From the NCBI GenBank assembly GCA_003551675.1, contig PUNG01000071.1, positions 1 to 46,284 of the forward strand: a DNA stretch of 46,284 bases, in the 5' to 3' direction. The notes under the pieces are model-generated. The model saw only the letters and a list, made by a program, of their open reading frames with translations. It searched no databases and had not been told where the DNA came from. Position 1 is the stretch's first letter, and the number at the start of each line of letters is the position of its first letter. This stretch comes from Thermoplasmata archaeon. Lineage in GTDB: Archaea; Thermoplasmatota; Thermoplasmata; Halarchaeoplasmatales; Halarchaeoplasmataceae. This document shows, piece by piece, positions 1-46,284 of the stretch. The translations under genes were made by a program, and so were the position numbers.

Positions 1-2
1 AC

Positions 3-326
3 GTCTATGCAGAAGTGAACAATCCACTAGGCGAAGAAGTAGTCATGGTCGTGACGGTCTATGAAGACGATGGAGACCAACGGCACCAGTGGGAAGAAAC
101 TATAGAAGCGGAAGGAACAGGTGTGATAGATAATAGTAGAGACGACCATGTTGATAATTGGGAACCGGGTGACTATGAAGTAGAGCTGGTGGTAAATGAC
201 TACATCGATGAAAGCATCGACGTCACGGTAGAAGAGGATGACGACGATACACCTGGATTCACAACTATACTCCTGGTCCTTGCTGTAGTGGTCGCAGTTA
301 TAGTGTATCGAAAGAAAAGGTTTTGA
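3..326 (+). CDS. C-terminal part of a PGF-CTERM cell-surface protein (5' truncated by window edge)
   Basis: The reading frame is open from the first full codon of the window, and the residues before the track's GTG (VYAEV) continue the same beta-rich style, so the gene most likely starts upstream. About 75 residues of an acidic, probably immunoglobulin-like extracellular domain are followed by an Asp-rich spacer, then TPGF, a hydrophobic helix of about 17 residues and a basic end (YRKKRF). That tripartite tail is the PGF-CTERM signal, which archaeosortase A is known to process for lipid anchoring of surface proteins. The ligand or role of the visible domain cannot be told. It converges on the lipoprotein gene with only 5 bases between the stop codons. 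Confidence 0.75.
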   Translation, partial: VYAEVNNPLGEEVVMVVTVYEDDGDQRHQWEETIEAEGTGVIDNSRDDHVDNWEPGDYEVELVVNDYIDESIDVTVEEDDDDTPGFTTILLVLAVVVAVIVYRKKRF

Positions 327-331
327 CGAGA

Positions 332-1027
332 TCACTCTGAAGGTGTAGTTCCGCTGAAAAACACGGAATGTCCCGGAAGAACGACGTTGAGTTCTACTTC
401 GACCTCGTAATCCGTCTCTTTCTCTATACCTTTAAAGGTTCTGGAGATCGAGAACCATCCTGTTTCTCCGACCTCTATGAATTCATAAGACATATCGGCA
501 TCCATGGCTTGTTGTTTATCGGCAGTGGTGAAATTGACCATAGGGCCGTCGAATCTCAGTGGGAGGTCACCCGTGTTTTCGATCTTGATCTCGTCCACGA
601 AGACCTCGACGTCGGAATTCACTTCGTATCCTACCTTATGATCCAAAAGTTCGATCTCGGCGGACTGGAAGACTTTTGAGTACTCACTGAGAACATCGCC
701 GTCCTTCTCCGCCACAGCGGTATATTCTCCTCCTTCTGCCTGGGGTATCGCCATTTCGACTTCGGTGGCTGAACTGTTCTCTATCTCTCTGGTATGATCC
801 TCTGGTACTCTAGGCCCGTCTAAAGTCAAAGAAAACTCCGTATCGGTTTCGAATTCGACGGTGACGTGATAATTGGGCATGCCGCCGGTATCTTCCGTTC
901 CCTCTTTCATCCATATCGAGATGTCTTTGATCTCGGCCCCACCTTCGGTCTCTTGGACCACACATCCTGAAAAAGCTGTAGATGTTAATAAAACCAGCAT
1001 CACGATACCGAACATCTTCCCTTTCAT
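332..1027 (-). CDS. Secreted lipoprotein of unknown function
   Basis: A 231-residue protein starts with MKGKMFGIVMLVLL and a lipobox (TAFSGC), so it is predicted to be exported and anchored by lipid on the Cys near residue 22. The mature part is rich in beta-strand-like, acidic stretches; the segment IENTGDLPLRFDG resembles the strands of CARDB- or DUF4352-like extracellular domains, a weak similarity only. No catalytic motif is visible. The gene lies between a PGF-CTERM surface protein (convergent) and the YyaL-type gene (same strand, about 100 bases upstream). An AT-rich stretch upstream (around 1045-1080) could hold its TATA box. Function unknown. Confidence 0.7.
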   Translation of the reverse strand: MKGKMFGIVMLVLLTSTAFSGCVVQETEGGAEIKDISIWMKEGTEDTGGMPNYHVTVEFETDTEFSLTLDGPRVPEDHTREIENSSATEVEMAIPQAEGGEYTAVAEKDGDVLSEYSKVFQSAEIELLDHKVGYEVNSDVEVFVDEIKIENTGDLPLRFDGPMVNFTTADKQQAMDADMSYEFIEVGETGWFSISRTFKGIEKETDYEVEVELNVVLPGHSVFFSGTTPSE

Positions 1028-1131
1028 ATCATCACGAAGGAGATAAGTATTATTAAGAGATATATTTTTTGCTATATAGAGATCTACTCTTCAAAACAAT
1101 TCTAAACGTACTAAACCACAAACATTTCACT

Positions 1132-2910
1132 CTACATCCTATGATGTTGATCCATGAAAGACTCGAAAGATGCCAAGAACATGGTATACTGACTCGGAGA
1201 TGCATCTACTTTTCCGGCGAACGAATCCATGGATCTTTCATACTTTTCTTTAAAGGTCTTCTCACCCGTCATATCCGAAAGATATACTAGGTCCAGTGAT
1301 GCGATGGAATTTCCAGAGGGGTAGGCTCCGTCGCGAACCGGTTTTTTACGTAAAGGCAGTTCATCCGACGAGGTAAAATAAAATCCGCCGTTCTCATCAT
1401 CCCAAAACTTGTCTATCATCGATCTTGATAAATCCTCGGCTTCATCAAGGTAGGATCTTTTTTCACTAGCCCTATCCATCTCCAATAGTGCCCAAACGAG
1501 ATATGCGTAGTCGTCTAACATACCTTGTATCCCTGCTTCACCCTGTATATACCTGTGATATAAGTCCGAACCGTCCTTGGATCTCGACAGAACGAACTCT
1601 AGATTTTTTTTCGCCGCTTTAAAAATTCTTTTATCATCTAATACCTTAGAAGCTCTTGCTAAGGCGGCTATCATCAACCCGTTCCAGTCCGTTAATATCT
1701 TCTTGTCTTTACCCGGAGGTTTTCTTTTCTTCCTCTCCTGGTACAACCGCTCCTTCATCTCCTCCACTCCTTCTATATCAACATCTTTAGATAAGTAGAG
1801 CACGTTCTTACCGGTCTTTTTTCCAGTAGATTCTTCCCGGTAATTACCTCTAGATTTAACGTTGAAAGCTTTTTTGAATCCTTTCGACCGGCCTCCAAGT
1901 ATTTTATCTATTTCATCCTCGGACCAAGTGTAATATTTTCCCTCTTCCCCGTCGACATCGGCGTCTTCAGAAGAGAAAAACCCGCCTTCTTTTGACTGCA
2001 AGTCTCTTAGAACATATTGGATGGTATCTTTTACCGTTTTCCTGTATCTCTCCTTCCTGGTGATCTTAAAAGCATCTGAATAGGCAAGGATCAACATGGC
2101 CTGGTCGTAAAGCATCTTCTCAAAATGAGGTAGTTTCCACCGTCGGTCCGTAGAGTACCTATGGAACCCGTATCCTATATGGTCGTAGATACCGCCGTTC
2201 CTCATGGCATCTAGAGTTCTCGTCGCCATCTCCAACGCTTTTCTTTCTCCCGTGGATCCGTAGAAACGCAGCAGGAACAGTAGATTGTGAGGGGATGGAA
2301 ACTTCGGGGCGGTACCAAAGCCAGGATATCTTTCATCGAAAGTCGTCTTGAGATGAGTATAAGCTCTATACGATGTTGAGCTGTCCATGGTTCCCGACTT
2401 CTTTTCTCTTCCTTCAAGAGAAGAGATGATTTTTTCACTTCTAGACAAAATTATTTCTCTCTGGTTCTCCCACCGATCTTTCAGTTCCTTTATCAGTTCT
2501 TTGAGGCCGATACGACCGTATCTTCTCTCCTTCGGGATGTAAGTGGCTGCATAAAACGGCTTTTTGTCAGGAGTTATAACAACATTCAGAGGCCATCCTC
2601 CGGATCCTGTCATCGCTCTAGCCACGTCCATGTAAACCATGTCCACGTCCGGTCTTTCCTCCTTATCTACTTTGATCGAAACGAAGGTCTGGTTCATGAG
2701 TTCCGCCACTTCTTCGTCTTCAAAGGATTCATGCGCCATCACATGACACCAGTGGCATGATGAATAACCTATGGAAAGGAATATAGGTTTGTCTTCCGAC
2801 CTTGCCTTTTTAAAGGCTTCTTCATTCCAGGGATACCAGTCCACAGGATTGTCCGCATGCTGTCTCAAGTACCGGCTCTTCTCACCCGCTAGATGGTTTT
2901 TTTCACCCAT
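1132..2910 (-). CDS. Thioredoxin-domain protein of the YyaL/SSP411 (spermatogenesis-associated protein 20-like) family
   Basis: The N-terminal 170 residues match the DUF255 thioredoxin-like domain, with the family signatures [11 protein letters not shown], a redox-type CHWCH centre ([14 protein letters not shown]) and [10 protein letters not shown]. The remainder, roughly residues 180-592, is helical and looks like the (alpha/alpha)6 barrel of the N-acylglucosamine-2-epimerase superfamily, with motifs such as [23 protein letters not shown] and [11 protein letters not shown]. Family members are often 650-700 residues, so this copy is slightly short at the C-terminus. The biochemical role of the family is not settled; a redox or sugar-related function has been proposed. 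It is transcribed alone, divergently from the 3151 gene. Confidence 0.88.
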
Positions 2911-3040
2911 GGCCTTTGAACAAACTTTCTATTAATAAATGCTTTGTGTCTGATCGTAGAGGATTTTTGTATACACGATCTGTTCGTAGGCTGTCCGTGC
3001 TACCTTTTCATCCTTATCTTTATAGATTTTAACCTTTTTT

Positions 3041-3085
3041 GGATCCCACCACAGACCGTTGCGAAGGACCTTCGGTCAGCGATCC
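3041..3085. repeat. Nested inverted repeat in the 2911-3150 intergenic region
   Basis: In the 240-base gap between divergent genes, GGATC (3041-3045) can pair with GATCC (3081-3085). Inside it, GACCG (3054-3058) can pair with CGGTC (3073-3077), or alternatively CGAAGG-A-CCTTCG forms a tight inverted repeat (3062-3074). A TATA-like run lies just upstream on the plus strand (around 3019-3030). It could be an operator, a small structured RNA or chance. I see nothing else of note in this gap. Confidence 0.3.
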
Positions 3086-3150
3086 CTACATTTTCCAGAT
3101 AACAAAAGATACTAATCACACTTCATACTTCTTCAAAACGGGTACTTTCC

Positions 3151-3741
3151 ATGACGAAATTATATTACGGTATCGAGGATGAAGACGGCAATATCCCGGG
3201 GAACGTGATAGAGGAAGATGGATCGGTATCTTCATTTCTTATCCCTTCCGAAGAGCTCTCTGATAGAAAAAAACCCGGTGAGATGGAGATCGAAGAAGAA
3301 GATCTAGAAGAGGCATCGGAGATCGATCCTTCCGAGTATCTCGTCAAAGAGTGGAGCCATGGAAAAGCCAAACGGATATACTCGGGTCTGATCGGAAGTA
3401 TTGACGATGAATGGAAGGAAGTGGATTCCATAGAGGTCTATGGAGACGGTGCGATATATGCCGACGGGGAGAAGATCAAGGGAGAATTCACCGCTACCCA
3501 AGGGTCGACTGTATTGATAAGAGACGTTCAGGACGTGGCTGAAAGAACGGATGAAGAGATGGAGAGGGAATACTTCCGATGTCTGCGATGTGAGAAAGAA
3601 GTCAGATCATACAGAGCTATAGAGGATTCGGTTCCAGACGAGTGGCTCATCGGTCCCAAGGATGAAGACATCGAAAGGAATCCGGAGAGAAAAGACCATG
3701 GTATAGTGTTGAAAGGGATATGTCCCGAGTGTGCGGAGTGA
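3151..3741 (+). CDS. Hypothetical acidic protein with C-terminal zinc ribbon
   Basis: I do not recognise this 196-residue protein. The N-terminal two thirds are very acidic, with a run of Glu/Asp near residues 45-60, and contain short beta-like stretches (IEVYGDGAIYADGEKIKG). The last 50 residues carry two CxxC pairs, CLRC near residue 148 and CPEC at the C-terminus, which together look like one zinc-binding site. Such small zinc-ribbon proteins in archaea often bind nucleic acid or partner proteins, but nothing here fixes the role. It stands alone, divergent from the YyaL gene and convergent with the acetyltransferase gene. Confidence 0.6.
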   Translation: MTKLYYGIEDEDGNIPGNVIEEDGSVSSFLIPSEELSDRKKPGEMEIEEEDLEEASEIDPSEYLVKEWSHGKAKRIYSGLIGSIDDEWKEVDSIEVYGDGAIYADGEKIKGEFTATQGSTVLIRDVQDVAERTDEEMEREYFRCLRCEKEVRSYRAIEDSVPDEWLIGPKDEDIERNPERKDHGIVLKGICPECAE

Positions 3742-3762
3742 CGTTCTGAAGAAACTGAGAGG

Positions 3763-3779
3763 AAGACGGGACCCGTCTT
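3763..3779. terminator. Short palindrome between convergent genes (candidate bidirectional terminator)
   Basis: AAGACGGG-A-CCCGTCTT is a perfect 8-base inverted repeat lying in the 41-base gap between the stop codons of the convergent 3151 and 3783 genes. As RNA it could form a 7-bp stem with a 3-base loop on either strand. There is no long U-run, so it may be an RNA 3'-end or processing element rather than a classical terminator. Confidence 0.4.
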
Positions 3780-3782
3780 AAC

Positions 3783-4622
3783 TCATCCCGATCCTCTGAA
3801 TTCCGTGAACCATCTCTCCGAAAGATCGACGGCGTCTTTGATCGAAAAATATTTACAGTCGGCCGATCCGACCTTGAACTCTTCTACCGTACATTCTTTT
3901 TCGAATTCTTTCCCCACCTTCTCGAACTGGTCGTCCCTGTATTTTATGTCTTTGAACTCTTTCCAGACTTTCCTGCCCTTATCCTTGACGGAACTCCCTT
4001 CTGTCCGTTTTTCAGCGCCCGGCGCGAGGTTCTCCCCGAGGTGGAAACACGTGTTCCTATCGTGACCCACTCCTATCAATAGTACATATGCATCCAGATC
4101 GTAAAGGCGCTGAAGTGGCGAATCCTTCCCGAACGGAAGATCGAGAGGATGATCCTCGACGATCAGATCGGCGTTAGGACCTTTGGCTGCGAAAGATACC
4201 ACGGGATGATAGCTCCTTTTGACTCCAGGCCATTTTCTGAATACTTCCGGTATCTTACCGACGCGTCCCACAGGTGTTATCTCAGGATCGAAGGCGGGCA
4301 TCTCCTCTCTGATCGTATCCCACCAGGACTCCGGTACGGGAGGATTTTCCCAGCTCGACGGGTCTGAATGGCCGCCTGTAAAAGTGGGCATCACGAGCGT
4401 GCCGGAAGAGAGTGTTTGAAGAAGAGCTTTGATGACCGCCACCGGTCCACCGCAGACCCAACCGATAGAACTCAGAGAGGAATGCACTAACAGGTCGCTC
4501 TCCCTGTCGATACCTCCATCTAAAAGATCCATTTTGATGCTTTTCACCGTCCTGGGACGATCGGTCTCTTCCACTGATCTTTTCTCATCCATACTGTTCA
4601 CACTCACTGTTTTCCTTTTCAT
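3783..4622 (-). CDS. AAC(3)-fold N-acetyltransferase (aminoglycoside 3-N-acetyltransferase family)
   Basis: The protein has the Antibiotic_NAT architecture: LLVHSSLSSIGWVCGG near residue 45, followed by a helix and SSGTLVMPTFTGGHSDP, then TPVGRVGKIPEVFR, the segment RSYHPVVSFAAKG and GVGHDRNTCFHLGEN, which holds the conserved His and Glu of the family. It would transfer an acetyl group from acetyl-CoA to an amine. Chromosomal family members such as YokD often have unknown natural substrates, so drug resistance should not be assumed. Start choice is uncertain. The track's ATG (4622) adds about ten residues with no domain content, and the AAAATATAT run at 4621-4630 would fit a TATA box for the ATG at 4592. 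Confidence 0.82.
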   Translation of the reverse strand: MKRKTVSVNSMDEKRSVEETDRPRTVKSIKMDLLDGGIDRESDLLVHSSLSSIGWVCGGPVAVIKALLQTLSSGTLVMPTFTGGHSDPSSWENPPVPESWWDTIREEMPAFDPEITPVGRVGKIPEVFRKWPGVKRSYHPVVSFAAKGPNADLIVEDHPLDLPFGKDSPLQRLYDLDAYVLLIGVGHDRNTCFHLGENLAPGAEKRTEGSSVKDKGRKVWKEFKDIKYRDDQFEKVGKEFEKECTVEEFKVGSADCKYFSIKDAVDLSERWFTEFRGSG

Positions 4623-4870
4623 ATATTTTTTTGCAATCCTCGCCCTTTTCTTGTAGAAGACTTACACGGCTTTTTCTGCCGGATACCGAAGCATCATGGG
4701 TATGATCATCCTATATTACTCAAATCCACCCGCAGATGTGGGATCCCTTTGGCGTATTCAGTCATATGATACATCAATACGTGAATAAATAAATTTTCTT
4801 CGTTCGATAGCGGATCGAAACGACTTAGACACAAAAAGTCTAAAAGGCTGCGGAACCTATAGTTACTAAA

Positions 4871-5248
4871 ATGGCATCAAAGAAAGAAGGCACTCTGTAC
4901 CTACTGGTCTTGATCTCGACCCCGTTCATCGTGTATTATATTCTAGCTGATGATTTACCAGGATATGATGGCTATTCTATCCGTACCCTCGGCATATGTT
5001 TTGTGAGCCTCCTCTCCGCTTTCGCCATGGCTTACCTCATCTACACGTTAGAGAAAAAATACTTCTCTAAGAGTATAGATTTTGAAGATATAGGAAAAGA
5101 ACCAAAACCCTCTAAAAAACACTCAAAGAAGAGCCGAACTCTGGACATCTTCGGCGGTAAAAACAGATGCGATACCTGCGGCACGGAGATGGAGTACAAA
5201 AAGAATATAGAGAGTTACTACTGCCCGGAGTGTCATGAGTACAAGTGA
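4871..5248 (+). CDS. Small membrane protein with C-terminal zinc ribbon
   Basis: The 125-residue protein has two predicted transmembrane helices (about residues 9-25 and 38-58), a basic linker (KPSKKHSKKSRT) and a C-terminal zinc ribbon with paired CDTC and CPEC motifs. The ribbon is probably cytoplasmic, given the positive linker. No family is recognised; similar two-helix plus zinc-ribbon proteins are common in archaea and are of unknown role. The 248-base gap upstream (4623-4870) holds only AT-rich stretches and no gene that I can support. The start ATG lacks a clear Shine-Dalgarno sequence. Confidence 0.6.
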   Translation: MASKKEGTLYLLVLISTPFIVYYILADDLPGYDGYSIRTLGICFVSLLSAFAMAYLIYTLEKKYFSKSIDFEDIGKEPKPSKKHSKKSRTLDIFGGKNRCDTCGTEMEYKKNIESYYCPECHEYK

Positions 5249-5279
5249 TCTCTTCGTGGGTCATGAACCAGAGCTTTTA

Positions 5280-5295
5280 CTCAAGTTTCCTTGAG
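5280..5295. terminator. Perfect hairpin between convergent genes
   Basis: CTCAAG-TTTC-CTTGAG forms a 6-bp stem with a 4-base loop on either strand. It lies 32 bases after the stop of the zinc-ribbon gene and directly abuts the gene remnant at 5296, so it is a candidate shared 3'-end signal. Confidence 0.4.
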
Positions 5296-5347
5296 CTGTT
5301 TCAACATCTATTTTTTAGTCCGCATGACCTTCGCCTCTAAATTTTAT
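5296..5347 (-). pseudogene. Remnant of the 3' end of the thioredoxin-like gene at 7678-8142
   Basis: Bases 5318-5347 are identical over 30 nt to 7735-7764, and 5296-5309 are identical to 7705-7718. Between the two blocks the remnant lacks 8 bases compared with the intact copy. Both copies have the same orientation. In the intact gene the 30-nt block encodes IKFRGEGHAD. In the remnant the frame stops right after that. The TAA stop codon of the ABC permease (5344-5346) lies inside the remnant, so the permease's present 3' end was made at this junction. The ABC genes are thus bracketed by direct repeats. Confidence 0.75.
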
Positions 5348-6837
5348 CTACTCCTGAAAAAGAGATACAGCAGCATCGAACCCGCGATCAGATAGCTCAC
5401 CGGTATGCCGTAAAGGACCGGAAGGAGCAATAGGGGAAGAGCGATAGTACCGAAGGCCGCCACCACCAAGATCATGAGTAAGATGAATTTGAGGAAGTCG
5501 TTCGTGAAGCTGAAGTCCGGTATCCCGATCCTCTCGTCTTCATACCGGAATAGATAAGATAGACCGATAAACGAAGAGATCACTGGTAGAAGGAAGGCGT
5601 AAGGGATCGCTATCAACGTTCTTGGATCAAAGTAGGTACCCAGACCGACCAATCCAAGGCTCACCGTGATGGATATCATGGAGAGGGAGAGAATCTTGCT
5701 CAATATGTACGTCCTCTTTTTCAAGGGCAGTGTTTTCAGAAAATCCACAGATATCGTATCTAATGAGAGTATAGATTCTATGGCCATCAAGTTGAAGGCC
5801 GCCAACATGAATAGGTATCCGCTGGTTTCTAGTAGGGTCAGTCCATCCTCTTGAGCTGAAAAGAAGACCTGAGATATCACTATAAGGGCCGGTATCAGGA
5901 AACCGACCAACGAACTGGTCTTCCTGAACAGTATCTGGAAGTCCTTCACAAGTAGTGAACTGACGGCGCTCTTCGAGGACACGTCGTAATGGGTTTTTTT
6001 CTTCCTTATGGAGACCTCTTTTTTCTTCAGCAATCTTTTCCAGACTCGTTTTACGACGTATAGATAAAGAGGTATGATCAAAGCCAGATGTACGAGAAGG
6101 ATGATAAAATTTTGAATCGGATCGAATATAGCTCCAGCTGAGAGGGGATATATCACGGAGTATCTGAGTATCGTGTCGGCTCTAGCTATGAAGAGATCTT
6201 GAAGAAAATTCCATGCGAAAAATAGACCCATGAAAACGACCAGACCTACCACCTTCAGGACCGTCTTAAGAAGGTCTGAGCTATCTCCGCTGCCGAGTTT
6301 GAAACCGAATTCCGAGTAGACTATAAATCCGACGGTGTGCCCGATCAAGAAGCCCGTCATCACCCAAGCCGCTGCCAATATACCGTTGAGTGGATGAAAT
6401 ATCAACAGGTATATCACAGCGGGTAGAGCGAACGAGAGGAGCGGTATCAGATCAAAAGACAGTAACAGGCTCAACTGCTTGGAATGCAGGCCGACCGGCA
6501 GATCTTTTAAGGGTTCGAAGATCCCTAGAGAATCCAACCGAGCGCACTGGGACACGGTGTTGTAAAGAGCGAAGACGAAAGGTATCACAGCAACGGAGGT
6601 CATGACCGCCGCGATCACACCCTGCTCGTCAGCCATGAACATGGGTATCGAAAGCATCAGTCCGAATGGAAGGAAGAAAAACGATTGTTTCAGCATCTTT
6701 TTCTTCACGTTACTAGCTTCCTTTATCTTCTTTTTCAGTTCCTCCTCCCCTTTTATAGATGGATCCTTATCGGCTGCACGATACTGCATCTCTTTATAAA
6801 GGACCATCACTAGATCCAGATCTTTTTTATCTATCAT
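5344..6837 (-). CDS. ABC transporter permease (multi-spanning, ABC-2-like)
   Basis: A 497-residue, very hydrophobic protein with about 11-12 predicted transmembrane helices. A cytoplasmic N-terminal helix is followed by one block of six or so helices, a basic loop (VKRVWKRLLKKKEVSIRKKK, near residue 260) and a second block. No catalytic motif is expected. The start codon follows directly on the stop codon of the ATPase gene, so both are co-transcribed and probably form one exporter; the substrate cannot be inferred. Such fused two-block permeases occur in ABC-2-type export systems of archaea. Its stop codon falls within a duplicated fragment of the neighbouring thioredoxin-like gene, so the C-terminus may have been altered by recombination. 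Confidence 0.8.
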   Translation of the reverse strand: MIDKKDLDLVMVLYKEMQYRAADKDPSIKGEEELKKKIKEASNVKKKMLKQSFFFLPFGLMLSIPMFMADEQGVIAAVMTSVAVIPFVFALYNTVSQCARLDSLGIFEPLKDLPVGLHSKQLSLLLSFDLIPLLSFALPAVIYLLIFHPLNGILAAAWVMTGFLIGHTVGFIVYSEFGFKLGSGDSSDLLKTVLKVVGLVVFMGLFFAWNFLQDLFIARADTILRYSVIYPLSAGAIFDPIQNFIILLVHLALIIPLYLYVVKRVWKRLLKKKEVSIRKKKTHYDVSSKSAVSSLLVKDFQILFRKTSSLVGFLIPALIVISQVFFSAQEDGLTLLETSGYLFMLAAFNLMAIESILSLDTISVDFLKTLPLKKRTYILSKILSLSMISITVSLGLVGLGTYFDPRTLIAIPYAFLLPVISSFIGLSYLFRYEDERIGIPDFSFTNDFLKFILLMILVVAAFGTIALPLLLLPVLYGIPVSYLIAGSMLLYLFFRSR

Positions 6838-7599
6838 CTACATAGAACCTCTTAAAGCGTTGATCACACGGCTGACCTCGGTCTCACTCTTCGTGAGTTT
6901 CAGGAACACGTCTTCCAGGTCCTTCTCGTGTGACTTTTCCTTCAACTCCTTCACAGTACCTTCCGTTATCAGTTCGCCTCCGGCTATCAATCCAACTCTA
7001 TCACAGATCATCTCCGCGAGAGGTAAGACGTGTGTGGAAAATATCATAGAGTTACCCTTCTCTTTCAACCTGAAAAGTATCTCTCTGAAGATCTTAGCCA
7101 TCTTTGGATCGAGTCCATTCATGGCCTCGTCCATTATGATGACCTCGGGATCGTGAAGTATAGCCGAGACTATCGAAACTTTCTGCTTGGTGCCAAAACT
7201 GAGTGAACCCACGTACTGGTTCATGTATTCTTCCAGTTCGAAAGCTTGAACTAGACGGTTCAATTTTATTCTGAGCTTCTTCTCTTCTATACCTCTTATG
7301 CTCCCGACCAGGTTGAAGAGTTCTATAGTGGTCAGACTCTCGAACATCTTCGGATTTTCGGGTATGAACCCAACGACCTTCTTCACCTCGATGGGATGTT
7401 CTTCCACGTCCAAACCCCGCACCTCCGCTCTACCGCTGGAAGGTTCGGTGATGCCGCTGAGGATCCTCATGGTGGTGGTTTTTCCGCTACCGTTGGGACC
7501 TAGAAGGCCGTATATCTCGCCTTCTTTCACCTCGAAAGTAAGGTCCTTCACCGCAGGTTTTTCTCCGTAATACTTGGTGAGTTTTTCTACCGAGATCAT
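6838..7599 (-). CDS. ABC transporter ATP-binding protein
   Basis: This is a full-length 253-residue ABC ATPase with Walker A GPNGSGKTT (about residues 35-43), a Q-loop region (VVGFIPENPKMF), signature LSFGTKQKVSI (a variant of LSGGQ in which Phe-Gly-Thr replaces the usual Gly-Gly-Gln), Walker B VIIMDEAMNGLD and switch His in FSTHVLPLAE. It energises the permease encoded directly downstream. The short signature variant and the C-terminal segment after the H-loop are typical of exporters of the CcmA/YxlF/BcrA class, known to move drugs, lipids or peptides. Its own promoter seems to lie in the 78-base gap upstream. Confidence 0.92.
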   Translation of the reverse strand: MISVEKLTKYYGEKPAVKDLTFEVKEGEIYGLLGPNGSGKTTTMRILSGITEPSSGRAEVRGLDVEEHPIEVKKVVGFIPENPKMFESLTTIELFNLVGSIRGIEEKKLRIKLNRLVQAFELEEYMNQYVGSLSFGTKQKVSIVSAILHDPEVIIMDEAMNGLDPKMAKIFREILFRLKEKGNSMIFSTHVLPLAEMICDRVGLIAGGELITEGTVKELKEKSHEKDLEDVFLKLTKSETEVSRVINALRGSM

Positions 7600-7625
7600 C
7601 TTAACGCTCGGTATATGAAAAAAGA

Positions 7626-7640
7626 TAAGTTAAATAAGTT
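7626..7640 (-). promoter_or_regulatory. Candidate TATA box of the ABC transporter operon
   Basis: On the minus strand the sequence reads AACTTATTTAACTTA, about 30 bases before the ATG of the ATPase gene at 7599. Transcription would start about 12 bases before the ATG. This is inference from the archaeal TATA consensus only. Confidence 0.45.
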
Positions 7641-7677
7641 TTGAGATAAGCAGAACAAAGATAACAAATCCAACGAG

Positions 7678-8142
7678 CTATCCCTGCTCGCAGACATCCT
7701 TTACCTGTTTCAACATCTCTTTTTTGCCTTCTTCGTCCGCATGACCTTCGCCTCTAAATTTTATGTTCCCCTCTTCGTCGACCAAAAAGACGTAGCCCAG
7801 ATCCGTGTCAACTATACCCAACTTTTCCTTGAACTCAGACGCGTCTCCGTAGTGAGTACCGACGAGATCATGCTTTTCTTCCGGGATACCGGATCTCATG
7901 CCCCTGTCTATGAATCCAGAGAATATCTTCCAAAGATCGCTTTCTATGATAGGGAGTTCGTAAACTTCCTTTCCCTGACACAGTTCTTCGAAGTGATCCA
8001 TCCAAGAGTCCAACATACTCTGGGCCTCTCTGACAAAAGCCACGCCGATCAATACGACTCTACCTTCAGCGTCATCCGGGAGTACCAATCTTTTCCCGGA
8101 TAACGTCTTAACCTCTATCTTGGGAAATTTTTTCTTGTACAT
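7678..8142 (-). CDS. Thioredoxin-fold protein without CxxC (possibly ATP10-like)
   Basis: The 154-residue protein has the order of a thioredoxin-like fold: an N-terminal strand (FPKIEVKTLSGKRLVLPDDAEG), a core strand (VVLIGVAFV), a helical middle part and a C-terminal strand pair (YVFLVDEEGNIKFRGEG). That last pair is typical of peroxiredoxin, Sco and ATP10-like folds. There is no CxxC or peroxidatic Cys at the usual site, so a thiol redox role is doubtful. Similarity to the mitochondrial assembly factor ATP10 is suggestive only. I chose the ATG at 8142, preceded by AAGGTGATC, over the track's TTG at 8160. It is divergent from msrA. A fragment of its 3' end is repeated at 5296-5347. Confidence 0.65.
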   Translation of the reverse strand: MYKKKFPKIEVKTLSGKRLVLPDDAEGRVVLIGVAFVREAQSMLDSWMDHFEELCQGKEVYELPIIESDLWKIFSGFIDRGMRSGIPEEKHDLVGTHYGDASEFKEKLGIVDTDLGYVFLVDEEGNIKFRGEGHADEEGKKEMLKQVKDVCEQG

Positions 8143-8187
8143 GATGATCACCTTATCCAAATCTCAAACATAGTAAGACTAGGTGAT

Positions 8188-8223
8188 AACTATATTATCA
8201 AGCTTTTTAGTCACTTATAAATA
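8188..8223. promoter_or_regulatory. Divergent promoter region between the thioredoxin-like gene and msrA
   Basis: CTTATAAATA (8214-8223) is a good archaeal TATA box for the plus strand, placing the msrA transcript start near 8246. On the minus strand GATAATATAGTT (8199-8188) would start transcription near 8167, just ahead of the ATG at 8142. Both genes could respond together to oxidative stress, which is inference. Confidence 0.5.
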
Positions 8224-8270
8224 GAAGGATAACAGTGTTAATAACAAGAGTCATAAAGTTTACCTTTACG

Positions 8271-8963
8271 ATGATAGCTTGGTTCTCTAAAAAAGATGGG
8301 GACGGATTAGTCACTGGAAAAGTTCCTCCGATAGATAAAGAAGCACCTGAAGAAACGAAAACCGCAACGTTCTCTATGGGATGTTTCTGGGGGCCGGACG
8401 CCCTCTTCGGTTCAAAAAACGGTGTGGTCAGGACACGAGTGGGATACACAGGGGGCAGCAAAGAAAACCCCACTTACAGGAGTCTAGGAGACCATACCGA
8501 GACCATCCAGATGGATTACGACCCGGAGAAGATCACTTATAGAGAGCTGCTCGAGATCTTTTGGAACGATCACGATCCTACCATGGGAAAAACGATCCAA
8601 TACAGATCCATGATATCTTTACACGATGAAGAACAAAAGAGATATGCCATGAGATCTAAAGAGCATCTGCGGAAAAAACTCGATAAAGAAGTGAAGACCG
8701 TCATGGTAGCTCACTCGAATTTTTACCCGGCCGAAGACTATCATCAAAAGTACAAACTCAGAAGGAACTCTTGGTTATACGAAGCATTCAGGTCCATCTA
8801 TCCCGACATACACGACTTCGTGGATTCTACCGCGGTCGCTAGAGCTAACGGATTGGTGGATGGTAAAGGTAGGATCGACACGATAAACGAACTCGGTTTG
8901 AATGAAGAAGGAAAAGAGCTGCTGTATAAGATATGGAACAGATATAGAGGAGGCTATCTATGA
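8271..8963 (+). CDS. msrA: Peptide-methionine (S)-S-oxide reductase MsrA
   Basis: The enzyme reduces the S-epimer of methionine sulfoxide in proteins. The catalytic motif GCFWG is present in [13 protein letters not shown], followed by [27 protein letters not shown] and FWNDHDPT, all family signatures; the Tyr and Glu/Asp residues around them are in place. The C-terminal 60 residues extend beyond the core and contain no further Cys near the end, so the recycling mechanism is unclear. I prefer the ATG at 8271 because the track's GTG at 8235 adds twelve non-conserved residues and the TATA box at 8214 predicts a transcript start near 8246. It overlaps msrB by 4 bases (ATGA), indicating coupled translation. 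Confidence 0.93.
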
Positions 8964-9409
8964 ATAAAAAGATCAAAAAACCGTCGGATGAAGAATTGAA
9001 GAAGAAACTAACGGACGAACAGTACCGGGTCACGCAGAAGAAAGGAACGGAGCCCGCCTTCAGAAACGAATACTGGGATAACGATGAAGAAGGTATTTAC
9101 GTGGACGTTGTCTCCGGAGAAGTACTCTTCAGCTCCAAGGACAAGTTCAGAGCCGGGTGTGGATGGCCCAGTTTCAGTAAACCGTTAGAAGATGAAAACA
9201 TAGTCACTAGAAAAGAGAGCGGTCTTTTCGATAACAGAATAGAAGTAGTCAGTAAACATGCCGGTTCCCACCTCGGGCATGTTTTTGAAGACGGGCCGCC
9301 TCCCACGGGAAAGCGATACTGTATGAACTCCGCTTCGCTCAGATTCATACCTAAAGAAGATATGGAGGAAGAGGGTTACCAAAAATACCTGGATATATTT
9401 GAAGACTAG
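8960..9409 (+). CDS. msrB: Peptide-methionine (R)-S-oxide reductase MsrB
   Basis: The enzyme reduces the R-epimer of methionine sulfoxide, complementing MsrA. The SelR domain fills nearly the whole 149 residues, with [10 protein letters not shown], the segment [19 protein letters not shown] and the catalytic [11 protein letters not shown] near the C-terminus. The two zinc-binding CxxC pairs found in many MsrB proteins are absent, so this is the zinc-free form. The Cys of CGWPSF may act as the resolving Cys, as known for many MsrB enzymes. Its start overlaps the msrA stop, so the two are one operon. Downstream lie the ribosomal L1 promoter and leader. Confidence 0.93.
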
Positions 9410-9494
9410 ATAGTGGCCACGTATCATGGTGCCTTGAAGGCTGAAGAAGCAGTGGGTCATCTGTGAAAAGATACAAAGGGTGGGCACCAAAATG

Positions 9495-9503
9495 TTTAAA
9501 TAC
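9495..9503 (+). promoter_or_regulatory. TATA box of the L1-L10-L12 ribosomal operon
   Basis: TTTAAATAC, preceded by an A-rich BRE-like stretch (CCAAAATG), matches the archaeal TATA box closely. Transcription would begin near 9525, leaving a leader of about 65 bases before the L1 start codon. Confidence 0.65.
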
Positions 9504-9528
9504 AAACTTTCTTTGTGAATGGTTCATA

Positions 9529-9590
9529 CCTGTAGGAGGAAACCACCTGGGTTTTCTCAGGTTCCGCATTTACTACAGGAGGTTATCAAC
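9529..9590 (+). promoter_or_regulatory. Structured leader of the L1 operon that can sequester the ribosome binding site
   Basis: CCTGTAG (9529-9535) pairs perfectly with CTACAGG (9573-9579), whose last bases form part of the L1 Shine-Dalgarno sequence AGGAGGTT (9577-9584). Inside, GGAA/TTCC (9538-9541 with 9562-9565) and CCTG/CAGG (9546-9549 with 9558-9561) form an arm with an ACCA bulge and an 8-base loop. Archaeal and bacterial L1 proteins are known to repress their own mRNA by binding a mimic of their 23S rRNA site. This leader is a plausible target, but the L1 contact motif has not been checked. Confidence 0.5.
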
Positions 9591-10229
9591 GTGGCAGACG
9601 ACGAAACGATAGAGGCAGTTAAAAAAGCACTAGAAACCGCACCGGATAGAGGTTTTGTTGAGAGTGTAGAGTTAGCTGTAAACCTAAGGGATGTAGATCT
9701 TTCTCAACCCAAGAACAGGATAGACGAGGAGATCGTGCTACCCAATGGGAGAGGTAAAGAGATCAAGGTGGGCGTTTTTGGAAGTGGAGAACTAGCTCTA
9801 AAAGCCAGGGATGTGGCCGACACGGTCATAGAACCCGAGGAGATAGAGGAGTTCGCCGATGATAAAAGCCAAGCTAGGAAGTTGGCTGAAGATCATCAAT
9901 TCTTTCTGGCAGAACCACCTTTGATGACGGTCATCGGTAAAGACCTTGGTTTTATATTGGGTCCCAAGGGTAAGATGCCAAACCCCATAAAACCCGGTGA
10001 CGACCTGGAAAGCATGGTCGCATCTTTGAAGGGTACTGTGCGGGTAAGGTCTAGGGATAATAGGACTTTCCATGTGCCCGTAGGAACCGAGGATCAAGAC
10101 CCTGAAGATATAGCTGATAATACGGATACTGTTATAAGAAGGATAATACAGAACCTCGAGAGAAGAGAAGTCAATATAGAGAGCATGTATGTAAAAACGA
10201 CCATGGGCCCAGCCGTGAGGATCATGTGA
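9591..10229 (+). CDS. rpl1: 50S ribosomal protein L1 (uL1)
   Basis: L1 binds the L1 stalk of 23S rRNA, helps release tRNA from the E site and often represses its own operon. The 212 residues match archaeal L1 throughout: VELAVNLRDVDLSQPKNRIDEEIVLPNGRGK at the start, GPKGKMPNPIKP in the middle and the C-terminal YVKTTMGPAVRIM. I place the start at the GTG at 9591, because VADDETIEAVKKAL aligns with the normal archaeal N-terminus and an AGGAGGTT sequence sits 6 bases upstream. The track's earlier start would translate the leader. Eleven bases separate it from the L10 gene. L11, often first in this operon, is not present upstream here. Confidence 0.95.
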   Translation: MADDETIEAVKKALETAPDRGFVESVELAVNLRDVDLSQPKNRIDEEIVLPNGRGKEIKVGVFGSGELALKARDVADTVIEPEEIEEFADDKSQARKLAEDHQFFLAEPPLMTVIGKDLGFILGPKGKMPNPIKPGDDLESMVASLKGTVRVRSRDNRTFHVPVGTEDQDPEDIADNTDTVIRRIIQNLERREVNIESMYVKTTMGPAVRIM

Positions 10230-10239
10230 GGGATAAAAG

Positions 10240-11256
10240 ATGAGCCAAGATATTCCAGAGTGGAAAAAAAGAGAGGTGAAAAAACTCACCAACCTATTAG
10301 AGACTTCACCGGTCATCGGTATAGTCAATATAAAGGGCATACCAGCTTATCAGATGCAGCAGATGAGAGCTCAACTCAGAGGCACCGCAAATCTGAGAGT
10401 TTCTAAGAATACATTTTTAGAGAAAGCGATAAACAGGGCTTCTGAAAAACGTGAAGAACTGGAAGAGCTGCACCAATTTGCAAAGGGGCAGATCGCTCTA
10501 GTTTCTACCAATCTCAATCCGTTCAAATTGTTCAACCGCATGGAGAAGACCAAAACGAAGGCTCCGGCCAGTGGTGGAGAGACCGCACCGGAGGATATAG
10601 AGGTCAAAGGCGGAGAAACACCGTTCAAACCCGGCCCTATAGTAGGAGACCTTCAAAAGGTCGGCATACCCGCCGCGATAAAGAGCGGGAAAGTAGTGAT
10701 AAATAAAGATAAAGTCGTAGTAAAAGAGGGCGAAACCATAAGTCAGGACCTCGCTGCCATGCTCAAACGACTTGAGATCAATCCCATCACCGTGGGTCTG
10801 GACCTCAGGTCGGTTTACGAAGACGGTGTGATATACGAGAAAAAAGACTTGGATATCGATCCGTCTGAATTCATAGACGATCTTACTAATTGTGCGGGTT
10901 CCGCATTTGCCTTATCCTTGAAGATAGCTTACCCGACCCAAAAGAACATCTCGATGTTGGTAGGAAAGAGTCATGGAGACGCCGTGAGTTTAGCCGTCAA
11001 TGCCGACATCATCAATGAAGAGACCGTAAAGATCATGCTTTCGAAAGCGTCCCAGAGCATGATGGGGCTGTCTTCCAAGTTGGATGCTGAGGCTCTCGAT
11101 GATGAGCTGAAAGCGGATCTGGGTATGGAATCGGAAGAGGAATCCGAAGGCGAGTCGGAAGATGAATCGGAAGAGGAATCCGAAGAGGAATCCGAAGAGG
11201 AACCGGAAGATGAGTCTGAAGATGAAGATAAAGAAGAGGACGAAGAAGATGAATGA
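10240..11256 (+). CDS. rplP0: 50S ribosomal protein L10 (uL10, acidic stalk protein P0)
   Basis: P0 is the base of the ribosomal stalk and carries L12/P1 dimers that recruit translation factors. Residues 1-105 form the rRNA-binding domain (VIGIVNIKGIPAYQMQQMR, LRVSKNTFLEKAI). Residues 106-200 include the archaeal insertion (FKPGPIVGDLQKVGIPAAIKSG), followed by the helical L12-binding spine and an acidic tail of about 40 residues. The 338-residue length is normal. Archaeal P0 usually ends in the factor-binding GLGALFG-type motif shared with P1. Here the protein ends in Glu/Asp repeats (KEEDEEDE) and no such motif is found in any frame after the stop. Confidence 0.95.
   Translation: MSQDIPEWKKREVKKLTNLLETSPVIGIVNIKGIPAYQMQQMRAQLRGTANLRVSKNTFLEKAINRASEKREELEELHQFAKGQIALVSTNLNPFKLFNRMEKTKTKAPASGGETAPEDIEVKGGETPFKPGPIVGDLQKVGIPAAIKSGKVVINKDKVVVKEGETISQDLAAMLKRLEINPITVGLDLRSVYEDGVIYEKKDLDIDPSEFIDDLTNCAGSAFALSLKIAYPTQKNISMLVGKSHGDAVSLAVNADIINEETVKIMLSKASQSMMGLSSKLDAEALDDELKADLGMESEEESEGESEDESEEESEEESEEEPEDESEDEDKEEDEEDE
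11131..11247 (+). repeat. Imperfect 12-base tandem repeat coding for the acidic tail of L10
   Basis: Units close to GAAGAGGAATCC recur in frame, giving repeated EEES or EDES peptides. Such arrays can change in length by slippage, and this may be how the usual C-terminal motif of P0 was lost. It is coding sequence and not a CRISPR array. Confidence 0.7.
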
Positions 11257-11287
11257 TATAGAATACTATTCAATGGAGGTATAAAAT

Positions 11288-11608
11288 ATGGAATATGTGT
11301 ACAGCGCGATGCTGCTTCATTCGGCAGGAAAGGAGATAACGGACGAAGGTATAACAGGCATCTTAGAGGCTGCAGGTATAGAAGTTGAAGAAGCGAGAGT
11401 CAAAGCACTGACTGCCAGCCTTGAAGACGTCGATATAGACGAAGCAATCGAAGAAGGATTTGCCACGATGCCATCCGGTGGTGCAGTAGCTCCGGAAGCC
11501 GGCGAAGTCGAAGAAGAGGAAGAAAAAGAAGAAGAGGAAGAAGAGGAAGAACGAGACGAAGAAAAAGAGAAAGAAGAAGCAGCTGAAGGATTAGGGTCTT
11601 TGTTCTAA
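11288..11608 (+). CDS. rpl12: 50S ribosomal protein L12 (P1 stalk protein)
   Basis: P1 dimers bind the helical spine of P0 and use their flexible C-terminus to contact elongation factors. The N-terminal dimerisation domain ([21 protein letters not shown], then [21 protein letters not shown]) is followed by an Ala/Gly hinge, a long Glu/Lys run and the conserved end EGLGSLF. The 106-residue length is typical. The strong sequence GGAGGTATAAAAT precedes the ATG. It closes the L1-L10-L12 operon and converges on the PHA operon. In contrast with P0 of the same operon, the factor-binding end is retained. Confidence 0.95.
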
Positions 11609-11648
11609 AAAGGCCCTCTTTCTCTCTAAACCCATTCTCTTCTTAGTA

Positions 11649-11676
11649 TAGAGTCTATTTTATCATTTTTTTATCA
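11649..11676 (+). terminator. U-rich terminator of the ribosomal operon
   Basis: After the L12 stop the sequence is pyrimidine-rich and ends in TATTTTATCATTTTTTTATC, a T-run of the kind archaeal RNA polymerase is known to terminate on. No strong hairpin is seen, unlike at the other convergent junctions of the window. Confidence 0.5.
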
Positions 11677-11682
11677 TCAACA

Positions 11683-12495
11683 TTACATATAGTATCCGCC
11701 GTTCATACGTATGACTTCACCGGTTATATATGAAGCATCGTTTGAAGCTAAAAAACAGACGGTCCTTGCCACCTCTCTAGGTTCGGCAAAACGTCCAAAC
11801 GGGATCTGAGCTATGATCTTTTCTTTGACCTTTTCGGGTATATCTTCGACCATGCGGGTAGCTACAAAACCGGGAGCCACGGCATTCACGGTAACGTCGT
11901 CTCTCACGACTTCCCTGGCCAAGGCTTTGGTAAAACCTATCATACCCGCCTTGGACGAAGCATAATTTGCCTGTCCTATGTTACCACTTTCGCCTATCAC
12001 CGAAGACATATTGATTATCCTACCTTGATCCGACTCTCTAACATGATCTAAAAAGGCCTTGGTAGTGTTGAAGACTCCGTCTAAATTTACAGATAAAACT
12101 TTGTCCCAGTCCTCTTTTTCCATCTTAAAGAAAAGGGAATCTCTGTTGATACCGGCGTTGTTGATGAGGATATCTATGGTTCCAAAATTTTCCTCCACCT
12201 GCTCTCTCACCTTTTTCATATCATCCAAGTCCGAGACGTCTCCTTCCGCTATCCACGTATCTCGGCCCAGTTCTCCTTCTATATACTGTGCCACTAAGTT
12301 CGCTTTTTCCTTCTGCGAACTCAGATCGTTGATGGCAACATCGGCACCTTCGTTTGCGAACTCAAGAGCTATCCTTCTTCCTATGCCCTGAGAGCCTCCT
12401 GTTATCAGTGCATTCAGTCCTTCTAAACGTTTGCAGTCTGAAGTCAGACCTTCTATATCGCCTTCTATCCTTTTTTGTTCCTCATCTTTTTCCAT
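11683..12495 (-). CDS. Short-chain dehydrogenase, acetoacetyl-CoA reductase / FabG type (copy 2)
   Basis: It probably reduces acetoacetyl-CoA (or a 3-oxoacyl-CoA) to the (R)-3-hydroxyacyl-CoA used by PhaC. After a 25-residue extension come the Rossmann motif TGGSQGIG, the NNAG motif and the catalytic Ser and YASSK triad (MSSVIGESGNIGQANYASSKAG), ending with the FabG-like YITGEVIRMNGGYYM. The second strand ends in AINDLSS, where the Asp suggests NADH preference, an inference from known SDR patterns. It is the last gene of the PHA operon. I prefer the ATG at 12495, behind GAGAGGTG, to the track's GTG at 12504. It is clearly paralogous to the next gene upstream. Confidence 0.88.
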   Translation of the reverse strand: MEKDEEQKRIEGDIEGLTSDCKRLEGLNALITGGSQGIGRRIALEFANEGADVAINDLSSQKEKANLVAQYIEGELGRDTWIAEGDVSDLDDMKKVREQVEENFGTIDILINNAGINRDSLFFKMEKEDWDKVLSVNLDGVFNTTKAFLDHVRESDQGRIINMSSVIGESGNIGQANYASSKAGMIGFTKALAREVVRDDVTVNAVAPGFVATRMVEDIPEKVKEKIIAQIPFGRFAEPREVARTVCFLASNDASYITGEVIRMNGGYYM

Positions 12496-12512
12496 GGGAC
12501 GCACCTCTCAGA

Positions 12513-13277
12513 TCAGATATAAAAACCGCCGTTGACTTTTAAAACTTCTCCCGTTATATAAGATGCGGAGGGAGATGCTAAAAACGCCACGGCCTCGGCC
12601 ACTTCTTTTGTTTCTCCGAACCGTCCCATGGGGATCTTTTTCTTGATACTCTCTTGAACTTTTTCGGGTATATTCATGACCATGTCCGTGGCTATGAATC
12701 CCGGAGCTACTGCGTTCACCGTGACTTCGTCTCTCACCAACTCTCTAGCTAGGGCTTTGGTGAAACCGATCATACCCGCCTTTGATGAGGCGTAGTTCAC
12801 CTGACCTAGATTCCCTCTCTGGCCTACAACAGACGATATATTGATGATACGACCACCTTCCGCCTCTCTGAGATCGTCCAAAAAAACCTTACTGCAGTTG
12901 AACACCCCGTCCAAATTCACGGACAAAACCGTTTCCCAGTCGTTTTTTTCCATCTTGGTAAAAAATTTATCGATGTTGATACCCGCGTTGTTTACCAATA
13001 TATCTATGGTTCCAAAGTTATCTTCGATGCTCTTCTTCATCTCTTCGACTTCTTGGAACGATCTTATATCTGCGGGGTACACCCAAGTTTCTTTTCCAGC
13101 CAATTCTACGGATGTAGCGATCTCGCTGGCATCTTCGTGGCTTGTGTTGTAATTTACGACCACGTCCGCTCCGTGCCGGGCTAAAGTGTTAGCGATCTCT
13201 TTCCCGATGCCGCGAGAAGCACCGGTGACCAGAGCTCTCTTGTTATGAAGTTTTTTTTCCATCTTTTCTTCTGTCAT
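12513..13277 (-). CDS. phaB: Short-chain dehydrogenase, acetoacetyl-CoA reductase PhaB/FabG type (copy 1)
   Basis: A 254-residue classical SDR of near-standard FabG/PhaB length: TGASRGIG, NNAG, and the Ser-Tyr-Lys set in ISSVVGQRGNLGQVNYASSKAG, with the C-terminal YITGEVLKVNGGFYI. It would make (R)-3-hydroxyacyl-CoA for polymer synthesis. The second strand ends in VVNYNTSHED without an acidic residue at the cofactor-discriminating site, which points to NADPH and differs from its neighbour copy. The start is well supported by GGAGGA five bases before the ATG. It lies 12 bases downstream of phaC in a six-gene operon. A FabG role in lipid metabolism is less likely in an archaeon. Confidence 0.9.
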   Translation of the reverse strand: MTEEKMEKKLHNKRALVTGASRGIGKEIANTLARHGADVVVNYNTSHEDASEIATSVELAGKETWVYPADIRSFQEVEEMKKSIEDNFGTIDILVNNAGINIDKFFTKMEKNDWETVLSVNLDGVFNCSKVFLDDLREAEGGRIINISSVVGQRGNLGQVNYASSKAGMIGFTKALARELVRDEVTVNAVAPGFIATDMVMNIPEKVQESIKKKIPMGRFGETKEVAEAVAFLASPSASYITGEVLKVNGGFYI

Positions 13278-13289
13278 ATTAGTCCTCCT

Positions 13290-14558
13290 TCATGCTCTTT
13301 CTTTCCATTTTTTTATCCTTTTCTCAGATATACCGGTTTTTTTTGCTAGCTCTTCGGTATCAGCACTCTTCAGGTCTTTCACATCTTTTACCGAAGCTTC
13401 TCTTAACTTGCTCGCGCTTTTCTTTCCTATCCACTTTATACTCTCTAGAGATTCGATATCGTTATCCTTGATCCATCTAGCTACGTCCTTCCAAAGGTCT
13501 GGGTGTACCTTCGAACTCACCGACAATCCTATATGTCCCACGGGTGCCTTCATCAGTTCGGTTTTTTCGCTGGCCACCGCGTCGTTGAAAGATAAAGAAC
13601 TCTCGGGAGGAACCAGCGTATCGTATTCCCCTACCAAGGTGAGTATGGGCATGTTCAGATCGTTCAGGTCTACGAGTTCATTTCCCACCATCAATTTGTT
13701 ATCCATGAGTTTGTTTTGCTGGTAGAGGTCTTTGACGAATTTTGAGAAGGTCGGTCCCGGTATATCTTTGCTGTCGTGGATCCATTTTTCCATCCTAAAG
13801 AACATCTCGACGAATTTTTCATCATCTGCATTATCGGCCAAGCTCAAGAGTTTGCCCACGGTGTTATCCACGGGTGAAAGGGCGGAGTAAGAAAAATCCA
13901 GCATATCACCGGGACAGGTGCCGAAGGCCTCCACGACTTTTTCAGGATCGAAGTATTCGGGCTCTGCCCACTTTTTTAGTAGACCCGGATCGTTTTCAAA
14001 GTCCAAGCCGGCGGCCATCAGCGTAAGGCTTTGAACTTTTTCAGGGTGCAGAGATGCGTATATGGCGGATAAGGTACCGCCCATACAGTAACCCAATATG
14101 TTGATAGCCTCTCTGTTCCTGATCTTTCTCACTTTGTCGACGCATAGGTCTATGTAATGATTCACATAGCCGTCCATGGTCTCGAACTGATATTTTTTTT
14201 CCGGTTTTTTCCAATCTATCATGTAAACGTCTAGACCCGAATTTAAAAGAGACTCCACAACGGACCTGCCAGGTTGAAGATCCAGTATGTACGGTTCGTT
14301 TATGAGTGCATAGACCAAAAGAAGTGGTGGTTTTTTTTCTTCATCATCTTTTCCTTCGTAACGAACCAGGTCGGCTATGTCACCTTCCCATATGACTTCA
14401 CAAGGGGTCTGGCCCACTTTTACATCCGGTGGAGAGCGCAGAAGTTCCAGGGCCCGATCTATCTCTTCAAAGTCCTTGATGAGACCCTTTTGAAACCTCG
14501 CTACAATATCTATCCCTTCCTGGGTCATCTCTTGATATTGTGCTAAAGGATCATCCAT
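13290..14558 (-). CDS. phaC: Class III-type polyhydroxyalkanoate synthase PhaC with C-terminal helix-hairpin-helix tail
   Basis: PhaC polymerises (R)-3-hydroxyacyl-CoA at the granule surface. The alpha/beta-hydrolase core spans residues 50-365, with the lipase-like box GYCMGG (156-161, nucleophile Cys158), Asp313 in GEYDTLVP and His342 in VGHIGLS, plus the PhaC hallmark INEPYILDLQPGRSVVESLL. The core length fits class III synthases, which need a PhaE partner; a PhaE-like gene lies directly upstream. Residues 371-422 (WIGKKSASKLREASV through GISEKRIKKW) add a helix-hairpin-helix domain of the HHH_5/DUF4332 type, which I do not know as a normal part of PhaC. It may bind DNA or a protein partner. 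Confidence 0.93.
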   Translation of the reverse strand: MDDPLAQYQEMTQEGIDIVARFQKGLIKDFEEIDRALELLRSPPDVKVGQTPCEVIWEGDIADLVRYEGKDDEEKKPPLLLVYALINEPYILDLQPGRSVVESLLNSGLDVYMIDWKKPEKKYQFETMDGYVNHYIDLCVDKVRKIRNREAINILGYCMGGTLSAIYASLHPEKVQSLTLMAAGLDFENDPGLLKKWAEPEYFDPEKVVEAFGTCPGDMLDFSYSALSPVDNTVGKLLSLADNADDEKFVEMFFRMEKWIHDSKDIPGPTFSKFVKDLYQQNKLMDNKLMVGNELVDLNDLNMPILTLVGEYDTLVPPESSLSFNDAVASEKTELMKAPVGHIGLSVSSKVHPDLWKDVARWIKDNDIESLESIKWIGKKSASKLREASVKDVKDLKSADTEELAKKTGISEKRIKKWKERA

Positions 14559-14570
14559 GTTATCTTCCTC

Positions 14571-15413
14571 TTATACATCTACCGGAATCTCGTCCAGTTT
14601 CCTCTCTAGCTTTCTTACCCGGGAGGTCAATTCGTGTATGGCCTCGTAGACCTCCAGTATATCGTTCCTAGAAGGCAAGTTCAAACTCTCCATGTAGGTG
14701 TCCATCAACTCTTTTTGCGTGATCTTTGTGTCCAAAACGTTGTCGAGATAGGAACCCTGGAACATGGCATAAGGTTCAGAGGTCAATATGTTCTCTATGT
14801 TTTTAGAGGCGAGTCGGACCATATCTCGTTGGGTATCGTGTAACATATCTTCAGGCTCTCCTTTTTCAAAATTCTTTTCCCACATATCAAAAAAATCTTT
14901 AGAGAACTCGATCCAGTTGTCTTGAAGGTCCATGGGACTTCCCAAGGGGGTTTCATCATCTTCGTCTTTCAAATTAGTCCACATGTCGACCATCCACTGA
15001 TCGTAGAGTTCTTTCTGTTTCTCCATATGTTTTTTCCAGGAAAGTTCTAAGTTTTTGAGCAGCAGCACTCTCAGGTTTTCCATATACTTAGAATGCATAT
15101 CGTCGAAATCTCCAGAGAAGTCCGTCGGGCTCAAGTCATCCATGATTCGACCGAATTCACTGGAAGCGTTGACCCACTCCTGCAGCGTTTCGGTAAAGTC
15201 TCTGAATGTGTGAACGTCACTTTCTAAAGACTCCTTCTCGGCCGTGATCCGTTGGCTGTGGTCCTTCCACGCATCCAACATCTTTTGGTAGTTGTCAGCG
15301 TTCTGTTCCTGCATCCTTTCCATGTGTTCATCCATCTGGGCATAAAAATCCTCCCAAACGGATATCAGACCCTTTGTCATCTCGTCAAAATATTCTTCCA
15401 TTTCTTTTGTCAT
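14571..15413 (-). CDS. phaE: PhaE-like PHA synthase subunit / granule-associated protein
   Basis: The 280-residue protein is almost wholly helical and acidic, rich in Trp, Met and Phe spaced as in amphipathic helices (WEDFYAQMDEHMERM, ELSWKKHMEKQKELYDQW). It ends with LPSRNDILEVYEAIHELTSRVRKLERKL, the short coiled coil that marks PhaE proteins and related granule proteins. PhaE is known to activate class III PhaC; the adjacent phaC, 12 bases downstream, supports that job. It is longer than haloarchaeal PhaE (about 180 residues). I chose the ATG at 15413 with an AGGTGA sequence upstream rather than the track's GTG. A pure phasin role is the alternative. Confidence 0.75.
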   Translation of the reverse strand: MTKEMEEYFDEMTKGLISVWEDFYAQMDEHMERMQEQNADNYQKMLDAWKDHSQRITAEKESLESDVHTFRDFTETLQEWVNASSEFGRIMDDLSPTDFSGDFDDMHSKYMENLRVLLLKNLELSWKKHMEKQKELYDQWMVDMWTNLKDEDDETPLGSPMDLQDNWIEFSKDFFDMWEKNFEKGEPEDMLHDTQRDMVRLASKNIENILTSEPYAMFQGSYLDNVLDTKITQKELMDTYMESLNLPSRNDILEVYEAIHELTSRVRKLERKLDEIPVDV

Positions 15414-15445
15414 GTTTCTCACCTATTTAAAAAAAAAGGAAGGGA

Positions 15446-16282
15446 TCACCCTTCCATCTGATCTTCGAGTTTATCTATCTTCTCCCTCAATTCCATCAAG
15501 TCTTCTTCGTACTCTCTCATCTTCCTGGGTTTGAACCAAGAGAAGAAGGGGAATACGGTTCTCGGACCAAAATAGGGTTCAAAGGCGGACAGATAGATTT
15601 TCTGTGTTTTTTCTATGGATTCGTTGACTTTTTCTTCCATATCTTCAACGCTGTTTTGCCATGTGTCGAAGAATTCGTCGAGTTTTTTCGTACTGGTCTT
15701 GGCGTTGTCTTTCATCCTCTCGATGCTCTCTTCATTGATCCTTTCGAGATTTTTTCTCAACTCTCTCAAAGACTCGTTTCCTTCTTCCATGTTCCTCCGT
15801 GCCACGTGCAGTGCGGTTTTTTGAAAATCCGCCGAGGCATCCATTATATCGTCAGGATGAGGGCCCGTACCGGCTTTTATCCCCTGGAAGATACTCTCCG
15901 ATAATTTTCTCCAAGATGAGTAAAGTTCCTCTGCATCTTGAAGAGAAGTATCTACCAGCTCTTCTATGTTGTTAGTTATCTCCCTGTTTTGTTCCTGGAA
16001 TTCTTTGTAGAAGTCTTCTTCGAATTCATCCTTGGTGATCTCTTCAGATAGTTGTGAAAAATCTTCCCAGAGTTCCATCAATTCATCGTAATGTTCTTTA
16101 TTCTGTTCCAAAACGTTCCCCACGTCCTTGCCGAGTTCAGAAGACTGTTTGATCAGCTCGTTCACGTCGCCCATGTATCTTTCCTGATGCTCTTCCATCT
16201 CTTCGACGAATTTAGTGAAATCCACGTTAGATAAGTACGAGATGGAATCGAAGGGACCTTTTCCTTTCTTCTGTTCACCCAT
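15446..16282 (-). CDS. Phasin-like granule protein (helical, C-terminal coiled coil)
   Basis: A 278-residue, highly helical and acidic protein. Repeated amphipathic segments with a Trp every 30-40 residues (LMELWEDFSQLSEE, LYSSWRKLSES, FFDTWQNSVEDME) resemble phasins and PhaE. The C-terminal LMELREKIDKLEDQMEG is a short leucine-zipper-like coiled coil also present in the two flanking proteins. Around residue 235 is a Phe/Tyr/Pro-rich patch (FEPYFGPRTVFPFFSWF) that could insert into the polymer surface. It begins 4 bases after the upstream gene's stop with a strong GGAGGA sequence. Assignment rests on context and composition, not on a recognised domain. Confidence 0.65.
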   Translation of the reverse strand: MGEQKKGKGPFDSISYLSNVDFTKFVEEMEEHQERYMGDVNELIKQSSELGKDVGNVLEQNKEHYDELMELWEDFSQLSEEITKDEFEEDFYKEFQEQNREITNNIEELVDTSLQDAEELYSSWRKLSESIFQGIKAGTGPHPDDIMDASADFQKTALHVARRNMEEGNESLRELRKNLERINEESIERMKDNAKTSTKKLDEFFDTWQNSVEDMEEKVNESIEKTQKIYLSAFEPYFGPRTVFPFFSWFKPRKMREYEEDLMELREKIDKLEDQMEG

Positions 16283-16286
16283 ATTT

Positions 16287-17492
16287 TCAATCCTCCTCCA
16301 GTTTTTCTTCTAAACGCTCCACCCTTTCTTTTAGAGCGTTTATGTCTTTAGGACCATCTCCATAAAGACTCAACATGGAAAACATATCACCGTACCCGTC
16401 TTCTAACGTTTTCGTGTAGCTCTCTAACATATCGTAGTAGTTCTCTTCCAACTTCTCCGAGATATCGAACAAAGTTTTGGTGATGTTTCTGCCCTGATCC
16501 TCTATATCCGTCACCATGCTCTCATACAGTTCTATGTAATTTTCAGAACTCGTCTTTATGTTATCGCCGACGAACTCCATATTCGAGTTCCATATGTCGT
16601 AAAGGTCGCCGATATTTTCTTCCTGGTCTTCCCGAAGCTCCTGTATGATGTTCTCCGTTTTTCCCGCAAAGTTCTCCCATATCTCAACCATCTCCCTATG
16701 ATCCGTTTGATACGCGTCGACGGTCTCTTTCATCTCTCTTCTCAGATCTTTTGTAAAATCCGAGGAAAGCGCTAGTATCTTAGCCGGAACGGTTTTTTCA
16801 TCATGGGACTTTTCCAGTGTATCTCTCGCCCTTTCAACGTGTTTATCTACCATATCGTAAAAAACGTCCTGTCGTTCTTTGGTACGTCGGCTCAACCTCT
16901 TTACCCTGGCGCTCATCTTGTTGAATACGTTGCGCCAGATAACGGACAACTCTTTGGTCTTTTCCTGGGGTAGTGCTGAACTCTCCCTCAACTCGTTTAC
17001 CTCATCTTGAAACTCTTTGGCCCTGCTCTCCCACTCCTTTTCGATATCTTTCCAGTGATCCATATGGTGTTCTACTATATCATCTAGATTGTCTTCGATG
17101 TCTTCTATACTGTTCAGCCATAGTTCGTTCAATCTTTTAGAACCCGCCAAAGTAGATCCGGAGATCATCTCCGACAGCGGGTTCAAAAGATCGTGGAACC
17201 CTGGTGGTTCATGCCTTATTTCGTGCCTCGTCTCCTTTTTTTCCTTGCTCTTTTCCTTCGGTTTATCCAAACCCCCGAGGATCTCTTCGTATACTTCTGT
17301 ATCGATGAGTTTTTCGGCGATCTCTTTTTTCGTCTGGTTTTTGTTTACTTCTAGACCGTTGCTCTCCGCTAGTGTCAACATCTCGTCCTTTAGAAAGTTT
17401 TCACAGAGTTTATCCTTGCACTCCTGCGGATCTCCAGTTTTTTCGTATGTTTTTACATACTTCGCTCTCACATCTTGATTTTTGCTGCTCAT
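16287..17492 (-). CDS. Phasin-like protein with N-terminal SAP/Rho-N-like domain
   Basis: This is the first gene of the PHA operon. Residues 30-67 (LKDEMLTLAESNGLEV, then TKKEIAEKLI) read as a SAP or Rho-N-type helix-extended-loop-helix motif, a fold known to bind DNA or RNA. After a Lys/Glu-rich linker, residues 95-385 are amphipathic helices with the same spaced-Trp style as the next two genes (LWLNSIEDIEDNLDDIVEHH, MVEIWENFAGKTENIIQEL). The end, LKERVERLEEKLEED, is a short coiled coil. I infer a granule-surface protein that may tether granules to the nucleoid, or bind nucleic acid as a regulator. A GGAGAGGAG sequence precedes the ATG. Confidence 0.65.
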   Translation of the reverse strand: MSSKNQDVRAKYVKTYEKTGDPQECKDKLCENFLKDEMLTLAESNGLEVNKNQTKKEIAEKLIDTEVYEEILGGLDKPKEKSKEKKETRHEIRHEPPGFHDLLNPLSEMISGSTLAGSKRLNELWLNSIEDIEDNLDDIVEHHMDHWKDIEKEWESRAKEFQDEVNELRESSALPQEKTKELSVIWRNVFNKMSARVKRLSRRTKERQDVFYDMVDKHVERARDTLEKSHDEKTVPAKILALSSDFTKDLRREMKETVDAYQTDHREMVEIWENFAGKTENIIQELREDQEENIGDLYDIWNSNMEFVGDNIKTSSENYIELYESMVTDIEDQGRNITKTLFDISEKLEENYYDMLESYTKTLEDGYGDMFSMLSLYGDGPKDINALKERVERLEEKLEED

Positions 17493-17505
17493 ATTCTCCT
17501 CTCCT

Positions 17506-17553
17506 ACGCCTCATCGGCGTGGTAAAGTCTAATACCGTTCCATATATATAAAC
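17506..17553 (-). promoter_or_regulatory. Promoter and leader hairpin of the PHA operon
   Basis: On the minus strand GGTTTATATATATG (17554-17541) is a clear TATA box, predicting a transcript start near 17520. The transcript would open with ACGCC-GATGA-GGCGT, a 5-bp hairpin at its very 5' end (17520-17506), followed by the ribosome binding site. The box position fits a leader of about 28 bases. Confidence 0.55.
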
Positions 17554-17580
17554 CTTTCTTTATACAAATTTTCATAGCCA

Positions 17581-17647
17581 TACAAGTGTGCAAACTTACA
17601 GTAGTACAAAGGTACAAGTCTACAAGTTTTTGAGCGGTACTCGTACC
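17581..17647. promoter_or_regulatory. Direct TACAA repeats and a GGTAC palindrome (candidate operators)
   Basis: TACAAG or TACAAA occurs at 17581, 17605, 17613 and 17621, the last three spaced by 8 bases. Just beyond is the perfect inverted repeat GGTAC-TC-GTACC (17636-17647). These lie between the PHA operon promoter and cobO, which is divergently transcribed, so a shared regulator could bind here. No regulator gene is next to them. Confidence 0.4.
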
Positions 17648-17671
17648 AAAAAACATATGAACTAAAAAAGC

Positions 17672-18241
17672 ATGCCTCACTCAAAGAAACGAAGAGGTGT
17701 TTCGGTCTTGAACGATGGAAAAAAGAAAGGATTGGTTCAGGTTTATACCGGTGACGGCAAAGGAAAAACCACCGCCGCTTTAGGATTGGTACTGAGAGCC
17801 GTTGGAAAGGGGCACAGCGCTTTCATCATACAGTTCATGAAAGGGAAGATAAACTATGGTGAATTGGAGAGCTGCGGAGAGTTAACTAACACGGAGATAG
17901 AACAGTACGGTAGAGCGGATTTCGTAGATAAAGAAAACCCCGCTCAGGTCGACATAAATTTTGCTGAGGAAGGTTTCCAGCGTGCAAAGGAGGTGATCTC
18001 GTCGGGGGATTACGACATAGTAGTGCTGGACGAGATGAACATCACCCTGGATTACGAGTTATTGGATAAGGAAAAAGTCATCGAGGCGATAGAGGATCGT
18101 CCTGAACACGTCGAGGTGGTTTTGACCGGTAGGTATGCGCCCTCTTCGATAATAGACGCTGCGGATCTGGTGTCCGTTATAAGCGAAGTCAAACATCCCT
18201 TCAGGGATGGTATAGAGGCTAGAGAGGGTATAGAGTATTAA
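17672..18241 (+). CDS. cobO: Corrinoid adenosyltransferase (CobO/BtuR family)
   Basis: The enzyme transfers the adenosyl group of ATP to cob(I)alamin, giving adenosylcobalamin. After about 18 basic residues the family signature starts: [20 protein letters not shown], a P-loop (residues 28-36) that binds ATP in the unusual CobA manner, then AFIIQFMKG, and later [15 protein letters not shown], whose Asp-Glu fits Walker B. The C-terminal [18 protein letters not shown] is also typical. Length (189) is normal. It lies directly before the B12-dependent acyl-CoA mutase, with 13 bases between the stop and the mutase ATG, so it probably supplies the cofactor. It is divergent from the PHA operon. Confidence 0.93.
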
Positions 18242-18254
18242 AAAGGTGGATCGT

Positions 18255-19925
18255 ATGGTAGATCATGAAGAGATAAAAGAAGAAAAAAAGAAGTGGAAGA
18301 AGGAACGCCTAGAACCGATGATGGAAAAAAGACCAGAGAGGAAAGACGAGTTCGTAACGACTTCGTCCATGCCCGTAGATAGACTTTACACACCCGCCGA
18401 TCTCGAAGACTTCGATTATAAAGAAGATCTGGGGTTCCCGGGTTCATATCCGTTCACCCGTGGTGTCCATCCTACCATGTACAGAGGAAGACTTTGGACC
18501 ATGAGACAATTTGCAGGTTTCGGCACCGCCGAAGAGACCAATGAACGGTTCAAATATCTTCTCGAACACGGCGAGACCGGACTTTCCATAGCGTTCGATT
18601 ATCCCACTCTGTATGGTTACGATACCGATCATCCACTGGCCGAGGGGGAATTCGGAAAATGCGGCGTAGCTGTTTCCTCTTTAAAGGACATGGAGATATT
18701 ATTCGAAGGCATAGACCCGGGAGAAGTGAGTACCTCTATGACCATCAACGGTCCCGCTTCCGTGCTGTGGGCGTTCTATATAGCCATGGCGGAGAAAAAA
18801 GGTGTACCCAAGGAAGAGTTGAGAGGTACCATACAGAACGACATATTGAAAGAGTACATAGCTCAAAAATCCTTCATATTTCCACCTAAGCCGTCCATGC
18901 GCTTGATCGTAGATACTTTCGAATACGGTTCAAAACACGTACCTAAATGGAATACTATATCCATATCGGGATATCATATAAGGGAGGCGGGCGCCACCGC
19001 GGTTCAGGAATTGGCGTTCACGCTTGCCGACGGTTTGGAATACGTGAGATGGGGTCTCGAAAGAGGACTCGACATAGATGGATTCGCACCACGCCTTTCT
19101 TTCTTCTTCAATGCCCATAACGATCTTTTTGAAGAGATCGCAAAATATAGAGCCGCTAGAAGGATATGGGCCAGGGAGATGGAAGAGACCTTCGGCGCAA
19201 AGAAAGACCGATCGAAGTGGTTGCGGTTCCACACACAGACAGCGGGCTGTGCTCTTACGGCACAGCAGCCCGAAGTGAACCTCGTCCGGGTGGCGATACA
19301 AGCGCTCGCGGCGGTGCTCGGAGGAACACAATCCCTTCACACCAACTCCATGGATGAAGCTTTAGCCCTTCCTTCAAAGAAAGCGGTACGTCTCGCTCTA
19401 AGGACACAACAAGTCATCGCCCACGAGAGTGGAGCACCGAACACCATCGATCCCTTGGGAGGTTCTTACTATATAGAGTGGTTGACCGATCATATGGAAG
19501 AAGAGACCTACAAATATTTTGACAAGATAGATAGTCTAGGCGGTGTGATCCCGGCCCTCAAGAAAGGATTTTTCCAACAGGAGATAGCGGATGCCGCAGC
19601 TAGATATCAAAGAGAGATCGACGAAAAAGATAGGACCGTCGTGGGAGTCAACGAATACGAGCTTGAAGAGGATATCGAGATCCCTCTCTTGAAGATGGAC
19701 GAGGAAGGAGAAAAGAAGCAGATAGAAAGATTGAATAGACTCAGAGAGGAGCGGGACAACGAAGAGGTAGAAGAGGCATTGGCCCATCTTCGAGAAGTGG
19801 CCGAAGGTGACGAAAACACCATGCCCGCCATATTACGCTGTGCGAAGGCCTACGCAACTCTAGGTGAGATAACCGACGTTTTCAGAGAAGTGTTCGGAGA
19901 ATACGAAGAACCGCTGGTATATTGA
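18255..19925 (+). CDS. B12-dependent acyl-CoA mutase, large (substrate-binding) subunit; methylmalonyl-CoA or isobutyryl-CoA mutase
   Basis: The 556-residue TIM-barrel subunit matches the MCM alpha chain end to end: [21 protein letters not shown] near the start, [14 protein letters not shown], and [23 protein letters not shown] near residue 370. Adenosylcobalamin binds mainly to the separate small subunit at 20878-21285. In methylmalonyl-CoA mutase, Tyr89 and Arg207 (Propionibacterium numbering) hold the substrate carboxylate. Here the equivalents are Tyr122 (GYDTDHP) and Gln204 ([12 protein letters not shown]; codon CAA at 18864). Gln at this place is known from isobutyryl-CoA and 2-hydroxyisobutyryl-CoA mutases, so substrate assignment is open. 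I chose the ATG at 18255 behind AAGGTGG over the GTG at 18246. Confidence 0.9.
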
Positions 19926-19931
19926 TACCAG
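19914..19931. terminator. Hairpin across the convergent mutase/meaB junction
   Basis: CTGGTAT-ATTG-ATACCAG forms a 7-bp stem with a 4-base loop readable on both strands. It covers the mutase stop codon and ends 3 bases before the meaB stop codon, in an 8-base gap between convergent genes. Confidence 0.45.
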
Positions 19932-19933
19932 TT

Positions 19934-20872
19934 CTAATCCTTTTTGATGGGTTCTAATATCTTTTCTGAGGCTGTGTAGGGATCCATCTCGCACCTCATT
20001 ATCTTTTCTATGATATCATCTATCCTTTTTTCACACATGTGATCTTTGATGTAAAGTTCTATGTTTTCTCTCAATATATCAAAAAGTTCCTCCCTAGTTT
20101 TTTCCTTCCTGAGTTTTTTGAGTTCACCGCTTTTTTTAAGATGTTTTAGATGAGAATCGATGTGTTCTTTCAACTCACCTACATTCTTTCCTTCCTTAGC
20201 GACGGTCTTTACTATGGGGGGTTTCCATCCGTTTTCATATCGATTCATACTCAACATGGTCTCTAGTTCCCGGGCGGTGTTGTCAGCACCCTCTCGATCG
20301 GCCTTGTTGACCACGAATATATCGCCGATCTCTAGTATACCCGCTTTGATGGTCTGTATATCGTCACCGAGTCCCGGGACCTCCGTTATTATTATGGTGT
20401 GTGCAGTCTTTACCACTTCCACCTCCGATTGTCCGGCACCCACCGTTTCCACGAGTATCACGTCCTTACCGAACGCGTCTAACACTTTTATGACGTCCCG
20501 GGTGGTGGTGGCTAATCCTCCCAGATGTCCTCTGGTGCCCATGCTCCTTATGAACACTTCTTTATCCAGGGCCACTTCGTTCATCCTGATCCTATCTCCT
20601 AAAAGTGCTCCGCCGGTGAAGGGAGACGTGGGATCCACTGCGATTATACCAACGCTCTTTCCCTGGTCCCTGAACCTCAAGGTGAGTTTGTCCACCAGGG
20701 TGCTTTTTCCGGAGCCGGGAGGTCCGGTTATACCTATGACATGTGCATTACCGGTGGAAGGAAAAAGCTCGGAGAGTGCCCGCTCCGCTCTCGGGTCAAA
20801 ACTCTCCACCATGGTTATCAGTTTGGCGACGGCTCTTCTATCTCCTGATAATACCCGAGAAACTATCTCCAT
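19934..20872 (-). CDS. meaB: Methylmalonyl-CoA mutase-associated GTPase MeaB (ArgK family)
   Basis: MeaB is a G-protein chaperone that gates adenosylcobalamin loading and protects acyl-CoA mutases; its relative is fused into bacterial IcmF. The 312 residues include the P-loop GPPGSGKSTLVDKL (about 52-65), switch regions with VDPTSPFTGGALLGDRIRM, the family motif IRSMGTRGHLGGLA, the Walker B-like VILVETVGAGQSEVEV and the guanine motif NKADREG. A C-terminal helical dimerisation arm follows. It lies on the minus strand, 5 bases downstream of the mutase small-subunit gene, and converges with the large-subunit gene. Confidence 0.94.
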   Translation of the reverse strand: MEIVSRVLSGDRRAVAKLITMVESFDPRAERALSELFPSTGNAHVIGITGPPGSGKSTLVDKLTLRFRDQGKSVGIIAVDPTSPFTGGALLGDRIRMNEVALDKEVFIRSMGTRGHLGGLATTTRDVIKVLDAFGKDVILVETVGAGQSEVEVVKTAHTIIITEVPGLGDDIQTIKAGILEIGDIFVVNKADREGADNTARELETMLSMNRYENGWKPPIVKTVAKEGKNVGELKEHIDSHLKHLKKSGELKKLRKEKTREELFDILRENIELYIKDHMCEKRIDDIIEKIMRCEMDPYTASEKILEPIKKD

Positions 20873-20877
20873 CAGAT

Positions 20878-21285
20878 CTATTCCTCTCCGATATCTTTTA
20901 CACTATCTTTGACGGACTGGACTATCTCTTCGGTGGTGGTACCCGGACCAAAGATCTTCGTCATACCTCTATCTTTGAGTTCTTCCGCGTCACTTTCAGG
21001 GATTATACCGCCTCCCATCACCACTATATCTTCGGCATCGTTCTTTTCCAGGAGTTCTAATACTCTAGAAAATAACACCATGTGTGCTCCTGAAAGTAGC
21101 GAAAGTCCTATCACGTCCACGTCTTCCTGTATGGCTCCTTCCACTATCTGTTCCGGTGTCTGATGTAAACCTGTGTATATAACTTCCATACCCGAATCAC
21201 GTAACGCTCTCGCTACGACCTTAGCTCCACGATCGTGTCCGTCTAGGCCGGGTTTGGCTATCAAGACTCTTATTTTCCGCTCCAT
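20878..21285 (-). CDS. B12-dependent acyl-CoA mutase, small (cobalamin-binding) subunit
   Basis: The 135-residue protein is the B12-binding domain alone, beginning [21 protein letters not shown], with the DxHxxG motif (GLDGHDRG) whose His replaces dimethylbenzimidazole as the lower cobalt ligand. [11 protein letters not shown] and [12 protein letters not shown] complete the nucleotide-tail pocket. It pairs with the large subunit at 18255-19925; separate subunits are usual for archaeal MCM and for isobutyryl-CoA mutase IcmB. I set the start at the ATG at 21285 because the track's first 46 residues are unlike the family and overlap the promoter of the divergent acyl-CoA dehydrogenase gene. The downstream neighbour is meaB. 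Confidence 0.93.
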
Positions 21286-21394
21286 ATCCAACACATCTTT
21301 TGTTAAATCGCACTCTTTATTATGAAAGGGTGAAATAAAGTTATTGGTTTTTGATGAAGATGTATCACCTTCAAAGCGATGATCCCTTTCGAAA

Positions 21395-21404
21395 CTTTTA
21401 TTTA
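21395..21404 (+). promoter_or_regulatory. TATA box of the acyl-CoA dehydrogenase / ETF operon
   Basis: CTTTTATTTA lies with its centre about 26 bases before the ATG at 21426, so the transcript is probably leaderless; no Shine-Dalgarno sequence is seen at this ATG. On the other strand, a similar box (CTTTATTTC, around 21344-21336) fits the mutase small-subunit gene. Confidence 0.5.
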
Positions 21405-21425
21405 CGTAACCTTTACTGCTCACAC

Positions 21426-22565
21426 ATGAATTTCGAATTGACGGATAATCAAAAGATGATCGAAAATATGGTAAGAGAGTTCGCTGAAAAAGAGATCGAA
21501 CCAGTAGCTGACGAGTTGGATAAAGAAAGTAAATATCCCACCGAGATATTGGAGAAGATGGCCCCCCTCGGGCTTTTGGGCATAATGATACCAGAAAAAT
21601 ATGGAGGAGCCGGTTTGGATGCCGTGAGCTTTGCCATAGTTATCGAAGAGATATCGAAGAAGTGTGCGGCTACGGGCGTTGTAACCGAGGTACACAACTC
21701 CCTGGTGAGTTGGCCCATAATAGAATACGGTACCGAGGAACAAAAAGAAAAATATCTTTCCATACTGGCTAAAGGAGAGGAGATAGGTGCCTTCGCCGGA
21801 ACCGAACCCAACGCGGGTAGCGATCTGGGGAGTATGGAGACCACTGCGGAGTTGGACGGCGACCATTACGTGATCAACGGTCAAAAGACGTTCATCACCA
21901 GCGGAAGCGAAGCCGGCGTATTGATCGTGTTCGCAAAAACGGATAAAGAAAAAGGTCACAGAGGGATCTCCGCTTTCTTGGTAGAATCGGATATGGATGG
22001 TTTCCAAGTGGGTGACATCTACGACAAGATGGGTATAAACGCGAACCACGTATCAGAATTATTCTTTGATGACATGAAAGTGCCCAAAGAGAACCTTCTA
22101 GGAGAGGAAGGAGACGGGTATAAGATAGCTCTGAGTGCTTTGGATAGAGGACGTATAGGGATAGCGGCACAAGCCATCGGTATAGCCCAGAGAGCCCTTG
22201 AAGAATCCGTAGAATACTCACAGCAGAGAGAGCAGTTCGGAAGACCCATCTCGAAGTTCCAGGCCATCCAGTGGAAGCTGGCGGATATGGCCACAAGGAT
22301 CGAAGCTGCAAGATTACTGGTTTACAGATCGGCCATGGCCGAAGATAAGGGTGGAAACGTTTCTAAGTATGCTGCCATGGCGAAGCTGTTCGCATCGGAA
22401 TTAGCCGTAGATGCAGCCAACGAAGCCATACAGATCCACGGAGGATATGGATACACCGACGAGTACGTGGTAGAGCGGCTGTATCGTGATGCGAAGATAA
22501 CGGAGATATACGAAGGTACTTCCGAGGTACAGAAGATGGTGGTCTCTAGAGACCTTTTGAGGTGA
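21426..22565 (+). CDS. Acyl-CoA dehydrogenase, short-chain (butyryl-CoA type)
   Basis: An FAD enzyme that oxidises acyl-CoA to 2-enoyl-CoA and passes electrons to ETF. The 379 residues follow the ACD family: [19 protein letters not shown] at the start, [50 protein letters not shown] and [19 protein letters not shown]. The catalytic Glu lies in IYEGTSEVQ near the C-terminus, the position used by short-chain and butyryl-CoA dehydrogenases. The start is the ATG at 21426; the track's upstream ATG would add promoter sequence. It is followed directly by etfB (TTGAGGTGA spans the stop codon and the next ribosome binding site). In this context the substrate is probably butyryl-CoA or isobutyryl-CoA. 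Confidence 0.94.
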
Positions 22566-22570
22566 AAAAC

Positions 22571-23335
22571 ATGGAGATAATAGTCTGTGCAAAGCAGATC
22601 GTTGACGTATCGGACATAAAGATAGACGATAAAACCAACGAACCGATACTGAAAGGTGTGGACGACAAGATCAGCGACATAGATAAAAACGCGGTGGAAG
22701 AAGGTATAAAGATAAAGGACGAGTTGGGAGGAAATTTGACCGTCCTTCTCGTAGGTCCTTCCGAGGCTACGGAGAACATAAAGGAACTGTTAGCCATGGG
22801 TGCCGACAGAGCGGTCATGGTGCCTTGGGACGGCTCTTCCAGTTACGACGTGGTATCGAAGATCATAGCCGGGGCGATAGAGAAGATAGGCGATCACGAC
22901 CTTATCTTGTGCGGTGAAGCGTCTTTGGACCTTTTTTCCGGACAGACGGGACCCAGGATCGCGGCCTTACTCGATCTACCCCAGATAACCTACGCCCAGA
23001 GTTTGGATGCAGAGGATGAAAAGATCGTGGGCCACAAAGACGTGGGCGGCAAAGTGGTGAGTATAGAGTCGACTTACCCCGTATTGGTTACAGTGACCAA
23101 AGAGATAAACGAACCGAGGTTACCCAGCTTGATGGACATATTGGGTGCTTCGAACAAACCCATGGACGTTTGGGATGCAGAGTCGTTAGTATCGGACGAT
23201 CTGCAGCCGGGCCTTGAGACCGTAGAGATCAAGGGAGTGCCCATGGAGAGGAAGAAGATAGTGTTCCATGACGATCTAGACGAATCTATCGAAAAGGTAG
23301 TAGAGAAACTAGCAAAAGAAGGAGTGCTGGGGTGA
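22571..23335 (+). CDS. etfB: Electron transfer flavoprotein beta subunit
   Basis: EtfB pairs with EtfA to accept electrons from acyl-CoA dehydrogenase. The N-terminal MEIIVCAKQIVDVSD, DKNAVEEGIKIKDELGG, the segment LLAMGADRAVMV and LILCGEASLDLFSGQTGPRIAALLDLP are family signatures, and the C-terminal region keeps a helical arm. Bifurcating ETFs carry a second FAD in this subunit, and the NAD-binding arrangement needed for that cannot be judged by eye. I chose the ATG at 22571, 6 bases after a GAGGTGA site, over the overlapping GTG at 22562. Length (254) is normal. It sits between the dehydrogenase and etfA, with 4 bases to etfA. Confidence 0.93.
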   Translation: MEIIVCAKQIVDVSDIKIDDKTNEPILKGVDDKISDIDKNAVEEGIKIKDELGGNLTVLLVGPSEATENIKELLAMGADRAVMVPWDGSSSYDVVSKIIAGAIEKIGDHDLILCGEASLDLFSGQTGPRIAALLDLPQITYAQSLDAEDEKIVGHKDVGGKVVSIESTYPVLVTVTKEINEPRLPSLMDILGASNKPMDVWDAESLVSDDLQPGLETVEIKGVPMERKKIVFHDDLDESIEKVVEKLAKEGVLG

Positions 23336-23339
23336 TAAG

Positions 23340-24287
23340 ATGGTTTTGGTTTACTCAGAAGATAAGGATATAACTTTGGAGTTGTTGAGCAAGGGCAGTG
23401 AACTCACCGAGAGCCTAGACGAAGAACTCTCGGCGGTGTTGATCGGAGAGGATGATCCCGACCAGTATATACGGCACGGTGCGGACAACGTGTTCGTAGT
23501 GAAAACAGATCAAGAGACCTTCAAGGCGGAGGAATACTCCGATATCTTGGTGGAGTTGATGAAAGAAGGTGAAGACGAGGTACTACTCCTGGGAGCCGAT
23601 AAAAACGGACAGGAGCTGGCCCCTAGAGTTGCATCTAAACTAGATACCGGTTGTGTATCGGAGTGTACCGCCCTATACGTTGAGAACGAAGACATCATCA
23701 CGGAAAGGGTGATCTACAGCGGAAAGGCCTTGGCCGTGGAGAGATTCGATTCGAAACCGGCTGTTGTTACGGTCCCTCCTAAATTGTTCGATCCTCTACC
23801 TGAAGACGAAGAGAGATCCGGCGAGCTCATAGAGAAAGAGATAGAGGTTTCACCCTATCCTTCGAAGATAGTAGATATAAAAGAGAAGGAGAGCGTAGGA
23901 GTGGACGTGGAAAGTGCGGAGACCATCGTTTCCTGTGGTAGAGGTTTCGACAATAAAGAAGACATCGAGATAGCCCAAGAACTGGCGAACAATTTTGAAG
24001 GGAACGCCGTAGGATGTTCTAGACCTATATCCGCGGACCTGAACTGGCTCCCTGAAGAACACTGGATCGGTTTATCGGGGCACAAAGTCAAGCCAAGATT
24101 GTATATCGCCGTGGGTATATCAGGACAGATACAACATATAGCAGGGATAAGAGACTCAGACATAATTTTAGCTATCAATAAGGACGAGGATGCGTTGATA
24201 TTCGAATCCGCCGACTACGGTATAGTGGGAGATCTTTACGAGGTACTACCCAAATTGATCGAGGCAGTGAAAGAGAAAAAGACATAA
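23340..24287 (+). CDS. etfA: Electron transfer flavoprotein alpha subunit
   Basis: EtfA holds the mobile FAD domain. The N-terminal half is divergent but keeps DEVLLLGADKNGQELAPRVASKLDTG. The C-terminal half contains the FAD-binding signature: VSCGRGFDNKEDIEIAQELAN, GCSRPISADLNWLPEEHWIGLSG, then KPRLYIAVGISGQIQHIAGI and INKDEDALIFESADYGIVGD. At 315 residues it has the usual length. No extra ferredoxin domain is fused. The operon seems to end here, since two tandem hairpins and a T-run follow the stop codon. With no ETF-quinone oxidoreductase in view, the Hdr proteins encoded downstream are plausible electron acceptors. Confidence 0.94.
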   Translation: MVLVYSEDKDITLELLSKGSELTESLDEELSAVLIGEDDPDQYIRHGADNVFVVKTDQETFKAEEYSDILVELMKEGEDEVLLLGADKNGQELAPRVASKLDTGCVSECTALYVENEDIITERVIYSGKALAVERFDSKPAVVTVPPKLFDPLPEDEERSGELIEKEIEVSPYPSKIVDIKEKESVGVDVESAETIVSCGRGFDNKEDIEIAQELANNFEGNAVGCSRPISADLNWLPEEHWIGLSGHKVKPRLYIAVGISGQIQHIAGIRDSDIILAINKDEDALIFESADYGIVGDLYEVLPKLIEAVKEKKT

Positions 24288-24375
24288 CTCCAGTGGACGG
24301 ATGTCTTCGTCGTCGCAGGACGTTGGAGTTTCGGTGCCCAGATAAATTTCTGGGGCACCACCATAATCCTTTTTT
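24286..24375 (+). terminator. Tandem hairpins and T-run after etfA
   Basis: AACTCCA (24286-24292, overlapping the stop codon) pairs with TGGAGTT (24324-24330). Directly after it GGTGCCC.AGA (24333-24342) pairs with TCT.GGGGCACC (24349-24359), a 10-bp stem with one bulged G and a 6-base loop. A T6 run follows at 24370-24375. This resembles a terminator, or a riboregulated attenuator, ahead of the thiolase gene. Confidence 0.5.
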
Positions 24376-24403
24376 ATAAGGTTGTATATCCTCGCTTGAA
24401 GAG

Positions 24404-24413
24404 ATATTTAAAA
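24404..24413 (+). promoter_or_regulatory. Candidate TATA box of the thiolase operon
   Basis: ATATTTAAAA lies about 20 bases before the ATG at 24431. The spacing fits a transcript start at or next to the ATG. It follows the hairpin pair after etfA, so thiolase, hbd and crotonase may form their own transcription unit. Confidence 0.5.
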
Positions 24414-24430
24414 TCATAGAAGGGATATAT

Positions 24431-25609
24431 ATGAAAGAAGCAATAATAGTTTCCGCCGTTAGAACGGCCATAGGTAGATTCGGAGGCACTCTGAAGAACA
24501 TGCGTGCCCCTGAGCTGGGTAGCATCGCCATAGACGAGGCCGTTGGTAGAGCGGGCATAGAAAAAAAAGATGTAGACGAAGTACAGATGGGACTGGTATT
24601 GTCGGCGGGGATGGGGCAGAATCCAGCCCGTCAGGCCGCTTTGGGAGCGGACCTACCGGTAGAAGTTGGTGCGGTCACCGTTAACAAGGTCTGCGGCTCC
24701 GGTCTCAAGACCGTCATGAACGCCGCCAACAGTATCAAAGCCAACGAGTACGATACCATCGTGGCCGGAGGTATGGAAAATATGGATAAAGCGCCCTACA
24801 TCCTGAGAAAGGCGAGATATGGTTACAGGATGAACGACGGAAAATTGGTTGATGCCATGGTCTACGACGGCCTTTGGGATCACTTTAACGATTTTCATAT
24901 GGGTATAACCGGTGACAGGATAGCGGAGAGATCTGGTCTTACTAGAGAGGAGATAGATAAATTTGCGCTCAGGAGTCATCAACTGGCCAGTGAGGCCGCT
25001 GAAAAGGGGAAATTCGATGATGAGATAGTGCCTATAGAAGTACCTCAAAGAAGAGGAGATCCGATCATCTTCGACCATGACGAGGGTATCAGACCCGATT
25101 CTTCGCTGGAAAAGCTCAGCAGGTTACCACCCGCCTTCCAGAAAGATGGATATACGACTGCGGGGAACGCATCACAGATATCTGCCGGTGCCTCCGCCAC
25201 CGTCGTTATGAGTAAAGAGAAGGCGGAAGAGAAGGGCATCGAGCAGATGGCAAAGATAGTAGATTATCACACATCCGGTGTTAAACCCGAGAATGTCATG
25301 GAAGCCCCGATACCGGGTATGAAGGCGATCTTGGAAAGGAACGATCTCCATATCTCCGATCTAGACTTGGTAGAGCACAACGAGGCTTTTGCATCCGCTT
25401 CCGCAGCCGTACAGAAGGAATTCGATATACCCGACGATAAATTCAATGTGCATGGAGGAGCGGTTTCGCTGGGTCATCCCATAGGATGCAGCGGCACGAG
25501 GATACTGACGACTCTTCTCCACGCGTTGAAACAGAGAGGAGGAGGCAGAGGTCTAGCTACAGCCTGCCTCGGCGGAGGAAACGCGGTCACCATGATCGTT
25601 GAGATGTAA
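24431..25609 (+). CDS. Acetyl-CoA C-acetyltransferase (thiolase)
   Basis: The enzyme cleaves acetoacetyl-CoA to two acetyl-CoA or, in reverse, starts PHA synthesis (PhaA role). All catalytic motifs are present in 392 residues: the nucleophile Cys in NKVCGSGLKTVM (about residue 88), His in LVEHNEAFASASA and Cys in GHPIGCSGTRI near the C-terminus. MGLVLSAGMGQNPARQAALGA and GGMENMDKAPY are typical of bacterial-type biosynthetic/degradative thiolase AtoB/PhaA rather than of the archaeal mevalonate-type partner of HMG-CoA synthase. It starts a three-gene set with hbd and crotonase, and could serve both beta-oxidation and the PHA operon. Confidence 0.95.
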   Translation: MKEAIIVSAVRTAIGRFGGTLKNMRAPELGSIAIDEAVGRAGIEKKDVDEVQMGLVLSAGMGQNPARQAALGADLPVEVGAVTVNKVCGSGLKTVMNAANSIKANEYDTIVAGGMENMDKAPYILRKARYGYRMNDGKLVDAMVYDGLWDHFNDFHMGITGDRIAERSGLTREEIDKFALRSHQLASEAAEKGKFDDEIVPIEVPQRRGDPIIFDHDEGIRPDSSLEKLSRLPPAFQKDGYTTAGNASQISAGASATVVMSKEKAEEKGIEQMAKIVDYHTSGVKPENVMEAPIPGMKAILERNDLHISDLDLVEHNEAFASASAAVQKEFDIPDDKFNVHGGAVSLGHPIGCSGTRILTTLLHALKQRGGGRGLATACLGGGNAVTMIVEM

Positions 25610-25630
25610 ATGTAGAGAGGTATAGATAAG

Positions 25631-26479
25631 ATGGAAATAGAAAAGATAGGAATAATCGGCGCAGGAACGATGGGTCACGGCATAGCACAGGTTTCAGCCG
25701 CCAGTGGCTATCGAGTGATCATGAAAGACATCGAGCAGGAATTTTTGGATAACGGCATGAAGGGGATAGAGAGGTCGTTGTCTAAAGGCGTAGAAAAAGA
25801 CAGGATCTCGGAAGAAGAGAAAGAGGAGATACTGGGAAGGATCGATACCACCTTAGAGATGGAGGACCTGAGCGATTGCGACCTGATCATAGAAGCGGTT
25901 GTGGAGGAATTCGAGGTGAAGAAGCAGGTGTTCCAGGAGCTTGACGAACTGTGTGGTCCCGATACGATACTAGCCTCAAACACGTCCACCATCCCGATAA
26001 CCAAGATGGCGGGCATAGTGAACAGACCTGAAAAATTCATAGGTATGCACTTCATGAATCCCGTTCCGATAATGGCGCTTGTAGAAGTCATACGTGCTTT
26101 GACCACATCGGACGAAACCACGGATACCATAATATCATTGGCGGAGGACCTGGGGAAAAAACCTGTAGAAGTCAACGATTCACCCGGTTTTGTTTCCAAC
26201 CGCGTCTTGATCCCCATGATAAACGAGGCCGTCTACTGCCTCCAGAACGGCGTAGCAGAGGCCGAAGACATAGATAAAGTGATGAAACTGGGTATGAACC
26301 ATCCCATGGGTCCGCTGCAGTTGGGCGACTTGATCGGTCTGGATACCGTTCTCCATATAATGGAAGTGCTTTACGAAGAGTTCAACGATTCGAAGTATAG
26401 ACCGTGTCCCCTCCTAAAAAAGAAGGTTAGAGCCGGAGAGTTAGGTAGGAAGAGCGGAAAGGGATTCTACGACTATTGA
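25631..26479 (+). CDS. hbd: 3-hydroxybutyryl-CoA dehydrogenase
   Basis: This NAD(P)-dependent enzyme oxidises (S)-3-hydroxybutyryl-CoA to acetoacetyl-CoA. The 282-residue length is that of stand-alone Hbd. The Rossmann motif [12 protein letters not shown] opens the protein, followed by [12 protein letters not shown], the catalytic His in [32 protein letters not shown] and the C-terminal domain with [15 protein letters not shown] ribosome binding site (AGAGAGGTA) precedes the ATG. It lies between thiolase and crotonase. The (S)-specificity expected of this family separates it from the (R)-specific PhaB-type reductases of the PHA operon, so the two routes can run independently. Confidence 0.95.
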
Positions 26480-26494
26480 TGAGGAGTGGATAAC

Positions 26495-27262
26495 ATGGAT
26501 ATGGTCGATCTAGAAAAAAAAGAAGACCTGGCTGTGATCACTCTTAACAACCCGCCCATGAACGTTCTGTGCACCGATCTTTTAAATGAGTTAAAGAAAA
26601 CGCTCACGGAGCTTGAAGATGAAGAGGATCTAAGAGCGGTCGTGATCACGGGAAAGGGCCGAGCCTTCGTCGCCGGTGCGGATATAGACGAGATGAAAGG
26701 CATGAACAGAGAGGAAGCCGAAGGATACTGTGAACTCGGGCAGGAAGTATTGAACATGATAGACTATCTTCAAACGCCGGTGATAGCGGCGATAAACGGC
26801 TTCGCTCTGGGCGGAGGTACGGAGGTAGCCCTGGCATGTGACATCAGGATAGCTTCCACCGATGCAAAATTCGGTCAACCCGAAGTTAACTTAGGGGTTA
26901 TCCCTGGTTTTGGCGGCACTCAAAGATTGTCAAGAGCTATAGGGCCGGGAAAAGCCAAAGAACTCATATACACTGGAAAGATCATCGACGCTGAGACCGC
27001 CGGAGACATAGGTCTGGTTCAAGAAGTTGTGGACGGAGACGTGATGGACCGGTCCGTTGAATTGGCGGAAGAGATAACCAAAAAAGGCCCTCTCGCAGTG
27101 AAAAACGCCAAAAAAGCTATCAATAAGGGCAGAGATACTACACTGCTAGAAGGACTTGAGAAGGAGAAAAAAGGATTCTCCGATTTGTTCTCAACCCGGG
27201 ACCAAAAGGAAGGAATGGAAGCGTTCCTCGATAAAAGAAAGCCCGATTTCAAGGGCGAATGA
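26495..27262 (+). CDS. Enoyl-CoA hydratase (crotonase)
   Basis: Hydrates crotonyl-CoA to 3-hydroxybutyryl-CoA. The 255-residue crotonase fold is complete: LNNPPMNVLCTDLLNEL, the oxyanion-hole segment GRAFVAGADIDEM, then GFALGGGTEVALACDIRIAS and FGQPEVNLGVIPGFGGTQRL, which holds both catalytic Glu positions. The C-terminal helices (GPLAVKNAKKAINKG) are typical. A GAGGAG site supports the ATG at 26495; the track's GTG at 26486 overlaps that site. It ends the thiolase-hbd-crotonase set, 66 bases before the Hdr operon, which has its own possible TATA-like stretch (TTCTATTAAAAAG, around 27306-27318). Confidence 0.94.
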   Translation: MDMVDLEKKEDLAVITLNNPPMNVLCTDLLNELKKTLTELEDEEDLRAVVITGKGRAFVAGADIDEMKGMNREEAEGYCELGQEVLNMIDYLQTPVIAAINGFALGGGTEVALACDIRIASTDAKFGQPEVNLGVIPGFGGTQRLSRAIGPGKAKELIYTGKIIDAETAGDIGLVQEVVDGDVMDRSVELAEEITKKGPLAVKNAKKAINKGRDTTLLEGLEKEKKGFSDLFSTRDQKEGMEAFLDKRKPDFKGE

Positions 27263-27328
27263 TCTGTTGGGTCCATCCTACCTTTCTTTTGATACCCTAT
27301 ACAGTTCTATTAAAAAGTAGATAGGTCG

Positions 27329-27871
27329 ATGAAAATGAGCATAACAGACTTGACTTCCATGGCTAAGCCAGAGGAAGAAGCGAAGGAAGATATAAACGAG
27401 GTTCTTAACGGTTTGAAAGAGGATGTCCCGAGCTTTTGTTATCAGTGCGGAAAGTGTACTTCCGGCTGTGAAGCTTTTATCCTTTTGGAACTAGAGCCCA
27501 GCAAAGTGATGGCATTGGCTAAATCCGGATTCATAGAAGAATTGAAGGACTCCGACGTCATCTGGACATGCTTGACTTGCTTGAAGTGTAAAGAAAGGTG
27601 CCCACAAGACCTAGCGCCCGTTGATGTTTTGTTCGCCCTGAAAAATCTATCCGTATCCTCGGGAAAACAGATAGATTCAGGTATTTCGAACATGCTTCAA
27701 TCCGTTCTATCCTCGGGTATGATACAGAAACCCAAGGAGGTAAGGGATCACAAAAATGAGGGCGTGAACAGAGAGGATACCGGTCTGCCAGAGTGCCCAA
27801 AGCCCAGTCAGGAGGAGTTGGCGAAACTGCAGCAGACGCTCATGAAAGTGGCACAGGAGAAGTTGAGGTGA
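27329..27871 (+). CDS. hdrC: Heterodisulfide reductase subunit C-like protein (HdrC)
   Basis: HdrC relays electrons between HdrA and HdrB through two [4Fe-4S] clusters. Both motifs are complete: C37-x2-C-x2-C-x3-C47 (CYQCGKCTSGC) and C81-x2-C-x2-C-x3-C91 (CLTCLKCKERCP). The 180-residue length is that of a soluble HdrC. The C-terminal part, from about residue 110, is a linker with a helix (EELAKLQQTLMKVAQEKL) that probably docks on HdrB. It begins the nine-gene operon and is followed by hdrB after 4 bases. No membrane segment is present, so it is not the HdrE-linked type. The disulfide or other acceptor used here is unknown. Confidence 0.92.
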   Translation: MKMSITDLTSMAKPEEEAKEDINEVLNGLKEDVPSFCYQCGKCTSGCEAFILLELEPSKVMALAKSGFIEELKDSDVIWTCLTCLKCKERCPQDLAPVDVLFALKNLSVSSGKQIDSGISNMLQSVLSSGMIQKPKEVRDHKNEGVNREDTGLPECPKPSQEELAKLQQTLMKVAQEKLR

Positions 27872-27875
27872 TCAC

Positions 27876-28751
27876 ATGGAATTAGGATTATATTTAGGAT
27901 GTTTGATACCTACTGAACAGTATGCCTACGAACTCTCTATCAGAGAAGTCTTTCCCAAGTTGGGAGTAGAGTTAAAAGACATCCAGGGTCCCACGTGTTG
28001 TGGAGCTCCCCTCAGAAATATAAACATGTCTCTGACCATGTACCTATCTGCTAGAAACCTAGCTTTGGCGGAGAAACAGGACCTGGATATACTCGCTCCG
28101 TGCCCATACTGCCATCAGGCACTCACAAGAACCATGGCGGTACTGGATGAGAACCAAGAGTTGAGAGAAAAAGTGAACTCGCACCTGGCGGATGAAGATA
28201 TGAGATACCAAGGTAACGTGAAGTTGTATCATGTTTTAGACCTGCTCCACGACGTTGTAGGTGTGGAGAAGATAAAAGAAGAAGTGGAAAAACCATTGGA
28301 AGGGACCAATATAGCAGCACACTACGGCTGTCATCTGATACGACCCAACGGTTTAGAAAGGCCGGACGACTCGGAAGATCCACAGAAGATGGAGTCGCTG
28401 CTCAGAGCCATAGGTATGGACTCGGAAGATTACGTAGAAAAACTGGACTGCTGCGGTGCTCATGTGATGGTCAACGAACCCGAATCGGCCCTGACGAAAA
28501 CGGGGCAAAAGTTGGAGGCCGTCCAGGAACGTGGATTTCATGGTATGGCCACCATGTGCCCTTGGGGACAACGCATGTTCGACTCGAAACAGGAAGACGC
28601 GGCTGCCACGGTAGGTGCCTCTTTAGAGCTGCCGGTTCTGTATTACACTCAACTATTGGGGATCGCCATGGGGATCTCGCCTTCGGACCTAGGTATAGAA
28701 CTCAACTTGAGTCCTATCCATAAGATCGAACACTTAGAGGTGGAAGAATGA
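27876..28751 (+). CDS. hdrB: Heterodisulfide reductase subunit B-like protein (HdrB), one cluster cysteine missing
   Basis: HdrB normally holds two noncubane [4Fe-4S] clusters, each bound by a CX(31-39)CCX(33-36)CXXC motif, at which disulfides are reduced. The first motif is intact: C9, C41-C42, C76 and C79 (CPYC). The second has C152, C192-C193 and C228, but the last position is Gly231 (MCPWGQRMF; codon GGA at 28566-28568) instead of Cys. A single base error would not restore a Cys codon from GGA. The distal cluster may thus differ or be absent, which would change the acceptor. Length (291) is normal. The gene overlaps hdrA by 4 bases. Confidence 0.9.
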   Translation: MELGLYLGCLIPTEQYAYELSIREVFPKLGVELKDIQGPTCCGAPLRNINMSLTMYLSARNLALAEKQDLDILAPCPYCHQALTRTMAVLDENQELREKVNSHLADEDMRYQGNVKLYHVLDLLHDVVGVEKIKEEVEKPLEGTNIAAHYGCHLIRPNGLERPDDSEDPQKMESLLRAIGMDSEDYVEKLDCCGAHVMVNEPESALTKTGQKLEAVQERGFHGMATMCPWGQRMFDSKQEDAAATVGASLELPVLYYTQLLGIAMGISPSDLGIELNLSPIHKIEHLEVEE

Positions 28752-30712
28752 ACAGAGTAGGAGTATTCGTCTGTCACTGTGGAAGTAATATAGCGGATGT
28801 GGTGGATGTCGAAGAAGTCGTCGCCTACGCCCAGGGGTTAGACGGCGTGGTCGTAGCGAAGGATTACAAGTACATGTGTTCGGACCCGGGGGGAAAACTG
28901 ATAAAAGACTGTATCAAAGAACACGGATTGGACAGCGTCGTGGTGGCCTCTTGTTCACCACGTATGCACGAACCGACTTTTAGATCGGTGATCGACGATG
29001 AAGGGATGAATCCTTACTGTTTGGAGATGGCGAATATAAGGGAGCACTGTTCTTGGGTGCATAAAGGTGATGAAGAAAAGGCGACGAAGAAGGCCCAAGA
29101 GCTGGTGAACGTGGCTGTAGAGAAGGCTTTGTTTTTAGAATCATTGGAACAGTCCGAGATCGACGTGGTTCAAGAAGCGCTCGTGATAGGAGGAGGTATA
29201 GCGGGTATACAAGCTGCGTTAGATATAGCGGATCAGGGTAAAAAGGTTTACCTGGTGGAGAGGGAGCCCAGCATAGGAGGAAAGATGGCTCAACTCGATA
29301 AGACTTTCCCTACCTTAGACTGTTCTTCATGTATATTGACCCCGAAGATGATGGACGTCGCCCGTCACCCGAACATAGAACTGCTCACTTACTCTGAAGT
29401 AGAAGAGGTGGACGGCGCGGTCGGGGATTTTACGGTCAAAGTTAGAAAGAAATCGACCTACGTGGATTGGAACGAATGTACCGGCTGCGGCCTGTGTGCG
29501 GAAGCCTGCAGGATGAAAGATAAGGTACCGGATGGATTCGACATGAAATTGGGTGATAGGAGTTCTATCTATACGCCGTTCCCACAGGCGGTACCGCTGA
29601 AGTACACCATAGATCCTGAAAGCTGTATATACTTGAAAACCGGTAAGTGCGGTGAGGAGCCTCCCTGTTTAGAAGCTTGTGAAATCGGTGCCATCGACCA
29701 CGAACAGGAAGATGAGATAGTCGAGATCAACGTAGGCAGCATCATCGTAGCGACGGGATATGACCTTTTGGATCCGGACGAACTGTACGAGTACGGTTAC
29801 GGGCGGTCTGAAGACATAATCACCAATCTTGAATTCGAGAGGATAGTCGATTCTTCCGGCCCTACCGAGGGTAAGATAACCAAATTGTCCGATGGAGAAG
29901 ATATAGAGAGTATAAGTTTCATCCTATGCGTGGGATCCAGGGACGAGGAAAAACAAACTTACTGCTGTAGGATCGGGTGTATGGGTGCGCTAAAACACGC
30001 TTATCTCATAAAAGAACATATGGGCGACGAGGTGGATATCAACCTGTGTTATACAGATATACGTTCTTTCGGGAAGGGTTACGAAGAATTTTACCGCCGT
30101 ATCAGAGGGACGGACATAACTATACTTAGGGGCAGACCTTCGGAGATAAAAGTCGACCCGGACCATAAGCTCTCGTTCAACATATTCGATACGTTGACGG
30201 ATAAACTGCTCGAGATCGAATCAGATATGATAATCCTGGTTCCGGCTCTGGTCCCCAGCGAGGGGGCGGAAGAGTTGGCCCGTAAACTGAGGATCTCTCA
30301 GGGGACGGATGGATTCTTCCTGGAGGAACATCCTAAGTTGAAACCCATGGACACCGTGAAGTCAGGTGTCTTCATCGCCGGGTGCTGTCAGGGCCCGAAG
30401 GATATACCTGATACGGTAGCCCAGGCCAGCGGAGCTGCATCCCGTGCCATGGGCATACTCAACAAGAGCCGACTCGAGAACGATCCCATGATCGCTTGGG
30501 TCGATACCGATCTTTGTGTCGGGTGTGGTGTGTGCGTAGACGTATGCCCTTATTCGGCTAGAGAGCTCAACGAAGTCACGGGGATAGCGGAGGTCGACGA
30601 GATACTCTGTGCCGGCTGCGGAGCGTGTATAGCCGCATGTCCTTCCAACGCGTGCATACACAAGAACCTTACAAAAAAACAGATAATCAGGATGATAGAC
30701 GAGGTGGCTTGA
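28748..30712 (+). CDS. hdrA: Heterodisulfide reductase subunit A (HdrA), flavoprotein
   Basis: HdrA bears the bifurcating FAD and iron-sulfur clusters. The order is complete: an N-terminal domain with VFVCHCGSNI (Cys9, Cys11) and VVASCSPRMHEPTFR; the FAD motif GGGIAGIQ (148-155); the HdrA signature TLDCSSCILTPKMMDVARHPNI (192-210); a central ferredoxin (CTGCGLCAEAC, 244-254); a second Cys group (290-311); the IILCVGSRDEEKQTYC-like core; and two C-terminal [4Fe-4S] motifs (CVGCGVCVDVCP and CAGCGACIAACP). At 654 residues it is a canonical single HdrA. It overlaps hdrB, and together with hdrC and mvhD could form an ordinary HdrABC-MvhD core. The partner for the N-terminal domain is normally MvhD. 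Confidence 0.95.
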   Translation: MNRVGVFVCHCGSNIADVVDVEEVVAYAQGLDGVVVAKDYKYMCSDPGGKLIKDCIKEHGLDSVVVASCSPRMHEPTFRSVIDDEGMNPYCLEMANIREHCSWVHKGDEEKATKKAQELVNVAVEKALFLESLEQSEIDVVQEALVIGGGIAGIQAALDIADQGKKVYLVEREPSIGGKMAQLDKTFPTLDCSSCILTPKMMDVARHPNIELLTYSEVEEVDGAVGDFTVKVRKKSTYVDWNECTGCGLCAEACRMKDKVPDGFDMKLGDRSSIYTPFPQAVPLKYTIDPESCIYLKTGKCGEEPPCLEACEIGAIDHEQEDEIVEINVGSIIVATGYDLLDPDELYEYGYGRSEDIITNLEFERIVDSSGPTEGKITKLSDGEDIESISFILCVGSRDEEKQTYCCRIGCMGALKHAYLIKEHMGDEVDINLCYTDIRSFGKGYEEFYRRIRGTDITILRGRPSEIKVDPDHKLSFNIFDTLTDKLLEIESDMIILVPALVPSEGAEELARKLRISQGTDGFFLEEHPKLKPMDTVKSGVFIAGCCQGPKDIPDTVAQASGAASRAMGILNKSRLENDPMIAWVDTDLCVGCGVCVDVCPYSARELNEVTGIAEVDEILCAGCGACIAACPSNACIHKNLTKKQIIRMIDEVA

Positions 30713-30713
30713 T

Positions 30714-33700
30714 ATGGCGACTACATCTAAAGAAGTGGAAAAGACCGACGTCAAAGGCTCGGTGATGGTGGTAGGCGGAGGTATCTCCGGTATACAATCA
30801 TCCATCGATCTTGCCGATTCCGGTTTTAAAGTTTATCTGGTGGATAAGGGATTGTCAATAGGTGGAAAGATGACCCAGCTGGACAAGACTTTTCCCACCA
30901 ATGACTGTTCCATGTGTATCCTCGCCCCAAAGCTTGTTAATACTGGCCGTCACAGTAATATCGATATAATAACCAATGCGGAAGTTAGATCGGTAGAGGG
31001 TGGTCCTGGAAATTTTAAAGTTGAATTGAAAAAAGCTCCCAGATTCGTTGATCCGGAGGAATGCAACGGCTGTGGAGATTGTATAGAATACTGCCCGGTG
31101 GAGATGCCTGCGGATTTCGAAGAAGGTATCGGAGATAGAAAGGCGATCTTTCAGCCCTTTCCACAGGCGGTACCCAACATATTCAGTATAGATAAAAAAG
31201 AAGAAAGGGCGCCCTGCAGGATCGAATGCCCCGCGGGGCTCAACGCTCAGGCTTTCATAACGTTGGCCGCCCAGAAAAGATATGCCGAGGCCTATAACCT
31301 CATAAAAGAACAAGTTCCACTGCCCGGTTCCATGGGTCGAGTGTGTTATCACCCCTGTGAGAACGAGTGTAACCGAAAGGATATAGACGAACCCGTTTCC
31401 ATTGCTAGGATCAGAAGGTACATCGCCGACTGGGCCTACGAAAATCCTGAAGAGGTGGAGGCCGCTTTGAGGGAACGTGAGAAAAATTATGCCGAGATCG
31501 AAGACTGGAGCGAAGCGGAGAAGAGGGGAAATCAAAGAAAGGTGGCCGTTGTAGGTGCGGGTCCTTCGGGTCTGACCGCGGCACACGATCTTTCTGAGAT
31601 GGGTTACGACGTCACCGTTTTCGAAGCTGAAGAAAATGCAGGAGGTATGCTTTACTACGGTGTTCCATCTTATAGACTTCCCAACGATTATCTAGTGAAG
31701 GAGATAGAGCAGTTGATAGAGAACGGTAACATAAAGATAGAATACGGTAAAAAGCTGGGAGAGGATTTCACAGTCGAAGATCTGGAAGAACAAGGGTTCC
31801 TTTCGGTGTATCTGGCCATAGGCTGCTGGAGATCGAAGGAGATAGAGTTCGAAAGTTGTTCTCCAGAATGCGTGGTTCAAGGTATAGATTTCTTGTACCG
31901 GGCCAACTCGGAAGATTTATCCAAAGAAGAGATAGAGGACAAAAAGGTCCTTGTGATAGGTGGAGGGAACGTGGCCATGGACTGTGCGAGGACCGCGGAG
32001 AGGTTGGGAGGAGACGTTACCGTCGTGTATAGAAGGACACAGGAACAGATGCCCGCCCACGAGGAAGAGATAGAACAGGCCAAAGAAGAGGGGGTCGACT
32101 TCGAGATATTGGCATCGCCCATGAAGATGGTGGAAGACGAGTCTTCTAGTCCCTGTCTGAAATGCCAAAAGATGGAGCTCGGCGAGCTCGACGAGAGTGG
32201 AAGAAGAAGACCCGTGGCCTTGGAAGGCGAAGTATCCGATATACCGTGTGACCTTGTTATATTTGCCATAGGCCAGGAGGTAGACAAAGATTCCCTTGAC
32301 GGTTCCGATATAGGATCGGATTGGGATACAATAAAGGCTGATCCCATCACTTATCAAACTTCATCTGAGAACGTTTTTGCCGGTGGTGATGCGGTGACAG
32401 GACCGGCTTCCGCCGTGGAGGCCATAGGGGCCGGTCACCAGGCCGCGGAATCCATAGACCGATACCTCAACAACGAGGACCTTAGAGAGGGTAGAGAACC
32501 CGTGGAAGAAGAAGGAGCGGATATACCGGATCACGTATTGAGGATACCCGAAGATAGGGAGGAGCCGGAGATCATCAGTGAAGAAAAAAGGATGAAAAGC
32601 TTCCAAGAGATGGAGAGCACCTATTCATCGGAGCAGTTGTTGAAAGAAGCGGAAAGATGCATGAGCTGTGGTGGATGCTGCGAGTGCTTCCAGTGCGTGG
32701 AACACTGCCAGAAAGCTGCCATAGACCACGAGATGGAAGAAGAAAAAGAGATCATCGAAGTCGGTTCAGTCATACTCTCTCCCGGTTCGGACACCTACGA
32801 ACCTCCAAGAGGAGACAGCCTTGGTTATGGGATCTACCCCGATGTTCTTACCAGTATCGAATTCGAAAGGATGTTATCGGCTTCGGGCCCCTTCAAAGGA
32901 CACATCAAGCGCCTCTCCGACGGAGAAGAGCCCAAGAAGATAGCGTGGCTTCAATGCGTGGGATCCAGGGATGAAAGTTGCGATCATCTTTATTGCTCGT
33001 CAGTCTGCTGTATGTATTCTATAAAGGAAGCCGTCATAGCCAAAGAGCATCTTCCAGGACTCGATACTCACATATACTTCATGGACATGAGGACCTTCGG
33101 CAAGGACTTTGAAAAGTATTATGAGAGGGCGGAGGACGAGTATGGAGTAGTCTTCCGAAGGTCTAGAGTACCACGGGTGGAGCGTAACAAAGATAGCGGC
33201 GAGCTGATAGTCAGATATATAGAGGATGATGGTACCGTGACCTCGGAATCGTACGATATGATAGTACTTTCTGTGGGTCTCCAGCCCTGTGAATCCATGA
33301 AGGATCTAGCGTCTGCGGTCGATGTTAATCTAGACGGATACGGTTTCGTAGATGTGGATCCATACTACGGTGTAGAAACTTCCAAGCCAGGCGTATACGT
33401 TTCTGGGTCCATCACCGAACCTAAAGATATACCTGAGAGTGTCATCGAAGCGTCTGCGGCTGCAGCCAAGGCTGCAAGTGATATCCGGGAGGCGAGGGGC
33501 ACCGAGGTGGTGGAAAAGGAATATCCACGAGAGAGGGACGTCAGCAACGAATTTCCAAGGACCGGCGTGTTCCTGTGTCACTGCGGTATCAATATAGGCG
33601 GTGTCATCGATATACCCGAAGTTGCCGATCACGTTAGAACGCTGCCTTATGTGGCATATGTGGATGATGAAACGTTCGCCTGTTCTCAGGACTCATTAGA

Positions 33701-35222
33701 GCGTATCAAAGAAAAGATAGAGGAACTCGGCCTCAACAGGATAGTAGTCGCCTCGTGCACCCCTAGAACCCACGAGCCTCTATTTCAGGACACTCTAAAA
33801 GAAGCAGGTCTCAACCCACACCTGTTCGAACTTGTAAACATGAGGGATCAAAACTCATGGGTACACAGAGAACATCCCGAGAGGGCCACCGAAAAGGCGA
33901 AAGAATGCGTGGCCATGGGAGTATCTAGGGTCAACGAGATGAGACCGGTGCCGCATGAAAAATTCCCAGTTATAAAGGAAGCCCTGGTGATAGGTGGAGG
34001 TTTATCAGGCATGTCGTCCGCGCTTTCTCTTGCCGATCAGGACTTCAAGGTCCATCTGGTGGAGAAAGAAGAGGAGCTCGGCGGCCTTTCCAAAGACGTT
34101 CATATAGGTCTGCGTGACGAAGATCCTCAAAGATTACTACAAGATACTATCTCTAAAACCATGGACAATCATAATATCGAGCTTTATCTGGATGCGGAGT
34201 TAGAAGAGATCGAAGGGTATGTGGGTAATTTCACATCCACCGTAAGGAACGGTGATTCTTCAGAGACCATCGAGCACGGAGTCGTTGTGGTCGCCACAGG
34301 TGCAGAAGAATATGAACCCACCACTGAATACCGTTACGACGAGAGCGACAACATAATGAGCCAAAAGGACCTGGAAAAAGATATCGCATCCGGAGCCCAT
34401 CACATCAAGGATATAGACGAAGCGGTGATGATACAGTGTGTGGGTTCCAGGAATGATGAAAATCCTTATTGTTCCAGGGTATGCTGTTCTAACGCTTTGA
34501 AGAATGCCATCAAGATCAAGGAGATGAACGAAGATGCCGCCGTTTACGTGCTGTATAGGGATATAAGGACGTACGGTTTCAAGGAAGATCTTCTTTATAA
34601 AAAAGCCAGGGATTTGGGAGTGTTCTTCATAAGGTTCCAGGAAGACCAGGAGCCGGAGGTGAGTGTGAAGGATGGAGAGATAACCGTGACCACTAAAGAC
34701 CTGATATTGCAGAGAGAGGTGGTACTCCATCCCGATAAGTTGTTTTTGAGTACGGGTATAGTCCCCAAAGATAATAACGAACTGGCCCAGCAGCTCAAAG
34801 TGCCTCTTAACGCAGATGGTTTCTATTCTGAAGCGCACATGAAACTTCGGCCGGTTGAATTCTCCGCCGACGGCATATACTTGTGCGGTTTAGCCCACAG
34901 TCCCAGGTTCATGGATGAATCCATAGCCCAGGCTCAAGGCGCCGCGGCGAAGGCGGCCACCATACTTTCCAGAGATCATCTGGAGACCTCGGGAAACATC
35001 GCGGAGGTTTCCAAAAGAAAGTGTGCCGGCTGTCAGTTGTGCGTAGGCGTATGCCCATACGAGGCCATAGAATTCCAGGAAGATGAAAGGATAGTCGTGG
35101 TGAACGAGATACTGTGCCAGGGATGCGGGGCATGTTCTGCCGTCTGTCCCAGCGGTACCGCCGAGCAGAAGTCGTTCACTAAAAAACAGATCATGTCTAT
35201 GATAGATGAATGTATTAGATAA
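30714..35222 (+). CDS. Giant fusion: HdrA interrupted by a GltD-like NADPH module, followed by a second HdrA
   Basis: One uninterrupted frame of 1502 codons. Residues 15-160: HdrA FAD domain (GGGISGIQ, DCSMCILAPKLV) and ferredoxin CNGCGDCIEYC (117-127). Residues 164-625: a GltD/dihydropyrimidine-dehydrogenase-like oxidoreductase, with an N-terminal Fer4_20-like part (Cys168, 172, 211, 215, 219), FAD motif GAGPSG (281-286), NAD(P)H motif GGGNVAMDCAR (416-426) and GGDAVTGP. Residues 626-930 resume HdrA, with the Cys-rich CMSCGGCCECFQCVEHC. Residues 945-1502: a second HdrA (VFLCHCGINI, GGGLSGMS) with two C-terminal ferredoxins but no DCSxCIL motif or central ferredoxin. I infer electron exchange between NAD(P)H and the Hdr relay. 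Confidence 0.9.
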   Translation: MATTSKEVEKTDVKGSVMVVGGGISGIQSSIDLADSGFKVYLVDKGLSIGGKMTQLDKTFPTNDCSMCILAPKLVNTGRHSNIDIITNAEVRSVEGGPGNFKVELKKAPRFVDPEECNGCGDCIEYCPVEMPADFEEGIGDRKAIFQPFPQAVPNIFSIDKKEERAPCRIECPAGLNAQAFITLAAQKRYAEAYNLIKEQVPLPGSMGRVCYHPCENECNRKDIDEPVSIARIRRYIADWAYENPEEVEAALREREKNYAEIEDWSEAEKRGNQRKVAVVGAGPSGLTAAHDLSEMGYDVTVFEAEENAGGMLYYGVPSYRLPNDYLVKEIEQLIENGNIKIEYGKKLGEDFTVEDLEEQGFLSVYLAIGCWRSKEIEFESCSPECVVQGIDFLYRANSEDLSKEEIEDKKVLVIGGGNVAMDCARTAERLGGDVTVVYRRTQEQMPAHEEEIEQAKEEGVDFEILASPMKMVEDESSSPCLKCQKMELGELDESGRRRPVALEGEVSDIPCDLVIFAIGQEVDKDSLDGSDIGSDWDTIKADPITYQTSSENVFAGGDAVTGPASAVEAIGAGHQAAESIDRYLNNEDLREGREPVEEEGADIPDHVLRIPEDREEPEIISEEKRMKSFQEMESTYSSEQLLKEAERCMSCGGCCECFQCVEHCQKAAIDHEMEEEKEIIEVGSVILSPGSDTYEPPRGDSLGYGIYPDVLTSIEFERMLSASGPFKGHIKRLSDGEEPKKIAWLQCVGSRDESCDHLYCSSVCCMYSIKEAVIAKEHLPGLDTHIYFMDMRTFGKDFEKYYERAEDEYGVVFRRSRVPRVERNKDSGELIVRYIEDDGTVTSESYDMIVLSVGLQPCESMKDLASAVDVNLDGYGFVDVDPYYGVETSKPGVYVSGSITEPKDIPESVIEASAAAAKAASDIREARGTEVVEKEYPRERDVSNEFPRTGVFLCHCGINIGGVIDIPEVADHVRTLPYVAYVDDETFACSQDSLERIKEKIEELGLNRIVVASCTPRTHEPLFQDTLKEAGLNPHLFELVNMRDQNSWVHREHPERATEKAKECVAMGVSRVNEMRPVPHEKFPVIKEALVIGGGLSGMSSALSLADQDFKVHLVEKEEELGGLSKDVHIGLRDEDPQRLLQDTISKTMDNHNIELYLDAELEEIEGYVGNFTSTVRNGDSSETIEHGVVVVATGAEEYEPTTEYRYDESDNIMSQKDLEKDIASGAHHIKDIDEAVMIQCVGSRNDENPYCSRVCCSNALKNAIKIKEMNEDAAVYVLYRDIRTYGFKEDLLYKKARDLGVFFIRFQEDQEPEVSVKDGEITVTTKDLILQREVVLHPDKLFLSTGIVPKDNNELAQQLKVPLNADGFYSEAHMKLRPVEFSADGIYLCGLAHSPRFMDESIAQAQGAAAKAATILSRDHLETSGNIAEVSKRKCAGCQLCVGVCPYEAIEFQEDERIVVVNEILCQGCGACSAVCPSGTAEQKSFTKKQIMSMIDECIR

Positions 35223-35233
35223 GGAGTGAAAAT

Positions 35234-35680
35234 ATGAGCGAAGAAGTTGAGAATGCGGACGAAGAATTCGAACCCAAGATAGTCGGACTCTTATGTAATT
35301 GGTGCTCCTATGCGGGGGCCGATCTAGCGGGTACCAGTCGTATACAGTACCCTCCTAACATAAGGGTTATCCGAGTGATGTGCTCTGGTTCCGTGGATCC
35401 GGTATATATCAACAGGGCACTCTTGGATGGTGCCGACGCAATCCTTATAGGAGGATGCCACCCCGGAGACTGTCACTACATTGACGGTAATTACAAGGCT
35501 AGGCGTAAGATGGCTTTACTCAAGAACATACTTACGACCCTTGGGATGGAACCGGATAGGATATGGTTGAAGTGGATCTCCGCTTCGGAAGGCCAGGAGT
35601 TCGCCGATACGGTCCAGGAGATAGTGGAAGAAACGAAAAAGATGGGGCCCAACCCCATGAAGGAGAGATGGAATCTTTAA
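35234..35680 (+). CDS. mvhD: MvhD-type [2Fe-2S] electron-transfer subunit (copy 1)
   Basis: MvhD links the MvhAG hydrogenase, or another dehydrogenase, to HdrA by a [2Fe-2S] cluster. The family core is present: LCNWCSYAGADLAGTSR (with CxxC), VIRVMCSGSVDP, GADAILIGGCHPGDCHY and ISASEGQEFADTV; the four to five conserved Cys are in place. The 148-residue length is usual. It follows the giant HdrA fusion after 11 bases, with a GGAGTG site. A second copy lies at 40501-40911 behind the other HdrA fusion, so each fusion has its own MvhD. The match to the hydrogenase genes mvhAG at 42891-45322 is by context. Confidence 0.95.
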   Translation: MSEEVENADEEFEPKIVGLLCNWCSYAGADLAGTSRIQYPPNIRVIRVMCSGSVDPVYINRALLDGADAILIGGCHPGDCHYIDGNYKARRKMALLKNILTTLGMEPDRIWLKWISASEGQEFADTVQEIVEETKKMGPNPMKERWNL

Positions 35681-35691
35681 GAGGTGTTAAG

Positions 35692-36783
35692 ATGATATAT
35701 GAACTAAAAGTAGAGGAAGATGCCCCGATGACGGTTAACAACTTTTTGAAAGAACTCCTGACCGAAGGTGAAGTGGATGCGGTCATAGCCATGACGGAGA
35801 CGCCTTCGGGCAAGTCCGCTTTTCCCACCATGATATCCCATCCTGAAAAACTCTCAACCAATGTTTTCGCTCCCCTACTTCCCGTATCGACGGGGACGGT
35901 GGTCTCAAAAGTGACCAAGGTAAAACCTCCAAAAAAGACCCTTGCCGTGGTTCTTCGCTCCTGCGAACTCAGGGCTTTGACGGAGTTGGTCAAACTGAAT
36001 CAAGCCGACCTTGAAAATATCATACTTATAGGAGTGGACTGTTCCGGGACCCTTTCCATGGATACCTATCAGGGCCAGGACCAAGATATAACGGAGGCCG
36101 TTCTGAAGAACGAAAGTGAAGACGATCTAAGGACGGCTTGCCTTAACTGCAAAGACCCGGTACCGAAAAATGCCGACCTGGTCATCGGTACCTTTGGAGC
36201 CGATACGGACAAAAATTTATTTTTGGATGCGAAGACGGAGAAAGGAGCCGAGATAGTTTCCGCTCTTGGGATGGACGAAAGCGAAGGAGAGGAAGTAAGA
36301 GAGAAAGCGGTTCAAGATATTAGGGATGAAAAAGAGGAGAACAGGAAAGCCTTCATACAAGAGAGATCGGAAATAGAAGGGCCCGATAAGTTACTGGAAT
36401 TCTTCGATACCTGTGTGAATTGCCACAACTGCATGAAGGTCTGTCCGGTCTGCTACTGTAACGAGTGTATATTCGAGAGTTCGATATTCGATCTAGAAGG
36501 CGATAAGTACATGAAAAAAGTAGAGGGTAAAGGAGCGTACAAAACACCGACTGACTCATTATTGTTTCAACTGACGAGGTTCAATCACATGATGCTCTCA
36601 TGTGTGGGATGTGGACTCTGCGAGCAGGCCTGTCCATCCGACATACCTCTCATGGATGTGATCACCGGCTTAGCCGATAATGCACAGGAGTTGTTCGAAT
36701 ACGAACCCGGTGATGATCCAGAAGAAGAACTGCCTCTCGTGGTGTATCGTGAGGAAGAATTCGAAGATGTGGAGGAAAGATAG
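35692..36783 (+). CDS. FrhB/FdhB-like flavo-iron-sulfur protein with two C-terminal [4Fe-4S] motifs
   Basis: The N-terminal 250 residues resemble the beta subunit family of F420-dependent hydrogenase and formate dehydrogenase (FrhB/FdhB), seen in TLAVVLRSCELRALTELVKLNQADL, IILIGVDCSGTLS and CLNCKDPVPKNADLVIG. Such proteins bind FAD and pass electrons to or from F420. In FrhB the ferredoxin domain is at the N-terminus; here two motifs sit at the C-terminus (CVNCHNCMKVCPVCYC near residue 255 and CVGCGLCEQACPSDIP near 315), like the related proteins found beside HdrA in other anaerobes. F420 as substrate is an inference. I chose the ATG at 35692 behind GAGGTG; the track's start lies within mvhD. 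It abuts the tandem HdrC gene. Confidence 0.8.
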   Translation: MIYELKVEEDAPMTVNNFLKELLTEGEVDAVIAMTETPSGKSAFPTMISHPEKLSTNVFAPLLPVSTGTVVSKVTKVKPPKKTLAVVLRSCELRALTELVKLNQADLENIILIGVDCSGTLSMDTYQGQDQDITEAVLKNESEDDLRTACLNCKDPVPKNADLVIGTFGADTDKNLFLDAKTEKGAEIVSALGMDESEGEEVREKAVQDIRDEKEENRKAFIQERSEIEGPDKLLEFFDTCVNCHNCMKVCPVCYCNECIFESSIFDLEGDKYMKKVEGKGAYKTPTDSLLFQLTRFNHMMLSCVGCGLCEQACPSDIPLMDVITGLADNAQELFEYEPGDDPEEELPLVVYREEEFEDVEER

Positions 36784-37461
36784 ATGGAAGCCATAGACAC
36801 GAAAGAACTCGATTCGAATTTCAAGTTCGAGATAGCGGAGCAGGAAGGAGGAGAAGGCATACTGAAGTGCTTCGCCTGTGGAAGTTGTACCGCCAGGTGC
36901 CCTGAGATGGACGTGGATGAGGCATGGAATGCGAGAAACGTGATAAGAAAGGCACTGCTGGGTCTTAGAGAAGAGGTTCTTTCGTCGGAGTTCATATGGA
37001 TATGTTCGTCACATCATCGCTGTCTCGAAAAGTGCCCCCAGGAAGTTGACGTCAAGGGACTCATGAATCAGATAAGGGATGAGCGTTTGAAGGACGAGAT
37101 GATAGAAGATAAAACCGGTAAAAAGTTAAAGAAAAGTATGGATCCATCGTTCAAGTACGAGCTTGCCGAGACGGAACAGGGAGAGGGTATCTACAGCTGT
37201 TTCTCGTGCGGAACATGTACCGCCGGGTGTCCGGAAAGGGAGTTGGATCCTCTTTATTCGCCCAGAAAGGTGATCAAAACTACACTGCTGGGTATGAAAG
37301 ATAAAGTATATTCTAACAAGTTCGTGGAGATCTGTTCGACCCATAATCGATGTTTCGAACAGTGCCCGCAAGGGGTGGAGATACCGAAGCTCATGTACGC
37401 GATAAGAGAGATAGCTGTTGATGAAGGATATTCAAAGGAGGATCACGAAGATGTCCGATGA
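36784..37461 (+). CDS. Tandem HdrC-HdrC protein with His in one cluster motif of each repeat
   Basis: Two HdrC-like domains repeat with a period of 110 residues (FKFEIAEQEGGEG, then FKYELAETEQGEG). Each has one full [4Fe-4S] motif (C29-x2-C-x2-C-x3-C39, and C139 to C149) and one altered motif in which the second Cys is His: C74-SSH-HRC-LEKCP and C184-STH-NRC-FEQCP. The same change in both copies implies it is functional rather than decay; His ligation of a [4Fe-4S] cluster is known in [NiFe] hydrogenases. A single cluster shift would change the redox potential. The gene starts directly after the FrhB-like stop codon and overlaps the HdrA-HdrA gene by 11 bases. Confidence 0.9.
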   Translation: MEAIDTKELDSNFKFEIAEQEGGEGILKCFACGSCTARCPEMDVDEAWNARNVIRKALLGLREEVLSSEFIWICSSHHRCLEKCPQEVDVKGLMNQIRDERLKDEMIEDKTGKKLKKSMDPSFKYELAETEQGEGIYSCFSCGTCTAGCPERELDPLYSPRKVIKTTLLGMKDKVYSNKFVEICSTHNRCFEQCPQGVEIPKLMYAIREIAVDEGYSKEDHEDVR

Positions 37462-40400
37462 AAAAACAACTGGTGCCGTAGCGGTGGTAGGTGCCGGCAT
37501 AGCCGGTGTACAGTCCGCTTTGGACTTGGCGGATATAGGATTCAAAGTGTACCTGGTGGAGAAGTCGCCCACCATAGGCGGTGTCATGGCCATGCTGGAC
37601 AAAACTTTTCCCACCAATGACTGTTCCATGTGTATATTATCGCCGAAATTGGTGGACTGCTCCAGGCATCCGAATATAGAGATAATGGCCCAGTCCCAGG
37701 TGAAGGACATAGAAGGAAAAGCTGGGGATTTTAAAGTCAAGGTACTTCAGGAACCAAGGTACGTCGATATCGAGAGATGTACCTCGTGTGGAAACTGTGA
37801 GGAGATCTGCCCCATAGAGATACCGTCGGAGTTCGAGCAGGGATTGGTGATGAGAAAGGCCGCATACAAACCCTATCCCCAGGCCATCCCCAACGCATAC
37901 GTTGTAGATAAAAAAGGTGCACCAGGGTACAACGGCTGCGTGGACTGTGGAAAATGTACGGAAGTGTGCAAAACCGAAGCGATAAGCCACGAACAAGAGG
38001 AAAAAGAAGTCACGCTGGATGTAGGAGCCGTCATATTCGCCTTCGGTTCGGCTCCCTTCGATCCGAAGATAAAGAAAGAATTAGGATATGATAGATTCCC
38101 GAACGTTATCACATCTCTTGAATTCGAGAGGATACTTTCGGCTTCCGGGCCCTACGAAGGTGAGATACTCAGGCCTGGAGACAAAGAGCACGCTAAAAAG
38201 ATCGCCTGGATCCAGTGCGTCGGGTCCAGAGATCGCAACATAGACCAGGAGTTCTGCTCTTCCATGTGTTGTATGTACACCACCAAAGAAGCGATCATAG
38301 CCAAGGAGCACGAATCGGATATAGATGCTACTATATTTTACATCGACGTGAGGTCCTTCGGTAAGGACTTCGACAGATACATCGAAAGAGCGAAAGAAGA
38401 ACACGATATCCGGTATGTCAGGTCCAGGATATCTGAGATATTCGAGAAGAGATCGGGTGATCTCACCATAAATTATGAGGATATAGGAGGGGACTACCAC
38501 GAAGAAACCTTCGACATGGTGGTTCTTTCCATAGGTCTCTGCATGAAGAGCGACAGGTCCAAGGTACTGAAAGATATGGGAGTAGAGGTCAGCGAATTCG
38601 GCTTCCCCCTTTCAGATCCTAGAGAGCCTGTGAAACTGGTCAAGCCGGGTATGTTCATGGCGGGAAGCGTGGTAGAGCCGCAGGCGATCCCTGAATCGGT
38701 CATGCAGGCTTCCGCAGCGGCAGGGCAGGCCGCGGCGCTCTTGAAAGATTCCAAAGGAACGTTGGTAGAGCCTTTGCCCGAACATCCGCAGAAAGACGTA
38801 TCCAGCGAAGAGCCGAGGATAGGAGTTTTCGTTTGTAACTGCGGTATAAACATCGCGAACTACGTCAAGGTTCCCAGTGTCGTTGAGTTTGCCGAAGGTC
38901 TTGATGATGTGGAGTATGCGGAACAAAATCTTTACACCTGCTCAGAGGACGCACAGGAAAGGATAGTAGATATAATCAAGAAAGAAGGGCTGAACAGGGT
39001 GGTGGTCGCCGCATGTACTCCCAGGACTCACGAACCACTTTTCAGAAGCTGTCTCGAGGAAGCGGGATTGAACCCTCACCTTTTAGAGATGACCAACATA
39101 AGAGAGCACTGTTCATGGGTCCATCTCGACGATGAAAAGGCAACGGAGAAGGCCGAGGAACTTATATCTATGTCAGTGGCAAAATCTAGACTCTTGGAGC
39201 AGATAACGAAGACCAAGATAGATATCGATCAGTCAGCCATGGTGATAGGCGGAGGAGTAGCGGGGATGACATCTGCGCTTTCTCTCGCCGAGCAGGGTTA
39301 CGAAACGCTTCTAGTGGAAAAGGAGGACGAACTGGGAGGAAAACTCAATGAGATACGGTACACCTTTGACGACATGAACGCCGAAGAGTTCGTATCCGAT
39401 CTCGGCTCACGTGTGATGGAACATGAAAACATAGAAGTTAGGTCGGGGACCTTTATCGATGACATATCGGGTCACGTGGGCAACTACGAAGTCACGCTTT
39501 CCAACGACGAAGAACACGTGGTGGGCGCCGTCATAGTCGCTACCGGGAGTCGTGAGCACGTTCCTTCTTCTTACCACTACCATGAAGACCAGCGGGTCAT
39601 GACTCAACTGGAATTGGAAGAAGAACTTTCTACACTGAGTGAAGAGGACATCGCCGAAGGAGAGACTTTCGTGATGATCCAGTGCGTCGAGTCAAGGGAA
39701 GACGATAGAGATTACTGCTCTCGCGTCTGCTGCATGAACGCTCTGAAGAACGCTTTGAAGATAAAGGAATTGAATCCCAGGTCCGAAGTTTATATACTGT
39801 ATAGAGACATGATGACCTATGGTTTTTTCGAAAAATATTACAAGGAGGCCAGAGAGAAGGGAGTGTTGTTCATCCAATACGAAGTGGACGAAAAACCGGA
39901 GATAGAGCTCGGTGAAAAGATGACCGTAAAGCTGCACGAACCCATGATCCAGGAAGACATAGAGATAGATGCCGACAGACTTATACTATCCAGCGGTATG
40001 GACCCTCAGGAAGGGACTCGAGAGATAACGAAGCAGTTGAAAGTTCCTGTGAATCAGGACGGATTTTTCCTTGAGGCGCACGTCAAACTCCGGCCGGTGG
40101 ATTTTTCTACCAAGGGAGTGTTCTTAGCCGGGAGCTGTCATTCACCCAAGTTCATCTCTGAAAGTATATACCAGGCCCAAGCGGCTGCAGCCCGTGCAGC
40201 CACGATACTGTCCGAGCCGGAGCTGGAGGCGGAAGCTAACATAGCCGTGGTGGATGAAGGACTGTGTTCCGATTGTAAAACATGTATATCCGTGTGCCCC
40301 TACAACGCTATAGAGTCCGTAGAGGAGATGATCGACGACTTCGAAGAAAAACACGCGGAGATAAGCGAAGGACTCTGCCAGGGCTGCGGAACTTGCGTAG

Positions 40401-40504
40401 CCGCCTGCCCTTCGGGAGCCATAGAACAAAAAGGTTTCAAAGACGGACAGATACTCGCCATGATCGAAGCTTTAGGTGCCTGTGCAAAGGAGGCGAGCAG
40501 ATGA
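37451..40504 (+). CDS. HdrA-HdrA fusion protein
   Basis: The 1017 residues hold two HdrA units. Unit 1: FAD motif GAGIAG (14-19), NDCSMCILSPKLVDCSRHPNI, ferredoxin CTSCGNCEEIC (110-120), then CVDCGKCTEVC (163-173) and the CSSMCCMYTTKEA core. Unit 2: VFVCNCGINI (459-468), VVAACTPRTHEPLFR, FAD motif GGGVAGMT (600-607) and two C-terminal ferredoxins (CSDCKTCISVCP, CQGCGTCVAACP). Unit 2 lacks the DCSxCIL motif and central ferredoxin, so the halves are asymmetric. It has the same plan as the 1502-residue protein minus the GltD module. The ATG at 37451, with AAAGGAGGA upstream, replaces the track's earlier start. It overlaps mvhD copy 2 by 4 bases. Confidence 0.92.
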   Translation: MSDEKTTGAVAVVGAGIAGVQSALDLADIGFKVYLVEKSPTIGGVMAMLDKTFPTNDCSMCILSPKLVDCSRHPNIEIMAQSQVKDIEGKAGDFKVKVLQEPRYVDIERCTSCGNCEEICPIEIPSEFEQGLVMRKAAYKPYPQAIPNAYVVDKKGAPGYNGCVDCGKCTEVCKTEAISHEQEEKEVTLDVGAVIFAFGSAPFDPKIKKELGYDRFPNVITSLEFERILSASGPYEGEILRPGDKEHAKKIAWIQCVGSRDRNIDQEFCSSMCCMYTTKEAIIAKEHESDIDATIFYIDVRSFGKDFDRYIERAKEEHDIRYVRSRISEIFEKRSGDLTINYEDIGGDYHEETFDMVVLSIGLCMKSDRSKVLKDMGVEVSEFGFPLSDPREPVKLVKPGMFMAGSVVEPQAIPESVMQASAAAGQAAALLKDSKGTLVEPLPEHPQKDVSSEEPRIGVFVCNCGINIANYVKVPSVVEFAEGLDDVEYAEQNLYTCSEDAQERIVDIIKKEGLNRVVVAACTPRTHEPLFRSCLEEAGLNPHLLEMTNIREHCSWVHLDDEKATEKAEELISMSVAKSRLLEQITKTKIDIDQSAMVIGGGVAGMTSALSLAEQGYETLLVEKEDELGGKLNEIRYTFDDMNAEEFVSDLGSRVMEHENIEVRSGTFIDDISGHVGNYEVTLSNDEEHVVGAVIVATGSREHVPSSYHYHEDQRVMTQLELEEELSTLSEEDIAEGETFVMIQCVESREDDRDYCSRVCCMNALKNALKIKELNPRSEVYILYRDMMTYGFFEKYYKEAREKGVLFIQYEVDEKPEIELGEKMTVKLHEPMIQEDIEIDADRLILSSGMDPQEGTREITKQLKVPVNQDGFFLEAHVKLRPVDFSTKGVFLAGSCHSPKFISESIYQAQAAAARAATILSEPELEAEANIAVVDEGLCSDCKTCISVCPYNAIESVEEMIDDFEEKHAEISEGLCQGCGTCVAACPSGAIEQKGFKDGQILAMIEALGACAKEASR

Positions 40505-40911
40505 AGGACGATTTCGAGCCCACCGTTGTGGCTTTTCTATGCAACTGGTGCTCTTATGCGGGCGCCGACCTGGCTGGAACGTCACGGTTAAAATATCCTG
40601 AAAATGTTAGATCCATAAGGGTCATGTGTTCCGGAAGAGTGGACCCTGTCTTTATACTCGAGGCTTTGAACGAGGGTATAGACGGCGTGCTGGTGGCGGG
40701 ATGTCATCCAGGAGATTGCCACTACCAGTCCGGTAACTACAAGACCAACAGGAAGATGATACTGCTCAAAAAGCTTCTAACGGACTTTAACGTCGACTCC
40801 GACAGAGTGAGATTCGAATACATATCGGCCTCCGAAGGTCAGAAGTTCGCGGACGTGGTCACCGACTTCGTAGGGACCTTAAAGGAACTCGGTCCCAGCC
40901 CGTTGAAGTAA
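40501..40911 (+). CDS. mvhD: MvhD-type [2Fe-2S] electron-transfer subunit (copy 2)
   Basis: The 136-residue protein has the same core as copy 1: FLCNWCSYAGADLAGTSRL, SIRVMCSGRVDPVFILEAL, VAGCHPGDCHYQSGNYKTN and YISASEGQKFADVV. It should couple the HdrA-HdrA fusion to a hydrogenase or other dehydrogenase. The start codon overlaps the stop of the fusion gene (ATGA), so the track's longer reading frame beginning at 40282 is within that gene and not real. It closes the nine-gene operon. The two copies differ throughout at the protein level, so they are old paralogues rather than a fresh duplication. Confidence 0.95.
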   Translation: MKDDFEPTVVAFLCNWCSYAGADLAGTSRLKYPENVRSIRVMCSGRVDPVFILEALNEGIDGVLVAGCHPGDCHYQSGNYKTNRKMILLKKLLTDFNVDSDRVRFEYISASEGQKFADVVTDFVGTLKELGPSPLK

Positions 40912-40928
40912 GATGGTTTGCGTAAAGT

Positions 40929-40938
40929 GTTTATTTTA
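40929..40938 (+). promoter_or_regulatory. Candidate TATA box of the propionyl-CoA-synthetase-like gene
   Basis: GTTTATTTTA lies about 50 bases before the ATG at 40987. It predicts a leader of about 25 bases that contains the GAGGTG ribosome binding site at 40973-40978. Confidence 0.45.
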
Positions 40939-40986
40939 TGAAACGATTGTGACTCAAAAAGATCGAGATCAAGAGGTGCATTATCT

Positions 40987-42876
40987 ATGGAAGAATACAA
41001 AAAGATGTATGAAAAATCACTAGAGGACCCAGAGAGTTTCTGGAGCAGAGCTGCGAAAGATATAGAGTGGTACGAAAGATGGGATAAGGTATTAGATACG
41101 TCGAATATGCCTTTCTACAGATGGTTCGAAGGAGGCAGCTTGAACACGTGTTACAACGCAGTCGATGCCCATATCGAGAAGGGTAGAGGAGATCAGAACG
41201 CTGTTATCTACGACAGCCCGGTCACCGACACAATAGAGAAATATACTTTCAACGAGTTGAAAGAGAGGGTATCGAAGATAGCCGGTGTTCTAAAAGAACT
41301 GGGGGTCCAGAAGGGAGATACCGTGGTCATATACATGCCCATGATACCGGAGGCTCTGATGAGCATGCTCGCCTGCGCAAGGATCGGAGCGATACACTCC
41401 GTCGTGTTCGGAGGTTTTGCCGCCAAAGAACTAGCCATCAGGATAGAAGACGCCGAGCCCAAGGTGATACTTTCAGCATCTTGTGGTATAGAAGGTAAAA
41501 AGATAATCGAGTACAAACCTCTCTTGGATAAGGCCATCGAACTTTCAGATAATAAACCGGAAAGTTGTGTGGTCTACCAGCGTGAACAGTGCGAGGCCGA
41601 ACTGAAAGAAGGTAGAGATCACGATTGGGAGGAGATGGAAAAAAAGGCTGAACCCGCTCCCTGCGTTCCAGTGAACGCCACAGATCCCTTGTACATATTA
41701 TATACTTCAGGTACGACCGGAACACCCAAAGGAGTGGTCAGAGACAACGGCGGCCACGCGGTGGCTCTAAAATGGAGCATGAAATATATCTACGGGATAG
41801 AAGCCGGAGACGTGTATTGGGCCGCTTCCGACGTTGGCTGGGTAGTTGGACATTCCTACATAGTTTACGCCCCTTTACTGGCAGGTGCGACCACCATAAT
41901 GTACGAAGGCAAACCGGTGCGCACACCCGATCCAGGGGCTTTTTGGAGAGTGATCTCAGAGCACAACGTGAAGGTGCTCTTCACCGCGCCCACGGCCATA
42001 AGAGCGATAAAAAGGGAGGACCCCGATGGAGAGTACTTCGAAGGATACGACGTTTCCTGTTTAGACAGTTTATTCCTTGCAGGCGAAAGGACCGACCCCG
42101 ATACGTATGAATGGTCAAAGGACCTCTTGGGAGTTCCTGTTATCGATCATTGGTGGCAGACCGAAACCGGTTGGTCCATCGTTGGCAACTTCAGAGGGTT
42201 GGAACAGTTTCCCATAAAACCCGGATCGGCTACCAAACCCATGCCGGGGCACGACTTGAGGATATTGGACCCCGGTACGGGGGAAGAGATGCCTCCTGGA
42301 GAGAACGGGGTCATAGCGATAAAGATCCCACTTCCGCCCGGGACTTTTATAACACTCTGGAATAACGATAAAAGGTTCGAGGAATCGTACATGGAGCTCT
42401 ACCCCGGATACTATTTTACAGGGGACGCAGGTTACGTGGACGAAGATGGCTACGTGTTCATAATGGGACGTGTAGACGACATAATCAACGTCGCGGGTCA
42501 CCGACTTTCCACCGGAAGTATGGAAGAGGCGGTTTTGAACCACGATGCCGTGGCGGAGTGTGCCGTGATCGGCATGAACGACGATCTTAAAGGAGAAGTC
42601 CCCATAGGATTTTTGGTCTTAAAATCAGGTGTCGATCAGACCGAAGACGAGATCGTATCCGAGGTGATCCAGCTGGTGAGAAGCGAAGTGGGTCCCATAG
42701 CTTCTTTCAAAAAGGCCATGATAGTGGACAGACTACCGAAAACAAGGTCCGGAAAGATCTTAAGGGGTACCATGAGCGAGATAGCCAACGACGTTGAATA
42801 CAGTGTACCGTCCACCATCGCAGATAAAGAAGTCCTAGACGAGATAGAAAAAGTGGTAGATGGGATGAAAAAGTAA
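40987..42876 (+). CDS. prpE: Acyl-CoA synthetase (AMP-forming), propionyl-CoA synthetase PrpE-like
   Basis: Activates a short-chain acid with ATP and CoA through an acyl-adenylate. Motifs of the ANL family are complete: YTSGTTGTPKGVVRDNGGH (A3), WWQTETGW (A5), YFTGDAGYVDEDGY and the C-terminal catalytic Lys in PKTRSGKILRG. The N-terminal YKKMYEKSLEDPESFWSRAA is shared with acetyl-CoA synthetase, but GWVVGHSYIVYAPLL, PGTFITLWNNDKRF and AGHRLSTGSMEEAV are the PrpE/ACSS3 pattern, so propionate, and perhaps isobutyrate or butyrate, is a likelier substrate than acetate. The 629-residue length is normal. It lies alone between the Hdr operon and the convergent mvhAG genes. Confidence 0.92.
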   Translation: MEEYKKMYEKSLEDPESFWSRAAKDIEWYERWDKVLDTSNMPFYRWFEGGSLNTCYNAVDAHIEKGRGDQNAVIYDSPVTDTIEKYTFNELKERVSKIAGVLKELGVQKGDTVVIYMPMIPEALMSMLACARIGAIHSVVFGGFAAKELAIRIEDAEPKVILSASCGIEGKKIIEYKPLLDKAIELSDNKPESCVVYQREQCEAELKEGRDHDWEEMEKKAEPAPCVPVNATDPLYILYTSGTTGTPKGVVRDNGGHAVALKWSMKYIYGIEAGDVYWAASDVGWVVGHSYIVYAPLLAGATTIMYEGKPVRTPDPGAFWRVISEHNVKVLFTAPTAIRAIKREDPDGEYFEGYDVSCLDSLFLAGERTDPDTYEWSKDLLGVPVIDHWWQTETGWSIVGNFRGLEQFPIKPGSATKPMPGHDLRILDPGTGEEMPPGENGVIAIKIPLPPGTFITLWNNDKRFEESYMELYPGYYFTGDAGYVDEDGYVFIMGRVDDIINVAGHRLSTGSMEEAVLNHDAVAECAVIGMNDDLKGEVPIGFLVLKSGVDQTEDEIVSEVIQLVRSEVGPIASFKKAMIVDRLPKTRSGKILRGTMSEIANDVEYSVPSTIADKEVLDEIEKVVDGMKK

Positions 42877-42897
42877 GAGTGAAGTATTTTTCACTCT
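42876..42897. terminator. Hairpin across the convergent prpE/mvhA junction
   Basis: AGAGTGAA-GTATTT-TTCACTCT forms a perfect 8-bp stem with a 6-base loop and contains bases of both stop codons. The genes are only 14 bases apart. A short T-rich stretch follows on the plus strand. Confidence 0.5.
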
Positions 42898-44345
42898 CTT
42901 TCAAAGGAATCTATCAGTCTTTCCTCCGCATCGAATAGATCCACTTTTAGGGGCATGTTTCCGGGTGCGGTATGAGTGGCGCAGGCGAAGCACGGGTCGT
43001 AGGCTCTAAAAGCCATCTCCACTTTGTTCAATATCCCTTCGTCTACTTTACCATCTTTGATCACACCTTCCGCCGCTTTTTTTACGGACATGGTTATGGC
43101 ACCGGCATTGTTGGTCGTAGCCACTATGAGATTGGCTTTATCTACAAGCCCCTTTTCGTTTAGATCATAATGGTGTATCAACGTTCCCCTGGCGGCTTCT
43201 ACTACGCCGATCCCCTCTCCGGGTTCTCCGGGTTCGTTTCTTACCTCCTTCGAGGTTATATCCGGTTCCTGTATCAATTCTTTAGCTCTTTCCCCCGCAT
43301 AAAGAAGTTCGATGAGCCTCGCCCAATGGTAAGCTAGAGTGGAATTCACAGGTCTGCCCAACGTTTCAAACATCCTCTCTTGTTCTTCGTTGGCCTTGGG
43401 GGTCGCCATGCCTTGGGATACGTTCATCCTGCCCAGAGGACCCACCCTGTAGATGCCGCTCTCTTTTCCATCCGTTATGCCGTTCCAACCGATCTTTTTC
43501 AGGTAAGGGTACATCATATACGTCCATTCTTCAACATGCTCTTTTATCCTTTCAGCGTAGTCGCTCACATGGAACTTCATGACTTCCTCCGCATCTTGGT
43601 CCGTCACTCTTATCTTTCCATCATAGAAGTTCAACCGGTTTTTCTCGTCCACGAGTCCCATGTTGTAAGTGTTCAGAGAATAGGGGTCGCTCTTGATCAT
43701 CTCCACGTAATCTTCATTTTCTAAAACCACGTCGTTGAAGAGGTCCAGGCTGAATTCAGCAAATCCTATACACGAGTCTATCATCTCTTCTATCTCTTGT
43801 ACTTCGTCTTCGGATAAGGACTTGGACACGCCGCCGGGCACTCCACAGACGGGATGTGTCGCCTTACCTCCCAAGATGGAGGTGATCTTCTGCCCGTAGG
43901 CACGATGTTTTATGACCTCTTTGCTTATATCCTCGCCCACTTCTTCTATGACACCCAAGATGTTTCTCTTTTCCCTGGGTGCGTCCGGACCCACAACGAA
44001 ATCCGGTCCTCCCAGGTAATAAAAGTGAAGCGTATGATCGTATAATATGTAGCCGCAGTACATCAGTTCTCTCAACTTCTTCGCAACGGGAGTGGGCTCC
44101 ACGTCGAAAGCGTCGTCAAGGGCCTTCGTGGATGCGAAGTGATGTGAAACGGGACAGACTCCGCATATACGCGAAGTTATCTGGGGCATGTCCTCCGCTC
44201 TTCTTCCTTCGCAGAAACGCTCGAAACCCCTCAATTCAGGTATCTGGAGATAAGCGTTTTCTACTTCACCTTCGTCGTTCAAAAAAATATCGATCTTTCC
44301 GTGCCCTTCTAAACGTGTTACGGGATCTATCTCTATCTTCTTCAT
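42891..44345 (-). CDS. mvhA: F420-non-reducing [NiFe] hydrogenase large subunit (MvhA, group 3c)
   Basis: MvhA carries the [NiFe] site that oxidises or makes H2. The two Cys pairs that bind the metal are present: RICGVCPVSHH (Cys61, Cys64) and DPCFACATH (Cys452, Cys455). The N-terminal DPVTRLEGHGKIDI and the central PGGVSKSL, MGLVDEKNRLNFYDG and EAARGTLIHHYDLNEKGLV are typical of the Mvh/Vhu clade. The 26 residues beyond the last His are of the usual length for the Mvh group. It overlaps mvhG by 4 bases. MvhD is not in this unit; two mvhD genes lie on the other strand behind HdrA fusions. The pairing of hydrogenase and Hdr is well known from methanogens. No maturation gene is seen nearby. Confidence 0.95.
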   Translation of the reverse strand: MKKIEIDPVTRLEGHGKIDIFLNDEGEVENAYLQIPELRGFERFCEGRRAEDMPQITSRICGVCPVSHHFASTKALDDAFDVEPTPVAKKLRELMYCGYILYDHTLHFYYLGGPDFVVGPDAPREKRNILGVIEEVGEDISKEVIKHRAYGQKITSILGGKATHPVCGVPGGVSKSLSEDEVQEIEEMIDSCIGFAEFSLDLFNDVVLENEDYVEMIKSDPYSLNTYNMGLVDEKNRLNFYDGKIRVTDQDAEEVMKFHVSDYAERIKEHVEEWTYMMYPYLKKIGWNGITDGKESGIYRVGPLGRMNVSQGMATPKANEEQERMFETLGRPVNSTLAYHWARLIELLYAGERAKELIQEPDITSKEVRNEPGEPGEGIGVVEAARGTLIHHYDLNEKGLVDKANLIVATTNNAGAITMSVKKAAEGVIKDGKVDEGILNKVEMAFRAYDPCFACATHTAPGNMPLKVDLFDAEERLIDSFERE

Positions 44346-45322
44346 CTTTCCATCACCTTTCTTTTCAGCAGAGAAACCGGTAAGCTGTACTTATAAAAGG
44401 TCCCTGTTATATCCACGACCTGATCTATGAGTTCGTCCACTTCTTCCTCCGTCATATCTTCTTCTCCTTCTATACCCAGTATGGATGCCAGTGCGGATAT
44501 CATCTTTGCGCCCTGGTCCATGGAATTGGGAGGTTCTCCTCCACAACCGGTACAAGCCATGTTTGCGTCCAAGCATCTCGCCTCGCATCCTCCACGGGTA
44601 GCGGGTCCCATGCATATGAGCCCCTGTTCGAGGAGACACTTGTCTTCGACTTCTTTCACATCTAAGATCCGTTTCACCTCTTTTATCTTTTTCTCGCTCT
44701 TCTCGTATTCACACTCGTCGCAGACCGTTTTTTCCGGTGCTAATACGGCGCCTTTTTCAGGTATTTTTCCTTCAAATATCGCCGTGACTCCGTTCAATAT
44801 AACCTCAGTTGGAGGAGGGCACCCTGGCATGTAGTAATCTACATCGACGACTTGATCTAAGCTTTGCACGGTATCGTAAAATTCGGGAAGGGTCAATTTA
44901 CCTTCTTCAACTTGAACTTCGGTTTTAGGTACTTTTCCCTCTTGGTTGTCCACGGAGGGATTGTTTTTATAGGCTGCATCGAATATCTCTTCTTTGTCGG
45001 CCATGTTCGCTAGACCAGGGATCCCACCGTGGCAGGAACAAGCTCCAAATGCGATCAAAAATTTTGATCTTTCTCTCAACAGTTCAGCGATCTCTTCCTG
45101 CTCTGAGGTCCTTATGGCTCCGTTGAAGAAGCAGACGTCGATGTAGTTATCCTCCATCTCCTCCACGTCTTTATACTTCGTATCTAAAGCCACGGGCCAG
45201 AAGAGTATATCGGCGTGTTCCACCACATCCAATATCTTCTCGTCTATATCCAATACCGCTATCTCGCATCCGCCGCAGCTCGCCGCCCAATAAAATGCAA
45301 ATCTCATCTTTTCTTCGCTCAT
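44342..45322 (-). CDS. mvhG: F420-non-reducing [NiFe] hydrogenase small subunit (MvhG)
   Basis: MvhG relays electrons from the [NiFe] site to MvhD via three [4Fe-4S] clusters. Proximal-cluster motifs YWAASCGGCEIAV, FGACSCHGG and MPGCPPPTEVI are present, and the C-terminal part has CLLEQGLICMGPATRGGCEARC and CTGCGG for the medial and distal clusters. There is no signal peptide, so the enzyme is cytoplasmic. At 326 residues it is typical. I prefer the ATG at 45322 (MSEEKMRFAFYW), 10 bases after an AGGAG site, to the GTG at 45328; a TATA box at 45360-45351 predicts a start close to either. It is divergent from the acetate transporter gene. Confidence 0.95.
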   Translation of the reverse strand: MSEEKMRFAFYWAASCGGCEIAVLDIDEKILDVVEHADILFWPVALDTKYKDVEEMEDNYIDVCFFNGAIRTSEQEEIAELLRERSKFLIAFGACSCHGGIPGLANMADKEEIFDAAYKNNPSVDNQEGKVPKTEVQVEEGKLTLPEFYDTVQSLDQVVDVDYYMPGCPPPTEVILNGVTAIFEGKIPEKGAVLAPEKTVCDECEYEKSEKKIKEVKRILDVKEVEDKCLLEQGLICMGPATRGGCEARCLDANMACTGCGGEPPNSMDQGAKMISALASILGIEGEEDMTEEEVDELIDQVVDITGTFYKYSLPVSLLKRKVMER

Positions 45323-45350
45323 GGACACAACTCCTATCCTTAAGAAGGTT

Positions 45351-45444
45351 CTATAAAAAGAAGGAATGTAAAGGACAGTTAAATGTTTTACCTTTCAATG
45401 AGATGTTTTAACGGGTCATAGATGTGAAAATAAATAATAAATAC
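45351..45444. promoter_or_regulatory. Divergent promoters of mvhGA and the acetate transporter
   Basis: On the minus strand CTTTTTATAG (45360-45351) fits a TATA box for mvhG. On the plus strand AATAATAAATAC (45433-45444) is centred about 27 bases before the transporter ATG at 45467, predicting a leaderless mRNA. No operator-like repeat is obvious between them. Confidence 0.5.
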
Positions 45445-45466
45445 CACAAGCACATACACCAGCTTC

Positions 45467-46075
45467 ATGGAAAGCGATAAACCTTCAAAGATATCTGTTG
45501 AAGAACTTCCTCAACCTGTAGCCGAACCCGCCAGTTTAGGTCTCATCGGTTTGGCCATTGCGGCGCTGGTTTTAGGATTTACCGACATGGGATGGGCATC
45601 CGCCAGTGATCAATCTCTCATGATACCGTGGACTTTATTTTTAGGAGCCACCGCCCAGCTGATAGCGGGGATAATGGACTTCAAAAGGGATAACATATTC
45701 GGAGCGACCGCGTTCACCACGTACGCCATGCTTTGGTACTCCGTTTCTCTCACCATTCTGTTCAACACCTTTGGATGGGTGGAAGTCGATATGACCCACT
45801 ATGCACACGGTCTGATAGGTTTCTTGTTTTTCAGCATCATACTTACAGTTGCGACCTTGATGACGAATAAAGTCTTGTTCATCATATTGGTGGGCATAGA
45901 TGTGGCCATAATAACCCTGGTGATGCATATAATGATGGATACCTCGGCGATACCCGTGGGCATCTCACTCTTAGCGGTGGCCCTCTTTTCATTTTACGGC
46001 GCCGCGGCGGTCCTGTTGAACACCATGTCTCAAAAGACGGTGCTGCCCATGGGTGAACCCCTATGGCAGCCCTGA
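45467..46075 (+). CDS. satP: Acetate/short-chain acid transporter of the GPR1/FUN34/YaaH (AceTr) family
   Basis: A 202-residue membrane protein with six predicted helices, as in SatP. The family motif normally reads NPAPLGL; here it is EPASLGL at about residue 20. AQLIAGIMDFKRDNIFGATAFTTYAMLWYS, the most conserved stretch of the family, is intact, including the Phe and Tyr residues lining the pore. These proteins carry acetate and other small monocarboxylates, with succinate or propionate for some members. It lies just before an acetyl-CoA synthetase gene, which supports acetate or propionate uptake with immediate activation. Confidence 0.9.
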   Translation: MESDKPSKISVEELPQPVAEPASLGLIGLAIAALVLGFTDMGWASASDQSLMIPWTLFLGATAQLIAGIMDFKRDNIFGATAFTTYAMLWYSVSLTILFNTFGWVEVDMTHYAHGLIGFLFFSIILTVATLMTNKVLFIILVGIDVAIITLVMHIMMDTSAIPVGISLLAVALFSFYGAAAVLLNTMSQKTVLPMGEPLWQP

Positions 46076-46117
46076 AACCTCTTCTTTAAAGTTCATCTGC
46101 CTGACGGTAACAAAAAT

Positions 46118-46127
46118 ACCTATATAG
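46118..46127 (+). promoter_or_regulatory. Candidate TATA box of the acetyl-CoA synthetase gene
   Basis: ACCTATATAG lies about 53 bases before the ATG at 46176. The expected start, near 46149, leaves a leader that holds the AAGGTG ribosome binding site. Confidence 0.45.
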
Positions 46128-46175
46128 TCGGGCACCATTTGTTCCATTAATTTAGAGATCAAAAAGGTGTTAAAT

Positions 46176-46284
46176 ATGGCAGATGAAGAAGCTAAGATAG
46201 AATCTCGATTGGAGGACAAAGACTTATACGAGCCTCCGGAAGAGTTCAAAGAGCAGGCGAACGTGAAGGATCCAGAGATATACA
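46176..46284 (+). CDS. acs: N-terminus of AMP-forming acetyl-CoA synthetase (cut by window edge)
   Basis: The gene runs off the right edge after 36 codons and is absent from the ORF track. MADEEAKIESRLEDKDLYEP is followed by PEEFKEQANVKDPEIY, which matches the opening of archaeal acetyl-CoA synthetases (PPEEFKEQANV..P.IY). No catalytic motif is in the window. An AAGGTG site lies 7 bases before the ATG. Together with the upstream transporter gene it would convert imported acetate into acetyl-CoA; an ADP-forming enzyme is unlikely from this N-terminus. A related AMP-forming synthetase of the PrpE type lies at 40987-42876, so the two probably split acetate and longer acids between them. Confidence 0.75.
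   Translation, partial: MADEEAKIESRLEDKDLYEPPEEFKEQANVKDPEIY

Follow-up and report, generated by a model that had tools for sequence, protein, structure and literature searches.

Glycine replaces the displaceable cysteine of the distal noncubane cluster in an HdrB subfamily of non-methanogenic Thermoplasmata relatives (Thermoplasmatota)

On the evidence of aligned sequences, we show that in an HdrB subfamily of non-methanogenic Thermoplasmatota, a selected glycine has taken over the position of the cysteine that bridges the distal noncubane cluster. One member is encoded in a 46,284-nucleotide stretch of DNA from a Thermoplasmata archaeon (contig PUNG01000071.1; hereafter the window), and its glycine, Gly231, is not peculiar to that protein but, as the alignments indicate, marks the whole subfamily and is found again in sHdrB2, a subunit of the archaeal sulfur-oxidising Hdr-like (sHdr) system. 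We propose, with a probability that we put slightly below one half (about 0.48), that the selected glycine leaves the distal cluster open, that the protein does not reduce CoM-S-S-CoB, and that HdrB serves as the EtfAB contact of an HdrABC-type complex.

The HdrB-type subunit (positions 27876..28751, + strand, as are all features of its operon described below) is a 291-residue protein with two CCG domains, recognized by PF02754 in two stretches with 77.2 bits against a gathering score of 20.6. Its AlphaFold2 model (mean pLDDT 95.2) has the HdrB fold, the closest structure being 5odc_B (TM-score 0.91), and superposes on 7bkb_B with a query-normalised TM-score of 0.93. Against TIGR03288, the family of methanogen HdrB, it scores 232.7 bits and thus falls below the curated cut-off of 345.15, and it carries nine of the ten cysteines that make up two complete C-x-CC-x-CxxC motifs, the motif residues being C9, C41, C42, C76 and C79 in the first and C152, C192, C193, C228 and Gly231 in the second. 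The first motif ends in an intact C76-P-Y-C79 (28101..28112), where C79 corresponds to Cys81, the pseudo-symmetric counterpart of the bridging Cys234, and is complete, as the earlier note on this DNA had read it. The second ends in C228-P-W-G231 (28557..28568; TGC CCT TGG GGA), which the HMMER alignment places opposite CPFC of Methanothermococcus thermolithotrophicus HdrB (5odc_B), so that Gly231, encoded by GGA at 28566-28568, sits where the bridging Cys234 is found; the loss of the last cysteine of this motif, likewise claimed in that note, is therefore confirmed by both the open reading frame and the alignment. By motif reading, the distal-cluster ligands C152 (28329..28331) and C192-C193 (28449..28454) are kept.

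In each noncubane cluster of HdrB, a bridging cysteine (Cys81 or Cys234) coordinates the catalytic iron and is displaced once a ligand or substrate is present (PMC13083937, a 2026 paper on EtfD). Because Gly231 aligns with Cys234, what the protein has lost is the ligand that moves at the distal site and not merely one of five. Since that ligand is displaceable, the remaining four distal cysteines (C152, C192, C193 and C228), all of which are present, may be enough to hold the cluster. The earlier proposal of an altered distal site thus holds in that a motif cysteine is truly missing, and is sharpened in that the missing residue is the bridging cysteine rather than a generic ligand. Most likely, to judge from published structural work, the noncubane [4Fe-4S] cluster at the distal site would still assemble on the four remaining cysteines, while the protein would be unable to close the catalytic iron and the distal site would stay permanently open.

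Glycine occupies position 231 in all 12 aligned members of the subfamily, and the codons GGA, GGG, GGC and GGT are all in use, which argues that the residue is maintained at the protein level. CPWG is found in all members of the window's HdrB family, and more distant Thermoplasmatota carry CPWG, CPLG or CPYG; the sister HdrB subfamily has cysteine in 23 of 23 aligned members. The same change appears in many independent metagenome-assembled genomes, in line with the earlier dismissal of a sequencing error, and we consider the chance that Gly231 stems from sequencing or assembly virtually nil. The accompanying argument that two changes separate the codon from cysteine is correct for GGA and does not extend to the GGT and GGC of relatives, which are one step from TGT and TGC. 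In the tree, the Gly-type HdrBs lie in one region, and a single clade that includes the outlying L165 is compatible with the data (AU p = 0.785), and shared descent is the simplest reading. Conceivably, constraint was merely relaxed, with the distal cluster degenerate or lost and Gly231 devoid of a function of its own, as the fifth cysteine is displaced anyway when substrate is bound (PMC13083937) and its loss could be tolerated; however, the remaining distal cysteines never vary within the subfamily, glycine is preserved through all four of its codons and no other residue is accepted, all of which makes this explanation very improbable.

We further searched for a residue that might take over from the lost cysteine. 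A new cysteine can be rejected as substitute ligand, as the protein holds nine cysteines in total, every one of them in the motifs. Eight alignment columns separate Gly-type from Cys-type HdrBs (4, 11, 44, 96, 118, 121, 231 and 247), and at none of them do the Gly-type proteins share a new Cys, His, Asp or Glu, the gain at column 118 being Tyr in 11 of 12 members and Phe in one. The earlier note had named a nearby replacing ligand shared by all close homologues as the finding that would speak against it, and the sequences of the Gly subfamily show no newly conserved residue of this kind, whether Cys, His, Asp or Glu. A conserved new His, Asp or Glu near the site is rejected on the same grounds, and HdrC, water or the substrate may supply a ligand. 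Closure of the cluster by another ligand, be it Tyr78, His196, an HdrC side chain or water, would turn the site into a non-catalytic relay, similar to EtfD cluster D2 with its His583. Such a relay has a precedent in EtfD, where a CCG cluster is closed by a non-cysteine ligand and is non-catalytic (PMC13083937), and by our own motif reading Tyr78 of the window protein falls at the place of His583, with His196 located beside CCG. Yet in Gly-type proteins position 78 can be Y, I, Q, L, N or G and position 196 H, Q, P or G, with no ligand side chain newly conserved, and we therefore regard a closed relay as improbable.

To place the substitution in a broader context, we compiled 218 distinct HdrB-type proteins into a census, mostly from Thermoplasmatota with some from Bathyarchaeota, Asgard archaea and bacteria. 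Position 231 is cysteine in 188 of them, glycine in 27 and a gap in 3, and position 79 is glycine in 3; no other substitution is found at either position in the census, and the other eight motif cysteines are retained in every one of the 215-218 proteins covering each. The tree requires position 231 to have changed three times (twice if the Gly-type HdrBs form one clade) and position 79 twice, and glycine at a bridging position has arisen on at least four lineages; for four or five events spread evenly over ten sites, the probability that all fall on these two is about 0.0016 to 0.0003. The independent cases comprise the window subfamily, sHdrB2, a paralogue in AUK212 (L046) with glycine at both bridging positions and an intact copy adjoining it, and the HdrBs of two Deltaproteobacteria (L112, 2725-3579; L113, 4247-5101), in which the first motif reads CKCG, with glycine at its bridging position. 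The latter HdrBs lie beside a 585-residue HdrC-like protein and an HdrA-GltD-like protein. Among sHdrB2-type sequences from Thermoplasmatota, all 13 that were found have glycine (CPLG) at the position of residue 231, and one of them, in a Thermoplasmata genome (L230, 2923-10338), belongs to a full hdrC1-B1-A-hyp-C2-B2 cluster with GcvH-like LbpA, DsrE and the lipoate ligase LplA; a plasmid search for sHdrB2 relatives returned two distant matches. It is possible, if tentative, that evolution has used the two bridging cysteines as a switch across the HdrB/CCG superfamily, in which glycine would lock a cluster open and reassign HdrB from CoM-S-S-CoB to another partner, such as ETF in beta-oxidation or a sulfur carrier in sHdr, one Thermoplasmatota paralogue having changed at both sites. 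Neither the fold nor the operon type is new, and CCG variation as such is known; no description of glycine at the bridging cysteine or of a two-site rule was found in the openly searchable literature, and an earlier mention in subscription papers is possible.

In its operon, HdrB is preceded by genes of beta-oxidation: an acyl-CoA dehydrogenase (21351..22565, the true start of which may lie further in), EtfB (22562..23335), EtfA (23340..24287) and a thiolase, a 3-hydroxyacyl-CoA dehydrogenase and an enoyl-CoA hydratase (24431..27262). Immediately upstream lies HdrC with two [4Fe-4S] motifs (27329..27871), and downstream follow a 654-residue HdrA (28748..30712; 838.7 bits to NCBIfam HdrA2, under the curated cut-off), a 1502-residue fusion of HdrA, a GltD/NfnB-like NAD(P)-binding module and HdrA (30714..35222), MvhD/FlpD (35234..35680), an F420-type oxidoreductase with an FrhB/FdhB C-terminal domain and 4Fe-4S motifs (35563..36783), an HdrC-like protein with two 4Fe-4S dicluster domains (36784..37461), a third HdrA-like protein of 1028 residues (37418..40504) and a second FlpD/MvhD (40282..40911), after which come an acetyl-CoA synthetase-like protein and, on the opposite strand, a NiFe hydrogenase. 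HdrA and HdrC thus adjoin HdrB together with MvhD/hydrogenase or FdhB partners, as is typical of HdrABC-type complexes, and bifurcation or confurcation of the HdrABC type is predicted from this gene content. Counting the fusion, the separate HdrA and the third HdrA, the complex could contain as many as four HdrA modules, and it would offer entry points of the NAD(P)H type as well as the F420 type.

Adjoining the beta-oxidation genes is a group encoding a corrinoid adenosyltransferase, methylmalonyl-CoA mutase, MeaB and a B12-binding domain protein (17672-21423), which suggests odd-chain or propionyl-CoA metabolism. The window genome, 93.9% complete, is of the Candidatus Halarchaeoplasmatales kind (Thermoplasmata of saline and soda lakes), with Candidatus Haladaptatiplasma halalkaliphilum among its named nearest relatives. 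A second Hdr cluster on another contig of the same genome (C147; L234, 7507-14776) encodes HdrA-like, MvhD, NiFe hydrogenase, HdrC-like, HdrB-like, FrdB-like and FrdA-like (FAD_binding_2) proteins, the HdrB-like protein having all ten cysteines, and looks like a hydrogenase-Hdr-fumarate reductase complex.

McrA is absent from the window genome, as from the 14 other Gly-carrying genomes tested, and was detected in four of four methanogens of the same class used as controls. CoM-S-S-CoB is therefore unlikely as a substrate, and the earlier suggestion that the acceptor may not be the heterodisulfide gains support to the point where we consider that acceptor very unlikely; that the window HdrB does not reduce CoM-S-S-CoB is thus a supported conclusion. 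As the comparison took in Gly-carrying genomes and methanogen controls only, the absence of McrA argues against CoM-S-S-CoB but leaves the glycine itself unexplained.

A candidate partner emerges from gene neighborhoods. ETF genes lie near most of the Gly-type HdrBs, in five lineages represented by the window and its family, L050, L077/L080, L046/L274 (AUK212) and L227, and in L227 only 69 bases separate ETF from HdrB. In AUK212 (L046, 2861-10840; L274), the order is EtfB-EtfA-four complex I-type genes-HdrA-HdrC-HdrB, the complex I-type genes encoding 20, 30 and 49 kDa subunits and a ferredoxin and being followed by HdrA-FlpD and HdrC; the double-glycine HdrB stands directly before a second HdrC-HdrB pair with all cysteines. 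L050 additionally encodes, beside its ACAD-EtfBA-HdrCB-HdrA operon, a 673-residue protein that resembles two tandem HdrD-type units with four CCG domains (12721-14739). None of the 17 loci of the Cys-type sister subfamily that offer at least 5.6 kb of upstream sequence has ETF nearby. Cys-type HdrBs adjoining ETF do exist, namely at L061 in the sister subfamily and at the more distant L076 and L085, and the Gly branch of L059/L062 has no ETF in view. By locus count, the association of glycine with ETF reaches Fisher p = 1.8e-4, a value that ignores descent, and as independent pairs provide one or two contrasts, the link is close to a single evolutionary event; we take it as a lead and not as proof.

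In the literature, EtfD, itself a CCG protein, receives electrons from ETF (PMC13083937), and in sulfur oxidisers, linkage to EtfBA is described for the Hdr-like loci of group III (PMC6067878). From gene linkage, we infer that ETF could be the electron donor to the window HdrB. Based on gene order and the EtfD precedent, HdrB would form the contact between an HdrABC-type complex and the EtfAB/acyl-CoA dehydrogenase system of beta-oxidation, with electrons passing from acyl-CoA through ETF and the HdrB clusters to HdrC and the HdrA flavin. There, ETF-derived and ferredoxin electrons would be combined to yield H2, NAD(P)H or F420H2, a confurcation predicted from the presence of HdrA, GltD, FrhB and hydrogenase parts. 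Two observations count against a role of HdrB as ETF contact: the nearest solved relatives of the window EtfAB are bifurcating ETFs, and an ETF of this type may bifurcate with NADH independently of Hdr; and the proximal cluster of the window HdrB has its full set of five cysteines, like that of an active disulfide reductase, and is equally suited to a disulfide or persulfide reaction.

The intact proximal motif also favors the main alternative, namely that the protein is a disulfide, persulfide or sulfane-sulfur oxidoreductase with a substrate other than CoM-S-S-CoB, in which glycine would open the distal site to a different thiol or to protein-bound sulfur, as in sHdrB2. The glycine shared by all 13 sHdrB2-type Thermoplasmatota sequences, including the one in the complete L230 cluster, speaks for it as well. 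However, the arrangement that marks sHdr loci, hdrC1B1A-hyp-hdrC2B2 with lbpA, is not that of the window, where no GcvH-like LbpA, DsrE or LplA is found among the annotated operon genes and the operon is one of beta-oxidation, and we consider a sulfur substrate less likely than a role as EtfAB contact. Under the preferred reading of HdrB as the EtfAB contact, the ETF link, if it holds, would mark an entry point for fatty-acid electrons into archaeal HdrABC complexes. The Gly-type proteins are in addition natural mutants of the switch model that lack the bridging cysteine at the distal site (the subfamily), at the proximal site or at both, and thus allow its direct test, and they provide a sequence rule for spotting HdrB-like proteins of non-methanogens that likely use another partner.

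Among known systems, HdrB of the methanogen HdrABC-MvhAGD complex (5ODC) shares with the window protein its fold, two CCG motifs, HdrC and HdrA partners and an intact proximal motif, but differs in having Cys234 where the window protein has Gly231, the two being about 35% identical and the window genome lacking McrA. The sister Thermoplasmatota HdrBs (CPWC; L042-L071) are closer, with 52-59% identity and the same HdrC-HdrB-HdrA order, but keep the cysteine, frequently neighbor a hydrogenase and adjoin ETF at L061 only. sHdrB2, encoded in hdrC1B1A-hyp-hdrC2B2, has glycine at the corresponding cysteine and an EtfBA linkage in group III loci (PMC6067878), but belongs to a distant subfamily in which the glycine probably originated separately. 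Finally, Mycobacterium smegmatis EtfD (EMO; 9OJN), which the window HdrB model matches in Foldseek with E = 9e-7, likewise combines HdrB-like CCG domains with altered cluster ligands and takes ETF electrons in beta-oxidation (PMC13083937); its changes, however, are a threonine for one cysteine of a CC pair and the added His583, rather than glycine for the last cysteine of CxxC, and it is a single membrane protein, whereas the 291-residue window HdrB consists of CCG domains only, with no fused membrane-embedded cytochrome b domain.
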